Source: Hydrogenophilales bacterium 16-61-112
Lineage (GTDB): Bacteria; Pseudomonadota; Gammaproteobacteria; Burkholderiales; Thiobacillaceae
Direction: 5' to 3'
Length of the DNA stretch: 55,219 bases
NCBI GenBank assembly: GCA_002257045.1
Contig: NCHD01000010.1
Location: forward strand, 1 to 55,219
Both the position numbers and the translations under genes were made by a program. The notes beneath the pieces are model-generated. The model worked only from the letters and a program-made list of their open reading frames with translations, did no database searches and had not been told where the DNA came from. Shown here piece after piece: positions 1-55,219 of the stretch. Numbering within the stretch: position 1 is the stretch's first letter; every line of letters begins with the position of its first letter.

Positions 1-1
1 G

Positions 2-495
2 ATTGGCACCCGCAATGCGGGCACGGTCCTGCGCCTGAAGGACGGCGAGACCCAGGTGCTGGCCGGCCTGATTTCGGACGAAGAGCGCAGTTCATCGAGT
101 GGCATCCCGGGCCTGTCCGAAATTCCGATTCTGGGCCGTCTGTTCTCGACTCAGCGCGACGAACGCACGAAGACCGAAATCGTGTTGCTGATCACGCCTC
201 ACATCCTGCGCCACGCGCAGGCGCAACAGCCTGCGCTCACCGAGCTCAGGGGCGGCACCGATAGCAACATCGGTAGCGGCGGCGGCATAACTTTCACGGC
301 GGCTCAGGACCCGACCCAGCCCGCAGCGCCGGCAGGCCAGCTGTACGTGCCGCCGGCCGCAGCAGCCGACGACGCAACGACGCCCGATGACGATGCATCG
401 TTCCCGGCGACGGCGCCCCCCCGGCCACCGAACTCACGCTGCCGACAACGCCCCCCATTACCGGCCAACCAGCCCCTGCCACGCCTGCGAACTGA
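2..495 (+). pseudogene. gspD: GspD-type secretin, C-terminal fragment with frameshifted tail
   Basis: This is the 3' end of an outer-membrane secretin of the type II secretion / type IV pilus superfamily; the gene begins upstream of the window. Seen: an open frame carrying the secretin end signature GIPGLSEIPILGRLF followed by TEIVLLITPHILR, then a Pro/Ala-rich tail. That frame has no stop and runs into the next gene. A one-base shift in the run of seven C at 416-422 would instead give a Pro/Thr/Ala-rich tail ending at the TGA at 493-495, just before the next ATG. I infer a one-base indel, either real or a sequencing error. Only the tail is affected, so the secretin could still be functional. 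Three pseudopilin genes follow on the same strand. Whether it belongs to a complete T2SS cannot be seen. Confidence 0.75.
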
Positions 496-496
496 C

Positions 497-985
497 ATGG
501 CCGCCCGCCCGACCGGATTCAGCCTGATCGAATTGATGGTTACGCGGGCGATTCTCGCCCGGCTTGAGAGCGTGGCGGTCCCGTTCGCGCAACGGGTCCA
601 GCAGCACCGGAAACGGAACTGCGTCACGCGTTGCGGCAGATACGCACGGCGCTCGACAGCTATCGACAAAACGTGAAGGATGGCCGTATCGAAGCGGCGG
701 CCGACGCCAGCGGCTACCTGCCCGACCTCGATGCCCTGTGGCAAGGCGTGGACGACAAAGCAAAACCCAGTGCGAGCAAGCTCTATTTCCTGCACCGCCT
801 GCCGCGCGATCTTTTTTTCCCGATTCGGCAGCGCCGCTGGCGTCCACCTGGGGCCTGCGCAGCTACGCCAGCCCGCCCGACGCCCCCCGCGCCCCCGCGC
901 CCCCGCGCCCGGGCGCGACGTATTCAACGTCTATTCGCTATCGCCCGCCAGCGGCCTCCACGTCGTGCCCTATCGCGAATGGTGA
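497..985 (+). pseudogene. Type II secretion pseudopilin (GspG-like), multiply frameshifted
   Basis: The start carries a prepilin cleavage/methylation motif (GFSLIELM) and a hydrophobic helix, typical of pseudopilins processed by PilD/GspO. The reading frame then moves at least three times. The N-terminus is in one frame to about 600. The central part (ELRHALRQIRTALDSYRQ to LYFLHRLPRDLFFP) is in a second. WGLRSYASPPDAP is in a third, reached across the T run near 812-818. DVFNVYSLSPASG up to the stop returns to the first, after a C-rich stretch at about 885-915. Joined, the pieces give one ordinary GspG-type protein of about 160 residues, so this is a broken copy and not a new gene. Several shifts lie in homopolymers, so sequencing error is possible, but the one near 590-605 is not in a run. 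Confidence 0.75.
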
Positions 986-989
986 ATCG

Positions 990-1361
990 ATGAAACGCCG
1001 CGGATTCACCCTGGTCGAGCTGATGGTCGTGATGGCGATCGTCGCACTCCTGCTGTCGCTGGCGCTGCCGCGCTATTTCAATCACCTCGACAGCGCGCGC
1101 TAAACCATACTGCGCCAGGACCTGGCGGTGATGCGCGACACCATCGACAAATATCACGGTGATCGCGGCCGCTACCCGGACAGCCTCGACACGCTGGTCG
1201 AGGCCCGCTATCTGCGAGCGTTGCCGGTCGATCCCATCACCGAGCGGGCCGATACCTGGCAGGTCGTCGCCCCGCCGGGCGACGACGCGAGCGCAGTCTT
1301 CGATATCCACAGCAACGCCCCTGGCAAGGGCCGCGACGGCACGGCCTATGCCGACGGGTAA
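990..1361 (+). pseudogene. GspG-like major pseudopilin interrupted by an in-frame stop
   Basis: A second pseudopilin, with the prepilin motif RGFTLVELMVVMAIVALLL at the N-terminus and a GspG-like C-terminal half (LRQDLAVMRDTIDKYHGDRG, GRYPDSLDTLVE, DTWQV). Both halves lie in the same frame but are separated by a TAA at 1101-1103, directly after SAR, where relatives would be expected to carry a glutamate codon; a single G-to-T change would explain it. The complete product would be about 123 residues, short for GspG. The ATG lies 5 bp after the stop of the preceding pseudopilin, and the 3' end overlaps the next gene by 14 bp, so the operon layout is preserved. Unlike its neighbours, this copy is broken by a substitution and not by an indel. 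Confidence 0.75.
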
Positions 1362-1950
1362 ATCCCGCCAGTCGGGATTTACCTACCTGTTCATCCTGAT
1401 GCTGCTCGCGCTGATCGGCATGGGGCTCGCCGCGGCCGGCACCCTGTGGCGAACCGACGCGCAGAGTGCCCGCGAAGCCGAACTCCTGTTCGTCGGCGAT
1501 CAAGACCGCGAGGCCATCCGCCGCTACTACGAGTTCGATCCGGCGCAACCGCGACTGCCGCAGACCATCGACGACCTGCTGCTGGACAACCGCCGCCCCA
1601 CGTCGCTGCGGCATCTGCGCCGTGCCTATCGCGATCCGGTCACCGGCGGCGCGTTTTCCCTGATCCGGGCGGAGGACGGCGGCGGCATCAGCGGTGTGCA
1701 CAGCCCGTCCTCCGATACGCCGCAGAAAAGCGCCGGATTCGCGCCGGCGTACGACAGTTTTGCCGACGCCGCCCGCTATGCCGACTGGCAGTTCGTGTTC
1801 AGCCCGGCCGCGAATGCCGAGAAATCCCCGGATGCCGCGCCGACCGGGCAACCGGCCCCTGACGCCACGGGTTCTCGATCCCCGGACAGGCATCGCCGCA
1901 GCAATTGCGGTTGTCGATACCGGGGCATTTCACGCGCCATTCTGTCCTGA
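1348..1950 (+). CDS. Pseudopilin-like type II secretion protein
   Basis: A third prepilin-like protein of 200 residues. The N-terminus has a prepilin-type motif (QSGFTYLFILMLLALIGMG) with one membrane helix. The soluble part (REAELLFVGDQDREAIRRYYE, LPQTIDDLLLDNR, LRRAYRDPVTGG) matches a family of pseudopilin-like proteins often found beside gspD and gspG homologues. The start was chosen at the ATG just before the prepilin motif; it overlaps the previous gene by 14 bp. The last ~35 residues are Arg/Ser-rich and look out of frame. A +2 reading from about 1866 to 1985 gives a more natural ending, so a 3' frameshift is possible here too. It is the least damaged gene of this cluster. Confidence 0.65.
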   Translation: MPTGKSRQSGFTYLFILMLLALIGMGLAAAGTLWRTDAQSAREAELLFVGDQDREAIRRYYEFDPAQPRLPQTIDDLLLDNRRPTSLRHLRRAYRDPVTGGAFSLIRAEDGGGISGVHSPSSDTPQKSAGFAPAYDSFADAARYADWQFVFSPAANAEKSPDAAPTGQPAPDATGSRSPDRHRRSNCGCRYRGISRAILS

Positions 1951-2125
1951 CACGATCAGAAAACCGCCCTGCAAACAACGGGTAAAGGCCCGCATTCGCG
2001 CGCTTTTTCGGCCCGACAATTGCCGGGGTGGCGACTCAGGGCGCTGTCGCTGTGCTATCAATCAGGCAGGTTGCATTTCCCACCACGACTTTGGGTGATC
2101 AAAGTTTTTTTGGAGCGAGCGCGTT

Positions 2126-2818
2126 ATGCGAGCTGTCTCGATTTATGTATGGGCTGTCGCCATGACAATTGGAGCCTCGACCACAGTGGCGGGTCCTGCC
2201 ACCGGAGATGTCGCGGCAGCGGCATGCACGAGTTGCCATGGCAAAGACGGCGCTGGCAATGCCGAAGCTGGGTTTCCCGCGCTGGCGCAACTGCCCCACA
2301 AGTATTTCATAAAGCAGATTGCCGACTTCAAGTCCGGCGCGCGCACCAGGACCAGAGACCTGCATGTCGGTGACAGCGAAGCCTCCGAAGGCTATGGCTA
2401 CTACGTCAGTTTCATGAAGTCCGTCGCCAAGGCATTGAGCGCCGAGGATGCGGAAGCCGCAGCACGCTATTTCGAGGGCCTGGAACGGCCGACGCTCGTT
2501 CCGGTCGCGGCAGATCCTGCGGTGATCGCGCGTGGCAAGCAACTCGCAGTCAATGGCGACTGGGACCGCGAGATCCCCCCCTGCTTCAAGTGTCATGCCG
2601 TAGACGGCCGTGGCGTGGCGCCGTCATTTCCGCCGATCTCAGGACAGCACGCGGCATACACCGAAAGGCAATTGCAGGCGTGGAAGACCGGCAGCCGAAC
2701 CAACGATCCGCAAAAGCTCATGAAGGCAACGGCGGAAAAACTCACGGATGACGAAATACGCTCGGTCGCCGCCTATCTGGCGACGCTCGGAACCCAGAGT
2801 CAAGGGGGAGGAAAATGA
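2126..2818 (+). CDS. tsdB: Dihaem cytochrome c (c4 family), TsdB-like
   Basis: A secreted two-haem cytochrome of 230 residues. It has a Sec signal peptide (about residues 1-23) and two CxxCH haem sites: CTSCH at 34-38 and CFKCH at about 153-157, each in its own cytochrome c4-like half. A GGAG sequence lies 10 bp before the ATG. The stop overlaps the next start by four bases (ATGA), so it is translationally coupled to the TsdA-like gene. In known TsdBA systems a c4-type dihaem cytochrome TsdB accepts electrons from the thiosulfate dehydrogenase TsdA; the pairing here is the main reason for the name. The probable role is periplasmic electron carrier towards the terminal oxidases. A generic cytochrome c4 function remains possible. 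Confidence 0.75.
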   Translation: MRAVSIYVWAVAMTIGASTTVAGPATGDVAAAACTSCHGKDGAGNAEAGFPALAQLPHKYFIKQIADFKSGARTRTRDLHVGDSEASEGYGYYVSFMKSVAKALSAEDAEAAARYFEGLERPTLVPVAADPAVIARGKQLAVNGDWDREIPPCFKCHAVDGRGVAPSFPPISGQHAAYTERQLQAWKTGSRTNDPQKLMKATAEKLTDDEIRSVAAYLATLGTQSQGGGK

Positions 2819-3933
2819 AAAAACCGGTGCAGTACTTGTTCTACATGCTGGCTCTGGGCGTCATCACCACGAGCTGTGCCAAACAGCCGGCCACGCGCAC
2901 GACCGCCGACACGCTGCCTGTCACCGCCCCCGCGCCGACGCAAGACACGTCAGGATCGGCCAGGACCGCCGCGCCGGCCGCCAGCGTCGCGGGGCGGGGC
3001 GAAGCCGATTCGAAAAAGCCGGCGACGGCCAAGTTCGTACCGCCTTCCGAAAGCGCAATCCCGAAAAACGAATTCGGCGAGTCGGTGTTGCTGGGAAAAA
3101 AAATATTCATGAACACCCAGCAATACGCCAAGCGTTATGTAGGCAACGGCTTGAATTGTGCCAACTGTCATCTGGATAACGGTCGCAAGACAGACTCCGC
3201 GCCAATCTGGGCAGCGTACGTTCTTTACCCTGCCTATCGCGCAAAAACCGGGCAGATCGACACCATCCAGAGCCGTATCCAGGGATGTTTCATGTACAGC
3301 ATGAATGGCACGGCGCCTGCCTTCGACAGCAAGGAAATGACGGCCCTGGTCACCTACCATTACTGGCTCGCCAGCGGCGCGCCGACCCGCGTCAAGATGA
3401 CTGGCCAGGGTTTCCTGCAGCTGCCCAAACCGGCAAAGAGCCCGGATCTCGCGCGTGGCGAAGATGTGTTCAAGAACAATTGCGTGATTTGCCACGGGGC
3501 GAATGGTGAGGGCACAAAAGCCGCCAGTGGGGAGTACGCATTCCCGCCACTCTGGGGTAAAGACTCGTTCAATTGGGGCGCGGGCATGCACCGCATCGAT
3601 ACCGCCGCAGGCTTTATCAAAGTCAACATGCCTTATGGGCGCTTCGGCACCCTGAGCGACCAGGAGGCGTGGGATGTAGCCTTGTTCATGAATAGCCATG
3701 AGCGTCCAGGCGACCCGCGTTTCAAGGACAGCCTTGAAGCGACGCGCGACAAGAACCACGACGAAAACTGTCTCTACGGACGCACGCCCGGGCAACTCGC
3801 AGCGCTGCTCGAGAAAAAGGCAGCGAAAAAGGCCGAGGCGGATAAAGCCAAGGCCAGGGAATCGGATGACAAGGCGTCCAAGGAGCGGACCACGCCGCTA
3901 TGGGATGGATATTCCCCCGCAACCGCGCATTAG
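2815..3933 (+). CDS. tsdA: TsdA-like thiosulfate dehydrogenase, dihaem lipoprotein
   Basis: A 372-residue dihaem cytochrome that probably oxidises thiosulfate to tetrathionate, or the reverse, in the periplasm. The N-terminus resembles a lipoprotein signal (LGVITTSC), followed by a Thr/Pro/Ala linker. Haem sites are CANCH (115-119) and CVICH (223-227). Between them lies IQGCFMYSMNG with Cys158, matching the place where TsdA enzymes carry the unusual axial cysteine ligand of haem 1. A Met in VNMPYGRFG is a candidate haem 2 ligand. These features separate it from ordinary dihaem cytochromes. The C-terminal ~45 residues form a Lys/Ala/Glu-rich tail that is probably disordered and not expected from the family. 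It is coupled to the TsdB-like gene by a 4 bp overlap. Assignment is by motif recognition; SoxA-related cytochromes are the main alternative. Confidence 0.75.
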   Translation: MKKPVQYLFYMLALGVITTSCAKQPATRTTADTLPVTAPAPTQDTSGSARTAAPAASVAGRGEADSKKPATAKFVPPSESAIPKNEFGESVLLGKKIFMNTQQYAKRYVGNGLNCANCHLDNGRKTDSAPIWAAYVLYPAYRAKTGQIDTIQSRIQGCFMYSMNGTAPAFDSKEMTALVTYHYWLASGAPTRVKMTGQGFLQLPKPAKSPDLARGEDVFKNNCVICHGANGEGTKAASGEYAFPPLWGKDSFNWGAGMHRIDTAAGFIKVNMPYGRFGTLSDQEAWDVALFMNSHERPGDPRFKDSLEATRDKNHDENCLYGRTPGQLAALLEKKAAKKAEADKAKARESDDKASKERTTPLWDGYSPATAH

Positions 3934-4179
3934 GATCTCCGACCCCAATATGGCACAGCCGGTGAAACGGATGGATTTTTCTTCCGCCTGCACGCAGCGG
4001 CGGGAATGCTCCGCCGCATGCTTCCGGGCATGTTGGTCGACCTCTGGTCTGCGGACCGGCCCGTGTTGAATGTCGGAAAACGTCCTACCAGGAATATCCC
4101 TGCGCGCGCTCCCCACCCGCTTGACGCGTTGCCACGCAACACCCTGCAAGCCGCTCGCAATCCCAAACGAAGGGTTATC

Positions 4180-5817
4180 ATGAAAAGACGCAAATTTCTT
4201 CAGTACACCGCTGCCACTGGACTTGGCCTGCTCGGCAGCGGTCTTGGATTCGGCGCCCGGGCCAGCGCGGAACCGGGCGCCCTGCCGGGGACCACCGGCA
4301 CGGCGGGCGCGCACACGGCTGCCCCGCATATGCCCCTGCACATTCCGGGCGACAGCGGCCTCCTCGGCATGCTCGATATCACCACCGAGCACCTCACCCT
4401 CGATGCCCACAACACTACCTTGCGGCTGAGGCAGAACACGCCGTCGCCTTTTCAGGTCTGGTCGGCGAAATACGCCGGCAAGGATTATCAAAACCCGATC
4501 ATCCGCATCAAGACCGGACAGCATTTTAACGCCCGTCTGCAGAATAACCTGAACGAGCCGAACATCATCCACTGGCACGGCCTGCACATACCCGGCGACA
4601 TGGACGGACAACCCCGCAGCATGATCGATCCCGGGGGACATTTCGACTACGCCTTTGACGTGCCCAATCGCAGCGGGATGTATTGGTACCATTCGCATGC
4701 CCACCATCACACCGCCCAACAGGTGTATTTCGGCCTGGCAGGCATCTACATGGTCGAAGACGAAGACGAGCGCGCACTGCGCAACGCGCTGCAAATCGAA
4801 CCGGGGCTGAACGAAATACCGCTGATCATTCAGGACAGACAGTTCAACAGTGCCGGCGAACTCACCTATGCATTCAATCCGATGCAGCACCACATGGGCC
4901 AGCTCGGCGACACTATCCTGGTCAATCTCACCCCGCACCCGAAACTGGAGATCACGAACCGTCTCTACCGGTTCCGGGTGCTGAACGGATCGAATTCCCG
5001 CATTTATAAACTGGCCTTCGTTCATGGCGACAAAATGCTGCCGTATTCGATCATAGGCACCGACGCCGGCTTGCTGGAGCGGGCTCACGTCACGCAGCAG
5101 GAATACATATCACCGGGCGAGCGGCTCGACATCGTGTTCGATGCCAGCCAGCTGCGTGCCGGTGACGAGGTCTATCTTAAAAGTCTTGCCTTCGATCCGC
5201 TGGAAGGCGGAACCATGCTCGGCATGGGCGAATTGATGGGCGGCGTGTCGGGCTGGGGCGGGACAGAGGGCGCCCGCCTCGATCTCGGCGCCGAATTCGA
5301 AATCATGAAAATCGCAGTCACCCGGGAAAGTCCGGCCCGGCCGTCCGGCATGATCCCACCCAAACTTTCGACCATCGCGCGCATCGATACCGGCGGCGCG
5401 GTGAGGCGGGATGTGCGGCTGACGGTGCGACGCATGCTGTGGCTGATCAACGGCGAAACCTTCACCCCCGATCGATACCCTCTGCAGAGCCGCAGCAACA
5501 CCATCGAGCTGTGGGATATCCAGAACGCCGAAATGAGCATGCCCCACCCCATGCACATGCACGGCTTCTCGTTCCAGGTGGTCCAGCGCAGCAATAGTCC
5601 GAGCCAGGTGCGCGCACTGGCCCAGGACGAAAACGGACGGCTGATCACCGATCTTGGCTGGAAAGACACCATACTGGTGTGGCCGGGGGAGACCGTGCGC
5701 ATCGCGACCGACTTTACGCATCCTTACAAGGGCGACCAGATTTACCTGTTCCACTGCCACAACCTGGAACACGAGGACCAGGGCATGATGGTGAACCATC
5801 TCGTCACCGCCGCGTAG
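4180..5817 (+). CDS. Tat-exported multicopper oxidase (laccase/CotA-like)
   Basis: A 545-residue three-cupredoxin-domain oxidase that couples substrate oxidation to reduction of O2 to water in the periplasm. All four copper-binding motifs are present: HWHGLHIPGD, WYHSHAHHH, HPMHMHGF, and the type 1 site HCHNLEHEDQGMM with an axial Met. The N-terminus RRKFLQ plus a hydrophobic stretch is a twin-arginine signal. The frame is open further upstream, but AAGGG five bases before this ATG and the Tat motif immediately after it fix the start. The last motif resembles CotA/bilirubin-oxidase types more than CopA. The substrate is unknown: metal ions, phenols or a sulfur compound are possible. It lies downstream of the TsdBA pair after a 246 bp gap and converges with the Sco/cytochrome pair. 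Confidence 0.85.
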   Translation: MKRRKFLQYTAATGLGLLGSGLGFGARASAEPGALPGTTGTAGAHTAAPHMPLHIPGDSGLLGMLDITTEHLTLDAHNTTLRLRQNTPSPFQVWSAKYAGKDYQNPIIRIKTGQHFNARLQNNLNEPNIIHWHGLHIPGDMDGQPRSMIDPGGHFDYAFDVPNRSGMYWYHSHAHHHTAQQVYFGLAGIYMVEDEDERALRNALQIEPGLNEIPLIIQDRQFNSAGELTYAFNPMQHHMGQLGDTILVNLTPHPKLEITNRLYRFRVLNGSNSRIYKLAFVHGDKMLPYSIIGTDAGLLERAHVTQQEYISPGERLDIVFDASQLRAGDEVYLKSLAFDPLEGGTMLGMGELMGGVSGWGGTEGARLDLGAEFEIMKIAVTRESPARPSGMIPPKLSTIARIDTGGAVRRDVRLTVRRMLWLINGETFTPDRYPLQSRSNTIELWDIQNAEMSMPHPMHMHGFSFQVVQRSNSPSQVRALAQDENGRLITDLGWKDTILVWPGETVRIATDFTHPYKGDQIYLFHCHNLEHEDQGMMVNHLVTAA

Positions 5818-5831
5818 AGGCCGGGCGATGT

Positions 5832-7469
5832 TCATGGAACGATCAACGCATCCTGTAGCGGCTCGATCCGCTGTCCGTCGGCATCGGCGAAACGCACCAT
5901 ATAGATGCCCTTGGAACTGAAACGCTGGCCGGGACCCAGGCTGAAGCGGGGATAGGCCTGCGGCGCGGAGGCCAGGCCCATGGTCTCGGGATAGTTCTCC
6001 ACCCATTCCACCAGATAGTCGCGCAGATAATTGCCGCGCAGCCGGAGCATGCCTTCGGATAGCAGGTTGCAGGCTGCGAGGGTATTTCCCTGAAGTCGCT
6101 CGTCTGCGCGAGCGAGGCCGTATTTTTTCAGCCAGGGCCGCAGATAGCGCTGCATGCGTTGATCCCATCGCGCCGGGGCATCGAACCCGTAGGCGAGCAC
6201 GGCTACTTTCCGCCACGCCGGGTTGAGTGGTGCTGCCTGCATCCCCGACAGAATGCCCGAAACCAGAACCGATTCCGTCCGGGGCGGCAACGGCACCCGC
6301 TGCATCAATCCGGCCAGCTCGGTTGGGGTCAGCCAGAGAACCAGCGCATCGTTTGCCGCAAGCCCGGAGAGCCGGTCTTGGTCGTTGTCCAAGCGCCACG
6401 TCTCCACCGGCACCCCACTGTCTGCCAGCGCCCGGGTCAGCATCTCCGCGGCCCGCTGAGCGCGATCAGACCGCCCCACCAGTTGAACGACCCGCCCCGA
6501 ACGCAAAAGCGTTGAATCACGCGCCGCAAGCTGCCGTGCAAAGACCGCCGCCTCCAACCATAGGCCGCGTGAGAAATAAAAACTGTACCTGCCTGCCCCG
6601 GCGTCGGCGGCGGGCTGCACATTGGGAAAAAGGCAGGGCAATTCCGCGCGCTCGCAAAAAGCTTCGACCGGTGACCACGCCTCGCCACCCAAACCTGAAA
6701 TCATGGCAAACACCGGCTGGCGCGCATGGTAATCGGCAAGCTGCCGGTGCCAACTCTGCGGCGGTCCCACCAGCGTCCAGACATGCAACTTCCAAAACTG
6801 GCGATCGCCGCTTTCCGCGTTGCCGGACGGCCCCTTTGTTTGATCAAGGGCATGCTCGGCGAAGCACGCGTTGAGCACGCCGATCATGGCCTCGCGATCG
6901 CCCGGCTCGACGCGGGGGGTTATCACTGTGGCGAAATGGACGACCCGTTCATCGACGCCTGGCGAGCGCTGCGGCGACAGGCTGCGCAAATAGACAGCGA
7001 GTGCCTTCATGGCTGCGTCGTCCAGTGTGTAGCGTGGCATCAGGATACTGAAGCGACGGCCATCGTTTGAATGGCCGTTACGGATCGCCTGCGCCAGGGT
7101 GCTTTCGTTGTAGGGCGCGCGGGTGCGGAACGGATAGTCGCGAAAGTCCATGCCCGGGGCGCGGCGAGGTGCGTAACCGTCTGGCAGGCGGGCGCCGAAC
7201 AGCGCCGGGCCAGTGATGGGCGGAATGACATTGGCCCCTTCGGCAAGGCCCATTCCGCTGCGCTGATGGCACTGGACGCAGGCGGCGGCAGCGCCGACAA
7301 GGCGAGATCCTTCGCCGCGCGTCGCGGTCAGCGGTCGCCCTGAAGGCAGCCGGCCTTCGTGATAAATCGCGCGCCCTGCCGCAAGGTGCTGCGCGTCGGC
7401 CATGTCGAGCGCCGCGCTGTCGCCCGATCCGACCCAGACTCCAACCAGAAACCAGATGGCAACCTTCAT
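5832..7469 (-). CDS. Cytochrome c fused to a periplasmic ABC-type binding-protein domain
   Basis: A 545-residue exported protein with an unusual two-part architecture. After a short signal peptide, residues about 25-165 form a single-haem cytochrome c domain (CVQCH near 64-68, possible Met ligand in ILMPRY). Residues about 170-500 look like a type 1 periplasmic binding protein of the Leu/Ile/Val-receptor kind (PVFAMISGLGGEAWSP, SGRVVQLVGRSDRAQRAAEM, VLVSGILSG). No permease or ATPase genes are near, so transport is unlikely. Ligand-gated electron transfer or sensing is an inference. It starts 15 bp downstream of the sco gene, so the two are probably co-transcribed. The Shine-Dalgarno sequence is weak. 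Domain assignment of the C-terminal part is by overall pattern and less certain than the cytochrome. Confidence 0.7.
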   Translation of the reverse strand: MKVAIWFLVGVWVGSGDSAALDMADAQHLAAGRAIYHEGRLPSGRPLTATRGEGSRLVGAAAACVQCHQRSGMGLAEGANVIPPITGPALFGARLPDGYAPRRAPGMDFRDYPFRTRAPYNESTLAQAIRNGHSNDGRRFSILMPRYTLDDAAMKALAVYLRSLSPQRSPGVDERVVHFATVITPRVEPGDREAMIGVLNACFAEHALDQTKGPSGNAESGDRQFWKLHVWTLVGPPQSWHRQLADYHARQPVFAMISGLGGEAWSPVEAFCERAELPCLFPNVQPAADAGAGRYSFYFSRGLWLEAAVFARQLAARDSTLLRSGRVVQLVGRSDRAQRAAEMLTRALADSGVPVETWRLDNDQDRLSGLAANDALVLWLTPTELAGLMQRVPLPPRTESVLVSGILSGMQAAPLNPAWRKVAVLAYGFDAPARWDQRMQRYLRPWLKKYGLARADERLQGNTLAACNLLSEGMLRLRGNYLRDYLVEWVENYPETMGLASAPQAYPRFSLGPGQRFSSKGIYMVRFADADGQRIEPLQDALIVP

Positions 7470-7484
7470 CCAGGTGGCGCGGCG

Positions 7485-8126
7485 TCAGGCCGGAGGCTGC
7501 AGCAGCCGGCGATATTCCCTGACCAGATCATCCGCGGTGGCAAATCCGTCCAGACGAACCCAGGGCTGTCCGGGCGCGGCACGCATGAAAACCACCGGGC
7601 GGTGGTTCATCTTGTCGCCGTAATAAGCGCCGAATGCCTTTTGAAGCTGCATGCTCGCCTCCACGGTCCCGCCGTAATGCCGCCACTGGGGGCCGGCCTG
7701 ATAGCGCTGTGCGTAAGCTGCAAGGCGCGCGGGCGTATCGTGTTCAGGATCGATGGAAACCGACATCATGCGCAGTTGCTTCGCCTCGTCGCCGAGCTTT
7801 TCCTGAAACCCGGCAAAGATATGACTCAGCATGGGGCACACGGCGGTGCACGTGGTGTAGATGAAGTTAAGCACCACCGGCTTGCCGTCCGCGAGTTCGG
7901 CGGGAAACGCCACTGGCGTGCCGTCGTCCCGCGTCAGGGTTATATGGGGCACGGCGATGTCATGCAAAGAGCGTCGATAACCCGGTTCTGCCGGGGCGTG
8001 ATGATGCGCATGGTCGGCTTCGGCTTCCGCCGCAGCCGGCGCGGCAGCCAGCCCATCGAACGTCGCCATCGAAAGGACCATCAGGGGCGTGAAGAAGTAC
8101 ACAAGTACACCAGATTTTGGGGTCAT
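7485..8126 (-). CDS. Sco/SenC family copper chaperone-type protein
   Basis: A 213-residue exported thioredoxin-fold protein of the Sco1/SenC family, which bind copper or act as thiol-disulfide reductases in assembling CuA oxidases or other copper enzymes. It has an N-terminal signal/anchor helix, a His-rich segment (HAHHH), the copper-binding CTAVCP motif (CxxxCP), and a conserved-type His near the end in NHRPVVF. It lies 15 bp upstream of the cytochrome/binding-protein fusion on the same strand. The nearby multicopper oxidase suggests copper handling for a redox enzyme here and not for the oxidase clusters 20 kb away, which have their own Sco. Confidence 0.88.
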   Translation of the reverse strand: MTPKSGVLVYFFTPLMVLSMATFDGLAAAPAAAEAEADHAHHHAPAEPGYRRSLHDIAVPHITLTRDDGTPVAFPAELADGKPVVLNFIYTTCTAVCPMLSHIFAGFQEKLGDEAKQLRMMSVSIDPEHDTPARLAAYAQRYQAGPQWRHYGGTVEASMQLQKAFGAYYGDKMNHRPVVFMRAAPGQPWVRLDGFATADDLVREYRRLLQPPA

Positions 8127-8250
8127 GCATAGCGCCTGTCAGTAGTGGAACGAAACCCATCCGTGGTCCTGCCGATGCCGATGCGGCAACGACGGGCTGT
8201 CAATAGCGCTATGGTCCTGCGTTTACTCGACCCGGCGCGAAACATCGGGA

Positions 8251-8265
8251 GGTCGGCAGCCGACC
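8251..8265 (-). terminator. Possible hairpin terminator after the small lipoprotein gene
   Basis: A compact GC-rich inverted repeat (GGTCGG/CCGACC around CAG) lies about 40 bp downstream of the lipoprotein gene and upstream of sco. There is no clear T run, so it may only be a mild attenuator. Confidence 0.3.
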
Positions 8266-8305
8266 CCCCGTTCGTATTGCCGAACACATTTTTTGCATGT
8301 GGTGA

Positions 8306-8476
8306 CTACGCAGCGGGAGCAGCGGCCAGGATGGCTGGAGCGAGGTCCAGTTGTGCGGAGGAACCTGGCTGCTGCAACTCACTACGGCGATCTTCTCTGC
8401 GGTCCTCCCGGCGATCATGGCCCGCACAGGCGGAGAGAAGAACGACAAGACTCATCAAGGTCAGCATTTTCATCAT
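8306..8476 (-). CDS. Small lipoprotein with DRRE repeats
   Basis: A 56-residue protein with a clear lipoprotein signal: MMKMLTLMSLVVLLSAC, where LSAC is the lipobox and the Cys would be lipidated. The mature part has a charged repeat DRREDRREDRR followed by an Ala/Leu/Pro-rich end. AAGGA lies a few bases before the tandem ATG codons at 8476 and 8473, favouring these over starts further upstream. It lies between the upstream propeller gene (stop 8702) and sco on the same strand, with about 225 bp before it. No function can be assigned. Similar tiny entericidin-like or cationic lipoproteins exist, but homology is not shown. Confidence 0.6.
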   Translation of the reverse strand: MMKMLTLMSLVVLLSACAGHDRREDRREDRRSELQQPGSSAQLDLAPAILAAAPAA

Positions 8477-8701
8477 GTTTCCTTTCATTAAAAACGGGAC
8501 AAGCACAGTAACTATCAATTGCACGTTGAGGCGCCCCCTGCACAAGGCGGATTGTCGTGTGCAGTTCCCGGCCATCCGTCCCCTGCCCTTGCCGGATTCG
8601 CAAAGCCATCAAGGGCGCGACCCGGATAAGCCCGGTTATCGGGGCCATCCAGTGCGGCCAGCTTAATCGTTTTTCCTGTCTCCCTTGCGATCTTCCTTGT
8701 C

Positions 8702-11700
8702 TTATTTACCGCCGCCACGCCGGGGCTCGCCGGTAACGGTGTGCAACGGCCGAGCCAGCGCCCAGCCCCAGGAGTTGCCGATATACAGCGTATCGCCCAG
8801 CACAGTCGGATGGTTGTAGGTAAACGCCCCGCCGACCGGGTAAGTGTTCAACTGCGTACCGGTACGCGCATCGAAGGTGATCAGGCTGTCGCCCACGGGC
8901 TGGATCAGCCGGGAATGATCGACCACCACACCGGGACCCCAACTGGGTTTTCCGAGCGTCATCGCGACCGGGGTTTGCCATAGTTGCGTACCGTCGCGCA
9001 CGTCGAGCGCAACCACCGCCTGATCCATCGGATTGCTCATGAAAACCGTGTTGTTGTCGATCACCGGGGTCGGGCCCACGAAGCCGTAGGGCGGCACGCC
9101 GGAACTCAGCGCCTGGGTCCAGACGATGTCGCCGGTTTTCGCGTTCAGTGCAAAGGCGGTCAGCGTGACCGGGCCGTCGAGCGTATCCTCACCAACAAAA
9201 ATACTGCTGACCACCAGGCCGCGATTCTGGTCCACGGCAGGCGAGACAGCGGAAAAGCCGGTGACATAGGTATCGGGGAAGGTCTGTTTCCAGACGATGC
9301 TGGCGTCATCGAGATTGATGGCGACGAATTCGTCCGGCATGGCCTTGCCCACAACCATGATCGGCGCCTGACTGCCGGGTTGACGGTAAATGTTCGCTGA
9401 GCTGATCGAGTTGAAGCCGCCCAGACTGACTTTGGGCGAACCGACGCCGTTCATGAATGTGCTCACCGGCGCCCCCGTCTCGGCGTTGATCGCCCAGATC
9501 CGCCCGTCGCCAGCGACCCAATACAGATTGCCCTTGTCATACAACGGGGTCATGGCGCTGGTTGCGCCTGCGGTATAAAAGGTCCATTTTTCCACCCCGG
9601 TCTCGGGATCAAGCCCGGTCAGGTGCTGGAATCCGCTGCCGGCCTGGGTGCTGGCCGAATCTGCCCGGAACGTGGCCGTTGACCCCAGCGGAAAATGCGG
9701 GTCGCCTGCGCTGACCACGACGGTCTTGGGTGTCACCAGCGGCTGACCGAAGTTTGCATTGCTGGTACGGTACGTCCAGATCACCTTGCCCGTGGTGGCG
9801 TTCAACGCGTTGATCGTGTTGCGATCGCTGCCGACATAACTGATGCCGTTGACCTGGGTGATGCCCGTGCCCACGCCAAAGGCGAGGTGCGTCATGTGAG
9901 TGGCGGCCTCGGTACCAAATATGGCTTCATTCCGTGGCGGTGCATTCAGCGGAATCGCATCGTTCATCGGCGTACTCCAGGAAATGCCGTCCGGTCCGTT
10001 GGGAACGAACGCGTTATTCTCCTGCCCCCCCGCGTACGCCAGCCAGGTCACAGGAAACGCTTTAGCCTGCTTTTTGCTTGGCAACGCTGCTGCATCAAAG
10101 TAAATGGGCTTTTGTGCGGGGATCGGGTGTGGCGGTGGAAACGGCCGCTGACCGAAGCCCGGCGAACTCATCAGGTAATCGAGTGGCGCCGCGAACACCC
10201 ATCCGGACAGTGCCCCCAGATAAACCATATTGCCCAACACGGCCGGCTGGTTGGCAGAGAAAGCAGAGAAGGTTCCGGGCGTTTCGAAATCGTTGAGTAT
10301 CACGCCGGTGGCGGCGTCGAAAGTCCGTATGTCGCGCCCTTCCACATGCAGGATCTTGCCGTCGATATAGACGCCCGCAGCGTGTCCGCGGTGGCGTTGA
10401 TTGGGGGTGTCGTCGGGTTCTTCCAGGCTGGTGGCCCATATCAACGCGCCCGTCGTGATGTTGTAGGCACGATAGGTCTCGTTGAGCGGATTGCCCATAT
10501 AAACCACGTCGCCGTTCACCATGGGCACCGAGCCTTTGAAACCGGGAATCGCAGGGCCGGTGCCGCCCGAAGCGGACCAGCGCACCGCGCCGGTCGTCGC
10601 ATCGAGCGCGTACACCACGAGATCGAATACCCCGCTGGTGGCGGTCGACGTGAATACATTGGTGATGACGACGCCATTGACCTGATCCACCACGACCGGA
10701 GTGTCGCCGGGCGCGTTGGAGGAAGCGCCAACCGGTGTATAGGACCAGCCCAGCACCGGCGCTGCCGGATTGGTCACGTCCACCGCAATGATTCTGCCCG
10801 GCCGGTTCACCCCATAGGTGATGAACAGGCGGCCGTCTGCGGTCTTGAACCAGTTCGGCGACGCCAGACCGGAATATCCTTCTCCGGGGTTGGTGAACGT
10901 CGACAGCAGCGCACCGCTGCTGGCATTCAATATATATAGGTGGCCGTCACCGTTGGTGATGTAGAGCTTGCCGTCCTTGTAGATCGGGGACGGGCGTGAT
11001 GCGCCCATAGTATCGAAGCGCCACAATTGCGCACCGGTCAAACCGTCCAGGGCATAGACCGACGAGAACGACGCGCCGCGGTCATGGGTCATGCCGTTCT
11101 TGAAGCGAATGGTGTTTTCGAGGTTGTAGTTGGCGTCGCCGGACGACACGAACACGATGGGGCGGCCGCCGATCTTTTCGACCGCGACCTGGCTATTGCC
11201 AGCGGTGCTGATCAGCTTCGTCTTCCAGATGGGTGCGCCGGTCCTGGCCTCGACCGCCCACACCTCGTTGCGGCTCAGGGGCGAGTAGACGATACCGTCG
11301 ACGACCGAGACACCCATCAAGTTGCCTAACGTGCCCGCGACCGCCGATCCCCAGCTCTGGGTGCCATCGTCCGGGAAAGCAGGAATCGCGCCCGACAAAC
11401 GCAGAAACTCGTCGCCAGTCAGCGGGGCGGCCCAGAATACGCCGCTACGCAAAAACTCGGGCGCGTCGGCCGGTATGGGAAACAGCGTGTTGTGCTGCTG
11501 GTTGAACCCCAATTGATTCCAGCGCTCCGGAAAAGCCGAACGCGCATCCGCGTCGGCATAGGTCGTTGCCGGCTTGAACGTCAGCAAGGCATCGAGATTT
11601 TCCGGCATGCTGCAATTGAACATTTGCTCGGTGCGCAAGGTTTCAGGATTGCACGGCGGGCCGTCGCTGGCCACGACCGGGGTCAGGGCGAACGCCTGCG

Positions 11701-11749
11701 CTACGCATAAAGCCGTGAGGCGGAGTGAGAAATCGGCAAGGGTTTTCAT
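8702..11749 (-). CDS. Secreted double PQQ-type beta-propeller protein, tetrathionate-hydrolase-like module duplicated
   Basis: A 1015-residue protein with a Sec signal peptide (cleavage probably after VVAS, about residue 28). It holds many PQQ-binding-like repeat units (for example VWAVEARTGAPIWKT, INALNATTGKVIWTYR, VVALDVRDGTQLW). Two halves can be recognised, about residues 73-540 and 566-1010. Each opens with FPxxW followed by a Gly/Gln/Asn-rich segment, and each ends with a similar phrase (NQPAVLGNMVYLGALSGW and NHPTVLGDTLYIGNSWGW). Each half is about the size of tetrathionate hydrolase, a PQQ-like propeller enzyme. A Cys pair (residues 33 and 46) follows the signal. GGAG sits 7 bp before the ATG. 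The next gene upstream encodes a full-length paralogue. A PQQ-dependent dehydrogenase or a non-catalytic scaffold are alternatives. Confidence 0.7.
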   Translation of the reverse strand: MKTLADFSLRLTALCVAQAFALTPVVASDGPPCNPETLRTEQMFNCSMPENLDALLTFKPATTYADADARSAFPERWNQLGFNQQHNTLFPIPADAPEFLRSGVFWAAPLTGDEFLRLSGAIPAFPDDGTQSWGSAVAGTLGNLMGVSVVDGIVYSPLSRNEVWAVEARTGAPIWKTKLISTAGNSQVAVEKIGGRPIVFVSSGDANYNLENTIRFKNGMTHDRGASFSSVYALDGLTGAQLWRFDTMGASRPSPIYKDGKLYITNGDGHLYILNASSGALLSTFTNPGEGYSGLASPNWFKTADGRLFITYGVNRPGRIIAVDVTNPAAPVLGWSYTPVGASSNAPGDTPVVVDQVNGVVITNVFTSTATSGVFDLVVYALDATTGAVRWSASGGTGPAIPGFKGSVPMVNGDVVYMGNPLNETYRAYNITTGALIWATSLEEPDDTPNQRHRGHAAGVYIDGKILHVEGRDIRTFDAATGVILNDFETPGTFSAFSANQPAVLGNMVYLGALSGWVFAAPLDYLMSSPGFGQRPFPPPHPIPAQKPIYFDAAALPSKKQAKAFPVTWLAYAGGQENNAFVPNGPDGISWSTPMNDAIPLNAPPRNEAIFGTEAATHMTHLAFGVGTGITQVNGISYVGSDRNTINALNATTGKVIWTYRTSNANFGQPLVTPKTVVVSAGDPHFPLGSTATFRADSASTQAGSGFQHLTGLDPETGVEKWTFYTAGATSAMTPLYDKGNLYWVAGDGRIWAINAETGAPVSTFMNGVGSPKVSLGGFNSISSANIYRQPGSQAPIMVVGKAMPDEFVAINLDDASIVWKQTFPDTYVTGFSAVSPAVDQNRGLVVSSIFVGEDTLDGPVTLTAFALNAKTGDIVWTQALSSGVPPYGFVGPTPVIDNNTVFMSNPMDQAVVALDVRDGTQLWQTPVAMTLGKPSWGPGVVVDHSRLIQPVGDSLITFDARTGTQLNTYPVGGAFTYNHPTVLGDTLYIGNSWGWALARPLHTVTGEPRRGGGK

Positions 11750-11815
11750 GAGTGTTCTCCAGTAATATAGTCAGGTTTCAGATGGCAGTGGCCATCGTTC
11801 ACCGGGTGTCTGCCA

Positions 11816-11844
11816 GGCGGCCGGGCAATGCGTGTCCGGCCGCC
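11816..11844. other. Strong intergenic hairpin between the two propeller genes
   Basis: A perfect 9 bp inverted repeat (GGCGGCCGG at 11816-11824, CCGGCCGCC at 11836-11844) with an 11-base loop lies in the 149 bp between the paralogues. It lacks a T run on either side, so it is more likely an attenuator or mRNA-stabilising hairpin than a full terminator. Confidence 0.5.
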
Positions 11845-11898
11845 ACTGCTGATAGGTCTCGTACTGACATATCCGTGCATTCATGGCACGGGGCTTGA

Positions 11899-14800
11899 TC
11901 AATCATCTTCATCCTCCTCCTTGTCGCCTGTCACCTGTTTCACCGGCAGCGCGGTAACCCAGCCCCACGAGTTGCCGATGTAGAGCGTTTTTCCAATCAC
12001 GGTGGGATGGTTGTATGTCATCGAACCGCCGAGCGTGAGCTGATTGAGCTCGCTGCCGGTTTTGGCGTCGAAGGTATACAGCGTGGGGCCGACGGGTTGA
12101 ATCAGCTTCCCTTTCACCAGCACGCCCGGTCCCCAGCTCAGGCGACCCGGCAAGGTGGTGACTGGAGACCGCCACTCGATAGCGCCGGTCATCAGGTCCA
12201 GTGCGACCACATCGTTGCCGATCGGGTTGTTCATATACGCCGTGTCTCGGTCGAGTAAGGGCGTGGGGCCGACGAAACCGCCGACCGGAATCGCGCCGGT
12301 GGCGATGGCTTGTTTCCACACCACTTGCCCGGTCGTGGCATTCAGCGCGAACGCCAGTTGGGTAATCGTGTTGTTCGCGACATCGGCATCAATCAGGACC
12401 GTACCGACGACCAGGCCACTTATCTGGCTCACCGCCGGCGGTACCGTCGCGAATCCGGTCAGATAGCTGACGCCGGCGGCTGCCAGGTCTTGCGTCCAGA
12501 CCACGGCTGCTGTTGCCAGATCGATCGCCACCATGCGGTTAGGCATGCTCATGCCCACCACCATGATGTCAGTGCCGCCCTTGCGATAGACGTTTGCCGA
12601 AGAAATCGCATTGAATCCACCCAGCGACAGCACGGGCAGGCCGTCTACGTCCATGAACGGGGCGACCGGCTCGCCGCTATCGGCATTGACTGCCCATACC
12701 TTGCCTTCGCCGTTCACCCAGTACAGATTGTCCTTGCTGTAAAGCGGGGTCATCGAACTGGTTCCCAGGCCACTGAACACGGTCCATTTTTCGACGCCCG
12801 TGAGCGGATTGAAGCCGCGCATATAGCCCCAGTTGTCGCCGACCGAAGTGGCCGGCGAGCGGGTCCGGAACGCACCCGTGCCGCCCAGACTCAGCCATGG
12901 ATCGCCACCACCGAGCACCACGGTGTTGGGCGTGACGACGGGTTGGCCGAAATTGGCATTCTGGGTGCGCGCGCGCCAGATCACTTTTCCGGTGGAGGCG
13001 TTCAGGGCGTTGACCGAGAAACGATCGCTGCCTGTGTACAGGATGCCGTTCGCAGGTGAGACGCCGGAGCCGACGCCCACATACTGATGCATCATGTGAC
13101 TGGCGATCTCGTCGCCATATAGCGCGGCGTCGAGGGGCGGCGACTCGAGGGGGTAGGCATCCTTGAGCGGGGTTTGCCAGGCGATTTTGCCGGGCCCCTT
13201 GGGCAAGTAGCTGTTGTGGTCCTGGCCGCCGGCATAAGCCAGCCATTCTTTGGGAAACTCCTTCGCCTGCTGCTTGTTTGGCAAGGCGGCAGCATTGAGC
13301 ATTTCCGGCAGGATGGGCGGTAGCGGCAGGGATTCGATCGGCAACAGGCCTCGATCCACGCCGGACTGGCTCATGATGAAATCGACAGGGGCAGCGAAGA
13401 CCCAGCCCGAGATAGACGACTGAATCATCAGCTTGCCGATGATCACCGGCTGGTTGATGCCCCAGACGGCAAACAGTCCGGGATTTTCAAAACGGTTGAG
13501 TTCGACGCCGGTTGCGGCATCCAGGGTGTGGATGTCACGTCCCTCGGCGACGATCACCTTGCCCTCGTAGAAAACCGCTGCCGACCGTGGCCGATGGGTG
13601 AATTCCGGCAGGTCGTCCGGTTCACGGAAATCGGTCACCCATAGACGCGTACCGCTGACCGCATCGAATGCCTGAAATGTGCCGTTGGACGTGTTGCCTG
13701 CGTAGACCACGCCATCGTGCACCATGGGCACGCTGCCCTTGAAGCCGGGAGGACTGTCGCCCTCGCCCATCAAGTGGCTCCACACGACGGCACCGGTGGT
13801 GGCATTGAGCGCGAGCATGTTCAGATCAAACACTGGCGCTGCATCCGTCCCCGTGTTGATAAACACCGTGGTGTACACCAATCCGAGATCGGGATCGACC
13901 GCGGCGGAAGTGTCGCCCGGCGCATTGGCCGTGGCGTCCACAGGCGTATGTGTCCATGCCAGCGTCGGCGCAGTGGGATTGGTCACGTCCATCGCCAGGA
14001 TACGACGCGGTCGAATGGTGCCGTAATAAATCAACTCGCGTCCATCCGCTGTGGTGTACCAGTTCGCCGCAGCAAGCCCGCTAAAGCCTTTACCGGGGTT
14101 GGTGACATTGCCCAATTCCGCACCGCTCGCGGCGTCCAGCACGATGAACTTGTTGTTATTGGTGGTGACGTACAACTTGCCGTTGCGGTAGACCGGCGTC
14201 GGTCGTGCCGAACCCCTGGTGTCGTAACGCCAGACCTGTTCTCCCGTCAGACCGTCGAAAGCGTAGATCCCGGAAAAGTTGGCGCCGCGAAAATGTGGCT
14301 TGTCGTTGGTGAAATCGATCGCGTTCTGAACGGTAAAGGCGGCATCGCCCACCGGTGAAAACACCATCAGCCGACCGCCGACTTCCTCGACTAGCGCCTG
14401 GCCCATCCCGGCGGCGGTGGTAACCTCCTTGTGCCAGATTGGTACGCCCGTGTCGGCCCGTATCGCCCATATATCGCGACGTCCGTTCTGTACATAGGCG
14501 ATGCCGCGCGCGACCGACGGGCCCATCACGTTCCCGAGATACTGCGACGTGGTCGATCCCCATGCCTCAGCGTCGCCGCTGGCCGGTAGTGCGCGCCGAA
14601 TATCCATGAAATCGAGGCCCGTGAGCGGCGCAGCCCAGAAGGTCCCCTGCTGGAGGAATTCGGGAGCATCGGCAGACACGCCGAACACCGGGTTATGGCG
14701 CTGGTTGAACCCGAGTTGACTCCAGTTCTGGGGAAAATGCGCCGCGCCCGCGATGGCCGGCGCGGACGCGCGGGCCACGGTAGGCACAGAGCGGCTGGTG

Positions 14801-14994
14801 GTGGGCAACGGTTTGACCACGAGTTTCGGATTCGATGTATACGCCTCGCAGCGGAACATCTCGGGAGTCCCGACCTTGTCTGGCGAACAAGGCTTGGGTT
14901 TGGGGGCGGCACTGGCGTTGGCGGACAACGTGAACGATCCCGCCGCGATCAACGCAACCAGTAAGCGGGATCGCCAGACTTGGTTCGTGTTCAT
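11899..14994 (-). CDS. Secreted double PQQ-type beta-propeller protein, paralogue of the downstream gene
   Basis: A 1031-residue exported protein that aligns end to end with its neighbour. It has a Sec signal ending near ASA, a Cys pair in PCSPDKVGTPEMFRC, and the shared motifs NWSQLGFNQRHNPVFG, DAPEFLQQGTFWAAPLTG, and ANFGQPVVTPNTVV. The same internal duplication is visible: FPQNW opens the first half, FPKEW the second, and both close with a related GW-containing strand. The C-terminus ends in an acidic tail (DKEEDEDD) missing from the paralogue. The frame is open to 15222, but AAGGAG six bases before the ATG at 14994 and the signal peptide define the start. Tandem position suggests gene duplication after the internal fusion. 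A polythionate-hydrolase-like role is inferred from fold and neighbours. Confidence 0.7.
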   Translation of the reverse strand: MNTNQVWRSRLLVALIAAGSFTLSANASAAPKPKPCSPDKVGTPEMFRCEAYTSNPKLVVKPLPTTSRSVPTVARASAPAIAGAAHFPQNWSQLGFNQRHNPVFGVSADAPEFLQQGTFWAAPLTGLDFMDIRRALPASGDAEAWGSTTSQYLGNVMGPSVARGIAYVQNGRRDIWAIRADTGVPIWHKEVTTAAGMGQALVEEVGGRLMVFSPVGDAAFTVQNAIDFTNDKPHFRGANFSGIYAFDGLTGEQVWRYDTRGSARPTPVYRNGKLYVTTNNNKFIVLDAASGAELGNVTNPGKGFSGLAAANWYTTADGRELIYYGTIRPRRILAMDVTNPTAPTLAWTHTPVDATANAPGDTSAAVDPDLGLVYTTVFINTGTDAAPVFDLNMLALNATTGAVVWSHLMGEGDSPPGFKGSVPMVHDGVVYAGNTSNGTFQAFDAVSGTRLWVTDFREPDDLPEFTHRPRSAAVFYEGKVIVAEGRDIHTLDAATGVELNRFENPGLFAVWGINQPVIIGKLMIQSSISGWVFAAPVDFIMSQSGVDRGLLPIESLPLPPILPEMLNAAALPNKQQAKEFPKEWLAYAGGQDHNSYLPKGPGKIAWQTPLKDAYPLESPPLDAALYGDEIASHMMHQYVGVGSGVSPANGILYTGSDRFSVNALNASTGKVIWRARTQNANFGQPVVTPNTVVLGGGDPWLSLGGTGAFRTRSPATSVGDNWGYMRGFNPLTGVEKWTVFSGLGTSSMTPLYSKDNLYWVNGEGKVWAVNADSGEPVAPFMDVDGLPVLSLGGFNAISSANVYRKGGTDIMVVGMSMPNRMVAIDLATAAVVWTQDLAAAGVSYLTGFATVPPAVSQISGLVVGTVLIDADVANNTITQLAFALNATTGQVVWKQAIATGAIPVGGFVGPTPLLDRDTAYMNNPIGNDVVALDLMTGAIEWRSPVTTLPGRLSWGPGVLVKGKLIQPVGPTLYTFDAKTGSELNQLTLGGSMTYNHPTVIGKTLYIGNSWGWVTALPVKQVTGDKEEDEDD

Positions 14995-15186
14995 TTGATA
15001 CTCCTTTTGCGCGGCTGCAGGGCCTGACGCTTTATTGGAAACAAGTGGAAGTGCGAAAGCCCAGCACCCTGAAACAGAAAGCGTCGCATGTTGTCCATCA
15101 CCCGATGCCCCGCCAGATTGCAAATCCAGCACTGAAGAACATGCTGCGTACTGGACCGGTGCTGCATGACAAGTACGCCTCAGAAG

Positions 15187-15216
15187 AAAGGCTGCCCGTT
15201 CGTACAAGGAGCAGCC
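15187..15216 (-). terminator. Probable terminator of the SoxB-like gene at 15241-17088
   Basis: On the minus strand, GGCTGC pairs with GCAGCC (arms 15211-15216 and 15190-15195) and is followed by TTTCTTCT. It lies about 25 bp after the stop of the SoxB-like gene and before the propeller gene, suggesting separate transcription units. Confidence 0.5.
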
Positions 15217-15240
15217 CTTCATTTCGATCCCAAAAGCCTT

Positions 15241-17088
15241 TTAGAAAATCGTCGGTACGCCGAGCAGGGGCTGGATTTCAGGGTTTCCGTAGACCGGTGC
15301 CGGCAATGCGAACAGGTTGTTCACCCGGCCCATCTCCGGATTGGCGACATTGTTTTTCAGGTAGTTCGCCACCACTGCGGTCCCGTCAAGCGCTTCCTCG
15401 TCGGCACCCTTGACGACCGTCACGGCCGCCTGGGTTCTGATGCCGCCGACCACCTGCGGATCCTGTGCATACCAGTAACCAGCGAAGGTATAGGATGCAA
15501 GCGGATCGAGCGGCTCCCAGGTACCGGTCGCAGCCCGCTGGATGCGGACGTTGGAAATACGCGAACCCAATGGTCTATAGGCATCGATATCCATCCGCAC
15601 CCCGCCATACCCATTCAGCCAGCCGCCTGTCCAGGCGAAGACATCAGGATTCAGTGAGCCGTTAGCGCTATTCTCGATATTGTTTTTAATCTGTTGGCCG
15701 GTGAGGGTGATCTTGGCAATTTGCGGACCAATGGGAATATGGTGATAGATGTCCTCAAGCTTGATCGGGCCAGGTCGAACACGCGTGCCGTAGCGGAAGC
15801 CACGGAAATGACCGATATCGGCACCAGCCTGATCCCGGAACACGTCGGCATAGAAGTTAGACGAACTGCCTTCCAGAACCCCGGGGATGGGATGGTCCGA
15901 AAAGTTGCCGCGGTAAAGATCGATCTCGGCTATGCCGACTACTTTGTCGATCGGGGTGGCCAGCACGGTGCCGTTGATCGGATTGGTGTGTGCCACCAAT
16001 GCGGGGCCTTTGACAAAAGGGGCACGGATATTTCTGACCAGACTGTCGATACCCTTGTCCGCCTTGATATCGTCCGTGATGTGGTGCAATGCATAGGCGT
16101 ATGAGGCAATTTTCTTGCCGCCTTCACCAGGGTTGATCACTAGGTCCAGCTGAGCGATACGCGTGCCGTCCTGACCGGCTTCGGACACAATCGCACCACT
16201 TTCTGCAATGATTTCACGTGGTGTTTCCTCGTGCATGTCCGAGGACAACACAATGTCGATTTCCGGATTGGCGTTGGCAATCAAGACGTTTTTCGCCAGA
16301 CCGAACTCGGAAACCAGAATGATCAGGTCGACTTTTTCCTCATGTTTCAACTTGTCTACATAACCGGGGATTTCTTCAGCGTCTGCGGTAAAGTCGATCC
16401 CGACCGTCACGAACGGTCCCAGCGCATTGATCGCCCGCTCGCTTGACAAGCCAAGCACGCCGATCTTGACGCCATTAACATTCTTCACAAAATAAGGCGG
16501 CAAGAGCAAATTGGTCGTGCCGGCGTGATAGACGTTGGCAGCGACCGCACCGTATCGGGTTGCGGAAGGCCCTGTGCCGGTGCCGACTCCGAACAACTCG
16601 AGGAACCGGTCCTTGCCATACAAGTAGTCCCAGTTACCGGGGGCCATGCCTTCAATGCCGAAACGGTCCAGCACATCAATCAGCGCCTGGCCACGCGTGT
16701 AAAGTGCTTCGGCGCTGCCCTGAATGGTGTCGCCAGTATTGAATAGCACGACATTCTTTTTTTCCTGGCGAATTTGTTCGATCTTGGTGAACATCCGCGC
16801 CAGGCCCCCTTCTTCACCGCCCTCACCTTCGTCGCGCAGAGTCGGCCTGGGAATCATGTGGCCATGGATATCGCCGATTTGCACCAGAGTGATTTTGATG
16901 CCGCCATTCGAAGACGCTTTCTCCGCTTTGGCACTATCGCCGGCGAGCGCCAGCCCACCGGACGTGGCAGCAAACAACACGACAGCCCCCAGAACGTCCC
17001 ACGCGCGCAGCTGACTATAAAATCCAGCAGTGCGAGTTGTCGCACCGCTAGCTGGATTGTAACGATCGGCAATATTAAAAATTTTCAT
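15241..17088 (-). CDS. SoxB-like metallohydrolase (5'-nucleotidase superfamily)
   Basis: A 615-residue exported enzyme with an N-terminal metallophosphoesterase domain and a C-terminal 5'-nucleotidase domain. Metal-site motifs are GDIHGH, NTGDTIQGSAEALYTRGQ, GNWDYLYG, and SSDMHEE. The QGSAEALxTRGQ stretch is the SoxB type: SoxB is the di-Mn hydrolase that releases sulfate from the SoxYZ carrier. The usual GNHE of nucleotidases is GNWD here, with Trp in place of the catalytic-loop His, again as in SoxB-like enzymes. The signal anchor follows a long N-terminal region. The frame is open to 17169, but GGAGG five bases before the ATG at 17088 fixes the start. No soxY or soxZ is in the window, so the substrate is uncertain. 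It is divergent from its paralogue at 17767. Confidence 0.75.
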   Translation of the reverse strand: MKIFNIADRYNPASGATTRTAGFYSQLRAWDVLGAVVLFAATSGGLALAGDSAKAEKASSNGGIKITLVQIGDIHGHMIPRPTLRDEGEGGEEGGLARMFTKIEQIRQEKKNVVLFNTGDTIQGSAEALYTRGQALIDVLDRFGIEGMAPGNWDYLYGKDRFLELFGVGTGTGPSATRYGAVAANVYHAGTTNLLLPPYFVKNVNGVKIGVLGLSSERAINALGPFVTVGIDFTADAEEIPGYVDKLKHEEKVDLIILVSEFGLAKNVLIANANPEIDIVLSSDMHEETPREIIAESGAIVSEAGQDGTRIAQLDLVINPGEGGKKIASYAYALHHITDDIKADKGIDSLVRNIRAPFVKGPALVAHTNPINGTVLATPIDKVVGIAEIDLYRGNFSDHPIPGVLEGSSSNFYADVFRDQAGADIGHFRGFRYGTRVRPGPIKLEDIYHHIPIGPQIAKITLTGQQIKNNIENSANGSLNPDVFAWTGGWLNGYGGVRMDIDAYRPLGSRISNVRIQRAATGTWEPLDPLASYTFAGYWYAQDPQVVGGIRTQAAVTVVKGADEEALDGTAVVANYLKNNVANPEMGRVNNLFALPAPVYGNPEIQPLLGVPTIF

Positions 17089-17766
17089 GTCAGCCTCCAT
17101 CAAGTCGTGTTGTTCACAAGAATTCGAGGGATGAAATCGGGTCCGTTTTCCGGAATGCATCTCCGGCATGCGTCACCAGTAAAACGTCAAGTCCATCTCC
17201 CTTGTGAGCATTACAGTTCGCAGCGCGGACCTAAACAATCCTCGAAATCACTACGCCGTGATATGGCGGGTATTGATTTTGGAAGAGGCAAGACCTGGCC
17301 GAACCGCAGGCCGATACAATAAAAGCCCTTCAAACCAATCCCTTCTGGCGTCAACCCGTGCCTCCCTAGCTGCATCGGCAGGCACGTCACGGCAGCCAAC
17401 GCCGGTGTGTCAGCTGTGCCCGCAATGTCGTTTCCGGATGAGGGAGCAGATCGAACCCGAACGGATACGCGTCAGTCGCTGCCTACGTAGCGTGTCGCCT
17501 CGTCCTACGGGAAGTGAAGCGCCGCACGGACAGCAACAGGCGACGATCGGCCATATACTCGTATGGTTCGCGACAAGTTCGTAGTTCGAATGGTTTGCCT
17601 GGCTTGTCGGCAGAGCTGTTTCGGTGCGTCACTGTTCGAAACACCCGGTAACTGACGGTAATACGGGTTGCTGAAATAATTACATGCTTAAAGATTGGTC
17701 TCGTAGCTCTGCCATGGCTTTAATCCAGGCGACTCAGGCACAGTCAAAAATGAACCAAGGGCCGTA
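17089..17766. promoter_or_regulatory. 678 bp divergent intergenic region between two SoxB-like genes
   Basis: No gene that I can support lies here; short frames on both strands show no family features or good ribosome sites. Because both flanking genes start outward from it, it must hold both promoters. A weak inverted repeat ACCCG...CGGGT (17643-17668) lies about 100 bp before the plus-strand gene. An AT-richer stretch at 17672-17690 could be promoter DNA. No operator can be named. Confidence 0.45.
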
Positions 17767-19806
17767 ATGAACGCTATCGATAACGTCCACGATGCAAGAG
17801 GGTTTTTGTCGCCAGTCGAATACTCAACGCGTCCCCGCGCCGGGTTTTCAAGGACGCTGCTAAACGCGCTGTTGGCGTTTGGCGTGTCGATGACGGTCCT
17901 TGGTGGTTCAAGTGCAGCAACCCCGGACCCGGCAGTCACGATCACCTTCATCCATTTCAACGACCTTCATGCGCATTTGACGCCGCATGCCGACCTCGTT
18001 CCCGACGCGCCTGCGGGACAGACTTCCACGCAAACCCGGGTCGTCGAACGCGGCGGAATCGCGCGCTTGTCGACGATGGTTAAGCGCATTCGCGCCGATA
18101 ATCCCAATTCAATCTTCATGAATATCGGCGATACCTACCATGGCGGAGTCGAAGCGCTGTTCACCAATGGCAATGCGATTGTCGATCCAGTCAACGCCTT
18201 GAATATCGACGTCGGCGTGGTGGGCAACTGGGATTTTGCCTACGGTCCCCTGGTGACCCGCATGCGTTACAGCAATTTGCCGATCACCAAAATCATGGGT
18301 GCCGTGCAGCGTCGGGGCGGCTCGATGAAACGCAACGGGCCATTGAGCCGTATGCGTGGCAAATCCTCGGCGACGGGCGAAGACGCAGCGACCGAAAGGA
18401 TGATGCCCTTCGGTGAAATCAAGCGCCCCACTTTTCCCAACCTCGCCGCCAACGTGACCGTTACGATGCCGCCGATGCGGCGTGGACAGCTGCTCATGCC
18501 AGCGACCCTGATCAAGGAAATGGACGGGGTGAAAGTGGGCATGATCGGCTTGACTTCGGACATGGTGCCACGCATGCACAAGATGCTGGCAATGGGCCTG
18601 TCGTTTGTTGAAGGCGAGGAAAACTACCGTGAGCTCGTCAACCGCCACCAGAAAAAATTGCGGGCAGAGGGTGCGGATGTCGTCGTCCTCATGAGCGAAC
18701 TGGGCATTCAGAAAAACTACCGTCTCGCGCAAATCATTGATCCGGGTGTGGACGTCATATTCTCGGCGCACACCCACGAAGCCATCTACCAGCCGTTGGT
18801 CTCCCGCAGCGGTGCGCTCGTGGTCGAGGCGGGTAACGACGGCAACTTGGGGCGGATGGACGTGACGGTCAAGGGCGGCAAGGTGGTGGAGCGCCGCTGG
18901 AAGCTCAGCGCCATCGACCGCAGCATTCCGGAAGACCCCGAGATCAGGGCGCTGGTCGACAAGGCACGCGCACCGTTTCTGGCGAAGAACGTGAACATGG
19001 GCATTCCCATGCCGATGATGAAGCAAAAACTGACACGGCCGATCGACACCGTCATCGGTCACACCAATGTCGTGCTGGACCGCCGACAGGTGGTCGGCAG
19101 CCGGTTCAACAATCTGATGGGCGCGATTTTGCTACGCAAGTCGGGAACCGATGTGGCGATAACCCCCGGATTCCGGTTCGATAGCGTCGTGCCGGCCAGC
19201 GACAGTCCGGGTTTCGCTTCCGATGCCAGGGGCATGATGGAGGGGCGCAATACGCCAGTCGAAGACAACACCGTGGCGGCAGGCGACATCACGCTCGAAG
19301 ATGCCTATCGGTTCTTCCCTGTTCCGTATACGCTATCGACTGCAGAAATCAGCGGCGCCGGCTTGAAAAACGTCATGGAGGCGGCTCTGACCAACGTGTT
19401 TTCGCCCGATGTCTTCAAGCAGTCCGGAGGCTGGCTGGAGGGATTCTCCGGTCTCGGCGCTGTGCTCAGACTCGACGATGGGGACGGCGATCGCATTACC
19501 CGTCTGTCGCTGGACAAGACCGGCAAGCCCATCACTTCGACACAGGTGTTAACGGTGACCGGGTGTTCGCGACCGATGGACCCGGACGACACCCTGTGCA
19601 GCTATCCCGGATTCAGGAACGTCAAACCGCTTGTTAACGAAGCCACAGGCAACCCCTGGACGCCGGTCGATCTTTTTGTCGATGCGATGGCCCAGGGTGT
19701 GCGCCCTGGCGATACGAAATCGGGCCTGCGGGCTACAAGCGCCACGCCCATGTGGCCGCAGGCACCGTTCATTCAGCCTTTGCTGGGTACGGGTGGGCAC
19801 CGATAA
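17767..19806 (+). CDS. SoxB-like metallohydrolase, second paralogue
   Basis: A 679-residue exported protein of the SoxB/5'-nucleotidase superfamily. The metallophosphoesterase domain shows HFNDLHAHLTPH, MNIGDTYHGGVEALFTNG, VGNWDFAYG, and FSAHTHEAIYQP, with EAGNDGNLGR after it. The nucleotidase-type C-terminal domain includes DITLEDAYRFFPVPY and a disulfide-capable pair (GCSRPMDPDDTLC). As in the divergent paralogue, GNWD replaces GNHE. A Met/Arg-rich loop of roughly 60 residues (about positions 180-240, PMRRGQLLMP) is inserted in the catalytic domain compared with its neighbour. The signal peptide lies after an unusually long N-terminal segment (hydrophobic core at 30-50). AAGGG five bases upstream supports the ATG. 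The two genes are clearly different in sequence and probably differ in substrate. Confidence 0.75.
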   Translation: MNAIDNVHDARGFLSPVEYSTRPRAGFSRTLLNALLAFGVSMTVLGGSSAATPDPAVTITFIHFNDLHAHLTPHADLVPDAPAGQTSTQTRVVERGGIARLSTMVKRIRADNPNSIFMNIGDTYHGGVEALFTNGNAIVDPVNALNIDVGVVGNWDFAYGPLVTRMRYSNLPITKIMGAVQRRGGSMKRNGPLSRMRGKSSATGEDAATERMMPFGEIKRPTFPNLAANVTVTMPPMRRGQLLMPATLIKEMDGVKVGMIGLTSDMVPRMHKMLAMGLSFVEGEENYRELVNRHQKKLRAEGADVVVLMSELGIQKNYRLAQIIDPGVDVIFSAHTHEAIYQPLVSRSGALVVEAGNDGNLGRMDVTVKGGKVVERRWKLSAIDRSIPEDPEIRALVDKARAPFLAKNVNMGIPMPMMKQKLTRPIDTVIGHTNVVLDRRQVVGSRFNNLMGAILLRKSGTDVAITPGFRFDSVVPASDSPGFASDARGMMEGRNTPVEDNTVAAGDITLEDAYRFFPVPYTLSTAEISGAGLKNVMEAALTNVFSPDVFKQSGGWLEGFSGLGAVLRLDDGDGDRITRLSLDKTGKPITSTQVLTVTGCSRPMDPDDTLCSYPGFRNVKPLVNEATGNPWTPVDLFVDAMAQGVRPGDTKSGLRATSATPMWPQAPFIQPLLGTGGHR

Positions 19807-20152
19807 AAGCGGCGACCGATATCCGGGAGAACGAGCAGCGTCCGGGCGAATGGCTGCTCCGGTATCAAGCACAGGCAGCGTCAGAACCAGGCTCCGTATA
19901 GCCAGGATGCCGGTACGCAGCAACATAAAAACCTGGGATAACGGGTGACAAGGGGTTTTGCATGCTGGGTTGCACTTTGCTACGCTACAAGCGTCGCCGA
20001 CGACGACGCGTCATGACAAAATCATTACGCCAGCAGCCGGAACACATGGCTGGATTCGCGTTGAAAACCCTGCCGTGCAAGTCAAAAAGACGAGCAGCCG
20101 GCTTCTGTCAACACCAACAACAAAATAACAAAATAAAAATGCGGAGTAGACC
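19807..20152. other. 346 bp intergenic region with a possible hairpin
   Basis: No supported gene. A perfect 7 bp inverted repeat (GAGCAGC 19833-19839, GCTGCTC 19853-19859) lies about 30 bp after the SoxB-like stop but lacks a T run. The end of the region is A-rich just before the regulator gene and carries its ribosome site (GGAG). Confidence 0.35.
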
Positions 20153-21115
20153 ATGAACAATTCATACAGCGAACGAGCCCTGAAATTCAAACCCTTGACC
20201 AGCGACTGGGAAAACCATGTGCCTCAGGTTTGTCCTTCCCGCAACGCCGGGCAGACCAGCATCTGGCAAACCAACGAACTCGAGGGTGATGAACTTAATA
20301 GCTTCATCGAGCGCCACAGCGCGATCCACGCCTATGGCCAGAAAATCCTGCAAGGCATCCACCGGGATTTTTCCGACCAGAATGATCTTCTGGTATTGAC
20401 CGACGCCCAGGGCCGCCTTATTACGCTTTACTCGTCTTCGAATATCCTGCTGCACATCACCAGTAATGGGATGCTTTTTCGCCCTGGCGTTTTGCTCAAC
20501 GAATCCAGTTGTGGTTCCAATGCGATCCTGTTGGCGCTGCGCTACTATGAAACGATGATAAGCACGCGCGCGGGTACCGAAAGTGCGCCGTTCAAAAACT
20601 GCGCGACGGTTGCCGTGCCACTGCTCGAATCCAACCAGAAACCCTTGGCCTGCATTGCCCTTTTCAATGGGTGCGAAGGATCGCTGGGCGAAAAGCTGCT
20701 GCTGACGAAATTCGTCGCGCGCGCGTTTTCCCAGTTTTTCGACAGCGCCATCATGAATGAGATAGAACCGAACCTGGGCGCCGCCACCCGAGTTGGCACA
20801 GTCGTCTCCGACACGCCAAACTTTGGACCCACTGCGGCGCCCTCCCGCACCGGGGTAGAAGACCGTCGTCGCGGCGACCGGCGCCAAAACCTGCCGATGG
20901 CGTGGCCGGAACGCATGGATATCAAACTGACGCCTCGCCAGCATCAGGTTCTGATGTTGTTTGCACAGGGAAAAGGCTACAAGACGATCGCACGCGAAAT
21001 CGGCATTACCTCGTATAAAACTGTCGAGGAACATCTGGATGCGGTGCGGGAAAAACTCAACGTGTTGAGCCGGCGCGAATGCATTCAAAAGGCAATATCG
21101 CTGGGCCTCATATGA
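20153..21115 (+). CDS. GAF-type sensor with LuxR-family DNA-binding domain
   Basis: A 320-residue cytoplasmic transcription regulator. Residues about 50-205 resemble the N-terminal GAF-type sensor domain of AcoR-like activators (LLVLTDAQGRLITLY, RPGVLLNESSCGSNAI), normally joined to a sigma54 AAA module. Here that module is absent. After a charged linker (EDRRRGDRRQ) the C-terminal 60 residues form a LuxR/NarL-type helix-turn-helix (LTPRQHQVLMLFAQGKGYKTIAREIG, KTVEEHLDAVREKL). GGAG lies six bases before the ATG. It is on the same strand as the SoxB-like gene 346 bp upstream, so it may control the sulfur genes. The signal is unknown; Cys119 in ESSCGSN is a possible sensing residue. Confidence 0.75.
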   Translation: MNNSYSERALKFKPLTSDWENHVPQVCPSRNAGQTSIWQTNELEGDELNSFIERHSAIHAYGQKILQGIHRDFSDQNDLLVLTDAQGRLITLYSSSNILLHITSNGMLFRPGVLLNESSCGSNAILLALRYYETMISTRAGTESAPFKNCATVAVPLLESNQKPLACIALFNGCEGSLGEKLLLTKFVARAFSQFFDSAIMNEIEPNLGAATRVGTVVSDTPNFGPTAAPSRTGVEDRRRGDRRQNLPMAWPERMDIKLTPRQHQVLMLFAQGKGYKTIAREIGITSYKTVEEHLDAVREKLNVLSRRECIQKAISLGLI

Positions 21116-21202
21116 GCTGGCCCGGCACTGACTGACTTTATTCCGGCCCCGACAGACTTTAGTAATACCTTTCACCCCCACGCCAAGGAACTCTATGTCG
21201 AT

Positions 21203-21229
21203 TTAGCACTCATTAGACGCGAGTGCTAA
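21203..21229. promoter_or_regulatory. CIRCE operator (HrcA binding site) upstream of rpoH
   Basis: A perfect inverted repeat TTAGCACTC-N9-GAGTGCTAA, identical to the CIRCE consensus arms and spacing. It ends 27 bp before the rpoH start codon, so HrcA bound here should repress rpoH transcription. The hrcA gene is not in the window. Confidence 0.95.
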
Positions 21230-21256
21230 AATGAGCGCATAGGAGGAAATACAACC

Positions 21257-22102
21257 ATGAGTCAGTCCATGTCGTTACCTATTCCCTCGGCCTACAGCCA
21301 GGAAAGCTATATCCAGACGGTTAACCGCTACCCCATGCTCACGCTGGAAGATGAGCAGCGGCTGGCGCGTGCCTGGCATGACCACGAAGACGTCGATGCC
21401 GCCCGCCAGCTGGTCGTGTCGCACCTGCGTGTGGTGGTGAGCGTGGCGCGGCATTATCTGGGGTACGGCTTGCCGCATGCCGACCTGATCCAGGAAGGCA
21501 ATGTCGGCCTGATGAAAGCGGTCAAGCGTTTCGATCCCGATCGCGGCGTGCGCCTGGTGTCCTTCGCGCTACACTGGATTCGTGCCGAAATTCACGAGTA
21601 CGTGCTGAAAAACTGGCGCCTGGTCAAAGTCGCTACCACCAAATCGCAGCGCAAGCTGTTTTTCAACCTGCGCAGCCTGAAACAATCGCTCAACAGCATG
21701 ACGCTTCAGGAAGCCGACGCCATGGCGCGCGAACTGAATGTGAGCCGCAAGGATGTACTGGAGATGGAGACCCGGATGTCCGGGCATGATGTCTCGATCG
21801 ACCCCACTTTTGACGACGGCGAAGAGGGCTACAGTCCACTGGCCTATCTGGCGAGTCCCGACGAAAACCCGGCACAGCTTCTGGAACGCGAGCAGACCGA
21901 ACGTCTGCGGCACACCAGTCTGATTGCCGCGCTGGAAAACCTGGACGATCGCAGTCGCCACATTATCAAGGCACGCTGGCTGACAGAGGGCGAGGTCGCG
22001 ACCCTGCACGAACTTGCCGCGCAATATGGCATCTCGGCCGAGCGGATTCGGCAGATCGAAGCGCGCGCACTGCAAAAAATGCGGATGGTGATTCCGGCTT
22101 AA
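21257..22102 (+). CDS. rpoH: RNA polymerase heat-shock sigma factor RpoH (sigma32)
   Basis: A 281-residue group 3-type sigma factor that directs RNA polymerase to heat-shock promoters. It shows region 2 (HLRVVVSVARHYLGYGLPHADLIQEGNVGLMKAV, FASxALHWIRAEI pattern), the RpoH-specific box QRKLFFNLR, and region 4 with a helix-turn-helix (LAAQYGISAERIRQIEARAL). The length is normal for RpoH. AGGAGG lies ten bases before the ATG. The CIRCE operator just upstream indicates control by HrcA, linking two heat-shock circuits. A strong terminator follows, so the gene is probably monocistronic. Confidence 0.97.
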   Translation: MSQSMSLPIPSAYSQESYIQTVNRYPMLTLEDEQRLARAWHDHEDVDAARQLVVSHLRVVVSVARHYLGYGLPHADLIQEGNVGLMKAVKRFDPDRGVRLVSFALHWIRAEIHEYVLKNWRLVKVATTKSQRKLFFNLRSLKQSLNSMTLQEADAMARELNVSRKDVLEMETRMSGHDVSIDPTFDDGEEGYSPLAYLASPDENPAQLLEREQTERLRHTSLIAALENLDDRSRHIIKARWLTEGEVATLHELAAQYGISAERIRQIEARALQKMRMVIPA

Positions 22103-22120
22103 GAACGCAAGCCCGCCACT

Positions 22121-22158
22121 AAAAACCCCCGCCACTGAGTACAGTGGCGGGGGTTTTT
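22121..22158. terminator. Bidirectional rho-independent terminator after rpoH
   Basis: A long perfect inverted repeat (AAAAACCCCCGCCACTG / CAGTGGCGGGGGTTTTT) with a 4-base loop and A/T runs on both sides. It separates rpoH from the convergent cco genes. Confidence 0.95.
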
Positions 22159-22180
22159 ATTGGCCCTTAACGGCTACGGT

Positions 22181-22288
22181 TTAAAAGAACGAGGCGATCA
22201 GGACGGAAAGAACGCTGATCCAGGCCCAGGTGATCAAGGCCACGACCAGTACCATCGGAAAATTCTGGAAAGTCATCAGTTGTTTCAT
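22181..22288 (-). CDS. 35-residue single-helix membrane protein
   Basis: A small frame encoding MKQLMTFQNFP followed by one hydrophobic helix (about residues 12-34) ending IASFF. GGAG lies eight bases before the ATG, and the stop sits just before the shared terminator. It is 35 bp downstream of ccoS on the same strand, so it is probably the last gene of the ccoGHS operon. Very small membrane subunits and assembly factors are common with haem-copper oxidases; a role in cbb3 assembly or stability is inferred from position only. Confidence 0.55.
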   Translation of the reverse strand: MKQLMTFQNFPMVLVVALITWAWISVLSVLIASFF

Positions 22289-22323
22289 GTCGCATACTCC
22301 ATTCTAAGTTAGGGCATTTTAAT

Positions 22324-22509
22324 TTACTTATCTTCGCTGCTCAAGCGGCGAGTCGGTAAAAGCGGATCGTCGTCGTCCATCAAAATTCGTTCAGCCGGAC
22401 CTTCCATGTCGTCAAACTGCCCACTTTTGATCGACCAGAACACGCCGACCACAATCAGCAGCACGAATAAACCAGACAGCAGGAAAAGAAACCCCATGAT
22501 GCCACTCAT
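22324..22509 (-). CDS. ccoS: CcoS, cbb3 oxidase assembly protein
   Basis: A 61-residue protein with one N-terminal transmembrane helix and the family signature FWSIKSGQFDDMEGPAERILMDDD. CcoS is needed for maturation of cbb3 oxidase, specifically cofactor insertion into CcoN in studied species. The start overlaps the ccoH stop by four bases, indicating translational coupling. In many genomes ccoI lies between ccoH and ccoS; here it does not. Confidence 0.93.
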   Translation of the reverse strand: MSGIMGFLFLLSGLFVLLIVVGVFWSIKSGQFDDMEGPAERILMDDDDPLLPTRRLSSEDK

Positions 22510-23282
22510 GGTTCGGTCAGCTCCTGGATCTGGTGGTAATGCAGCTTGCCGTCCTGCATCAGTCGCATTTCAACCAGCCAGCGCCCGGTTGCCGGCAGCG
22601 TGAGCACGCCGGCATAGACTCCGGACTCGACTGAATCCAGCGCCAGGATCAACTCAGGCTCCGCAACGCCCGCGCGCAGCAGGCGAACTTCCGCAGCCAC
22701 CCGCTCGACCGGCAAGCCAGTACGATCCTTGACGCGGACTTGAATCAGGTTCGCTTTGCCAAGGCCATCAAGACCCGACACCTCCACCTGCCAGCCCAGT
22801 TGCGACTCGCGATGTGTCTCGCTCAATTCAGACGACACGGCTTTAGCCGCATTTTGACCATGCGGCACCACGCCGGAAAACCCACTGTAAACCGCCCCGC
22901 CCTGGCTACCCAACCACCATTCTGCGATCGGTTCAGGCAGACCCTTAGTTGCGATCTGCAAGAGTGCTGCATTCAGGAACGCCAAACCGATGAAAAAAGC
23001 GACCAGCAATTTTGGCGCCCAGTGCATCTTCTTGCCGCCGCGCCGCCGGAACTCGGTCAGGGCATACAGCACCAGCGCTGTCGCGGAGAAAACCGAGATA
23101 TGCATGGCGATCACATCAAGCCCCGGCCAGCGACCGATCGTCAGCCCGAAATAGGCCATCAACGGAATGATCGCTGCCAGCACGGCGCGCAACATCGGCG
23201 GCACGCTTCGTAACAAGCCGATAGTGGCGTAAAGGACGAGAACGGCCAGCAAGCCGCCAAACAGGGTCATCATTGTTGTCAT
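22506..23282 (-). CDS. ccoH: CcoH/FixH-like protein with extended membrane region
   Basis: A 258-residue protein. The N-terminal half holds three to four membrane helices (MTLFGGLLAVLVLYATIGLL, AVLAAIIPLMAYFGL, ISVFSATALVLYAL, LLVAFFIGLAFLNAALL). The C-terminal part (about 155-258) is a FixH-type periplasmic domain (GWQVEVSGLDGLGKANLIQVRVKDRTGLPV, YAGVLTLPATGRWLVEMRL). Classical FixH has a single helix and about 160 residues, so this is an extended version. It overlaps ccoG by four bases upstream and ccoS by four downstream. The role is in cbb3 oxidase assembly, probably by family and context. Confidence 0.8.
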   Translation of the reverse strand: MTTMMTLFGGLLAVLVLYATIGLLRSVPPMLRAVLAAIIPLMAYFGLTIGRWPGLDVIAMHISVFSATALVLYALTEFRRRGGKKMHWAPKLLVAFFIGLAFLNAALLQIATKGLPEPIAEWWLGSQGGAVYSGFSGVVPHGQNAAKAVSSELSETHRESQLGWQVEVSGLDGLGKANLIQVRVKDRTGLPVERVAAEVRLLRAGVAEPELILALDSVESGVYAGVLTLPATGRWLVEMRLMQDGKLHYHQIQELTEP

Positions 23283-24802
23283 GGGCGAAGGCTCGGTTTG
23301 TCGAAGTGCACCACTTCAACACGCGTTTCATCGGGTTTGCCGTTGGGGGTGATGAGGATCTCGAATTGGTGGATCTTTGAAGCCAGATCAGGTGGCAGGT
23401 GCACGCTGGCCTGCACCAGGCCGCTGTGGCCCGGCTTGATGGTGATTTCGCGGAAATGACCCAGGTCAAGGGCTGATTCGGGTATGCCCCGGGCCGAAAA
23501 TGTATAGGTCTGCGGTTCTGCCGCCTTGTTTGTAATGCGGATTTGATAGCGGTTCCGGATATCGCCATTCGACAACACAACATAGAGCGGCTGGCGAACC
23601 TGACTCACCGCGCGATCAAAACTGCCGCGTGTGCTGATGCTGTAGACAAGGTAAGCACTCATCAAGACCAAAGCGACGCCATAGCCGATGATTTTCAGGC
23701 GCTTCCACTCCAGTTTGACAGGAGCGGGGCTGGGCAAAGCCAGATTTTTTTCGGAATCGTACCGAATGAGTCCGCGCGGAAAGTCGAACGAATCCATGAT
23801 GGTATTGCAGGCATCGATACACAGGCCGCACGAGATGCATTTATATTGCAGCCCGTCACGGATGTCGATTCCGACCGGGCACACCTGCACGCACAGGCCG
23901 CAATCGATGCAATCCCCCAAGCCCTGCTCATGTCGTTCCGCAAGCGCGCGTTCACCGGAATTGCGATTTACGCGCCGGCGCTCCTGCACAACTGTGGACT
24001 CAGCGAGTTCCCGCCCCCGGCGTTCCACCACGATGCCGCGTCCAGCACGCACGCTTGCGCGGCCGTGCGTGCCTTCGCCGCGCGCGGCATCGTAATGCAC
24101 CGCCAGCGTTTCGGGTTCATACATCACGCTCTGAAATCGGCCATACGGACAAATATACGTGCAAATCTGCTCACGCATCAATCCGGCAGCCGCATACGTC
24201 GCCAGGGTCAGAATGCTGACTGTAATGTACGCCGCAGCAGCGGCCTGGCCCGTAAAAAACGCCAGCACCAGGTCAGGCGCATAGGCGAAGTAGGCCGCAA
24301 AAGTCATCCCTGTCCAGAAAGAAACCAGCAGCCATGCCGCATGCGTGCTGCCAATCTTGAGCAGTTTTTCCTGGTTCCACGGTTGCCGGAACAGCCTTAC
24401 CCGAGCCGGGCGCTCACCCTGTATCTTGGATTCGATCCAGATGAAAAAATCGGTCCACAAGGTCTGGAAGCAAAAGTAGCCGCAAAATGCGCGGCCGACC
24501 AAGCCGGTGACGAAGAACAGCAGGATGGCTGCGATAAACAAGAGCAGGGCCAGCCAGATCACGTCCTGCGGATAAACCGTCAGGCCAAAAAGCAGGAAGC
24601 GCCGCCCCATGACGTCGAATAACACAGCCTGGGCAGGGGCATCCGGACGAGCCCATGGCACCCAGGGCAAGAGGAAAAACGTGGCATAGGCCAACACCAG
24701 AACTGACGTCTTGAAACGCCGGAAAGGCCCCTTCACGGAACGGGTGAAAATCGGGATCCGTTTCTGGTACAGCCCGAGTTGGTCTTCTATGCCTGGTTGC
24801 AT
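23279..24802 (-). CDS. ccoG: CcoG/FixG membrane ferredoxin-like protein
   Basis: A 507-residue inner-membrane protein for cbb3 oxidase maturation; the family carries two 4Fe-4S clusters and is implicated in copper reduction. The N-terminal part has several membrane helices and FCGYFCFQTLWTD and ICTYICPYGRFQ cysteine motifs. The ferredoxin part shows CIDCGLCVQVCP and CISCGLCIDAC. The C-terminal ~100 residues form an Ig-like periplasmic domain. Residues about 243-294 (from GEGTHG to HEQG, very Arg/Glu-rich) are longer than the loop I know from this position and may be a lineage insertion. A hairpin terminator lies upstream, separating it from ccoP. Confidence 0.93.
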   Translation of the reverse strand: MQPGIEDQLGLYQKRIPIFTRSVKGPFRRFKTSVLVLAYATFFLLPWVPWARPDAPAQAVLFDVMGRRFLLFGLTVYPQDVIWLALLLFIAAILLFFVTGLVGRAFCGYFCFQTLWTDFFIWIESKIQGERPARVRLFRQPWNQEKLLKIGSTHAAWLLVSFWTGMTFAAYFAYAPDLVLAFFTGQAAAAAYITVSILTLATYAAAGLMREQICTYICPYGRFQSVMYEPETLAVHYDAARGEGTHGRASVRAGRGIVVERRGRELAESTVVQERRRVNRNSGERALAERHEQGLGDCIDCGLCVQVCPVGIDIRDGLQYKCISCGLCIDACNTIMDSFDFPRGLIRYDSEKNLALPSPAPVKLEWKRLKIIGYGVALVLMSAYLVYSISTRGSFDRAVSQVRQPLYVVLSNGDIRNRYQIRITNKAAEPQTYTFSARGIPESALDLGHFREITIKPGHSGLVQASVHLPPDLASKIHQFEILITPNGKPDETRVEVVHFDKPSLRP

Positions 24803-24829
24803 GGTGAGGTCGCTGGGTAAGTAGGAAGC

Positions 24830-24856
24830 AAAAGCCCCCGAAAACGGGGGCTTTTT
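24830..24856. terminator. Rho-independent terminator after ccoP
   Basis: Inverted repeat AAAAGCCCCCG / CGGGGGCTTTTT with a loop of AAAA, T-runs on both strands. It lies about 20 bp after the ccoP stop and ends the ccoNOQP transcript. Confidence 0.9.
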
Positions 24857-24875
24857 CCTGAATCAATCAAGTGGC

Positions 24876-25796
24876 TTACACCCCGCCACCCAGATCATGT
24901 ACATAGACTGTCAGCACCTTGATTTGTTCCGGAGACAAACGTCCAGCCCAAGCAGGCATCACACCTTTGGCCAGGCCATTGTTGATCACGGTGCGTATCG
25001 CTGCGACCTTGCCTTCGCTTGAGGGCGTAGCATTCACGCCGGCCCACAGCCAGATGCCGTCAGTCAGGTTAGGCGCGCCAATTTCCTTGCGACCTTTCGC
25101 ATCGACGCCATGGCAGTAATAACAGGCTGCGGTTTCATTGTGGAACAGGACATCCCCAGCTTTCGCCAGGGCTGCATTGTGCTGAAGCCCTGAAAGGCTT
25201 GCGACATAATTGGCCAGCTGATCAATCTGCACACCAGTCAAGACGTCGCCGAAACCCGGCATATAGCCGCGACGACCGTGCAACAGGGTTTGATTGATTG
25301 TCTCGTATGACCCACCGTAGAGCCAGTCATCATCGGTCAAGTTGGGGAAAAACCCGACCACGCCCTGCCCACCGGACTGGTGGCAAGCAGCACAGTTGTC
25401 CGCAAACAGGGCCTTACCTGATGACAGGATGAATGCGGTAGCCTCTGGGTCACGCGAGATCTGCTCATAAGACATGGCGTTGACCTTGTCAAAATAGGGC
25501 TTCTGCTCGATCGCGGCCTTGTTCATGTCTTCCAGATAAAGCGCACGGGTATTCCAGCTATGTGTTTTGGTTTCACCTGCGCTATTGACATAGGTAACAT
25601 CCGACAAACCGCCGATCCAGCCTTTGCCAAATGGCCAGGACGGATAGATCGTCCAGTAAACAATGGCAAAAACAAACGTTGCATAAAAAGTGTAAACCCA
25701 CCACACCGGCAACGGATTGTTGTATTCCTGCAGATCACCATCCCAGGCATGGCCTGTTGTCTGAACGGTTTGAGATTGTAGTTTTTGCTCGCTCAT
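24876..25796 (-). CDS. ccoP: cbb3 cytochrome c oxidase subunit III (CcoP)
   Basis: A 306-residue dihaem membrane cytochrome that passes electrons from soluble cytochromes to CcoO/CcoN. It has the N-terminal segment (WDGDLQEYNNPLPVWW) with one or two helices, then two cytochrome c domains with CAACH (about 135-139) and CYYCH (about 224-228). Its length matches the family. It overlaps ccoQ by four bases (ATGA) and is followed by a terminator, so it is the last gene of the structural operon. Confidence 0.96.
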   Translation of the reverse strand: MSEQKLQSQTVQTTGHAWDGDLQEYNNPLPVWWVYTFYATFVFAIVYWTIYPSWPFGKGWIGGLSDVTYVNSAGETKTHSWNTRALYLEDMNKAAIEQKPYFDKVNAMSYEQISRDPEATAFILSSGKALFADNCAACHQSGGQGVVGFFPNLTDDDWLYGGSYETINQTLLHGRRGYMPGFGDVLTGVQIDQLANYVASLSGLQHNAALAKAGDVLFHNETAACYYCHGVDAKGRKEIGAPNLTDGIWLWAGVNATPSSEGKVAAIRTVINNGLAKGVMPAWAGRLSPEQIKVLTVYVHDLGGGV

Positions 25797-26005
25797 TGCT
25801 TGTCCTTCGTGTCTTTTTGATCGCCCAGACCCTTTCCGCCTTGCTGTTCATCCAGAAACGGGATGTCACGGTAGGTTTCGAGTCGTTTGCTGCGTTTTTT
25901 GTTACCGTAAACGTAGAGCAGAATGCTGACAAAAGTGACGAAAAATATGATCAACGCCACGGGCTTGGTGTTTTCAGGTTTTGAAAACCACATCAACCAT
26001 TCCAT
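25793..26005 (-). CDS. ccoQ: cbb3 oxidase small subunit CcoQ
   Basis: A 70-residue protein with one membrane helix (ALIIFFVTFVSILLYVYG) followed by a Lys/Arg-rich tail with FLDEQ. Size, position between ccoO and ccoP, and the short helix are typical for CcoQ, which stabilises the cbb3 complex. It overlaps ccoP by four bases. Confidence 0.9.
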   Translation of the reverse strand: MEWLMWFSKPENTKPVALIIFFVTFVSILLYVYGNKKRSKRLETYRDIPFLDEQQGGKGLGDQKDTKDKQ

Positions 26006-26029
26006 GTTCAGACTCCTTGCCGATTACGA

Positions 26030-26704
26030 TCAGCGGTCATTGACGAAAGCATCGTCGTCGTACTTGCTGAAATCAACCATGGTGCCCATGGCCTGCTCGA
26101 GCAGATTCTTTTGCGCGTCCGGGATGTGCAGCAACGGCGCAACCGTTTCGCCGAACTTGACGACGTTGGCTTTGTATTCTTCCTGGGTCAACGAATAGGG
26201 CACCCCAACCTTACGCAGGGCTTTCATCCGATCGGCGGTGTCCGAAATATCCAGTTTGGTCGCCAGCAGCCAGGGGTAATTCGGCATCACTGATTCAGGC
26301 ACCATCGAGCGAGGCGCAACCAGGTGCTGGACTTGCCATTCGTTGGAGTATTTCCCCCCCACCCTGGCGAGGTCCGGACCCGTTCGCTTGGATCCCCACT
26401 GGAACGGATGGTCATATTGCGATTCGGCAGCCAGGGAGTAATGACCATAGCGCAGCTTTTCGTCGCGGAACGGACGAATCATCTGCGAGTGGCACAGATA
26501 GCAGCCTTCCCGCTGATAGATGTCCCGACCGCGCTGCTCCAGTGGGGTGTAGGGACGCACGCCTTCGACCTTTTCGATGGTTTTATCGATAAAGAACAAG
26601 GGGGCGATTTCCACCAGGCCGCCGACACTGATTGCCAGCATCGTCAACACGGCCATCAGGCCGATGTTGGTCTCAATCCATTCGTGTTTGAAATTGAAGT
26701 TCAT
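26030..26704 (-). CDS. ccoO: cbb3 cytochrome c oxidase subunit II (CcoO)
   Basis: A 224-residue monohaem membrane-anchored cytochrome c. The N-terminal helix (about 12-35) is followed by the haem motif [15 protein letters not shown] and the conserved [34 protein letters not shown]. It transfers electrons between CcoP and the CcoN catalytic core. The gene lies 15 bp after ccoN and 24 bp before ccoQ on the same strand. The Met in SVMPNYPWL is the likely axial haem ligand. Confidence 0.97.
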
Positions 26705-26719
26705 TATTTATTTCCCTGA

Positions 26720-28174
26720 TCAGGCACGCGCCAACTTTGCGGCCAACTTGGCTTCCAGAACCGCATTCTCCTGCTTCGCCTGGCGAATGGTCATAAGCGC
26801 GTTGAACAGCATCAGCACCGCGCCAGTGAGGAAGAACATGCCACCGATCGCACGCATTGCGTAGAACGGCATCATTGCTGCGACCGATTCGGCAAACGAA
26901 TACTGCAAGTTGCCGAACTCGTCGAACGAACGCCACATCAAGCCCTGGGTGATGCCGGAAATCCACATCGCCACGATGTACAGCACGATGCCGATGGTGG
27001 CGAGCCAGAAGTGCCACTCAACCAGCTTCTGGCTATACATTTTGGTGTCCCACAGCTTGGGGATCATGTGATACAGCGAGCCAAACGAAATCATCGCCAC
27101 CCAGCCCAGCGCGCCCGAGTGCACGTGACCGATAGTCCAGTCGGTGTAGTGCGACAGTGCGTTGACTTCTTTCAGCGACATCATCGGGCCTTCGAAGGTC
27201 GACATGCCGTAGAACGACAACGCAACAATCATGAAGCGCATCACCGGGTCGGTACGCAGCTTGTCCCAGGCGCCCGACAGGGTCATGATGCCGTTGATCA
27301 TGCCGCCCCACGAGGGCATCAGCAGCAGGATCGAGAACGCGGCAGCGAGCGACGACGTCCAGTCGGGCAACGCAGTCCAGTGAAGGTGGTGCGCACCCAC
27401 CCACATGTACATAAAGCCCAGCGCCCAGAAGTGGACGATCGACAAACGATAGGAATAAATCGGACGACCAGCCTGCTTCGGCACGAAGTAATACATCATG
27501 CCGAGGAAGGCCGCGGTCAGGAAGAAGCCTACCGCATTGTGGCCATACCACCACTGCGTCATTGCGTCCTGGGTGCCGGCGAACAGACTGTACGACTTCA
27601 TCGAGAACAGGTCGATGGGCATTGCCAGGTTGTTGAAGGTGTGCAACAGCGCGGTCGCGAGGATGAACGCGAGGTAGAACCAGTTAGCGACGTAGATGTG
27701 TGGCTGCTTGCGACGCATGATGGTGCCGACGAACAGAATCAGGTAGGTCACCCACACCACCTCGATCAGCAAATCGATCGGCCATTCCATTTCAGCGTAT
27801 TCGCGCGACTGGGTGTAACCCAGCACATAACTGATGTCGGCCAGAACGATGATCGCCATCCAGCCCCAGAAGGTAAAGCTGGCCATGCCGTCAGAAATCA
27901 AACGGGTCTGGCAGGTTCGCTGCACAACGTAGTAAGAGGTTGCGAACAATGCCGAACCACCGAAACCGAAGATCACTGAGGTGGTATGCACCGGACGAAA
28001 GCGGCCAAACGAAAAGTATGGGCTGTCAAAATTAAGGAACGGCCACGCAAGCTCAGAAGCGATATACACGCCGACGAACATGCCAATGACTGCCCAAACA
28101 AGCGACATTACGGCGAATTTTTTTACAATATCGAAATTGTATTGTTCCGCCCCGGAATAGGTTGTTACCGCCAT
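26720..28174 (-). CDS. ccoN: cbb3 cytochrome c oxidase catalytic subunit I (CcoN)
   Basis: A 484-residue polytopic membrane protein forming the O2-reducing centre with low-spin haem b, high-spin haem b3 and CuB. Family motifs include [58 protein letters not shown] and [10 protein letters not shown], which provide the haem and copper His ligands. The enzyme has high O2 affinity and usually serves low-oxygen growth. It is the first gene of ccoNOQP. The 122 bp upstream carry no FNR-type TTGAT-N4-ATCAA box that I can see. Confidence 0.97.
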
Positions 28175-28198
28175 CGACCGCTCCTATAGACCAAAATA

Positions 28199-28217
28199 GC
28201 GCGGCATAATGTCGCGC
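28199..28217. promoter_or_regulatory. Near-palindrome in the ccoN leader
   Basis: The 19 bp GCGCGGCATAATGTCGCGC is almost its own reverse complement and lies 25 bp upstream of the ccoN start codon. It could be an operator or a weak leader hairpin. No regulator can be assigned. Confidence 0.3.
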
Positions 28218-28296
28218 CTTAAACAGCATATGCTTATATTAAAAACTGCAGAATTATATGACAGCCTGAGCATCCATCGCAAGAAACACACGCGAC

Positions 28297-28881
28297 TCAA
28301 CTTGCCCCCAGCAGAGTTTTAAGGTCCTGCGCGATCAGATCAGGGCTGCTGCCATAAGGGATCAGCAGCCGCAAACGGCCTTCCGCATCGTAGACATACG
28401 TTCCCGCGCTGTGGTCTATCGAATAGTTGTCGGCACCCTTAACCGATGTCTTTTGATAGACGACTTTGTATTCCTTTGCCAGCGCTTTCAAGTTGGCTTC
28501 ATCAGCCGTCATGCCCAGGAAACGGGGATCAAAAGCCGGCACATATTGCTTGAGTAACGCGGGCTTGTCCCGCTGCGGGTCAACTGTTACAAAAAGCACC
28601 TGGACCTGATCCGCCTGGGGACCGAGCTGTTTCAATGCTGCAGCAAAGTCTGACAAGGTCGTGGGACAGACGTCAGGGCAATGCGTATAGCCGAAGAAAA
28701 TGGCGACAATTTTGCCCTTGAAACTGGCGAGCGTTCGCGTCTGCCCGTTATGGTCGGTCAGTTTGAAGTCCCGTGCGAACGCCGCTCCCGTGATATCGGT
28801 TGCCTGAAACACGGGGGTTTCCGGCGCCGGCTTGCAAGCCGCCAGCACCAAAGCCAAAACCAGCGCAATGAAGACTTTCAT
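28297..28881 (-). CDS. Sco1/SenC copper chaperone lipoprotein
   Basis: A 194-residue thioredoxin-fold protein delivering copper to, or reducing, oxidase copper sites. The N-terminus is a lipoprotein signal (LVLALVLAAC) and the copper motif is CPDVCP, with a distal His in YSIDHSAGTY, completing the usual Cys-Cys-His set. The start overlaps the stop of the Rrf2 regulator by four bases, so the two are co-translated. It lies directly upstream of ccoN, with the aa3 assembly genes on the other side, so it could serve either oxidase; CuA of the caa3 enzyme is the classic target. Confidence 0.93.
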   Translation of the reverse strand: MKVFIALVLALVLAACKPAPETPVFQATDITGAAFARDFKLTDHNGQTRTLASFKGKIVAIFFGYTHCPDVCPTTLSDFAAALKQLGPQADQVQVLFVTVDPQRDKPALLKQYVPAFDPRFLGMTADEANLKALAKEYKVVYQKTSVKGADNYSIDHSAGTYVYDAEGRLRLLIPYGSSPDLIAQDLKTLLGAS

Positions 28882-29342
28882 GGCTCAAGCTGTTCGAACA
28901 GCATTCCAGGGACGTCGGCAAGACGATACTTACCGGTTTCAACGGCTTTGGCGAGCTTTTCAAGACTCGTATCCAATAGCAGTTCAATGATTTTTTTCTT
29001 GACGGGTATCCAGCGGAAATGCAGTGGGCAGGCGGTTTCATCACTGCACTTTTTAAGCCCCAGCAAACAGCTTTCGGTGAACGCCGGCCCCTCAGTCAAA
29101 AGCAGGATGTGCATGAGCGTGATTTTGTTGCCTCCCTCACGCAAGCAAAATCCTCCCAAGCGTCCACGGAACGAAACCAGCAGATTGCCCTTGGCAAGGC
29201 CTTGCAGGATTTTGGCCAGGTAGGGCGCAGGAACGCCAAGCTTACTGGCAATATCCTTATTCAGAACGGGCGCAGCCGCAGGCTGGGTCGCCATGTAAAT
29301 CAGTGCCTGCACGGCATATTGACTGGTGCGAGAGAGAATCAT
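28878..29342 (-). CDS. Rrf2-family iron-sulfur transcription regulator
   Basis: A 154-residue regulator with an N-terminal winged helix (ILSRTSQYAVQALIYMA, NKDIASKLGVPAPYLAKILQGL) and the Rrf2 wing RGRLGGFCL. The C-terminal region has three cysteines (SCLLGLKKCSDETACPL) in an arrangement like the Fe-S-binding Cys of IscR/NsrR/RsrR types, so it probably senses redox, NO or Fe-S status. The ATG at 29342 was preferred over an upstream one because AGGG lies six bases before it and the family N-terminus begins there. Coupling to sco by a 4 bp overlap suggests it controls oxidase assembly. Confidence 0.88.
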   Translation of the reverse strand: MILSRTSQYAVQALIYMATQPAAAPVLNKDIASKLGVPAPYLAKILQGLAKGNLLVSFRGRLGGFCLREGGNKITLMHILLLTEGPAFTESCLLGLKKCSDETACPLHFRWIPVKKKIIELLLDTSLEKLAKAVETGKYRLADVPGMLFEQLEP

Positions 29343-29380
29343 CTCGTGCCCTAGGGAATGGAGTGCGCACAATATAAAAC

Positions 29381-29410
29381 AATCTTGTCCGAATATCTAC
29401 AAACAAGATT
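29381..29410. promoter_or_regulatory. Candidate operator upstream of the Rrf2 gene
   Basis: An inverted repeat AATCTTGT (29381-29388) and ACAAGATT (29403-29410) with a 14-base AT-rich spacer lies in the short gap between ctaB and the Rrf2 gene, where its promoter is expected. Autoregulation by the Rrf2 protein is inferred from position and symmetry. Confidence 0.5.
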
Positions 29411-29425
29411 TATTTCCCTTGCGAA

Positions 29426-30322
29426 TCAAATGGGTAATGACCAGTAATGGTCAATCAGCATGAGCGCGAACAGCAAGCTTAAATACCAGATCGAATACCG
29501 GAAGGTCTCCCGGGCCAGAGCATCGCTGTATTGACGATAAAGGCGCCAGCTGTAGGCCATAAAGCCTCCGCCCAGTAAAACTGCCCCGGTCAGGTATATC
29601 CAGCCGCCCATCCCGGTGCCGACTGGAAGCAAACTGACTGCGAATAGCAAGGCGGTGTAAAGCAGCAAATGCAGGCGGGTATACGCTTCACCATGTGTCA
29701 CGGGCAGCATCGGCAAACCGGCCTGGGCATATTCATCGCGCCGGTAGAGCGCCAACGCCCAGAAATGGGGCGGCGTCCAGGCAAAAATAATCAGGAACAG
29801 CAAAAGTGCATCATGATGCACTTCGCCGGTGGCCGCAGCCCAGCCCAGCACCGGCGGCATCGCACCGGAAGCGCCGCCAATGACGATATTTTGCGGCGTG
29901 GCCGGCTTGAGGATGGCGGTATAAATCACCGCATAGCCCACAAAGGTGGCCAACGTCAGCCACATGGTGAGTGGATTCACAAAAACGTTCAGCAAGGTCA
30001 GGCCGACGCCACCGACCACTCCGGAAAACACCAGGGTTTGAGTGCTGGTCAGTTCACCACGAGGCAGCGGGCGCGCCCGAGTACGTGCCATGACTGCGTC
30101 GATTTTTTGCTCGACGAGACAGTTGAATGCGGCCGCCGCCCCGGCCACCAGAGCGATGCCGATCGTGCCTGCCCATAGTACGTTCCAGGCTGGCCAGCCC
30201 GGAACGGCGAGAAACATGCCGATCACTGCTGTAAATACGATCAGACTGACCACCCGTAATTTGCACAGCGCCAAAAATTGCTGGCAACGACAGGTCGCGC
30301 TCTCGATCATCAAGGACTCCAT
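29426..30322 (-). CDS. ctaB: Protohaem IX farnesyltransferase (haem O synthase)
   Basis: A 298-residue polytopic UbiA-type prenyltransferase converting haem B to haem O. Polyprenyl-binding motifs are visible: [21 protein letters not shown] (the NxxxDxxxD-type site) and [19 protein letters not shown] in a later loop. AGGAG six bases before the ATG supports the first Met. The start lies 2 bp after the ctaA stop, so the two haem A genes are co-transcribed with the upstream SURF1 and Sco-like genes. Confidence 0.95.
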
Positions 30323-30324
30323 GC

Positions 30325-31308
30325 TTATCTCCTGCGCACTTTAAAGTTCAGCCATACCAGGCTGCCCAGCAGCAAAGCTGCTCCGGTGTTGTGCGCAACC
30401 GCCACGGCCAGCGGCAAGCTGAACAGAACATTGCTGATTCCCAGCGAAACCTGCAGCGTCAACAGACCGAGAATCACCAGGCCCATGCCGGCATAGCCTG
30501 GCGTACGCAAGACGCGAACGACAAGCCAGCCCAGATACAAGGTCAGCACCAGGGCCATCAAACGGTGTGTCCAGTGAATAGCGGTGAGCGCCGCCATCGG
30601 CAAAAGTTCGCCTGTCGCAGTTTCACCCAACGCCCGGTGCAGGGTGAAGCCGTGTTCAAAGTCCATGGTGGGCACCCAACTCCCCTGACACAACGGGAAG
30701 TCGGTACAGGCCAGCGCAGAGTAGTTAGTGCTCACCCAACCACCCAGCGCGATCTGGATGACGACCAGTACCAGCCCGACCCCTGAGGCGCGCCTCAAAT
30801 GTTCCACGTTTGCAAAATAGGCATGGCTGGCTTGTCCACGTTCGCGCAACCACAGCCACAGCAATAGGGAAAGCGTGGCCATGCCCCCCAGCAGATGGGT
30901 GCTGACGACCAGTGGTTTGAGCAGCTGCGTGACCGTCCACATCCCCAACAGCGCCTGGAACACGATCAAACCCAGCAACAACAGTGGCAGCCCCGGTCCA
31001 CCCTGGGTCTCACGGCGACCTCGCCAGGCCAGCCAGGCGATTGCGAGCACCAGCAGGCCGAGGGTGCCGGCAAAATAGCGATGCACCATTTCTTTCCACG
31101 CCTTGGCATGCGAAACCGGGCCCTCCGGGCGCACCTCAAGTTCAGCATTAATGGCGTCGGCCGCGTGGTGCGGCGTCAATGCGCCATAACACCCTGGCCA
31201 GTCGGGACAACCCAGCCCTGCATCAGACAGACGCACATAGGCGCCCAGACTAACGACACCCAGGGTCAGAATGAGCGCGGCCAGAATAAGCTTGCGATAG
31301 AACGTCAT
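30325..31308 (-). CDS. ctaA: Haem A synthase (COX15/CtaA)
   Basis: A 327-residue membrane protein with about eight helices that oxidises haem O to haem A for the aa3-type oxidase. Family features are [21 protein letters not shown] near the N-terminus, [21 protein letters not shown], and [12 protein letters not shown], giving the paired His ligands. Cys residues in [11 protein letters not shown] match the conserved extracellular loop. It is the third gene of a SURF1/Sco-like/ctaA/ctaB operon. Confidence 0.95.
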
Positions 31309-31320
31309 GGTTGGGCGGGG

Positions 31321-31884
31321 TTAGCCGATCTGGGAGGCTTTGAGCAACAGTTTGAGGTCTTTCATCATGCGTTTTGGATCCGGCTCGGCGGGGAACCGCA
31401 AGATCAGGTTACCAAGCGGATCGACCAGATAAATATGCTGGACTGGACGCTGCACGGCAGGAAACTGGCCGAGAAATGCAGGATCTTCTGGCCGCCAAAC
31501 CTGCAGGCCAGGATGCAACTGCAGCAGTTTCGCGTCCGGCGTACCCTGGTCGGCAAGCACCCAAAAGCGCTCGATGCGCGACTGATCCTTGCCCTGGGTA
31601 ATGCGCACCTGCCGCATCAGGTACAGTTGCTGTGCGCAGGCAGCATCGCAGTTTGCCGGGCCGAGGTGAACCATCACCCATTTTCCCTGCAGCGCTTGAA
31701 GATCGAAGGCTTGCCCGTCGAGCAGTTTTCCAGCGGAATGCTGCAGGGGCGCCGCCTTCAGCAGCTCGCCATAATTGGTGTGGCCGGCAGGTCGCCAGCC
31801 AAAATAAGCAATATAGGCTGCGATCACCGGCACCATGAAGAAGCCAACCAGAACCAGAAATTTACTGCGTGAACTCAGGTGCAT
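31321..31884 (-). CDS. Membrane-anchored Sco-like thioredoxin-fold protein
   Basis: A 187-residue protein with one N-terminal membrane helix (FLVLVGFFMVPVIAAYIAYFG) and a periplasmic thioredoxin-like domain. The motif GPANCDAACAQQLYLMRQ keeps the CxxxC of Sco proteins but lacks the following Pro. A His comes late in VQHIYLVDP, so the metal-binding set is not fully typical. Such genes are regularly found between SURF1 and ctaA in betaproteobacteria. It probably helps caa3 oxidase assembly. The gene starts 7 bp after the SURF1 stop. Confidence 0.75.
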   Translation of the reverse strand: MHLSSRSKFLVLVGFFMVPVIAAYIAYFGWRPAGHTNYGELLKAAPLQHSAGKLLDGQAFDLQALQGKWVMVHLGPANCDAACAQQLYLMRQVRITQGKDQSRIERFWVLADQGTPDAKLLQLHPGLQVWRPEDPAFLGQFPAVQRPVQHIYLVDPLGNLILRFPAEPDPKRMMKDLKLLLKASQIG

Positions 31885-31891
31885 GCTTGAT

Positions 31892-32641
31892 TTATTCCAG
31901 AAGTGACGCGGGCTTCTCGCGATCGCGTTTCACATTCATTACCACCCACAACACAACCAGCGTCGTTGCCAGACTGTACCACTGGAAGGCATAGCCGAGA
32001 TGCATGCTGACGCCAGTGTCCGGGCGTGGCCAGTTTCGCTTCAAACCATCACGAAACGGGCTGGTCTGCAAAAGCAAAATAGGCTGCAGCGTCAAGCCGG
32101 ATTCCGCCGCATAACGCTCGAAATCCAGGTTTTGCCAGACCCGCCCCCGGGGTTCGGCATTCGACAGTTCAAGGTAACGGCTGTGGGGATCGATGGCCAT
32201 ACCTTCCAGTTTCACCCGGGCTGCGGGCGTAGAAACGGGAGGCAACTGCTGGCGTGACGGCCCTGAAGCGACCCAGCCCCGATCCACCAGAAGACTGATC
32301 GGGCCACCCTCTATCCGCAGCGGCGTCAGCACGTGGTAACCCGCCACCCCCTCATGAACCTTGTTGTCCAGAAAAATCGTATTCCTATCGTCGAATATAC
32401 CCTGCACTTCAAGTTTTCTGTACAGCAGTTCTTCAGGATTCAGCAAAGTCTTGCCGACATGGATCGGGGAGTCGTGGACAGCAGCGTCGTACTGCGCCTG
32501 CAGGGTGCGCTTGCTCGCGGCACGCTCACTTTGCCAATTTCCCAGCCACAGGGTCAGCACGAAAAATAACAGTGCTGCCAGCGATGGCCATAACCCCGGG
32601 GTAAACCGCCACGCACCCACGCGCAGGCTCAGCTTGTGCAT
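31892..32641 (-). CDS. SURF1 family cytochrome oxidase assembly protein
   Basis: A 249-residue inner-membrane protein with a helix near each end and a periplasmic domain. Family features: LWLGNWQSERAASK after helix 1, VLTPLRIEGGPISLLVDRGWVASG, and NLDFERYAAESGL, with HLGYAFQWYSLATTLVVLWV at the end. SURF1 binds haem A and assists its insertion into subunit I. The ATG at 32641 was chosen; a TTG at 32677 in the same frame is possible and has a slightly better upstream GGGG. It heads the ctaA/ctaB operon. Confidence 0.9.
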   Translation of the reverse strand: MHKLSLRVGAWRFTPGLWPSLAALLFFVLTLWLGNWQSERAASKRTLQAQYDAAVHDSPIHVGKTLLNPEELLYRKLEVQGIFDDRNTIFLDNKVHEGVAGYHVLTPLRIEGGPISLLVDRGWVASGPSRQQLPPVSTPAARVKLEGMAIDPHSRYLELSNAEPRGRVWQNLDFERYAAESGLTLQPILLLQTSPFRDGLKRNWPRPDTGVSMHLGYAFQWYSLATTLVVLWVVMNVKRDREKPASLLE

Positions 32642-32689
32642 GCCGGAGCTAATCCCGTTAGACTGAAACTTTGCCAAGAGAACCCCATC

Positions 32690-32890
32690 ATGCGCATTCT
32701 TGCCCTGTTATTCATTGTGTTCATTCTGGGGAGCCTCGCCAGCGCGCTCTACTATCTGATCAAGGACAAGGGACAATCCGACCGTGCAGTCAAAATGCTG
32801 ACGGTGCGGGTCGGGCTCTCCCTCGCGCTGTTCATCCTGCTAATGGGGGGATATTACTTCGGCATTGTTCCGCAAAACGGACTCCGTTGA
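32690..32890 (+). CDS. Twin transmembrane protein (DUF2909 type)
   Basis: A 66-residue protein with two hydrophobic helices (ILALLFIVFILGSLASALYYLI and LSLALFILLMGGYYFGI) joined by a short charged loop (KDKGQSDRAVKMLTVR). Genes of this kind sit beside SURF1 and ctaE in many betaproteobacteria, so an oxidase-related role is likely but unproven. It is divergent from SURF1, with starts about 50 bp apart, and is followed by a strong terminator shared with ctaE. Confidence 0.8.
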   Translation: MRILALLFIVFILGSLASALYYLIKDKGQSDRAVKMLTVRVGLSLALFILLMGGYYFGIVPQNGLR

Positions 32891-32900
32891 TCCTGCTCTC

Positions 32901-32933
32901 GTTAAAAAGCCGCCGGTCAGGCGGCTTTTTAAC
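32901..32933. terminator. Bidirectional terminator between DUF2909 gene and ctaE
   Basis: A perfect 14 bp inverted repeat, GTTAAAAAGCCGCC / GGCGGCTTTTTAAC, around a 5-base loop. It serves the convergent genes on both sides. Confidence 0.95.
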
Positions 32934-32947
32934 GTTTATCTGGTTGA

Positions 32948-33814
32948 TCAGATCATCCAGTAAACCATGATGAACAGAATCACCCACACCACATCGACGA
33001 AGTGCCAGTACCACGACACCGCCTCGAATGCAAAATGGTGATCAGCACTAAAATGTCCGGCGATCGCACGTAACAACATCACCAGCAGCATGGTCGTGCC
33101 GACCAGCACGTGAAAGCCGTGAAAGCCGGTCAGCAGGAAGAAAGTCGAGCCATACACGCCGGCCCCCAGCGTCAACCCCATCTCGCTGTAAGCATGGTGA
33201 TATTCATAGGCCTGTAATCCCAGGAACACGACGCCCAGCAGCACCGTTAACGCCAACCCCACAATCAGCTGGGTACGGCTATTCTTCTTTAGCCCCCAGT
33301 GCGCCCAGGTCACGGTCACACCCGAACTCAACAGCAACAAGGTGTTGATGGCTGGAATACCCCATGCCCCCATCGGCGTGAACTGGAAACCATCCTGCGT
33401 CAAGCCGGGGCCCGCGGTCGGCCAGGTTGCCTTGAATTCGGGCCACAACTGCTGCATGGTGTCGCCCTCCCCCAGCCACGGCACCGACAGCACGCGGGTA
33501 TAAAACAGCGCGCCGAAAAAGGCCGCAAAGAACATCACTTCGGAAAAGATGAACCAGCTCATCGACCAGCGGAACGAAGCGTCGACCTGTTTGTTGTATC
33601 GACCGGCTTCGCTGTCCCGGATCACCTCGCCAAACCAGCCGAACATCATGTAAAAAAGAACCGCGAATCCAGCCAGCAATACCCAGCCGCCGTTATCGAT
33701 TTCGCGCATGGCCATCACGCCGCCGACCGCCATCAGGAACAGGGCGATCGAGCCGACGATCGGCCACAGCGAAGGTTGCGGCAAATAATATTTTTCAGTT
33801 TGCGCCAGACTCAT
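32948..33814 (-). CDS. ctaE: Cytochrome c oxidase subunit III
   Basis: A 288-residue subunit with seven membrane helices, belonging to the caa3/aa3-type oxidase. Typical motifs include FRWSMSWFIFSEVMFFAAFFGALF, NTLLLLSSGVTVTWAHW, and the ending HHFAFEAVSWYWHFVDVVWVILF. Subunit III stabilises the catalytic core. It is the last gene of the operon that starts at ctaC and is followed by a strong terminator. Confidence 0.96.
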   Translation of the reverse strand: MSLAQTEKYYLPQPSLWPIVGSIALFLMAVGGVMAMREIDNGGWVLLAGFAVLFYMMFGWFGEVIRDSEAGRYNKQVDASFRWSMSWFIFSEVMFFAAFFGALFYTRVLSVPWLGEGDTMQQLWPEFKATWPTAGPGLTQDGFQFTPMGAWGIPAINTLLLLSSGVTVTWAHWGLKKNSRTQLIVGLALTVLLGVVFLGLQAYEYHHAYSEMGLTLGAGVYGSTFFLLTGFHGFHVLVGTTMLLVMLLRAIAGHFSADHHFAFEAVSWYWHFVDVVWVILFIMVYWMI

Positions 33815-33845
33815 GTCTTCCCCTTATCCCTTGTCTATGGATTGC

Positions 33846-34043
33846 TCACGTCAAGAACTGCATCGCCAGATAAACCACCAGCAACATCGTTGAAACAAAC
33901 ACCGCTCCGCCGATCAATCCGGCAATGATCACCTGCACAGGCGTCAGGTTTTGCGCATCGGCATCGTAGTCACGCCGTTTGCGCACCCCGAAAAAACTCC
34001 AGAACACGGCCAGCACGACTTTGAGATTGCTCTTGTCAGCCAT
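33846..34043 (-). CDS. DUF2970 small membrane protein
   Basis: A 65-residue protein with one C-terminal membrane helix and the motif VLAVFWSFFGVRKRRDYDAD, recognisable as DUF2970. It lies between ctaG and ctaE, overlapping the ctaG stop by 8 bp, an arrangement common in betaproteobacterial oxidase operons. Function is unknown; a role with the oxidase is inferred from the constant context. Confidence 0.85.
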   Translation of the reverse strand: MADKSNLKVVLAVFWSFFGVRKRRDYDADAQNLTPVQVIIAGLIGGAVFVSTMLLVVYLAMQFLT

Positions 34044-34590
34044 GTGGCATCAAGTTCCGGAGTCCACTGGCTGCAGCTTTCGGGGCCATGTCGAAGAAAG
34101 TGTATGAGAGCGTCACCGTGTGAACCTCCGGGTCCATCGCGTGGTCCAGTACAAACAGCACCGGCATCCGGCGCCGCTCACCGGCAGCCAAGGTTTGCGG
34201 GGTAAAGCAGAAACACTCGATTTTCTTGAAGAACGCTGCAGCGCGTGCCGGACCATAACTGGGCACCGCCTGCCCCACAATCGCGTGATCACTGTTGTTG
34301 ATCACCTCGTATTCAACCTGAACCAGTTGACCCGGATGCACCTTGAGCCGGGTTTGCAGCGGCTTGAACCGCCATGGCAGCGACGTGTTGGTGTTGGCGT
34401 CAAACTCCAGCGTGACCCAGCGACGGGTATCGATCTGGGTATTTTTTACCAGGCTTTGCTCGGCCCCGGAGTTGATGCCCGTTGCCTCGCAAATCTTGTA
34501 ATAGAACGGCACCAGGGCAAAACCAAAGCCGAACATCAGCAACGTCACAACGACGAGCTTGCCCAGGGTTTTGGCATTGCCTGCAGACAT
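34036..34590 (-). CDS. ctaG: Cytochrome c oxidase assembly protein CtaG (Cox11)
   Basis: A 184-residue copper chaperone for the CuB site of subunit I. It has an N-terminal helix (LVVVTLLMFGFGFALVPFYYKICEATGI) and a periplasmic Ig-like domain. The copper-binding motif is KIECFCFTPQTLAAGER with the paired Cys of CFCF. The length is normal. It lies after the 32-residue assembly protein gene and overlaps the DUF2970 gene by 8 bp. Confidence 0.96.
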   Translation of the reverse strand: MSAGNAKTLGKLVVVTLLMFGFGFALVPFYYKICEATGINSGAEQSLVKNTQIDTRRWVTLEFDANTNTSLPWRFKPLQTRLKVHPGQLVQVEYEVINNSDHAIVGQAVPSYGPARAAAFFKKIECFCFTPQTLAAGERRRMPVLFVLDHAMDPEVHTVTLSYTFFDMAPKAAASGLRNLMPHG

Positions 34591-34593
34591 GGT

Positions 34594-34692
34594 CTATTTC
34601 AGGCCCGAATACAGCGTGAAGATGAACAGACCCAGTGCCCACACTGCCAGCAGGATGGCCGTGCGGTATTTGCCGTTAAATTTGTTCGCCAT
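34594..34692 (-). CDS. Small cytochrome oxidase assembly protein, 32 residues
   Basis: A tiny frame starting MANKFNGKYRTAILLAVWALG with a single membrane helix, ending YSGLK. It lies between ctaD and ctaG on the same strand, 17 bp after the ctaD stop and 3 bp before the ctaG start. Small proteins of this type and place are annotated in betaproteobacteria as cytochrome oxidase small assembly proteins. Position and sequence pattern support a real gene; its biochemical role is not known. Confidence 0.75.
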   Translation of the reverse strand: MANKFNGKYRTAILLAVWALGLFIFTLYSGLK

Positions 34693-34709
34693 GTCGACTG
34701 TTCCTCTGC

Positions 34710-36311
34710 TCATTTCACCACCGGTGCCGTTTCAAAGGTGTGATACGGCGCAGGCGAAGGCAGCGTCCACTCCAGCCCCTCGGCACCTTCCCACACGCGG
34801 TCGGTTGCCTTGACGCCACCGCGAGCGGCCTTCAGCACCACCACCAGGAAAATCAGCTGGCTGAAGCCGAATATGAACGCGCCCACTGTTGCGATCTGAT
34901 TGAACTCGGTGAACTGCAGCGCATAGTCGGGAATACGGCGCGGCATGCCGGCAAGGCCCAAGAAATGCATCGGGAAGAACACGATATTCATGCCTATCAC
35001 CGACAGCCAGAAGTGCCATTTGCCAAGCGTCTCGTCATACATGTGGCCGCTCCATTTAGGCAGCCAGTAGTAAATGCCGGCGAAGATCGAGAACAGCGCA
35101 CCCGACACCAGCACGTAATGGAAATGCGCCACCACGTAATAGGTATCGTGCAACTGGATGTCGACCGGCGCGATCGCCAGCACCAGACCGGAAAAGCCGC
35201 CAATCGTAAACAGGCAGACGAAGGCGATGGCAAACAGCATCGGTGTTTCGAAGGTCATCGAGCCCTTCCACATCGTGGCCACCCAGTTGAACACCTTCAC
35301 CCCGGTCGGCACCGCGATCAGCATGGTCGAAAACATGAAGAACAGCTGCGCGGCCGCGGGCATGCCCACCGAGAACATGTGGTGCGCCCAGACAATAAAC
35401 GACAGGATCGCAATCGACGCTGTCGCATACACCATCGAGGCGTACCCGAATAGCGGCTTGCGCGCGAAGGTTGGAATGATGCTGGAGACGATGCCGAACG
35501 CGGGCAAGATCAGGATGTACACCTCGGGGTGGGCAAAGAACCAGAAAATATGCTGGAACATCACCGGGTCGCCGCCACCGGCGGCATTAAAAAAGCTGGT
35601 GCCGAAATTGCGGTCGGTCAGCAGCATGGTCACCGCCCCCGCCAGCACCGGCATGGTGGCGATCAGCAGGTACGCGGTGATTAGCCAGGTCCAGCAAAAC
35701 AGTGGCATTTTCATCAACGTAAGGCCGGGCGCACGCATGTTGAGAATGGTGGTGATGATGTTGATCGACCCCATGATCGACGACAGCCCCATGATGTGGA
35801 CCGCCAGAATCGTCAGGTCATAGGAAATGCCGCCCTGGATGAACAGCGGCGGATACATGGTCCAGCCGCCCGCGACCGCACCGCCGGGAAGCAGGAAGGA
35901 GCCCATCAGCAGCACGCCGGCCACCGGCAAAATCCAGAATGCCCAGTTGTTCATGCGCGGGAACGCCATGTCGGGCGCGCCCAGCATCAGCGGAATCTGC
36001 CAGTTCGCAAAGCCCGAGAAGGCCGGCATGATCACGCCGAAAATCATGATCAGGCCGTGCATGGTGGTGAGTTGGTTGAAGAAATCCGGATTGGTCAACT
36101 GCAGCCCGGGCTGAAACAGCTCGGCGCGGATCAGCAGCGCCATCGAACCGGCGGTAAACAGCATGATCAGCGAAAACCACAAGTACAGCGAACCGATGTC
36201 CTTGTGGTTGGTTGTGGTGAGCCAGCGCATCATCCCGGAGGGCGGCGCATGATGGCCGTGGTCACCGTGGCTGTGGTCGTCGTGGCCGTGTGCGTGTGCT
36301 GCATCAGTCAT
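34710..36311 (-). CDS. ctaD: Cytochrome c oxidase subunit I (caa3/aa3 type)
   Basis: The 533-residue catalytic subunit with haem a, haem a3 and CuB, twelve helices. Key motifs: TTNHKDIGSLYLW, HPEVYILILPAFGIVS (CuB His and the cross-linked Tyr), IVWAHHMFSVGM, and DTYYVVAHFHYVLVSGA (haem ligands). The N-terminus carries a His-rich stretch (HAHGHDDHSHGDHGHH). The frame is open further upstream, but AGGAG nine bases before the ATG at 36311 and the family N-terminus support this start. It follows ctaC with a 23 bp gap. The His-rich head could bind metal; that is inference. Confidence 0.96.
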   Translation of the reverse strand: MTDAAHAHGHDDHSHGDHGHHAPPSGMMRWLTTTNHKDIGSLYLWFSLIMLFTAGSMALLIRAELFQPGLQLTNPDFFNQLTTMHGLIMIFGVIMPAFSGFANWQIPLMLGAPDMAFPRMNNWAFWILPVAGVLLMGSFLLPGGAVAGGWTMYPPLFIQGGISYDLTILAVHIMGLSSIMGSINIITTILNMRAPGLTLMKMPLFCWTWLITAYLLIATMPVLAGAVTMLLTDRNFGTSFFNAAGGGDPVMFQHIFWFFAHPEVYILILPAFGIVSSIIPTFARKPLFGYASMVYATASIAILSFIVWAHHMFSVGMPAAAQLFFMFSTMLIAVPTGVKVFNWVATMWKGSMTFETPMLFAIAFVCLFTIGGFSGLVLAIAPVDIQLHDTYYVVAHFHYVLVSGALFSIFAGIYYWLPKWSGHMYDETLGKWHFWLSVIGMNIVFFPMHFLGLAGMPRRIPDYALQFTEFNQIATVGAFIFGFSQLIFLVVVLKAARGGVKATDRVWEGAEGLEWTLPSPAPYHTFETAPVVK

Positions 36312-36334
36312 GTTTAGGCTCTCCTGACGGGTAT

Positions 36335-37483
36335 TCATGGCGCGGCGGGAGCGGCAGCTTCTGCGCCCCCGCGTGCGGCGGCGATCTGGGCGGGTTGCAC
36401 TGCGTCGCCGGTCTTGTTGTCCCAGGCATTGCGCTGGTAAGTCACGACTGCGGCGATGTCCGCATCGGACAATTGCCCACCGAACGCCGCCATGGCGGTG
36501 CCAGGGCGGCCATTCAGCACCGTGCTGATGTGTGCGTCGACCGGTCCGGTTGCCACTTTTGAACCATTGATCGGAAGAAACACGCCGGGAAGCCCCATGC
36601 CGTCGGCCTGGTGGCAGGCCGCACAGTTGGCGGCGTAGACTTTTTCGCCGCGCGCCATCAACTCGGCCTGATCGAAGGTTTTGCCATCGTCGGCGGCGGC
36701 CGTCGTTGCGGCGCCCTTTTTCTTGTCCAGCCAGATTTTGTAATCGGCTTCCGACACCACCTCGACCACGATCGGCATGAAGCCGTGATCCTTGCCGCAC
36801 AACTCGACGCACTGGCCTCGATAGGTACCGATCTTGTCGGCCTTGAACCAGCTGTCACGGATAAAGCCGGGAATGGCGTCCTGCTTTGCGCCGAGTGCGG
36901 GCACCCACCAGGAATGAATCACGTCGTTGGCGGTGATCAGCAGACGCACCCGCTTGCCGACCGGCACCACCATCGGCTCGTCGACTTCCAGCAGATAATG
37001 TTCCCCCTTGGTGGCTGTGCCTTCGATCTGGTCGCGCGGGGTGGAAAGCGTGCTGTAAAAACTGACACCATCATTGAGATAGGTGTAGCCCCACTTCCAC
37101 TGATAGCCGGTGACCTTGATTGACATGTCGGGGTTGCTGGTGTCCTTCATGTCGATCACCACCCGGGCTGCCGGGTAGGCCATGCCCATCAGGATCACGA
37201 ACGGGATCACCGTCCAGATCACTTCAACCGTGGTGTTTTCGTGGAAGTTAGCGGCCTTGTGGCCAACCGATTTGCGGTGCTTCAGCAGCGAATAGAACAT
37301 CGCACCGAACACCACGATGAAAATGCCCAGACACACCAGCATGATCAGGTTGTGCAACTGGAATACGTCCTGCGCCACCTTGCTTGCCGGCACTTGCAGG
37401 TTGTAAGCGTATTCCGCCCGAACCGGCAGGCTCGCAGCCCATGCCGTACCTGCCATTGCTGCCCGTTGCCACTTGCTCGTCAT
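36335..37483 (-). CDS. ctaC: Cytochrome c oxidase subunit II with fused cytochrome c domain
   Basis: A 382-residue subunit. After a signal sequence come two helices, then the cupredoxin domain with the CuA motif CVELCGKDHGFMPI and the preceding HSWWVPALG. The C-terminal third is a cytochrome c domain (CAACHQADGMGLPG), making this a caa3-type oxidase that can take electrons directly from soluble cytochromes. Residues 360-382 are an Ala-rich tail. The start was set at ATG 37483 because the signal peptide begins there; a second ATG at 37504 is possible and the Shine-Dalgarno evidence is not decisive. It heads the ctaC-ctaD-ctaG-ctaE operon; the AT-rich stretch at 37688-37735 is a likely promoter zone. 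Confidence 0.94.
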   Translation of the reverse strand: MTSKWQRAAMAGTAWAASLPVRAEYAYNLQVPASKVAQDVFQLHNLIMLVCLGIFIVVFGAMFYSLLKHRKSVGHKAANFHENTTVEVIWTVIPFVILMGMAYPAARVVIDMKDTSNPDMSIKVTGYQWKWGYTYLNDGVSFYSTLSTPRDQIEGTATKGEHYLLEVDEPMVVPVGKRVRLLITANDVIHSWWVPALGAKQDAIPGFIRDSWFKADKIGTYRGQCVELCGKDHGFMPIVVEVVSEADYKIWLDKKKGAATTAAADDGKTFDQAELMARGEKVYAANCAACHQADGMGLPGVFLPINGSKVATGPVDAHISTVLNGRPGTAMAAFGGQLSDADIAAVVTYQRNAWDNKTGDAVQPAQIAAARGGAEAAAPAAP

Positions 37484-37731
37484 CGCGCGCCCCCGTCCTC
37501 TCATCGCTGTTATGGGTCGATGTCGCGGCGCATGTTATCGGTATGCCGCAACCTGTGCCGCACCACCCGACTTCACTCGCGCTTGGACTCACAGCGAAAT
37601 CAAGGCCGGAAACCAGCAAACCGGATGCGGCAATCTGCCACGGACAGTACACGATGCCTCTGCTCCAAACAAGACAGAACAGGTCTTTAACTTATTGATT
37701 TAATTATTAAATATCGTTATTCAAGAGTATT

Positions 37732-38406
37732 CTAAGATACTAACGCATCAGGAATCGTCAACCACTCCAGCGCGTTTGCATCCCGGATCGGCGCAGCCGA
37801 AAACGCCTGTACGCCGAGACAGGGCGCAGGCAAACGAGCGTGCAAGGTGTCCAGGTTGCCTGCCAGGCTGAGCATCGCGGGGTCGATCATGTTGCCCACC
37901 CAGCCCGCCCAGGGCAGGTCTTGCCGACCGATCGACTCGACCGTGAGCAGCGCATGATTGAGGCAGCCCAGCCGCATTCCGACCACCAGCACGACCGGCA
38001 AACCGAGCGCGTGCGCCAGGTCCGCCATGTCCTCGCGTTCATTCAAAGGCACGCGCCAGCCGCCCGCGCCCTCCACCACCACCACATCGGCAGCCGCCGC
38101 GAGTCGCGCATAGGCGGCCAGGATAACGGGCAACTCGATCCGGATGCCGGCCTGCTCCGCGGCGAGATGCGGCGCAATCGGCGGCGCGAAGGAATAGGGA
38201 TTGACGTCGCGCAGGTCGGCGCACACGTTGGCTGCCTGCAGCAGCGCGCTGACGTCTTCGTTCATCTCGCCCGGCTCGCTGCCCGCTGCCACAGGCTTCA
38301 TCGCTGCCACCCGCAAGCCTTGAGCGCGCAGCGCATGAATCAGTGCCACTGCCACCCGAGTCTTGCCGACGCCGGTGTCGGTGCCGGTGACGAACAGGCC
38401 ACTCAT
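37732..38406 (-). CDS. bioD: Dethiobiotin synthetase
   Basis: A 224-residue ATP-dependent enzyme closing the ureido ring of dethiobiotin from diaminopelargonate and CO2. The P-loop GTDTGVGKT starts at residue 7 and the conserved KPVAAGS and VVEGAGGW motifs follow. It overlaps bioC by four bases and is the last gene of the biotin operon. No clear terminator is visible in the AT-rich DNA after it. Confidence 0.95.
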   Translation of the reverse strand: MSGLFVTGTDTGVGKTRVAVALIHALRAQGLRVAAMKPVAAGSEPGEMNEDVSALLQAANVCADLRDVNPYSFAPPIAPHLAAEQAGIRIELPVILAAYARLAAAADVVVVEGAGGWRVPLNEREDMADLAHALGLPVVLVVGMRLGCLNHALLTVESIGRQDLPWAGWVGNMIDPAMLSLAGNLDTLHARLPAPCLGVQAFSAAPIRDANALEWLTIPDALVS

Positions 38407-39323
38407 GCCAGCCCAGCCTTGTGACGGCGCTGGTTGATGTTGAACTGGACCACCTGCCGCCCATCTTCGCGCTGCTTTTTATCGCCGACCCAGGCATGAC
38501 CGTAAATCACCTCGTAGGTGGCGGGCAGGCGTCCGGCCTGGCGCAACGCGTCGTAGGCCTGCTCCAGCTTCGCCCACGCCGATTTGCCGAGCAGACCGCG
38601 CTTGCGTGACGCTGCCGCATTGTGCGCACCGATGCCCTTGAGGTCTCTCATCAGGGTTTTCAGGTCGGCGTAGGTCAGCGTCAGCATGTCCATTTCCATC
38701 ACCGGACTGACAAAGCCCGCATGCACCAGCATGTCGCCGATGTCATGCAAGTCGACGAAGCGGTTGACGTGCGGCGCGTCGTCGACCGCTGCGAAGGTGG
38801 TGCGCAACTCCTTCAGGGTGTCGGGGCCGAAAGTGGCAAAAATCAGCAGGCCGCCGGGCGCCATCACGCGGTGAAAATCCTTGAGGGTGGCGTCGAGATC
38901 GCCTGCCCATTGCAGGGCAAGGCTGGACCACAGCAGGTTGACGCTGCTGCTCGCCAGCGGCAGGCGCTCCATGTCAGCACACAGGGTGTGGGTGAGCTGT
39001 GAGCGGTCAGCGCTGAGCAGACCCAGCGCCCGCTGGGTCCAGTTAGGCTGCGGTAGTCGCGCACGCGCAGCCTTCAGCATCGCCGGGGCGAGGTCGAGCG
39101 CACAGAGCTCGGCCGTGGCATAGCGCTCGCGCAGGTGCGCCAGCCCGTAGCCGGTGCCGCAGCCGACATCCAGCACCCGTTCGGGCTGCAGCGTCATGAA
39201 ATCGAGCCGCTCGAGCAGGCGGTCGCACACTTCGCGCTGCAATACCGCATGCGCGTCGTAATGGGCGGCGGCCTGGTCGAACGCGCGCCGAATTTCACGG
39301 GGATCGAGTTCGCGTTCAGCCAT
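38403..39323 (-). CDS. bioC: Malonyl-ACP O-methyltransferase BioC
   Basis: A 306-residue SAM-dependent methyltransferase that methylates malonyl-ACP to start pimelate synthesis. Motif I is VLDVGCGTGYGLAHL, with LCALDLAPAML and the later MAPGGLLIFATFGPDTLKEL typical for BioC. The start at 39323 was chosen because MAERELDPREIRRAFDQAAAHYD is the usual N-terminus and GGGAG lies ten bases upstream. It overlaps the bioH end by 8 bp and bioD by 4 bp. Confidence 0.95.
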   Translation of the reverse strand: MAERELDPREIRRAFDQAAAHYDAHAVLQREVCDRLLERLDFMTLQPERVLDVGCGTGYGLAHLRERYATAELCALDLAPAMLKAARARLPQPNWTQRALGLLSADRSQLTHTLCADMERLPLASSSVNLLWSSLALQWAGDLDATLKDFHRVMAPGGLLIFATFGPDTLKELRTTFAAVDDAPHVNRFVDLHDIGDMLVHAGFVSPVMEMDMLTLTYADLKTLMRDLKGIGAHNAAASRKRGLLGKSAWAKLEQAYDALRQAGRLPATYEVIYGHAWVGDKKQREDGRQVVQFNINQRRHKAGLA

Positions 39324-40065
39324 GCGCCGCAAACTCCCGGATCGCCGCCGCCACGTCGGCACTATGTGACACCTGCGGCGCATGGGCCGCGCGCGGCAGA
39401 ACCTGCAGGCGCGCGTTCGGCAGATGCGTCGCCAGCCAGTCGCCCGCTGCGGGCGGCGTCAAGGTGTCGAGCGCGCCATGCAGCACCAGCGTGGGCTGGT
39501 TCAGCTGCGGCAGGCTGGCCCGCAGATCAGTGTCGCGCAGGATATCCAGCCCGCTTGCCAGCGCCCCGGCATCCGCCTGCGGCACCAAAGCGAACGCCTG
39601 CCGCAAGCGCTGCAGCACGGTTTTCTGCTCAGCCATGCCGCGCGTCTGCAGGCTGAGAAAGCGCAATAGGGTGGCGTCCGGGTCGGCGATCAGGCTGCTG
39701 CCGAATGCCTCCAGATCGGCTCGCGCCATGCCGGCCGGCCACGCGGCGGTCGCCACAAACGCGGGCGTGGAGGCCAGCAGCACCAGCCGCGAAATGGTCT
39801 GCGGATGATCGAGCGCCGCGCGCATCGCCACCTGACCGCCGAGCGACCAGCCGAGCAGCGTGCTCTGTGGCGGCAATTGCTGCGCCAGATCGTCCGACCA
39901 GCTCTGCAGCGTGTTGTGCGGCAGCGCAGCGCGGCCGCCATGCCCGGGCAGGCTGAGTACGTGCAGTTCAAAGTCGTCCGCCAGCCATTCCGCCAGCGGA
40001 TCGAACACGCGCGCATTCATGCCCCAGCCATGCAGCATGGCGAGGTGCGGTTTAGGCAAGCGCAT
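39316..40065 (-). CDS. bioH: Pimeloyl-ACP methyl ester esterase BioH
   Basis: A 249-residue alpha/beta hydrolase removing the methyl group from pimeloyl-ACP methyl ester. The oxyanion loop HGWGMN, nucleophile elbow GWSLGGQ, the Asp in GALDTLTPP and the His in AAHAPQVSH form a complete catalytic set. It overlaps bioF by 14 bp and bioC by 8 bp, consistent with one translationally coupled operon. Confidence 0.95.
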   Translation of the reverse strand: MRLPKPHLAMLHGWGMNARVFDPLAEWLADDFELHVLSLPGHGGRAALPHNTLQSWSDDLAQQLPPQSTLLGWSLGGQVAMRAALDHPQTISRLVLLASTPAFVATAAWPAGMARADLEAFGSSLIADPDATLLRFLSLQTRGMAEQKTVLQRLRQAFALVPQADAGALASGLDILRDTDLRASLPQLNQPTLVLHGALDTLTPPAAGDWLATHLPNARLQVLPRAAHAPQVSHSADVAAAIREFAAHG

Positions 40066-41212
40066 GCAACGACTCGATCAATTGCGCGACATCGTCCGCG
40101 CTGTGCGCCGCCGACAGGGTGATGCGCAGCCGCGCGGTATTGGCCGGCACCGTCGGCGTGCGGATCGCGGGGACCAGCAGGCCGCGCTGCAACAGTATTT
40201 GGGACGCGCTCACGGCGTCGGCATTCGTTCCGATCAGCAGCGGCTGGATCGGCGTGGCGGACGCCATCAACTCGCCGAGCTTCAGCCCAGCCAGGCCGCT
40301 GCGCAGTTGCACGATGTGGCTGCGCAGGCGCGCGCGCCGGGCCTCGCCCGTCTCGATCTGGCGCAGGCTTTCCAGCAGACACGCCGCCAGCATCGGTGGC
40401 GAAGCGGTGGTGTAAATGTAGGGGCGCGCACGCTGCACCAGCCAGTCGATCACCGCCGCATGCGCCGCCACGGTTGCACCGGACACGCCCGCCGCCTTGC
40501 CGAGCGTGGCGAGATAAATCACGCGATCGCTGACGCGCGCCCGTTCGGTGAGGCCGCCACGGCCATCGTTCAGCACGCCAAAGCCGTGCGCGTCGTCGAG
40601 ATACAGCCAGGCGTCATGGCGTTCGGCCAGATCGAGCATCGCATCCACCGGCGCGATGTCGCCGTCCATGCTGAACACCAGATCGGACACGATGAGCTTG
40701 TCCTGCGCGCCACTCTTCGCCAATTGGCTTTCGAGCTGCGCCAGATCACCGTGGCGATAGCGCGTTAACGTCGCGCCGGAGAGCTGCGCAGCGTCGACCA
40801 GCGAAGCGTGATTGAGTTTGTCGCCAAACACTTCGCCGTGACGATTGACCAGCGCGGTGAGCACGGCCAGATTGGCCAGGTAGCCGGTGGAAAACAGCAG
40901 CGCGGCCGGCTTGCCGACGAAGCGCGCAAACGCGGTTTCGAAATCCTGGTGAAACCGGTGGTGACCGCTGATGAGGTGCGCCGCACCCGCGCCGACGCCG
41001 CATTGGTCGAGCGCGGCGTGGCCCGCAGCGACCAGCGCCGGATCCGCCGCGAGGCCGAGATAATCGTTGCTGCAAAACGAGACCACGCGCTGGCCGTTGA
41101 TCGTGACATGCGCGCCCTGCGCGCCGTCGAGCAGCAATCGCCTGCGCTCGAGGTGATCCGCCTTCAGCGACACCAGCCCCTGCTGCAGGCGGGTCAACGC
41201 GCCAAAACTCAC
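40052..41212 (-). CDS. bioF: 8-amino-7-oxononanoate synthase BioF
   Basis: A 386-residue PLP enzyme joining pimeloyl-ACP and alanine. Motifs: [38 protein letters not shown], and the PLP lysine in [14 protein letters not shown]. The frame stays open upstream to 41326, but a GTG at 41212 overlaps the bioB stop by four bases (GTGA) and gives the normal family length. I therefore prefer the GTG start. Confidence 0.93.
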
Positions 41213-42162
41213 AGTGCCGTTAATCCCAGCGTATCGAACAGGCGCTGGTCGCGCTCCCATTCCGGGTTGCCGGTGGTGAGCAGCTTTTCGCCGTAGAAAA
41301 TCGAATTGGCGCCGGCGAGGAAGCACAGCGCCTGCACCGCATCACTCATCTGCTGGCGGCCGGCCGACAGGCGCACGAAACTCTTCGGCAGGCTGATCCG
41401 CGCCACCGCGATGGTGCGCACGAATTCCAGCGGATCGAGCGCCTCGGTGTTGGCCAGCGGCGTGCCCTCCACCTGCACCAGCAGATTGATCGGCACCGAC
41501 TCCGGTTGCGGGTCGAGTGCCGCCAGTTGCGCGATCAGGCCGGCGCGCTGGGTCAGCGATTCGCCCAGGCCGACGATGCCGCCGCAGCACACATGCAGAT
41601 CGGCCTGACGCACGCGATCCAGCGTGTCGAGACGATCCTGGTACTGGCGCGTGGTGATGATGTCGCCGTAGAACTCGGGCGCGGTGTCGAGGTTGTGGTT
41701 GTAGTAATCGAGGCCGGCTGCTTTCAGCTGCTCGGCCTGGCCGTCCTTCAGCATCCCCAGCGTGGCGCAGGTTTCCAGCCCCAGCGCTTTCACTTCGCGC
41801 ACCATGTCGAGCACCGGATCGAGGTCGCGCTGCTTGGGGCCGCGCCACGCCGCGCCCATGCAGAAGCGCGAGGCGCCGGCCGCCTTGGCCGCTTTGGCGG
41901 CCGTCAGCACGTCGTCCAGATTCAGCAAGCCCTGGCTTTCCACCCCCGCGTCATAGCGCGCTGCCTGCGGGCAATAGCCGCAGTCCTCGGAACAGCCGCC
42001 GGTCTTGATCGACAGCAGGGTAGAGAGCTGCACGCGGTTGGGATCGAAGTGCGCACGATGCACGGTTTGCGCCTGGTACATCAGGTCGGCGAACGGCAGC
42101 CTGAACAGCGCTTCGATTTCGGCCACTGAGCGGCGCACCACGGGTTGAGTCATGTCATTCAT
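41209..42162 (-). CDS. bioB: Biotin synthase BioB
   Basis: A 317-residue radical-SAM enzyme inserting sulfur into dethiobiotin. The radical-SAM motif [12 protein letters not shown] binds the 4Fe-4S cluster; further conserved pieces are [25 protein letters not shown], and [11 protein letters not shown] (ligands of the 2Fe-2S cluster). It overlaps bioF by four bases and the upstream membrane protein gene by eight. Confidence 0.97.
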
Positions 42163-42613
42163 TAATTGCCACCTCGATGGTCATATCCGCCCACGGCTCG
42201 CGCGCGGCCTTGTAAATATCAAACAGCGCCCACGGCACGATGATCGCCACCGCCAGTCCCAGCACCAGCATCAGCCCCTGCCAGCCGCCCAGCAGGTCGT
42301 AAATCACCGGCCCGATCACCACCAGGCTGCCCATCACGCCATAAAACCGGTAGCCTGCCCACTTGTTGTAATGCGAGGTCAGTGTGTTGGGATGGTGGGC
42401 GATACTGGCGTAAACGAAAATCGACGCGCCCAACCACAGCATCACCGGCGGCAGCGACAGCACGAACGGCAAAAAGCCGATGTTGTGACCGGCCAGCAGC
42501 TTGCCCAACAGCAGCGCGGTGAGTGAAACCAGCATCACGGCGACGGTTATCAGGTTGAACAACTGCGCGGCGAAACGGGAGGACGATGCAGTGATGACGC
42601 GTTTGGCTTTCAT
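42155..42613 (-). CDS. Unknown four-helix membrane protein heading the biotin operon
   Basis: A 152-residue hydrophobic protein with about four membrane segments ([88 protein letters not shown]). I do not recognise a family. Its end overlaps bioB by 8 bp, so it is co-transcribed with the biotin genes. A transport or biotin-related role would be a guess; it may simply share the promoter. It is divergent from comF with only 53 bp between. Confidence 0.8.
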
Positions 42614-42666
42614 GGACAGGATTGTCGGGCGCCCTCACCCACCTGTCAAATTTGCAGCGCTAAAAA

Positions 42667-43368
42667 TTGAACATCCGCTCATTTTTTAATCAGGTCATCG
42701 CACACACCTGTCTGTTGTGCGGGGCCCGTTCCGGCGTGCAATCCGTGTGCCGTGCCTGCCACGCCGAGCTGCCCTGGCAGCGCCAGCCCTTGTGCCCGCA
42801 ATGCGCCCTGCCCACCCCGGGCGGCGAAGTCTGCGGTGCCTGCCTTAAACATCTGCCCGCGTTCGACCGCACTCTCGCCGCGTTGACGTACGCTTTTCCG
42901 CTCGACCGGCTGATTCCGCGCCTGAAATATCACGGCCAGCTCAGCATTGCGCCTGCGCTGGCGAACTGCCTCAGCGAGGCCGTCGCCGTCCAGCCGCGCC
43001 CCGACTGGCTGATCCCGATGCCGCTACACTCGGCGCGCATCCGTGAGCGCGGGTTCAACCATGCCACCGAAATCGCCCGCGTCGTCGCCCGGCAACTCAG
43101 CCTGCGGCTCGACGCCACCCGCTGCCAGCGCATCCGCGACACCCCGCCGCAACAGGGGCTCAAACACGATGCCCGGCGGCGCAATGTGCGCGGCGCATTT
43201 ACCTGTACGGGAAACCTCGAGGACCAACACATCGCCCTCATCGACGACGTCATGACCACCGGCACCAGCCTCGATGAACTGGCGGCAACCCTGAAGCGCG
43301 CGGGTGCGCGCGAGGTGAGCTGCTGGGTGGTGGCGCGAACGCTGCCGCCCGGCGATCAAGGAAGATAG
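42667..43368 (+). CDS. comF: ComF-like phosphoribosyltransferase-fold protein
   Basis: A 233-residue protein of the ComF/GntX family linked to DNA uptake competence. The N-terminus has zinc-finger-type Cys pairs (CLLCGARSG, CRAC, CPQCALP, CGAC), and the C-terminal half has a type I PRTase fold with LIDDVMTTGTSLDELA as the PRPP-binding loop. A TAA lies immediately upstream in frame and no ATG precedes the Cys cluster, so the start must be the TTG at 42667 or a nearby rare codon. Confidence 0.85.
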   Translation: MNIRSFFNQVIAHTCLLCGARSGVQSVCRACHAELPWQRQPLCPQCALPTPGGEVCGACLKHLPAFDRTLAALTYAFPLDRLIPRLKYHGQLSIAPALANCLSEAVAVQPRPDWLIPMPLHSARIRERGFNHATEIARVVARQLSLRLDATRCQRIRDTPPQQGLKHDARRRNVRGAFTCTGNLEDQHIALIDDVMTTGTSLDELAATLKRAGAREVSCWVVARTLPPGDQGR

Positions 43369-43398
43369 GGCGTGCCGGCGATGCCGGGTGCGATGCGA

Positions 43399-44277
43399 TC
43401 AGGGTGCGATCGCCATGCCCTGTATCTGCTCATGCTTGCCGACACCCGACAGCCAGGTCGCCTCGCCCGTATCGAGATTGACGCGATACAAATGCGTACG
43501 GCTATCACCTTCGCGGCTGGCAGCAAGATAAGCGCTGTTGTTCACATCGGATATATCGAACGACACCGCCGTGACCGGGCCGGTTTTCAGCGAGCCGACA
43601 CTGAACACCTGACCGCCGTTGGGCGAGACCGCCGGCTCGACGCCTTCGCGGCTGCCCATGGTGACGAGGATGCCGCGCGCGCCGTCGATGGCGAAGTTGG
43701 TGGTGAGCTTGGCGTCTTTCTGGTTGTAGGTGTACGCCACGCCGTTGATCAGCGCAGGCCAGCCGGCATGGGCGTCGCCCGGGGCATACACCAGCGCGCC
43801 GTCGCGCTGGACGCCGTCGGCCCTGGGATCGGAATCTACCTGCGCGCCGCTGACCGGATGCGCACGCAGGTTGGTGCCATCAGTGAGCGCGACGCGCATG
43901 CGGTCGACCGTGGGGTTGAAATCAAAGCCGGTTTCGTTGGCCGGCAGCGTCAGGGGCATCTCGCCGACCGGGCTGGCCTGGGCGGTAGCCGTATCCAACG
44001 TATAGAGCCGGCCACTGGCCCCCAGCACGAACAGCACGCCATGCGACACGCGGAAATCGATGCCGCGCACCTTTTCATCCAGCCCGACGACCTTCTTGCG
44101 CGTCAGAATCTTGCGCGGATTGCCGGCCCGAAAACCCAGCAATTCGCCCTTGTCGTTGATGGCAAACAGCGATTCGTTGCCGGGCGGTTGTCGGGCCTCC
44201 AGCGTTTGCGCCTGAACCGTGCCAGCGGTTAACGCGGCCAACAGAGTGAACAAGGCGAGGGATAAACGACGAGACAT
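43399..44277 (-). CDS. Exported DUF4394 domain protein
   Basis: A 292-residue secreted protein with a Sec signal (LSLALFTLLAALTAGTVQAQ). The mature part is a repeat-type beta-rich domain recognisable as DUF4394: ALxxNxxGEL-like openings, LYTLDTATAQASPVGEM, GFDFNPTVDRMRV, TNLRAHPVSGAQ, YTYNQKDAKLTTNFAIDGARG. Function is unknown; propeller-like structure is likely. The ATG at 44277 was chosen because GGAG lies six bases upstream. It converges with comF and stands apart from neighbouring operons. Confidence 0.8.
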   Translation of the reverse strand: MSRRLSLALFTLLAALTAGTVQAQTLEARQPPGNESLFAINDKGELLGFRAGNPRKILTRKKVVGLDEKVRGIDFRVSHGVLFVLGASGRLYTLDTATAQASPVGEMPLTLPANETGFDFNPTVDRMRVALTDGTNLRAHPVSGAQVDSDPRADGVQRDGALVYAPGDAHAGWPALINGVAYTYNQKDAKLTTNFAIDGARGILVTMGSREGVEPAVSPNGGQVFSVGSLKTGPVTAVSFDISDVNNSAYLAASREGDSRTHLYRVNLDTGEATWLSGVGKHEQIQGMAIAP

Positions 44278-44391
44278 GGCGGGCTCCACTTTGGACAGGG
44301 AAACGTCAACAACGACGCCCCTGCAACAACATTTACCTTGTCAAAAACACGGTTATCCGGCTGCTTCCACCACCCCGGCTCTCGCCTGCGA

Positions 44392-45126
44392 TCAGTCCAG
44401 CCGGGCGACCAGCATCACGTTGGCAAACGGCAGGTCACCGTTCATCGGCGTGGACTCGACGCGGAAGCCGAGCGCTTCGATCGACGCCACCCAGTCGGTT
44501 AACGGGCGGCAATGCAGCGGCGGCAGCCGGTTGCCGCGAAAGAAAGCCACCGTGCGGTCGACCCAGTTGCTGATCTGAAAGCCCCAGCCGGCGCGGGCAT
44601 CGCCAACGCGGGTGAGCAGCAGGCCACCGGCTGGCAGCGCGTCGCGCACGCGGCGCAGCACATCTTGCTGGGCCGCGCGGTCGACGTAATGCAGCACATC
44701 CATGATGACGACGACATCGGTTTGCCCGAAGTCGGCTTCACGCATGTCGCCCAGTTCAAAGCGGGCGGGTGCCGCCAGCGCCTTGCTGGCGCGCTTGATG
44801 TCGCTGGCCAGCATGTCGACGCCGCGGATCTCGGCCACCTGTGCGGGAGCGGGCCACCCGGCCGGCCACTCGCCCGCATCGAACACCTGGCGGGCGGCCA
44901 TCAGCCAGGCGGCGAGCAAGCCCTGACCGCAGCCGAGATCGAGAATGCGGCCGCGATCCGGGATCAGTCCACGCTGCAGCAGCGCGAGAAACATCGGATC
45001 GCCGCCGAGTTTGCCCCGCGCGAAGTGATAGCCAAATTTTCCGGACGCGCGATAAGGCGCGCTGGCCCGGTCGAGCAGGCGTTGGCGCAAGGCATCGGGA
45101 CTGAGAGGGGCGGGGTGGGCATTCAT
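44392..45126 (-). CDS. SAM-dependent class I methyltransferase
   Basis: A 244-residue soluble methyltransferase. Motif I is ILDLGCGQGLLAAWLMAA, followed by RGVDMLASDIKRASKAL, VVIMDVLHYVDRAAQQDVLRRV and ALPAGGLLLTRVGDARAGWGF. The substrate is unknown. It is the last gene of the nine-gene acyl/lipid operon, overlapping the deacetylase by four bases, so it probably methylates the pathway product or an intermediate. Confidence 0.85.
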   Translation of the reverse strand: MNAHPAPLSPDALRQRLLDRASAPYRASGKFGYHFARGKLGGDPMFLALLQRGLIPDRGRILDLGCGQGLLAAWLMAARQVFDAGEWPAGWPAPAQVAEIRGVDMLASDIKRASKALAAPARFELGDMREADFGQTDVVVIMDVLHYVDRAAQQDVLRRVRDALPAGGLLLTRVGDARAGWGFQISNWVDRTVAFFRGNRLPPLHCRPLTDWVASIEALGFRVESTPMNGDLPFANVMLVARLD

Positions 45127-45950
45127 GAATCGGTGTATTCCAGAGCGGCAGGCAGGGTAATCGGGGTCAGTCCACGGGCGGCAGCGGCCTGCAGCACGCG
45201 CGGCAGCACGGCAAGAATCACCGGCTGGCCCGAGGCGGTGCGCGCGGCGTGGCCGTCGTGCAGCAGCAGGATGTCACCCGCAGCGAGATTGCGGGTCAGG
45301 CGCCGGGTGACGACATCGGCATCCTTGCAGCGGGTGTCAAACCCGCGCTGGGTCCAGCAGGCCAGATGCAGGCCATTGCGTGCCAGGATCGGTTCGAGGA
45401 AGGGGTTGCGCAGGCCGGCGGTGGGACGAAAGAAACGCGGGCGCTGGCCGGTCAGTTCAGTCAGGCACGCCGCGCCGGTCTCGATTTCGCGCGCCATGCG
45501 GCGCGGACCGAAGGTGGCGAAATGATGGTAGTGATGCTGGCTGTGGTTTTCCACCGCGTGGCCGCGACGGACGATTTCGCGGCACAGCTCGGGAAAACGC
45601 TGCGCCTCGGAGCCGATGCAAAAAAATGTGGCGCGGGCAGCGTGCTGATCGAGCAGGTCGAGCACCTGCGGCGTAACCCCGGGGTCGGGGCCGTCGTCAA
45701 TGGTGATCGCGAAGTGTCCTGGCGCGGCGGCGGCCGGCAGACGCACCCAGTTGGGGCCCAGGGCCTGGCTGCGCGGCCACAGGCCGACGGTACTCAGAAC
45801 CAGATGGTTGGCGAGCAGCGCAGCCAGCGCCCACGGCCAGTGCGCTGGCTGCGCGACCAGCAGCCCCAGCGCCGCGACGTGGATCGCCAGCGTCGCCCAC
45901 AGCAGCGCCGTGGGCCGCCAGCTGCGGCCGGGGTTTGGCTGCGGCGTCAT
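45123..45950 (-). CDS. Membrane-anchored polysaccharide deacetylase-type protein (NodB domain)
   Basis: A 275-residue protein with two N-terminal membrane helices (ALLWATLAIHVAALGLLVAQ, WALAALLANHLVLSTVG) and a NodB/CE4 domain. Catalytic motifs are ITIDDGPD (metal Asp), RRGHAVENHSQHHYHH (metal His pair), RFFRPTAGLRNP and DILLLHDG. The usual RPPxG is RPTAG here. CE4 enzymes remove acetyl groups from amino sugars. It overlaps the MMPL gene and the methyltransferase gene by four bases each, so it belongs to the exported lipid/polyene operon and may modify a sugar head group. Confidence 0.85.
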   Translation of the reverse strand: MTPQPNPGRSWRPTALLWATLAIHVAALGLLVAQPAHWPWALAALLANHLVLSTVGLWPRSQALGPNWVRLPAAAAPGHFAITIDDGPDPGVTPQVLDLLDQHAARATFFCIGSEAQRFPELCREIVRRGHAVENHSQHHYHHFATFGPRRMAREIETGAACLTELTGQRPRFFRPTAGLRNPFLEPILARNGLHLACWTQRGFDTRCKDADVVTRRLTRNLAAGDILLLHDGHAARTASGQPVILAVLPRVLQAAAARGLTPITLPAALEYTDS

Positions 45951-48220
45951 GTCGGCCGCACCAGAATGGCTGAAAAAACCAGCGCCAGGATGGCGCCGGG
46001 GCCGACGGTGGCGCCAATGGCGCTCAGCACCGGCACGCTGGAAAACGCCAGAATGCCGAACCCCGCCACCGTGGTCGTGGTGGCCAGCAACAGCGACGCC
46101 AGGGTGCGCGGCGCGATGCCGCCGGCGACGCTGCCCTGATCGAAAAACAGCGCGTAATTGGAACCCACCGCCACCACCAGCAACATGCCCACCAGATGCA
46201 GCAGGGTGAGCTGCTGCCCGGCCATCACCAGCCCCGCGATGACCACCGCGACGGCAGCCGCGAGCGGCGTGACGATGCGCAGCACCCGGCGCGCCGAACG
46301 GGTCGTGACCAGCAGCAGCACGAGAATCGCGGCCAGGCCGCCTAACGACAACAGGATGGCCTCGCGCAGATAACCCGCATAGAGACGATCGGTTTCGCCC
46401 TTGATGTCAACGAAAACCACCTTGGCTGCCGTCGCGTTCAGCGCGCCCGCGGCCAGCGCGGCGCGCACCCTGGGCGCGTCGATCAGGTGCTGCCGGCCGG
46501 CAGCTGCACGCAGCGGCAGCAGCGCCGTCCAGCGTCCCGCCGATTCCATCAACAAGGCGTCCACGCCTTCGGCCAGCGTGCTTCCGGCGAGGTCCTGCCG
46601 GGTTAACGGTGGCTGGGCGCGCGCTTTCGCAACGTCGGCAAAAAATGGCTCGAAACGGTCGGCGCGCAGCGGCAAGCCGAGCGTGGCGGCGGCAAAGCGC
46701 TGGCGCAGCTCGGCGTCGGGCGGCAGGCTCGCCAGACGCAGGTACTGACTGGCCTGGCTCGGCAAATAGAACGCCGGGCTCTCGAAACCATCGATCTCGC
46801 CGGCCGTTTGCAGGGATGCCAGCACGCTTGCTGCGCGTTCGCTGGCGACCAGCGCAGCTTCCTGGCTGGTCGCCGTCACCACCACCAGATAGCGCACATC
46901 CGGCGCACCGAGGTCAGCGCGCATCTGCATATCCAGCGTTTGGTCGGCGACCGAGACCGGACTCAACGCTGCCAATTCAGGGTTCCACATGCTGTCGTGC
47001 TTGACCGCCAGCACCGCGCAGGCCGCCGCGAACAGCAACCACACCAGCCCGCGCAACCGCGCAGCCCACGCCACGCCGGTTTGCAGGCGGTGGCCAAACG
47101 CGCTGACATCGCGCAACTGCAAGCGCGTCGGCACCAGATGTGGCAGCACAAAGCGTGTGATCAGCGCCGCCGTGACCAGGCCGGATATGGCATACAGACC
47201 CAGTTGCGCGAGCCCCGGAAAACCCGAAAACAGTAAGGTGGCGAAACCGGCGATCGAGGTCAGCACGCCGATGCGGATCGTCGGCCAGAAGGTGCTGATC
47301 CAGTGACGCCGGGGATCGTCCGCGTCGGCGTCGGATCGTTCCGACTGCATGAACAGGTAAATCGAATAATCCACCGCCTCGCCGATGAGCGCGGTGCCGA
47401 AGCCTAGGGTGATGCCATGCACCACGCCAAAGCCGAGACTGACCGCTGCCACCCCAGCCAGCGCACCCGACAGCACCGGCAGCAGGCCAAGCAGCAGGGC
47501 GGTGGGAGAGCGGTACACCAGCAGCAACAGGGTGACGATGATGGCCAGGCCGATGCCGGACAGGCGGGTGACATCGCCCTTGATGGTGGCGCGCGCACTC
47601 ACCGAGAATGGCCCTGGTCCGGTCAGCGCCAGCCTCAGGTCGGGTCGGGCCACGGCCTGGAACGCGCTGCGGATCGCGGCTACGGCTTCTGCCTGGCCAT
47701 CGGTGTCCGCGCCCTCGACCCGCGTGCGCGCCAGCAGCAGCGCCCGCTGGCCATCGCGTGCCGCCCACACGCCGTCGGCCATGTGCGGCCGCTGGCTGTT
47801 GCCCATCGCATCGAGCAGCTGCATGAATTCGCCGGTTGGGTCGCGCGGCAGCAAAGCCTTGCTGAAGAGGCCGGCGGAACCCGCCAGCAACTCGAGGCTG
47901 TCGGTGATCCCGGCACGCAGGCCTGCCGCGGTAAAGCGCTCCGGGTTCACTGCCGGACTCAACAGATAGCGGTTGTCGAGCAGGATCTGACGGTCGCGTT
48001 CCATGCCCTGCGTTTCGCCATTGGCGAGATGCAAAAACCGCACGTCGGCGCGCAAGCGGGCGGCCAACTGACGCGAAGCCTCGGCGCGCGCCGCCTGATC
48101 ACCCCCTTCGATGCCGATCAGGATCAGGCGCGAGGCCACGCCGGATTTGAGCTGGTCGACCAGCAGCTGCTGTTCCGGGGTCGGGCTGCGCGGCAAAAAA
48201 GCCGACAGGTCGGCCGTCAC
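45947..48220 (-). CDS. MMPL/RND-type lipid exporter
   Basis: A 757-residue inner-membrane exporter with two copies of a large periplasmic loop plus six-helix bundle, the MMPL layout (helix 1, loop of ~200 residues, then clustered helices; repeated after about residue 380). Clear segments include LSGIGLAIIVTLLLLVYRS, GFGTALIGEAVDYSIYLFMQ and LLHLVGMLLVVAVGSNYALFF, which carry the Asp/Tyr proton-relay type positions of the family. MMPL proteins of aryl-polyene clusters move lipid-linked products across the membrane. The gene follows the LolA-like gene by 23 bp and overlaps the deacetylase by four bases. Confidence 0.88.
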   Translation of the reverse strand: MTADLSAFLPRSPTPEQQLLVDQLKSGVASRLILIGIEGGDQAARAEASRQLAARLRADVRFLHLANGETQGMERDRQILLDNRYLLSPAVNPERFTAAGLRAGITDSLELLAGSAGLFSKALLPRDPTGEFMQLLDAMGNSQRPHMADGVWAARDGQRALLLARTRVEGADTDGQAEAVAAIRSAFQAVARPDLRLALTGPGPFSVSARATIKGDVTRLSGIGLAIIVTLLLLVYRSPTALLLGLLPVLSGALAGVAAVSLGFGVVHGITLGFGTALIGEAVDYSIYLFMQSERSDADADDPRRHWISTFWPTIRIGVLTSIAGFATLLFSGFPGLAQLGLYAISGLVTAALITRFVLPHLVPTRLQLRDVSAFGHRLQTGVAWAARLRGLVWLLFAAACAVLAVKHDSMWNPELAALSPVSVADQTLDMQMRADLGAPDVRYLVVVTATSQEAALVASERAASVLASLQTAGEIDGFESPAFYLPSQASQYLRLASLPPDAELRQRFAAATLGLPLRADRFEPFFADVAKARAQPPLTRQDLAGSTLAEGVDALLMESAGRWTALLPLRAAAGRQHLIDAPRVRAALAAGALNATAAKVVFVDIKGETDRLYAGYLREAILLSLGGLAAILVLLLVTTRSARRVLRIVTPLAAAVAVVIAGLVMAGQQLTLLHLVGMLLVVAVGSNYALFFDQGSVAGGIAPRTLASLLLATTTTVAGFGILAFSSVPVLSAIGATVGPGAILALVFSAILVRPT

Positions 48221-48243
48221 AGGTGTCTCATGGTGCGGGCCAC

Positions 48244-48825
48244 TCAGGGCGCAGCGGCCTGGATGGTCATGACGGAATAGTCGCCATCGGCCTGCTGGAT
48301 TTCCACCGTGCGCACCTCGGCCTGCGCGCCCTGCATCTCGATGCGCTTGACCATGCGCGCTACTTTCGCATCCAGCGGCACCAGCACCAGGGTCCAGTGC
48401 GCGGCCGTGCCCTTCAGGCTCAATCGATACACTTTTTCCAGCGCACGGCGGTCGCCCGACAGGGTGGCGCGGATGCTGACGATCATGCCCGCAATCTCGG
48501 GGTAGTCTTTGAGCTGCAACACCTGCTTGCGCTTGCCACGCGCCACGGTCAGCTCCTCGCCATCGAGCACCAGGGATTCGGCGGCAGGCTCAAGGGTGTG
48601 TTTTTCCAGCCGCGCAGGGGCGATGAAACGCAACGTGCCCGACGACTCGACCGGCTCATCCAGAAACGAAATGAATTTTTGCTCGGTGAACGTCGCCGTG
48701 CCGTGCGGTGACGCTGCCAGCGCGTCCATCAACTGGCCGAGCCCCAACGGGGCGGCAGCGGCAAAAGCCGCTGATGTGGCGGTAAACAGCATCGCGCCAG
48801 CGAGGTGCCTCAACAATCGGATCAT
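48244..48825 (-). CDS. LolA-like outer-membrane lipoprotein carrier
   Basis: A 193-residue periplasmic protein with a Sec signal ending about AAAA and a LolA-type half-barrel: FTEQKFISFLDEPVESSGTLRFIAPARLEKHT, then DGEELTVARGKRKQVLQLKDYPEIAG. In E. coli-type aryl-polyene clusters a LolA-like partner works with the MMPL exporter to carry the hydrophobic product to the outer membrane. It differs from housekeeping LolA by its place in this operon. It overlaps the acyltransferase gene by four bases. Confidence 0.88.
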   Translation of the reverse strand: MIRLLRHLAGAMLFTATSAAFAAAAPLGLGQLMDALAASPHGTATFTEQKFISFLDEPVESSGTLRFIAPARLEKHTLEPAAESLVLDGEELTVARGKRKQVLQLKDYPEIAGMIVSIRATLSGDRRALEKVYRLSLKGTAAHWTLVLVPLDAKVARMVKRIEMQGAQAEVRTVEIQQADGDYSVMTIQAAAP

Positions 48826-49760
48826 GGTGGATTGTGCCGACGTGCGGTCGGCGGCTGCCAGAAATCAAAAAAATTGAACCAGTTGAAGGGCGCGGCGCGA
48901 CAGTGACGCTCCAGGCAGGCCGCATAGTCGGTCACCGCGTGGCGGATGGCGGCATCGCGCCCGACGCGCTCGACGTGGGTGAAATCAGCCAGCGCCTCGA
49001 AGTGGATGGCATAGCGATTACCTCCCAGATACAGCCCGGTCATGAAGATGACCGGCCGTCTGAGCATCGCCGCCAGGCGCATCGAACCGAGCGGGAACGC
49101 GGCGGGCCGCCCCAGAAACGGCAGCGTTAGCGTCGGGCCGGTATCGAGCGCGCGGTCCGCCAGCACGCCGAGTACCACGCCTTCGTCCAGTCGCGCCTGC
49201 ACCTGCAACATGGAATCGAGCTGCCCCAGCGGGATGATGTCCTGCACTGCAGTCGGGCTGATGGCGGCGAGCGCGGCGTTGATCTGACGGGCGTTTTCCT
49301 CGTACATCACCATCGCCACGCGCAGACCGGGCTGTTGCCGGCCGACCGCGCGCGCCAGTTCGAAACTGCCCATGTGCGCCCCCATCAGAAACAGGCCCTG
49401 TCCCCTGGCATAAGCCGCATCGAACACCTCGCGCCCGTGAACCTGAATATCGAACAGGTCATAGCGGCCATGAAGCAAATACACCCGGTCGTGAATGCAG
49501 GTGGCGAAACTGTGGAAATGGCGAAACCGTTCAGACCAGCGTGGCGGCCGGCCGAGCGCACGCGCCAGGTAGGCCCGCGATGCCCCGCGTGCGCGCGGTG
49601 AGAACAGCAAAAAATACAGGCTGATCCCGACCAGCACCGCGCGCGACAGCGGCCGCCCCAACGTCAGCGAAATCCAGCTCATCACGCGCAGCATCAGCAT
49701 GTTGCTGCGCTCCGGGCGCGTGGTCCATTCGGCCTGCTGCTCGACCCCGTTGGAGCTCAC
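48822..49760 (-). CDS. LpxL-type lysophospholipid acyltransferase
   Basis: A 312-residue membrane-associated acyltransferase. One N-terminal helix (RAVLVGISLYFLLFS) is followed by the LPLAT signature GLFLMGAHMGSFELARAV (HxxxxE-type) and a later GVVLGVLADRALDTGPTLTLPFLGRPAAFPLG. The frame extends upstream to 50153, but a GTG at 49760 overlaps the dehydratase stop by four bases (GTGA) and gives normal length. It probably transfers the acyl or polyene chain onto a lipid acceptor. The next gene, LolA-like, overlaps its end. Confidence 0.87.
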   Translation of the reverse strand: MSSNGVEQQAEWTTRPERSNMLMLRVMSWISLTLGRPLSRAVLVGISLYFLLFSPRARGASRAYLARALGRPPRWSERFRHFHSFATCIHDRVYLLHGRYDLFDIQVHGREVFDAAYARGQGLFLMGAHMGSFELARAVGRQQPGLRVAMVMYEENARQINAALAAISPTAVQDIIPLGQLDSMLQVQARLDEGVVLGVLADRALDTGPTLTLPFLGRPAAFPLGSMRLAAMLRRPVIFMTGLYLGGNRYAIHFEALADFTHVERVGRDAAIRHAVTDYAACLERHCRAAPFNWFNFFDFWQPPTARRHNPP

Positions 49761-50077
49761 GGCAGCGCCCCGTCCGCAGCGACAAACGCCACCATGCCGC
49801 TGGCCACGGCACGCCCGGCCGCCCTCAGTTCGAAGCGGACCACGCCCGGGCCCGGCGACGCATAATCCAGGCGCAGGCTTTCGCCGGGCAGCACCGGGCT
49901 GAGAAACTTGGCCGACCGGATTTCGCTGCGCACAACCGGCCCATCCTGCAACGCAGCCAGCGCAAACACCGCTGCATCGAGCAACACCACGCCAGGCAGA
50001 ATCGGCCGCCCGGGAAAGTGGCCGGCATAGGCCGGATGGTCGGCTGCGATGGCCAGCGGCAGGGACAGCAGGGTCAT
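49757..50077 (-). CDS. FabZ/FabA-like hotdog dehydratase
   Basis: A 106-residue single-hotdog protein with the dehydratase active-site segment HPAYAGHFPGRPILPGVVLLDA (split here as HFPGRPILPG, with the catalytic His). It should dehydrate 3-hydroxyacyl-ACP in chain elongation or desaturation. It is short compared with FabZ (about 145 residues), as is usual for the ApeI-type proteins. The ATG overlaps the ligase stop by four bases; the open frame upstream is not used. Confidence 0.85.
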   Translation of the reverse strand: MTLLSLPLAIAADHPAYAGHFPGRPILPGVVLLDAAVFALAALQDGPVVRSEIRSAKFLSPVLPGESLRLDYASPGPGVVRFELRAAGRAVASGMVAFVAADGALP

Positions 50078-51429
50078 GCCTGAAGCCCCTGCGCGGAATG
50101 TGCCCGCAGGCTGGCCAGCAGGGCCTGCGGGTGCGGCAACTTGCCGGTGGCATTGCGCGGCAGCGCGTCGACGAACAACAGCGGACGCGGCAAAAAAATG
50201 GGGTCGATGCATTCGCGCAGCGCGTGCATCAGCGCGGCTGGCGTCAGCCTCGGCGCCACCACCAGCGCGACCAGGCGGCGCACGCTTTCCAGCGCCTCCG
50301 CATCGTCTGGCGGCAATAAAAACACGCCGTCCTCAACGCCCGGTATCGCATTGAGCTGATAGTTGAGATAGGCCAGCGACGTGCGCTTGCCCGCAATATT
50401 GACCAGATCGGCATGCCGGCCGTGGAGCAAAAAATGGCCCGGGCGCGACGCGATGGGTTCGATCACATCGTTCAAGCGGATCGGCGCGTCGATATGTCCG
50501 CCCTCCGCCCACACCGTCTCGCCCTCATGACGCAAGCGAATGTCGGGAAAAGTCTGCCAGGCGGCGCCTGCCGTCGTGCGGCGGGTCGCGAGCTGGCCGG
50601 TTTCGGTGCAGCCGTAAATTTCCAGCAGGGGGCAGCCGAAGCGACGCTCCGCCTCGGCGGCAAGCTGGGCCGACAGCGGCGCGGTGGCCGACAGCACGAG
50701 ATCGGCAGCTGGCAGCACGTCCTGCGCGGCCAGCAGCGCCCGCAAATGGAAAGGCGAAGTCGCCAACACGCGCGGACGCGGCAACTGTCCCAGCGCCGTG
50801 CAGATATCGTCCGGATAAAAGGGATTGCCTTCGTGCAGCGCCGCGCCGCACTGCAGCGGCAGCAGCACCGTGGTCTCAAGGCCGTACATGTGCTGCGCCG
50901 GCACCGTGCCCACCAGCGCATGCGCCGGGCCGATACTCAGGCGCGCGGCCTCGGCCTGCACATTGCGCACCAGGCTGCCCCAGCGCTTGCGGTGCGGCGT
51001 TGGTTCACCCGTGGAACCCGAGGTAAACACCAGCGCTGCAACCTGATCGTGAGGAATCTGCGGAATACTCGGCGCGCCAGACGCCTGCGTGCCAGCATCC
51101 TGAAAACGGAACCCGGGCAGATCAACGTCGCATGCATCCTGGTCCCGGATGCAGAACACATCCGGCGCGAGCCGCTGCATCTGCCGCACCATTTCCGCAG
51201 TGTGATTGGGTGGCAACAGGCTCACCCGGCCGCTGACCAGGCAGGCCGCCAGCGCCACCATGAAGCGGTAGCGATTGCCGCACAGGTTGAGTACATGACG
51301 TCCTGGCGGCAATTGCGCCGCGAGCGACTCGACCTCGCGCAAAAACTGCCCGACGCTGATCGCCACACCCCCGCGCCATGCCACGGTGGCATCGAGATGG
51401 CCATGAACGAGCAGTGGCAAGGTCGGCAT
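50074..51429 (-). CDS. AMP-forming acyl-CoA/ACP synthetase
   Basis: A 451-residue adenylate-forming enzyme. A3 motif VFTSGSTGEPTPHRKRWGS, A5 motif YGCTETGQLATRR, and a late HGRHADLVNIAGKRTS (A8) are present, then PRNATGKLPHPQALL near the end (catalytic Lys). It probably loads an acid starter onto the nearby ACP. ATG 51429 was chosen; a TTG at 51450, just after the preceding stop, is an alternative and no strong ribosome site decides. It overlaps the dehydratase by four bases. Confidence 0.87.
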   Translation of the reverse strand: MPTLPLLVHGHLDATVAWRGGVAISVGQFLREVESLAAQLPPGRHVLNLCGNRYRFMVALAACLVSGRVSLLPPNHTAEMVRQMQRLAPDVFCIRDQDACDVDLPGFRFQDAGTQASGAPSIPQIPHDQVAALVFTSGSTGEPTPHRKRWGSLVRNVQAEAARLSIGPAHALVGTVPAQHMYGLETTVLLPLQCGAALHEGNPFYPDDICTALGQLPRPRVLATSPFHLRALLAAQDVLPAADLVLSATAPLSAQLAAEAERRFGCPLLEIYGCTETGQLATRRTTAGAAWQTFPDIRLRHEGETVWAEGGHIDAPIRLNDVIEPIASRPGHFLLHGRHADLVNIAGKRTSLAYLNYQLNAIPGVEDGVFLLPPDDAEALESVRRLVALVVAPRLTPAALMHALRECIDPIFLPRPLLFVDALPRNATGKLPHPQALLASLRAHSAQGLQA

Positions 51430-51452
51430 GTCTGGAATCGAAGCGCTCAATG

Positions 51453-52127
51453 TCAACGCGATGACGGATCCGGCTGTGTCGAAGGCTTTTTCCAGAACGC
51501 GCGCACGCCTTCCATGATGCCGTGCCGCTCCAGGTCGGGCAGCTTGCGCAACCGCACGGCGTACTCGACAGCAAACATCAGCAGAACCAGCGGAAACGAC
51601 AGGAAGTTGGCAAACACAGACCATGCTTCCATGCTGGCGCAACAGAACAAGCCACTTGAAACCAGGCTCACCGCCAGAAAGAACAGCGTCCACGCCAGGG
51701 TCACCTGGCGCGTGTAACGCAGCACGTCGGGCGCCAGCTGGGCGCGATGCACAACCTCGGCAAGTTTGGTCACCAGCGCTTTCCGCCCGCCCAGCAGCGT
51801 TCTGCCAAACACGGCGGCCAGCATCACATTGGTGCCGACATGCTGCAGGAAATATACCCAGTTGAAATTGCGTTGCAGCGCGCCCCAGAACACGGCCAGC
51901 AACACGCCGACAGCCGCGCACAGCGCCAGCATCAGCAGCCGCCGCGGCGAACGCCAGGCCAGCCACAGCAGAATCGCCAGCGAAGGTGCCAGCGAAACCG
52001 CCACGCCAAGCGACGGCAGGGTGGTCGCGGCCGACGTCGCCGCGCTGTAATGCGCCAGCACCGGGTAGGCGACCACCCCGGTTGCAATCACGACGCCCCG
52101 TGCCATGCGCGCCCAGCTCAAACGCAT
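51453..52127 (-). CDS. COG4648-type uncharacterised membrane protein
   Basis: A 224-residue protein with about five to six membrane helices (MARGVVIATGVVAYPVLAHY, LGVAVSLAPSLAILLWLAWRS, LLMLALCAAVGVLLAVFWGAL, TLAWTLFFLAVSLVSSGLF, FLSFPLVLLMFAVEYAVR) and an internal piece typical of the family, VYFLQHVGTNVMLAAVFGRTLLGGRKALVT. Proteins of this kind occur in aryl-polyene and related clusters between ACP and ligase genes. Function is unknown. The ATG at 52127 lies 10 bp after the ACP stop. Confidence 0.8.
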   Translation of the reverse strand: MRLSWARMARGVVIATGVVAYPVLAHYSAATSAATTLPSLGVAVSLAPSLAILLWLAWRSPRRLLMLALCAAVGVLLAVFWGALQRNFNWVYFLQHVGTNVMLAAVFGRTLLGGRKALVTKLAEVVHRAQLAPDVLRYTRQVTLAWTLFFLAVSLVSSGLFCCASMEAWSVFANFLSFPLVLLMFAVEYAVRLRKLPDLERHGIMEGVRAFWKKPSTQPDPSSR

Positions 52128-52137
52128 GAAATCAGAC

Positions 52138-52437
52138 TCATTTCGTCCGGTTAGCCGCAACGTGTCGGGTCAACTCGGTCAGCGAACTGAAAATCCGGGT
52201 GTTATCGGCGCTATCGGCACGCAGCGAAAACCCGAACTGCTTGGACACCACCAGCGCCACTTCCAGAATATCGATGGAGTCGAGCCCCAGTCCATCGCCA
52301 TAGAGCGGCGCGTCGGGCTGAATGTCCTCCGGGCTGATCTCGAGATTGAGCGCAGCCACGATCAGGGCGGCGATTTCGCCTTGTAGCGCATGTTGGGATT
52401 CGGGGGAATTGGATTCGGTGGACACAGATTCAGACAT
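52138..52437 (-). CDS. Acyl carrier protein of the acyl/polyene-type operon
   Basis: A 99-residue acyl carrier protein. The phosphopantetheine site is GDGLGLDSIDILEVAL, with the modified Ser in DSID. The first ~20 residues are a Ser/Glu-rich extension not found in housekeeping ACP. It is the first gene of the nine-gene operon; a terminator separates it from the gene upstream. The partner enzymes are the downstream ligase and dehydratase. Confidence 0.9.
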   Translation of the reverse strand: MSESVSTESNSPESQHALQGEIAALIVAALNLEISPEDIQPDAPLYGDGLGLDSIDILEVALVVSKQFGFSLRADSADNTRIFSSLTELTRHVAANRTK

Positions 52438-52451
52438 AACAGTTTCACAAC

Positions 52452-52494
52452 AAAAATGAGCGGGGCAACCCGTACCTGCCGGGTCGCACCGCTC
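52452..52494 (-). terminator. Terminator of the small exported protein gene
   Basis: On the minus strand, GAGCGG pairs with CCGCTC (ends 52494 and 52458), with inner ACCCG/CGGGT pairing, followed by a T run (52452-52456). It ends the gene at 52531-53133 and insulates the ACP operon. Confidence 0.8.
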
Positions 52495-52530
52495 ATTATA
52501 TTCCGGTAAGCCTGTTGACCGCGGTCCGGC

Positions 52531-53133
52531 TTATTTCTGCTTGCGATAAACCATGCGCGACGCCGTCACCGGATCCGTCACGATTTCGGCAATTTGACCG
52601 TTTTTGTTCCACATCACCCGGTACGGCGAAAAACTGGACGCCCAGTAATTCCAGACCGGCGCGTCGAGCGAGAGTGTCTCGTCCCGCTGCGGGTAGCCGA
52701 CAGCGATGACTGCCTGCTCCTTGCTCATGCCCACCGCGACCTGGCCGAGCTTGATCGCTTCACGCACCGTGGCCGGGTATTGTGCGATTTTTGCCTTGGG
52801 ATCATCGGCCACGATCAGCTTCTCGGCAAACTGCTCCAGCGTTTCCTGTGCCCGGCCATAATCCAGGCCGATGCGCATGTCCTTGCCATTCATGTCCACA
52901 TACAGCCGGTTGCTGCCATAACTTGTCAGCCTGACCGGCGTGCCGGCCGGGATGAATGGCAGGGATCCAAAGTTGGAATCGCTGATCCAGTCATCTTCAT
53001 AATGCAGATTGCAGCAGGTGTAGCCTGCACGCAAAGGCGCCGCGGGCTTCGAGTCAAACCAGCCGGCCTGCGCCTGCGCAACACTCCAGAACACCGCGCA
53101 AAAAAACAACATCGATTTGATTTTATTGGTCAT
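52531..53133 (-). CDS. Exported protein of unknown function, weak SmpA/OmlA-like end
   Basis: A 200-residue secreted protein with a Sec signal (SMLFFCAVFWSVAQAQA). The middle has no family I recognise; residues about 140-175 (LGQVAVGMSKEQAVIAVGYPQRDET) resemble the GMTxxQVxxxLGxP motif of SmpA/OmlA-like outer-membrane lipoprotein domains, but no lipobox is present. A Cys pair (YTCCNLHYEDDW) is conserved-looking. The start at 53133 has GGGGGTGG a few bases upstream. It is divergent from rpsU. Confidence 0.7.
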   Translation of the reverse strand: MTNKIKSMLFFCAVFWSVAQAQAGWFDSKPAAPLRAGYTCCNLHYEDDWISDSNFGSLPFIPAGTPVRLTSYGSNRLYVDMNGKDMRIGLDYGRAQETLEQFAEKLIVADDPKAKIAQYPATVREAIKLGQVAVGMSKEQAVIAVGYPQRDETLSLDAPVWNYWASSFSPYRVMWNKNGQIAEIVTDPVTASRMVYRKQK

Positions 53134-53300
53134 TTTCGCCACCCCCCCCTGTAAACACCCAGTCATCCTGGTAAGCTAGTCAGGCTACCGCACCCACCGG
53201 TTTTTTCCAACCCGCTGCAACTTGATAACCTAGGGGCTGGAAAAATGCACACAGGTTTGCTATGCTTCTTGTTTTTCCCGTTTCCCGGAATCCTTTTTCA

Positions 53301-53513
53301 ATGCCCTACGTCAAAATCAAAGAAAACGAGCCGTTCGATGTCGCACTGCGCCGCTTCAAGCGCTCCATCGAAAAAGTGGGTCTGCTGACCGAACTGCGTG
53401 CCCGCGAGTTTTACGAAAAACCCACCGCAGAACGCAAGCGCAAGCTCGCAGCGGCAGTCAAGCGCCAGAGCAAGCGTCTGCGCGGCCAGCAACTCCCCCC
53501 CAAGATGTATTGA
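53301..53513 (+). CDS. rpsU: 30S ribosomal protein S21
   Basis: A 70-residue basic protein. [22 protein letters not shown] is the S21 N-terminus, and the end is Arg/Lys-rich ([17 protein letters not shown]). S21 helps start translation on the 30S subunit. It is the first gene of the rpsU-yqeY-dnaG group, with yqeY 31 bp later. Confidence 0.97.
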
Positions 53514-53544
53514 TTCTGCGGCCACGCAGAATATCGCTCGACTC

Positions 53545-53991
53545 ATGTCGCTGAAAGCCCGCGTCACCGACGACATGAAAGATGCCATGCGCGCCAAGGA
53601 TTCGGCGCGTCTGGGGACCATCCGTTTGTTGCTCGCTGCGATCAAGCAGAAAGAAGTCGACGAACGGATCGAGCTCGACGATGCAATGATCAGCAGCATC
53701 GTCGAAAAACTCATCAAGCAGCGCAAGGATTCGATCAGCCAGTTCCAGACCGCCGGTCGCGACGACCTGGTGGCCGTGGAGCAGGCCGAACTGGTCGTGT
53801 TGCAAGCCTACCTGCCCGAACAACTGTCCAGCGCCGAAGTCGAGGCCGCCGTCATTGCGGCGATCGCCGAATCGGGTGCCGCCAGCGCCAAAGACATGGG
53901 CAAAGTTATGGGCCTGCTCAAACCCCGCCTCGCCGGCCGCGCCGACATGGGACAGGTTTCCACGCTGATCAAAGCGCAACTGGCAGGATAA
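53545..53991 (+). CDS. YqeY/GatB-domain protein
   Basis: A 148-residue protein of the YqeY family, which shares the C-terminal tRNA-binding-type domain of GatB. Features: LKARVTDDMKDAMRAKDSARLGTIRLLLAAIK, QRKDSISQFQTAGRDDLVAVEQAEL, LQAYLPEQLS and GLLKPRLAGRADMGQVS. Its exact job is unknown. Its position between rpsU and dnaG is standard for betaproteobacteria. The start ATG lies in the natural family N-terminus, not the longer upstream frame. Confidence 0.93.
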   Translation: MSLKARVTDDMKDAMRAKDSARLGTIRLLLAAIKQKEVDERIELDDAMISSIVEKLIKQRKDSISQFQTAGRDDLVAVEQAELVVLQAYLPEQLSSAEVEAAVIAAIAESGAASAKDMGKVMGLLKPRLAGRADMGQVSTLIKAQLAG

Positions 53992-54043
53992 GCCCCGTCC
54001 GGCAGGTGCCCGGACCCTTAAGCTCCTTTGGTATGCGGCAACC

Positions 54044-55219
54044 ATGATCCCGCGCGACTTCATTGATACCCTGCTTGCCCGCGTCGATATCGTTGATGTC
54101 ATCGACCGCCGCGTATCGCTGAAAAAAGCCGGCCAGAATTACCAGGCCTGCTGCCCGTTCCACAGCGAAAAAACCCCCTCCTTCACCGTCAGCCCAACCA
54201 AGCAGTTTTACCATTGCTTCGGCTGCGGCGCGCACGGCACCGCGCTCGGCTTCCTGATGGAATACGAGCACATGGGCTTTCCCGATGCCGTGGCAGCACT
54301 GGCGCAGGACGTCGGCCTGCCGGTGCCGGACTCCGGCGAACCCGAGCGCCCCAAACCGCCGCCCGCCCTGTGGGACGCGCTGGAGCAAGCCGCGCAGTTC
54401 TACCGGCAGCAACTCAAAAAAACCCCGCGTGCAGTTGACTACCTGAAGCAACGCGGCCTCACCGGCACCATCGCCGCCCGTTACGGCATGGGCTATGCGC
54501 CAGACGACTGGGCGCCGCTCAAACAGGTTTTCAACGACTACTCGGCTGATGCACTTTCCGCCTCGGGCCTGGTCGTCGACGGCGAGCACGGGCGGCGCTA
54601 CGACCGCTTCCGCGACCGCATCATGTTCCCCATCCGCAACAGCAAGGGCCAGATCGTCGGCTTTGGCGGGCGCGTGCTCGACAAAGGTGAACCGAAATAC
54701 CTCAACTCCCCGGAAACGCCGCTGTTTCACAAAGGCTCCGAGCTCTACGGCCTGTTCGAGGCACGCGCCGCAATCAAGGCGGCCGGTCGCGCCATCGTGG
54801 TCGAAGGCTATATGGACGTGGTGGCGCTGGCGCAGCACGGCGTGGAATTTGCCGTCGCCGCACTCGGCACTGCAACCACACCAATTCATGTCCGCACCCT
54901 GCTGCGCCACACCGACCGCCTGATCTATGCCTTTGACGGTGACAATGCCGGGCGCAAGGCCGCCTGGCGCGCGCTGGAAAACTCGCTGGAAGCCCTGCAG
55001 GACGGCAAGGAAATCAGCTTCCTGTTCCTGCCCGAAGGCGAAGATCCCGACAGCACCATTCGCACCCATGGCCAGGCGACTTTTCTGCGAATGCTGGACA
55101 ACGACACCCTGCCGCTCTCAGCGTTTCTGGTGCGCGAACTGGCCAGCGGGCTCAAGCTCGACACCCAGGAAGGCCGCGCCTCCCTGCTCAAGCAGGCCAA
55201 ACCGCTGCTGGAAAAAATC
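54044..55219 (+). CDS. dnaG: DNA primase, 5' part (runs off the window)
   Basis: The first 392 residues of primase, which makes RNA primers at the replication fork. The zinc-binding domain has the CHC2 set (CPFH with C37, H40 and CFGCG with C58, C61). It is followed by the RNA-polymerase core (YGMGYAPDDW, FGGRVLDKGEPKYLNSPETPLF) and the TOPRIM domain (VVEGYMDVVALA, AFDGDNAGRKAA). The frame is uninterrupted to the last base; the DnaB-binding C-terminus lies outside. It starts 52 bp after yqeY. Confidence 0.97.
   Translation, partial: MIPRDFIDTLLARVDIVDVIDRRVSLKKAGQNYQACCPFHSEKTPSFTVSPTKQFYHCFGCGAHGTALGFLMEYEHMGFPDAVAALAQDVGLPVPDSGEPERPKPPPALWDALEQAAQFYRQQLKKTPRAVDYLKQRGLTGTIAARYGMGYAPDDWAPLKQVFNDYSADALSASGLVVDGEHGRRYDRFRDRIMFPIRNSKGQIVGFGGRVLDKGEPKYLNSPETPLFHKGSELYGLFEARAAIKAAGRAIVVEGYMDVVALAQHGVEFAVAALGTATTPIHVRTLLRHTDRLIYAFDGDNAGRKAAWRALENSLEALQDGKEISFLFLPEGEDPDSTIRTHGQATFLRMLDNDTLPLSAFLVRELASGLKLDTQEGRASLLKQAKPLLEKI

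Follow-up and report, generated by a model that had tools for sequence, protein, structure and literature searches.

Do two adjacent genes of Hydrogenophilales bacterium 16-61-112 encode tetrathionate hydrolases (TTHs) with two active sites per chain, or has a second copy of the module taken on another role? The genes lie on the reverse strand of the 55,219-nucleotide contig analyzed here (the window) and encode p1 (1015 aa, positions 8702–11749, ATG at 11749) and p2 (1031 aa, 11899–14994), whose ATG start at 14994 is preceded by AAAAGGAG. The original prediction described them as tandem paralogues of about 1000 residues, each built of two similar halves, and the alignments agree: p1 and p2 share 50.5% identity across 1026 aligned positions, and the N and C halves are 29% identical over 486 positions in p1 (E 5e-46) and 28% over 502 positions in p2 (E 6e-30). 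A profile of the N halves matches a profile of the C halves in register over 436 columns (E 2.4e-52; six rows each, one C row being partial). The matching ends that had been noticed are also present, with FPxxW openings at residues 73 and 565 of p1 and 87 and 580 of p2, and each half of both proteins ending in a closing GW...P(L/V) strand. In p1 the N-terminal propeller spans residues 73–523, from FPERW to GWVFAAPL (10181–11533, placed by the N-half profile against PDB 6L8A), and the C-terminal propeller residues 565–1002 (8744–10057, C-half profile against 7CQY); in p2 the N-half and C-half profile matches place them at residues 87–537 (13384–14736) and 580–1018 (11941–13257), all on the reverse strand. 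Each half would have eight blades, a number taken over from the full-length alignment to 6L8A. Judged by eye from their N termini, both proteins are probably exported, and, with the exception of Cys15 in the signal region of p1, their cysteines (33 and 46 in p1, 36 and 49 in p2) all lie in the N-terminal extension. Chance resemblance of the halves was ruled out by shuffling the p1 C half 50 times, which gave scores of at most 20.8 bits compared with 155 for the real sequence. Rotating this half in 57-residue steps gave scores of 153 (unrotated), 153, 138, 112, 93, 84, 105, and 122; because one of the seven rotations left the score unlowered, the rotations back the register only in part. A scripted self-comparison returned no off-diagonal matches and is not counted as evidence.

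Both halves are nearest to TTH. The N-half profile covers residues 34–466 of the 6L8A chain (E 2.4e-66) and the C-half profile residues 21–467 of 7CQY (E 2.4e-59), a chain with Asn at the catalytic position; these near-whole-chain matches point to two full modules per protein, as predicted, each half being by homology a complete PQQ-type propeller of about 450–470 residues. In a PDB search TTH was the top match of p1 at 187 bits, followed by designed repeat propellers (at most 140 bits) and, lower down, the natural PQQ-type propeller 3HXJ (43 bits) and BamB (28 bits). For p2, TTH was again on top at 164 bits with BamB next at 34. Best matches to PQQ alcohol dehydrogenases or BamB, the outcome that would have spoken against the prediction, were absent, TTH outscoring both. 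Published TTH subunits of about 48–58 kDa (PMC10859504, Table 1) are single propellers, a size that p1 and p2 with their two modules exceed. By homology, p1 and p2 are members of a known enzyme family, the TTH lineage, in a variant form with two modules per chain.

The catalytic residue is kept in the N half only. Asp325, the general acid of Acidithiobacillus ferrooxidans TTH (Af-TTH), aligns with Asp349 of p1 (10703–10705) and Asp361 of p2 (13912–13914), and in the C halves the same alignment position holds Ala834 of p1 (9248–9250) and Thr850 of p2 (12445–12447), all four codons being on the reverse strand. Asp occupies this column in 6/6 N halves, 24/24 single-module relatives, and Af-TTH, and in none of the six C halves (A, T, A, A, S, and A), a count that keeps all single-module rows and in which one C row is a partial piece, an additional 72-residue C piece stopping short of the column. 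Separately built profile alignments give the same register here. Lys381 is conserved in all six N halves and replaced by Val or Thr in all six C halves, and Arg208 is likewise invariant in the N halves and is A/V/V/I/L in the five C halves having that column. Position 428 is Arg in four N halves, His in the other two, and Trp in 6/6 C halves. The methionines at 172, 238, and 279 are not preserved as a set in the double proteins: residue 172 is Met in four and Asn in two of the six N halves and Phe in 5/5 C halves, residue 238 is Arg in every N half and Ala or Ser in the C halves, and residue 279 is Leu in every N half and Ile or Val in all six C halves, compared with Met in 25/25, 24/24, and 25/25 single-module rows, respectively. 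The p1-type deviations at 172 and 428 are common to the window and G467a. Since the catalytic Asp is kept only in the N half, two modules per chain should not be taken to mean two active sites; an N copy with the catalytic residue beside a C copy without it suggests, from the alignments, an enzyme carrying a built-in helper. The departures of the N pocket at 172, 238, and 279 mean that the substrate may not be tetrathionate. Both halves look to be under purifying selection, with dN/dS values for the N and C halves of 0.09 and 0.16 (p1 versus G467a), 0.31 and 0.26 (p1 versus p2), and 0.18 and 0.28 (p2 versus G881), estimated at dS of 1.2–1.7, close to saturation.

As to the origin of this layout, the prediction held that a single module had been fused to itself and the fusion then duplicated. 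The order of events stands, since the N halves of p1 and p2 are 48% identical and the C halves 54%, compared with 28–29% within each protein, indicating that the internal fusion predates the tandem duplication. Self-fusion is favored by a tree with eight PQQ dehydrogenases as outgroup, in which the N and C halves group together as a single clade (99/98). In AU tests, joining the N halves to the main TTH clade was rejected (p 0.003) and placing the C halves with all single TTHs was weakly rejected (p 0.038), but the grouping of N halves with single TTHs, with the C halves outside, was not (p 0.143). Self-fusion is thus likely but not proven, because the last result leaves the N-with-singles tree standing. 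A separate tree without the outgroup left out both C-terminal fragments from the second of the Nitrospiria proteins; the outgroup tree and AU tests omitted these and also G379, which has a very long branch, and G874, G917, G884, and G892, close or identical singles.

Double proteins were found in four genomes, namely that of the window, one of its order, and two Nitrospiria, and one of the Nitrospiria probably has the p2-p1 type pair as well. The possibility that the contig was mis-binned was weighed and set aside. The rpoH gene and those that follow have counterparts in the same order in a genus relative (G011, L078), at 64–93% identity; in G018 (L077), whose RpoH is the nearest among the relatives examined (95%), rpoH and the next two genes match. 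No sulfur genes were matched in the 13.7 kb before rpoH in L077 or the 9.7 kb before it in L078, and a plasmid collection gave no match. The predicted sulfur-gene neighbors are borne out by two SoxB-like proteins and several cytochromes. SoxB-like protein a (15241–17169, reverse strand), with metallophosphoesterase and 5'-nucleotidase C domains, is encoded directly upstream of p2, and the divergent SoxB-like protein b at 17767–19806 on the forward strand. On the other side lie a SCO1/SenC-like protein in the same direction as p1 (7485–8126, reverse) and a c-type cytochrome whose C-terminal part, 380 residues long, is of unrecognized kind (5832–7469, reverse), followed on the forward strand by a multicopper oxidase (4006–5817), a diheme SoxA/TsdA-like cytochrome c (2815–3933; 32% identity with one from the G087 cluster), and a c-type cytochrome with two CxxCH motifs (2126–2818). 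A homologue of SoxB-like a adjoins a double gene in 4/4 double-bearing genomes, with pairwise identities of 43–56%. It was rejected as an indicator of the double protein, being present also in 5/76 other genomes examined, which lack the double protein. A promoter and terminator scan of positions 5700–18000 gave at most a modest excess over shuffles (6 versus 3.7 and 12 versus 12.0) and was not used.

We favor, with moderate confidence, the reading that p1 and p2 are exported hydrolases of the TTH lineage in which a catalytic N propeller is joined to a non-catalytic C partner that replaces the second subunit, with products passing to the SoxB-like protein and cytochromes; activity, substrate, dimer-replacing role, and electron routing are all putative. 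By analogy with the proposal for Af-TTH, the N-propeller aspartate would protonate the sulfane sulfur, water would then attack the sulfonate at the end of tetrathionate, or of a similar S-S compound, and sulfate and a sulfane-sulfur product would be released. The C propeller, lacking the acid and further conserved polar residues, would act as a covalent non-catalytic partner and may fill the place of the other subunit in the TTH homodimer, and the products would feed the neighboring SoxB-like protein and c-type cytochromes. TTH breaks tetrathionate down to sulfate, thiosulfate, and sulfur, and most purified TTHs are homodimers of identical single propellers. However, Table 1 of PMC10859504 gives the A. 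ferrooxidans Funis 2-1 enzyme as 50 x 1 kDa and reports activity in both homodimer and monomer fractions for Acidianus ambivalens, and such monomeric entries mean that a second subunit may be dispensable, which weakens the pseudo-dimer step. Also counting against the favored reading are the nonstandard N pocket, a single-module homologue with the Asp motif elsewhere in the genome, which might make p1 and p2 dispensable for tetrathionate hydrolysis, the tabled TTH optima of pH 1–4 (PMC10859504), and the C-half dN/dS, which is not consistently above the N-half value. A broader version, in which an undescribed S-S-sulfonate-splitting module occurs in two phyla, the dead C propeller regulates or completes the live N propeller, p1 and p2 differ in substrate, and the SoxB-like protein and cytochromes cooperate, is offered tentatively and is rather doubtful as a whole.

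The pocket differences at 238 and 279, and in p1-type proteins at 172 and 428, would also fit a TTH-lineage hydrolase acting on something other than tetrathionate, such as longer polythionates or protein-bound or organic S-sulfonates, with a substrate handed on between it and the SoxB-like protein and a range split between p1 and p2. The constant SoxB-like neighbor is in keeping with this, as is a separate single-module TTH homologue with the Asp motif in the same genome (L037:8591–10129, 512 aa). Set against it are the conservation of Asp325 and Lys381 in 6/6 N halves and the occurrence of SoxB-like a in genomes without the double protein, and we judge it possible but unlikely. A non-enzymatic exported binding scaffold, or a BamB-like structural protein of sulfur globules or the outer membrane, would be consistent with the scaffold role of BamB and other related PQQ propellers, with the matches of p1 and p2 to generic PQQ_2 and BamB models, and with the loss of conserved polar residues from the C half. 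This is improbable given a catalytic Asp and Lys invariant in N halves from two phyla, scores of 103 and 108 bits with the BamB (YfgL) model TIGR03300 against a cut-off of 285, and the lead of TTH over BamB in the PDB search (159 bits for p1, 130 for p2). A PQQ-dependent dehydrogenase is most improbable: PQQ Pfam models match, but the alcohol-dehydrogenase model TIGR03075 has a cut-off of 480 bits and gives 65 and 68, the eight PQQ dehydrogenases split off at 100/100, and the vicinal disulfide that such enzymes require in the pocket is absent, since the cysteines besides p1 Cys15 are confined to the N-terminal extension. On model scores and the tree, an identity as BamB or PQQ dehydrogenase was rejected.

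Hydrolases in sulfur oxidation are few, TTH and SoxB being the only ones named in PMC10859504. A natural fusion with the acid kept in one copy and lost in the other is a ready-made test of the role of the second subunit, and of whether one active site per pair is enough. A family-level match to TTH must not be taken as evidence of two active sites or of tetrathionate chemistry, a caution relevant to the annotation of sulfur metabolism from metagenomes.

Compared with known systems, SoxB-like proteins a and b are distant relatives of the thiosulfohydrolase SoxB (PDB 2WDC), scoring 174 and 186 bits with TIGR04486, far under its cut-off of 550. The L037 homologue resembles p1 and p2 in belonging to the TTH family, keeping the GIGDVSP motif, and having a homologue of SoxB-like a nearby, but it has one module and groups with ordinary TTHs, apart from the double halves. 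TTHMc of Metallosphaera cuprina (Mcup_1281), compared by its description in PMC11818568, is a single-module member in which Asp353 is the counterpart of Asp325 and for which an eight-bladed AlphaFold2 model is reported; unlike p1 and p2, it is one propeller of about 57 kDa. Af-TTH (6L8A, 7CQY) is described as a cofactor-independent homodimer inactivated by D325N (PMC10859504). It shares with p1 and p2 a chain matched almost whole by each half, the general acid retained in the N half, and few cysteines. In contrast to Af-TTH, p1 and p2 hold two modules per chain, with an N-terminal extension bearing a Cys pair, an N half with Arg for Met238 and Leu for Met279, and a C half without Asp325, Lys381, and Arg208.

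The intact open reading frames of p1 (8702–11749, minus strand, 1015 aa) and its neighbour p2 (11899–14994, minus strand, 1031 aa) encode proteins that share 50.5% identity across 1026 aligned positions. Within p1 the N half is 29% identical to the C half (E 5e-46), within p2 28% (E 6e-30), and a six-row profile of N halves aligns with one of C halves (six rows, one partial) in register over 436 columns with E 2.4e-52; a shuffle control (n = 50) gave at most 20.8 bits, compared with 155 bits for the real comparison. The original prediction of two tandem paralogues with matching halves is thereby borne out. An N-terminal extension carries a cysteine pair (Cys33/Cys46 in p1, Cys36/Cys49 in p2), found in five of the six N rows of alignment A2 and absent in G087, a genome of the same order as the window. 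The only other cysteine in the two proteins is Cys15 in the signal region of p1, and the pair possibly forms a disulfide.

The top match of both proteins among PDB sequences is the tetrathionate hydrolase (TTH) of Acidithiobacillus ferrooxidans (Af-TTH; 6L8A, 7CQY), with E-values against 6L8A of 5.6e-54 for p1 and 6.1e-47 for p2. Second place for p1 goes to designed repeat propellers (E 8.6e-40 at best), ahead of natural propellers of the PQQ type, for example 3HXJ (1.3e-10), and of BamB (about 5e-6); for p2 it goes to BamB (1.4e-7). The profiles of the halves each cover the Af-TTH chain in one unbroken stretch, residues 34–466 for the N half (E 2.4e-66, 228 bits) and 21–467 for the C half (E 2.4e-59, 205 bits). 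Designed propellers come second (141 and 89 bits, respectively) and BamB scores 45 and 50 bits, so that each half is closest to TTH, as had been anticipated. Since Af-TTH is described as an eight-bladed propeller (PMC10859504) and each half matches its chain, p1 and p2 should each contain two eight-bladed propellers by homology.

In a tree rooted with eight PQQ alcohol dehydrogenases, the TTHs and double halves together split from the outgroup with 100/100 support, and two divergent single-module rows (from genomes G093 and G678) lie outside the main TTH clade. The N halves and the C halves each form a clade (both 100/100), and the two join with 99/98 support. Across p1 and p2 the N-N identity (48%) and C-C identity (54%) both exceed the N-C identity within either protein, indicating that the fusion is older than the tandem duplication. 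The proposal that one module fused to itself and was then duplicated is therefore upheld in its order of events, but AU tests of trees placing the N halves (p 0.143) or the C halves (p 0.038) with all single TTHs leave some doubt about a single N-plus-C clade, and the first value leaves self-fusion likely rather than certain. Among N and C halves alike, p1 has the intact protein G467a as its partner and p2 that of G881, both from Nitrospiria, and G467b_N groups with p2/G881. The G087 protein falls outside, with good support in two trees for the N halves (98/94 and 99/96) and weak support for the C halves (open in one, 87/68 in the other). This pairing suggests that p1 and p2 probably arose by duplication before these lineages separated or exchanged the genes.

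The two halves differ at residues conserved in single-module TTHs, examined over the 140 columns that show one shared residue in 22 or more of the 25 single-module rows. Asp325 (Af numbering), whose Asn variant is reported as inactive (PMC10859504), is present in all six N halves, 24/24 single-module relatives and Af-TTH; the six C rows have A, T, A, A, S and A, and the register is the same in hmmsearch alignments of both half profiles. All six N halves retain both Lys381 and Arg208; in the C halves the former is Val or Thr (6/6) and the latter A/V/V/I/L (5/5). Position 428 is Arg (four) or His (two) in the N halves and Trp in 6/6 C halves, and position 172 is Met (four) or Asn (two) in the N halves and Phe in 5/5 C halves. 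By inference, Arg208, Lys381 or Arg428 would line the pocket. Conservation is not confined to the N halves: the C halves retain positions that at least five of six N halves have lost (e.g. 169, 175, 321, 322, 463 and 482). All six N halves also have Met238 replaced by Arg and Met279 by Leu, which speaks against a plain TTH reading. Met172, Met238 and Met279 are placed near the substrate pocket by the M. cuprina TTH paper (PMC11818568); these are likely our same-numbered positions, a match short of certain because that paper numbers its own enzyme, though the numbers coincide. The p1-type N halves have N172/H428 and the p2-type M172/R428, which may reflect different substrates.

For Af-TTH, PMC10859504 proposes Asp325 as general acid with water attacking the terminal sulfur, and describes a cofactor-free homodimer with two insertion loops at the interface. 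The N propeller of p1 and p2 would carry out chemistry of this type, and the C propeller would act as a non-catalytic partner replacing the second subunit. In Table 1 of that paper one TTH is given as a monomer, and for another, activity appears in monomer as well as dimer fractions; some TTHs may therefore do without a second subunit. No fused double TTH is described in the titles and abstract openings among the TTH papers listed, which is weak evidence of absence because only open-licence papers were covered.

Double proteins were found in four genomes: that of the window, G087, and G467 and G881 of one class. In samples that overlap, that include the genome of the window in some cases and that were searched at cut-offs of 1e-20 to 1e-60, they were found in 2/100 relatives (1/56 in the genus), 2/399 genomes of the window's order, 1/369 of its class and 1/398 of its phylum, and in 2/14 genomes of the class and 2/295 of the phylum of G467. 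A pattern scan of genome contigs, the only coverage of other phyla and with a reach of close relatives, gave 13 stretches with one confirmed double, and a plasmid collection gave no match. Such a scattered distribution suggests horizontal transfer. On its rpoH side the window shares its gene order with a genus relative; in the two relatives inspected, none of the window's sulfur genes was seen ahead of rpoH. In G467, contig C66 holds an intact p1-type gene with the C-terminal end of a further copy in front of it, and C133 ends in a p2-type N-terminal part; if these pieces are one gene, G467 has the window's p2-then-p1 order.

Upstream of p2 and co-directional with it lies a SoxB-like gene (15241–17169), whose homologues adjoin the double gene in 4/4 genomes, are 43–56% identical to one another and all score well under the SoxB cut-off. 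In 80 genomes picked by us, matches above 330 bits occurred in 4/4 double-protein genomes, 3/22 with only a single-module TTH and 2/54 of the remainder, without TTH-like match at the cut-offs used, which rules out specificity to the double protein. This protein and a second SoxB-like protein (17767–19806) have Glu at the SH(L/N)G-motif His of the aligned 5'-nucleotidase or SoxB, and in the first SDMH replaces GHSH; from these substitutions, the metal sites of both may be altered. The window's genome also encodes a SoxY above the family cut-off and, on another contig, a single-module TTH-like gene. Near the latter (stretch L037, contig C96) are short-frame SoxB pieces at 15588–16217 (201 bits, 161 aa against SoxB) and about 10562–11122 (assigned by eye only), representing either a broken gene or assembly errors, with a full-length homologue (57%) of the first SoxB-like protein between them.

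Multiheme c-type cytochromes with 5–14 CxxCH motifs are encoded near the double genes of G087, G467 and G881. Those beside the double genes of G467 and G881 share 69–80% identity, with 14 motifs (L044:4064–7534), 9 (L036:4139–6211, one SoxB-like gene lying between it and the double gene) and 7 (L043:2–1702, cut by the contig end), and G467 has a Sulf_transp-family gene about 5 kb from its p1-type gene. In place of multiheme cytochromes, the window's flank encodes a 545-aa c-type cytochrome (5832–7469), whose 380-residue C-terminal part matched nothing in Pfam, NCBIfam or the PDB at the thresholds applied, a second cytochrome containing two CxxCH motifs, an SCO1-like protein, a multicopper oxidase, and a diheme SoxA/TsdA-like cytochrome that is 32% identical to its G087 relative.
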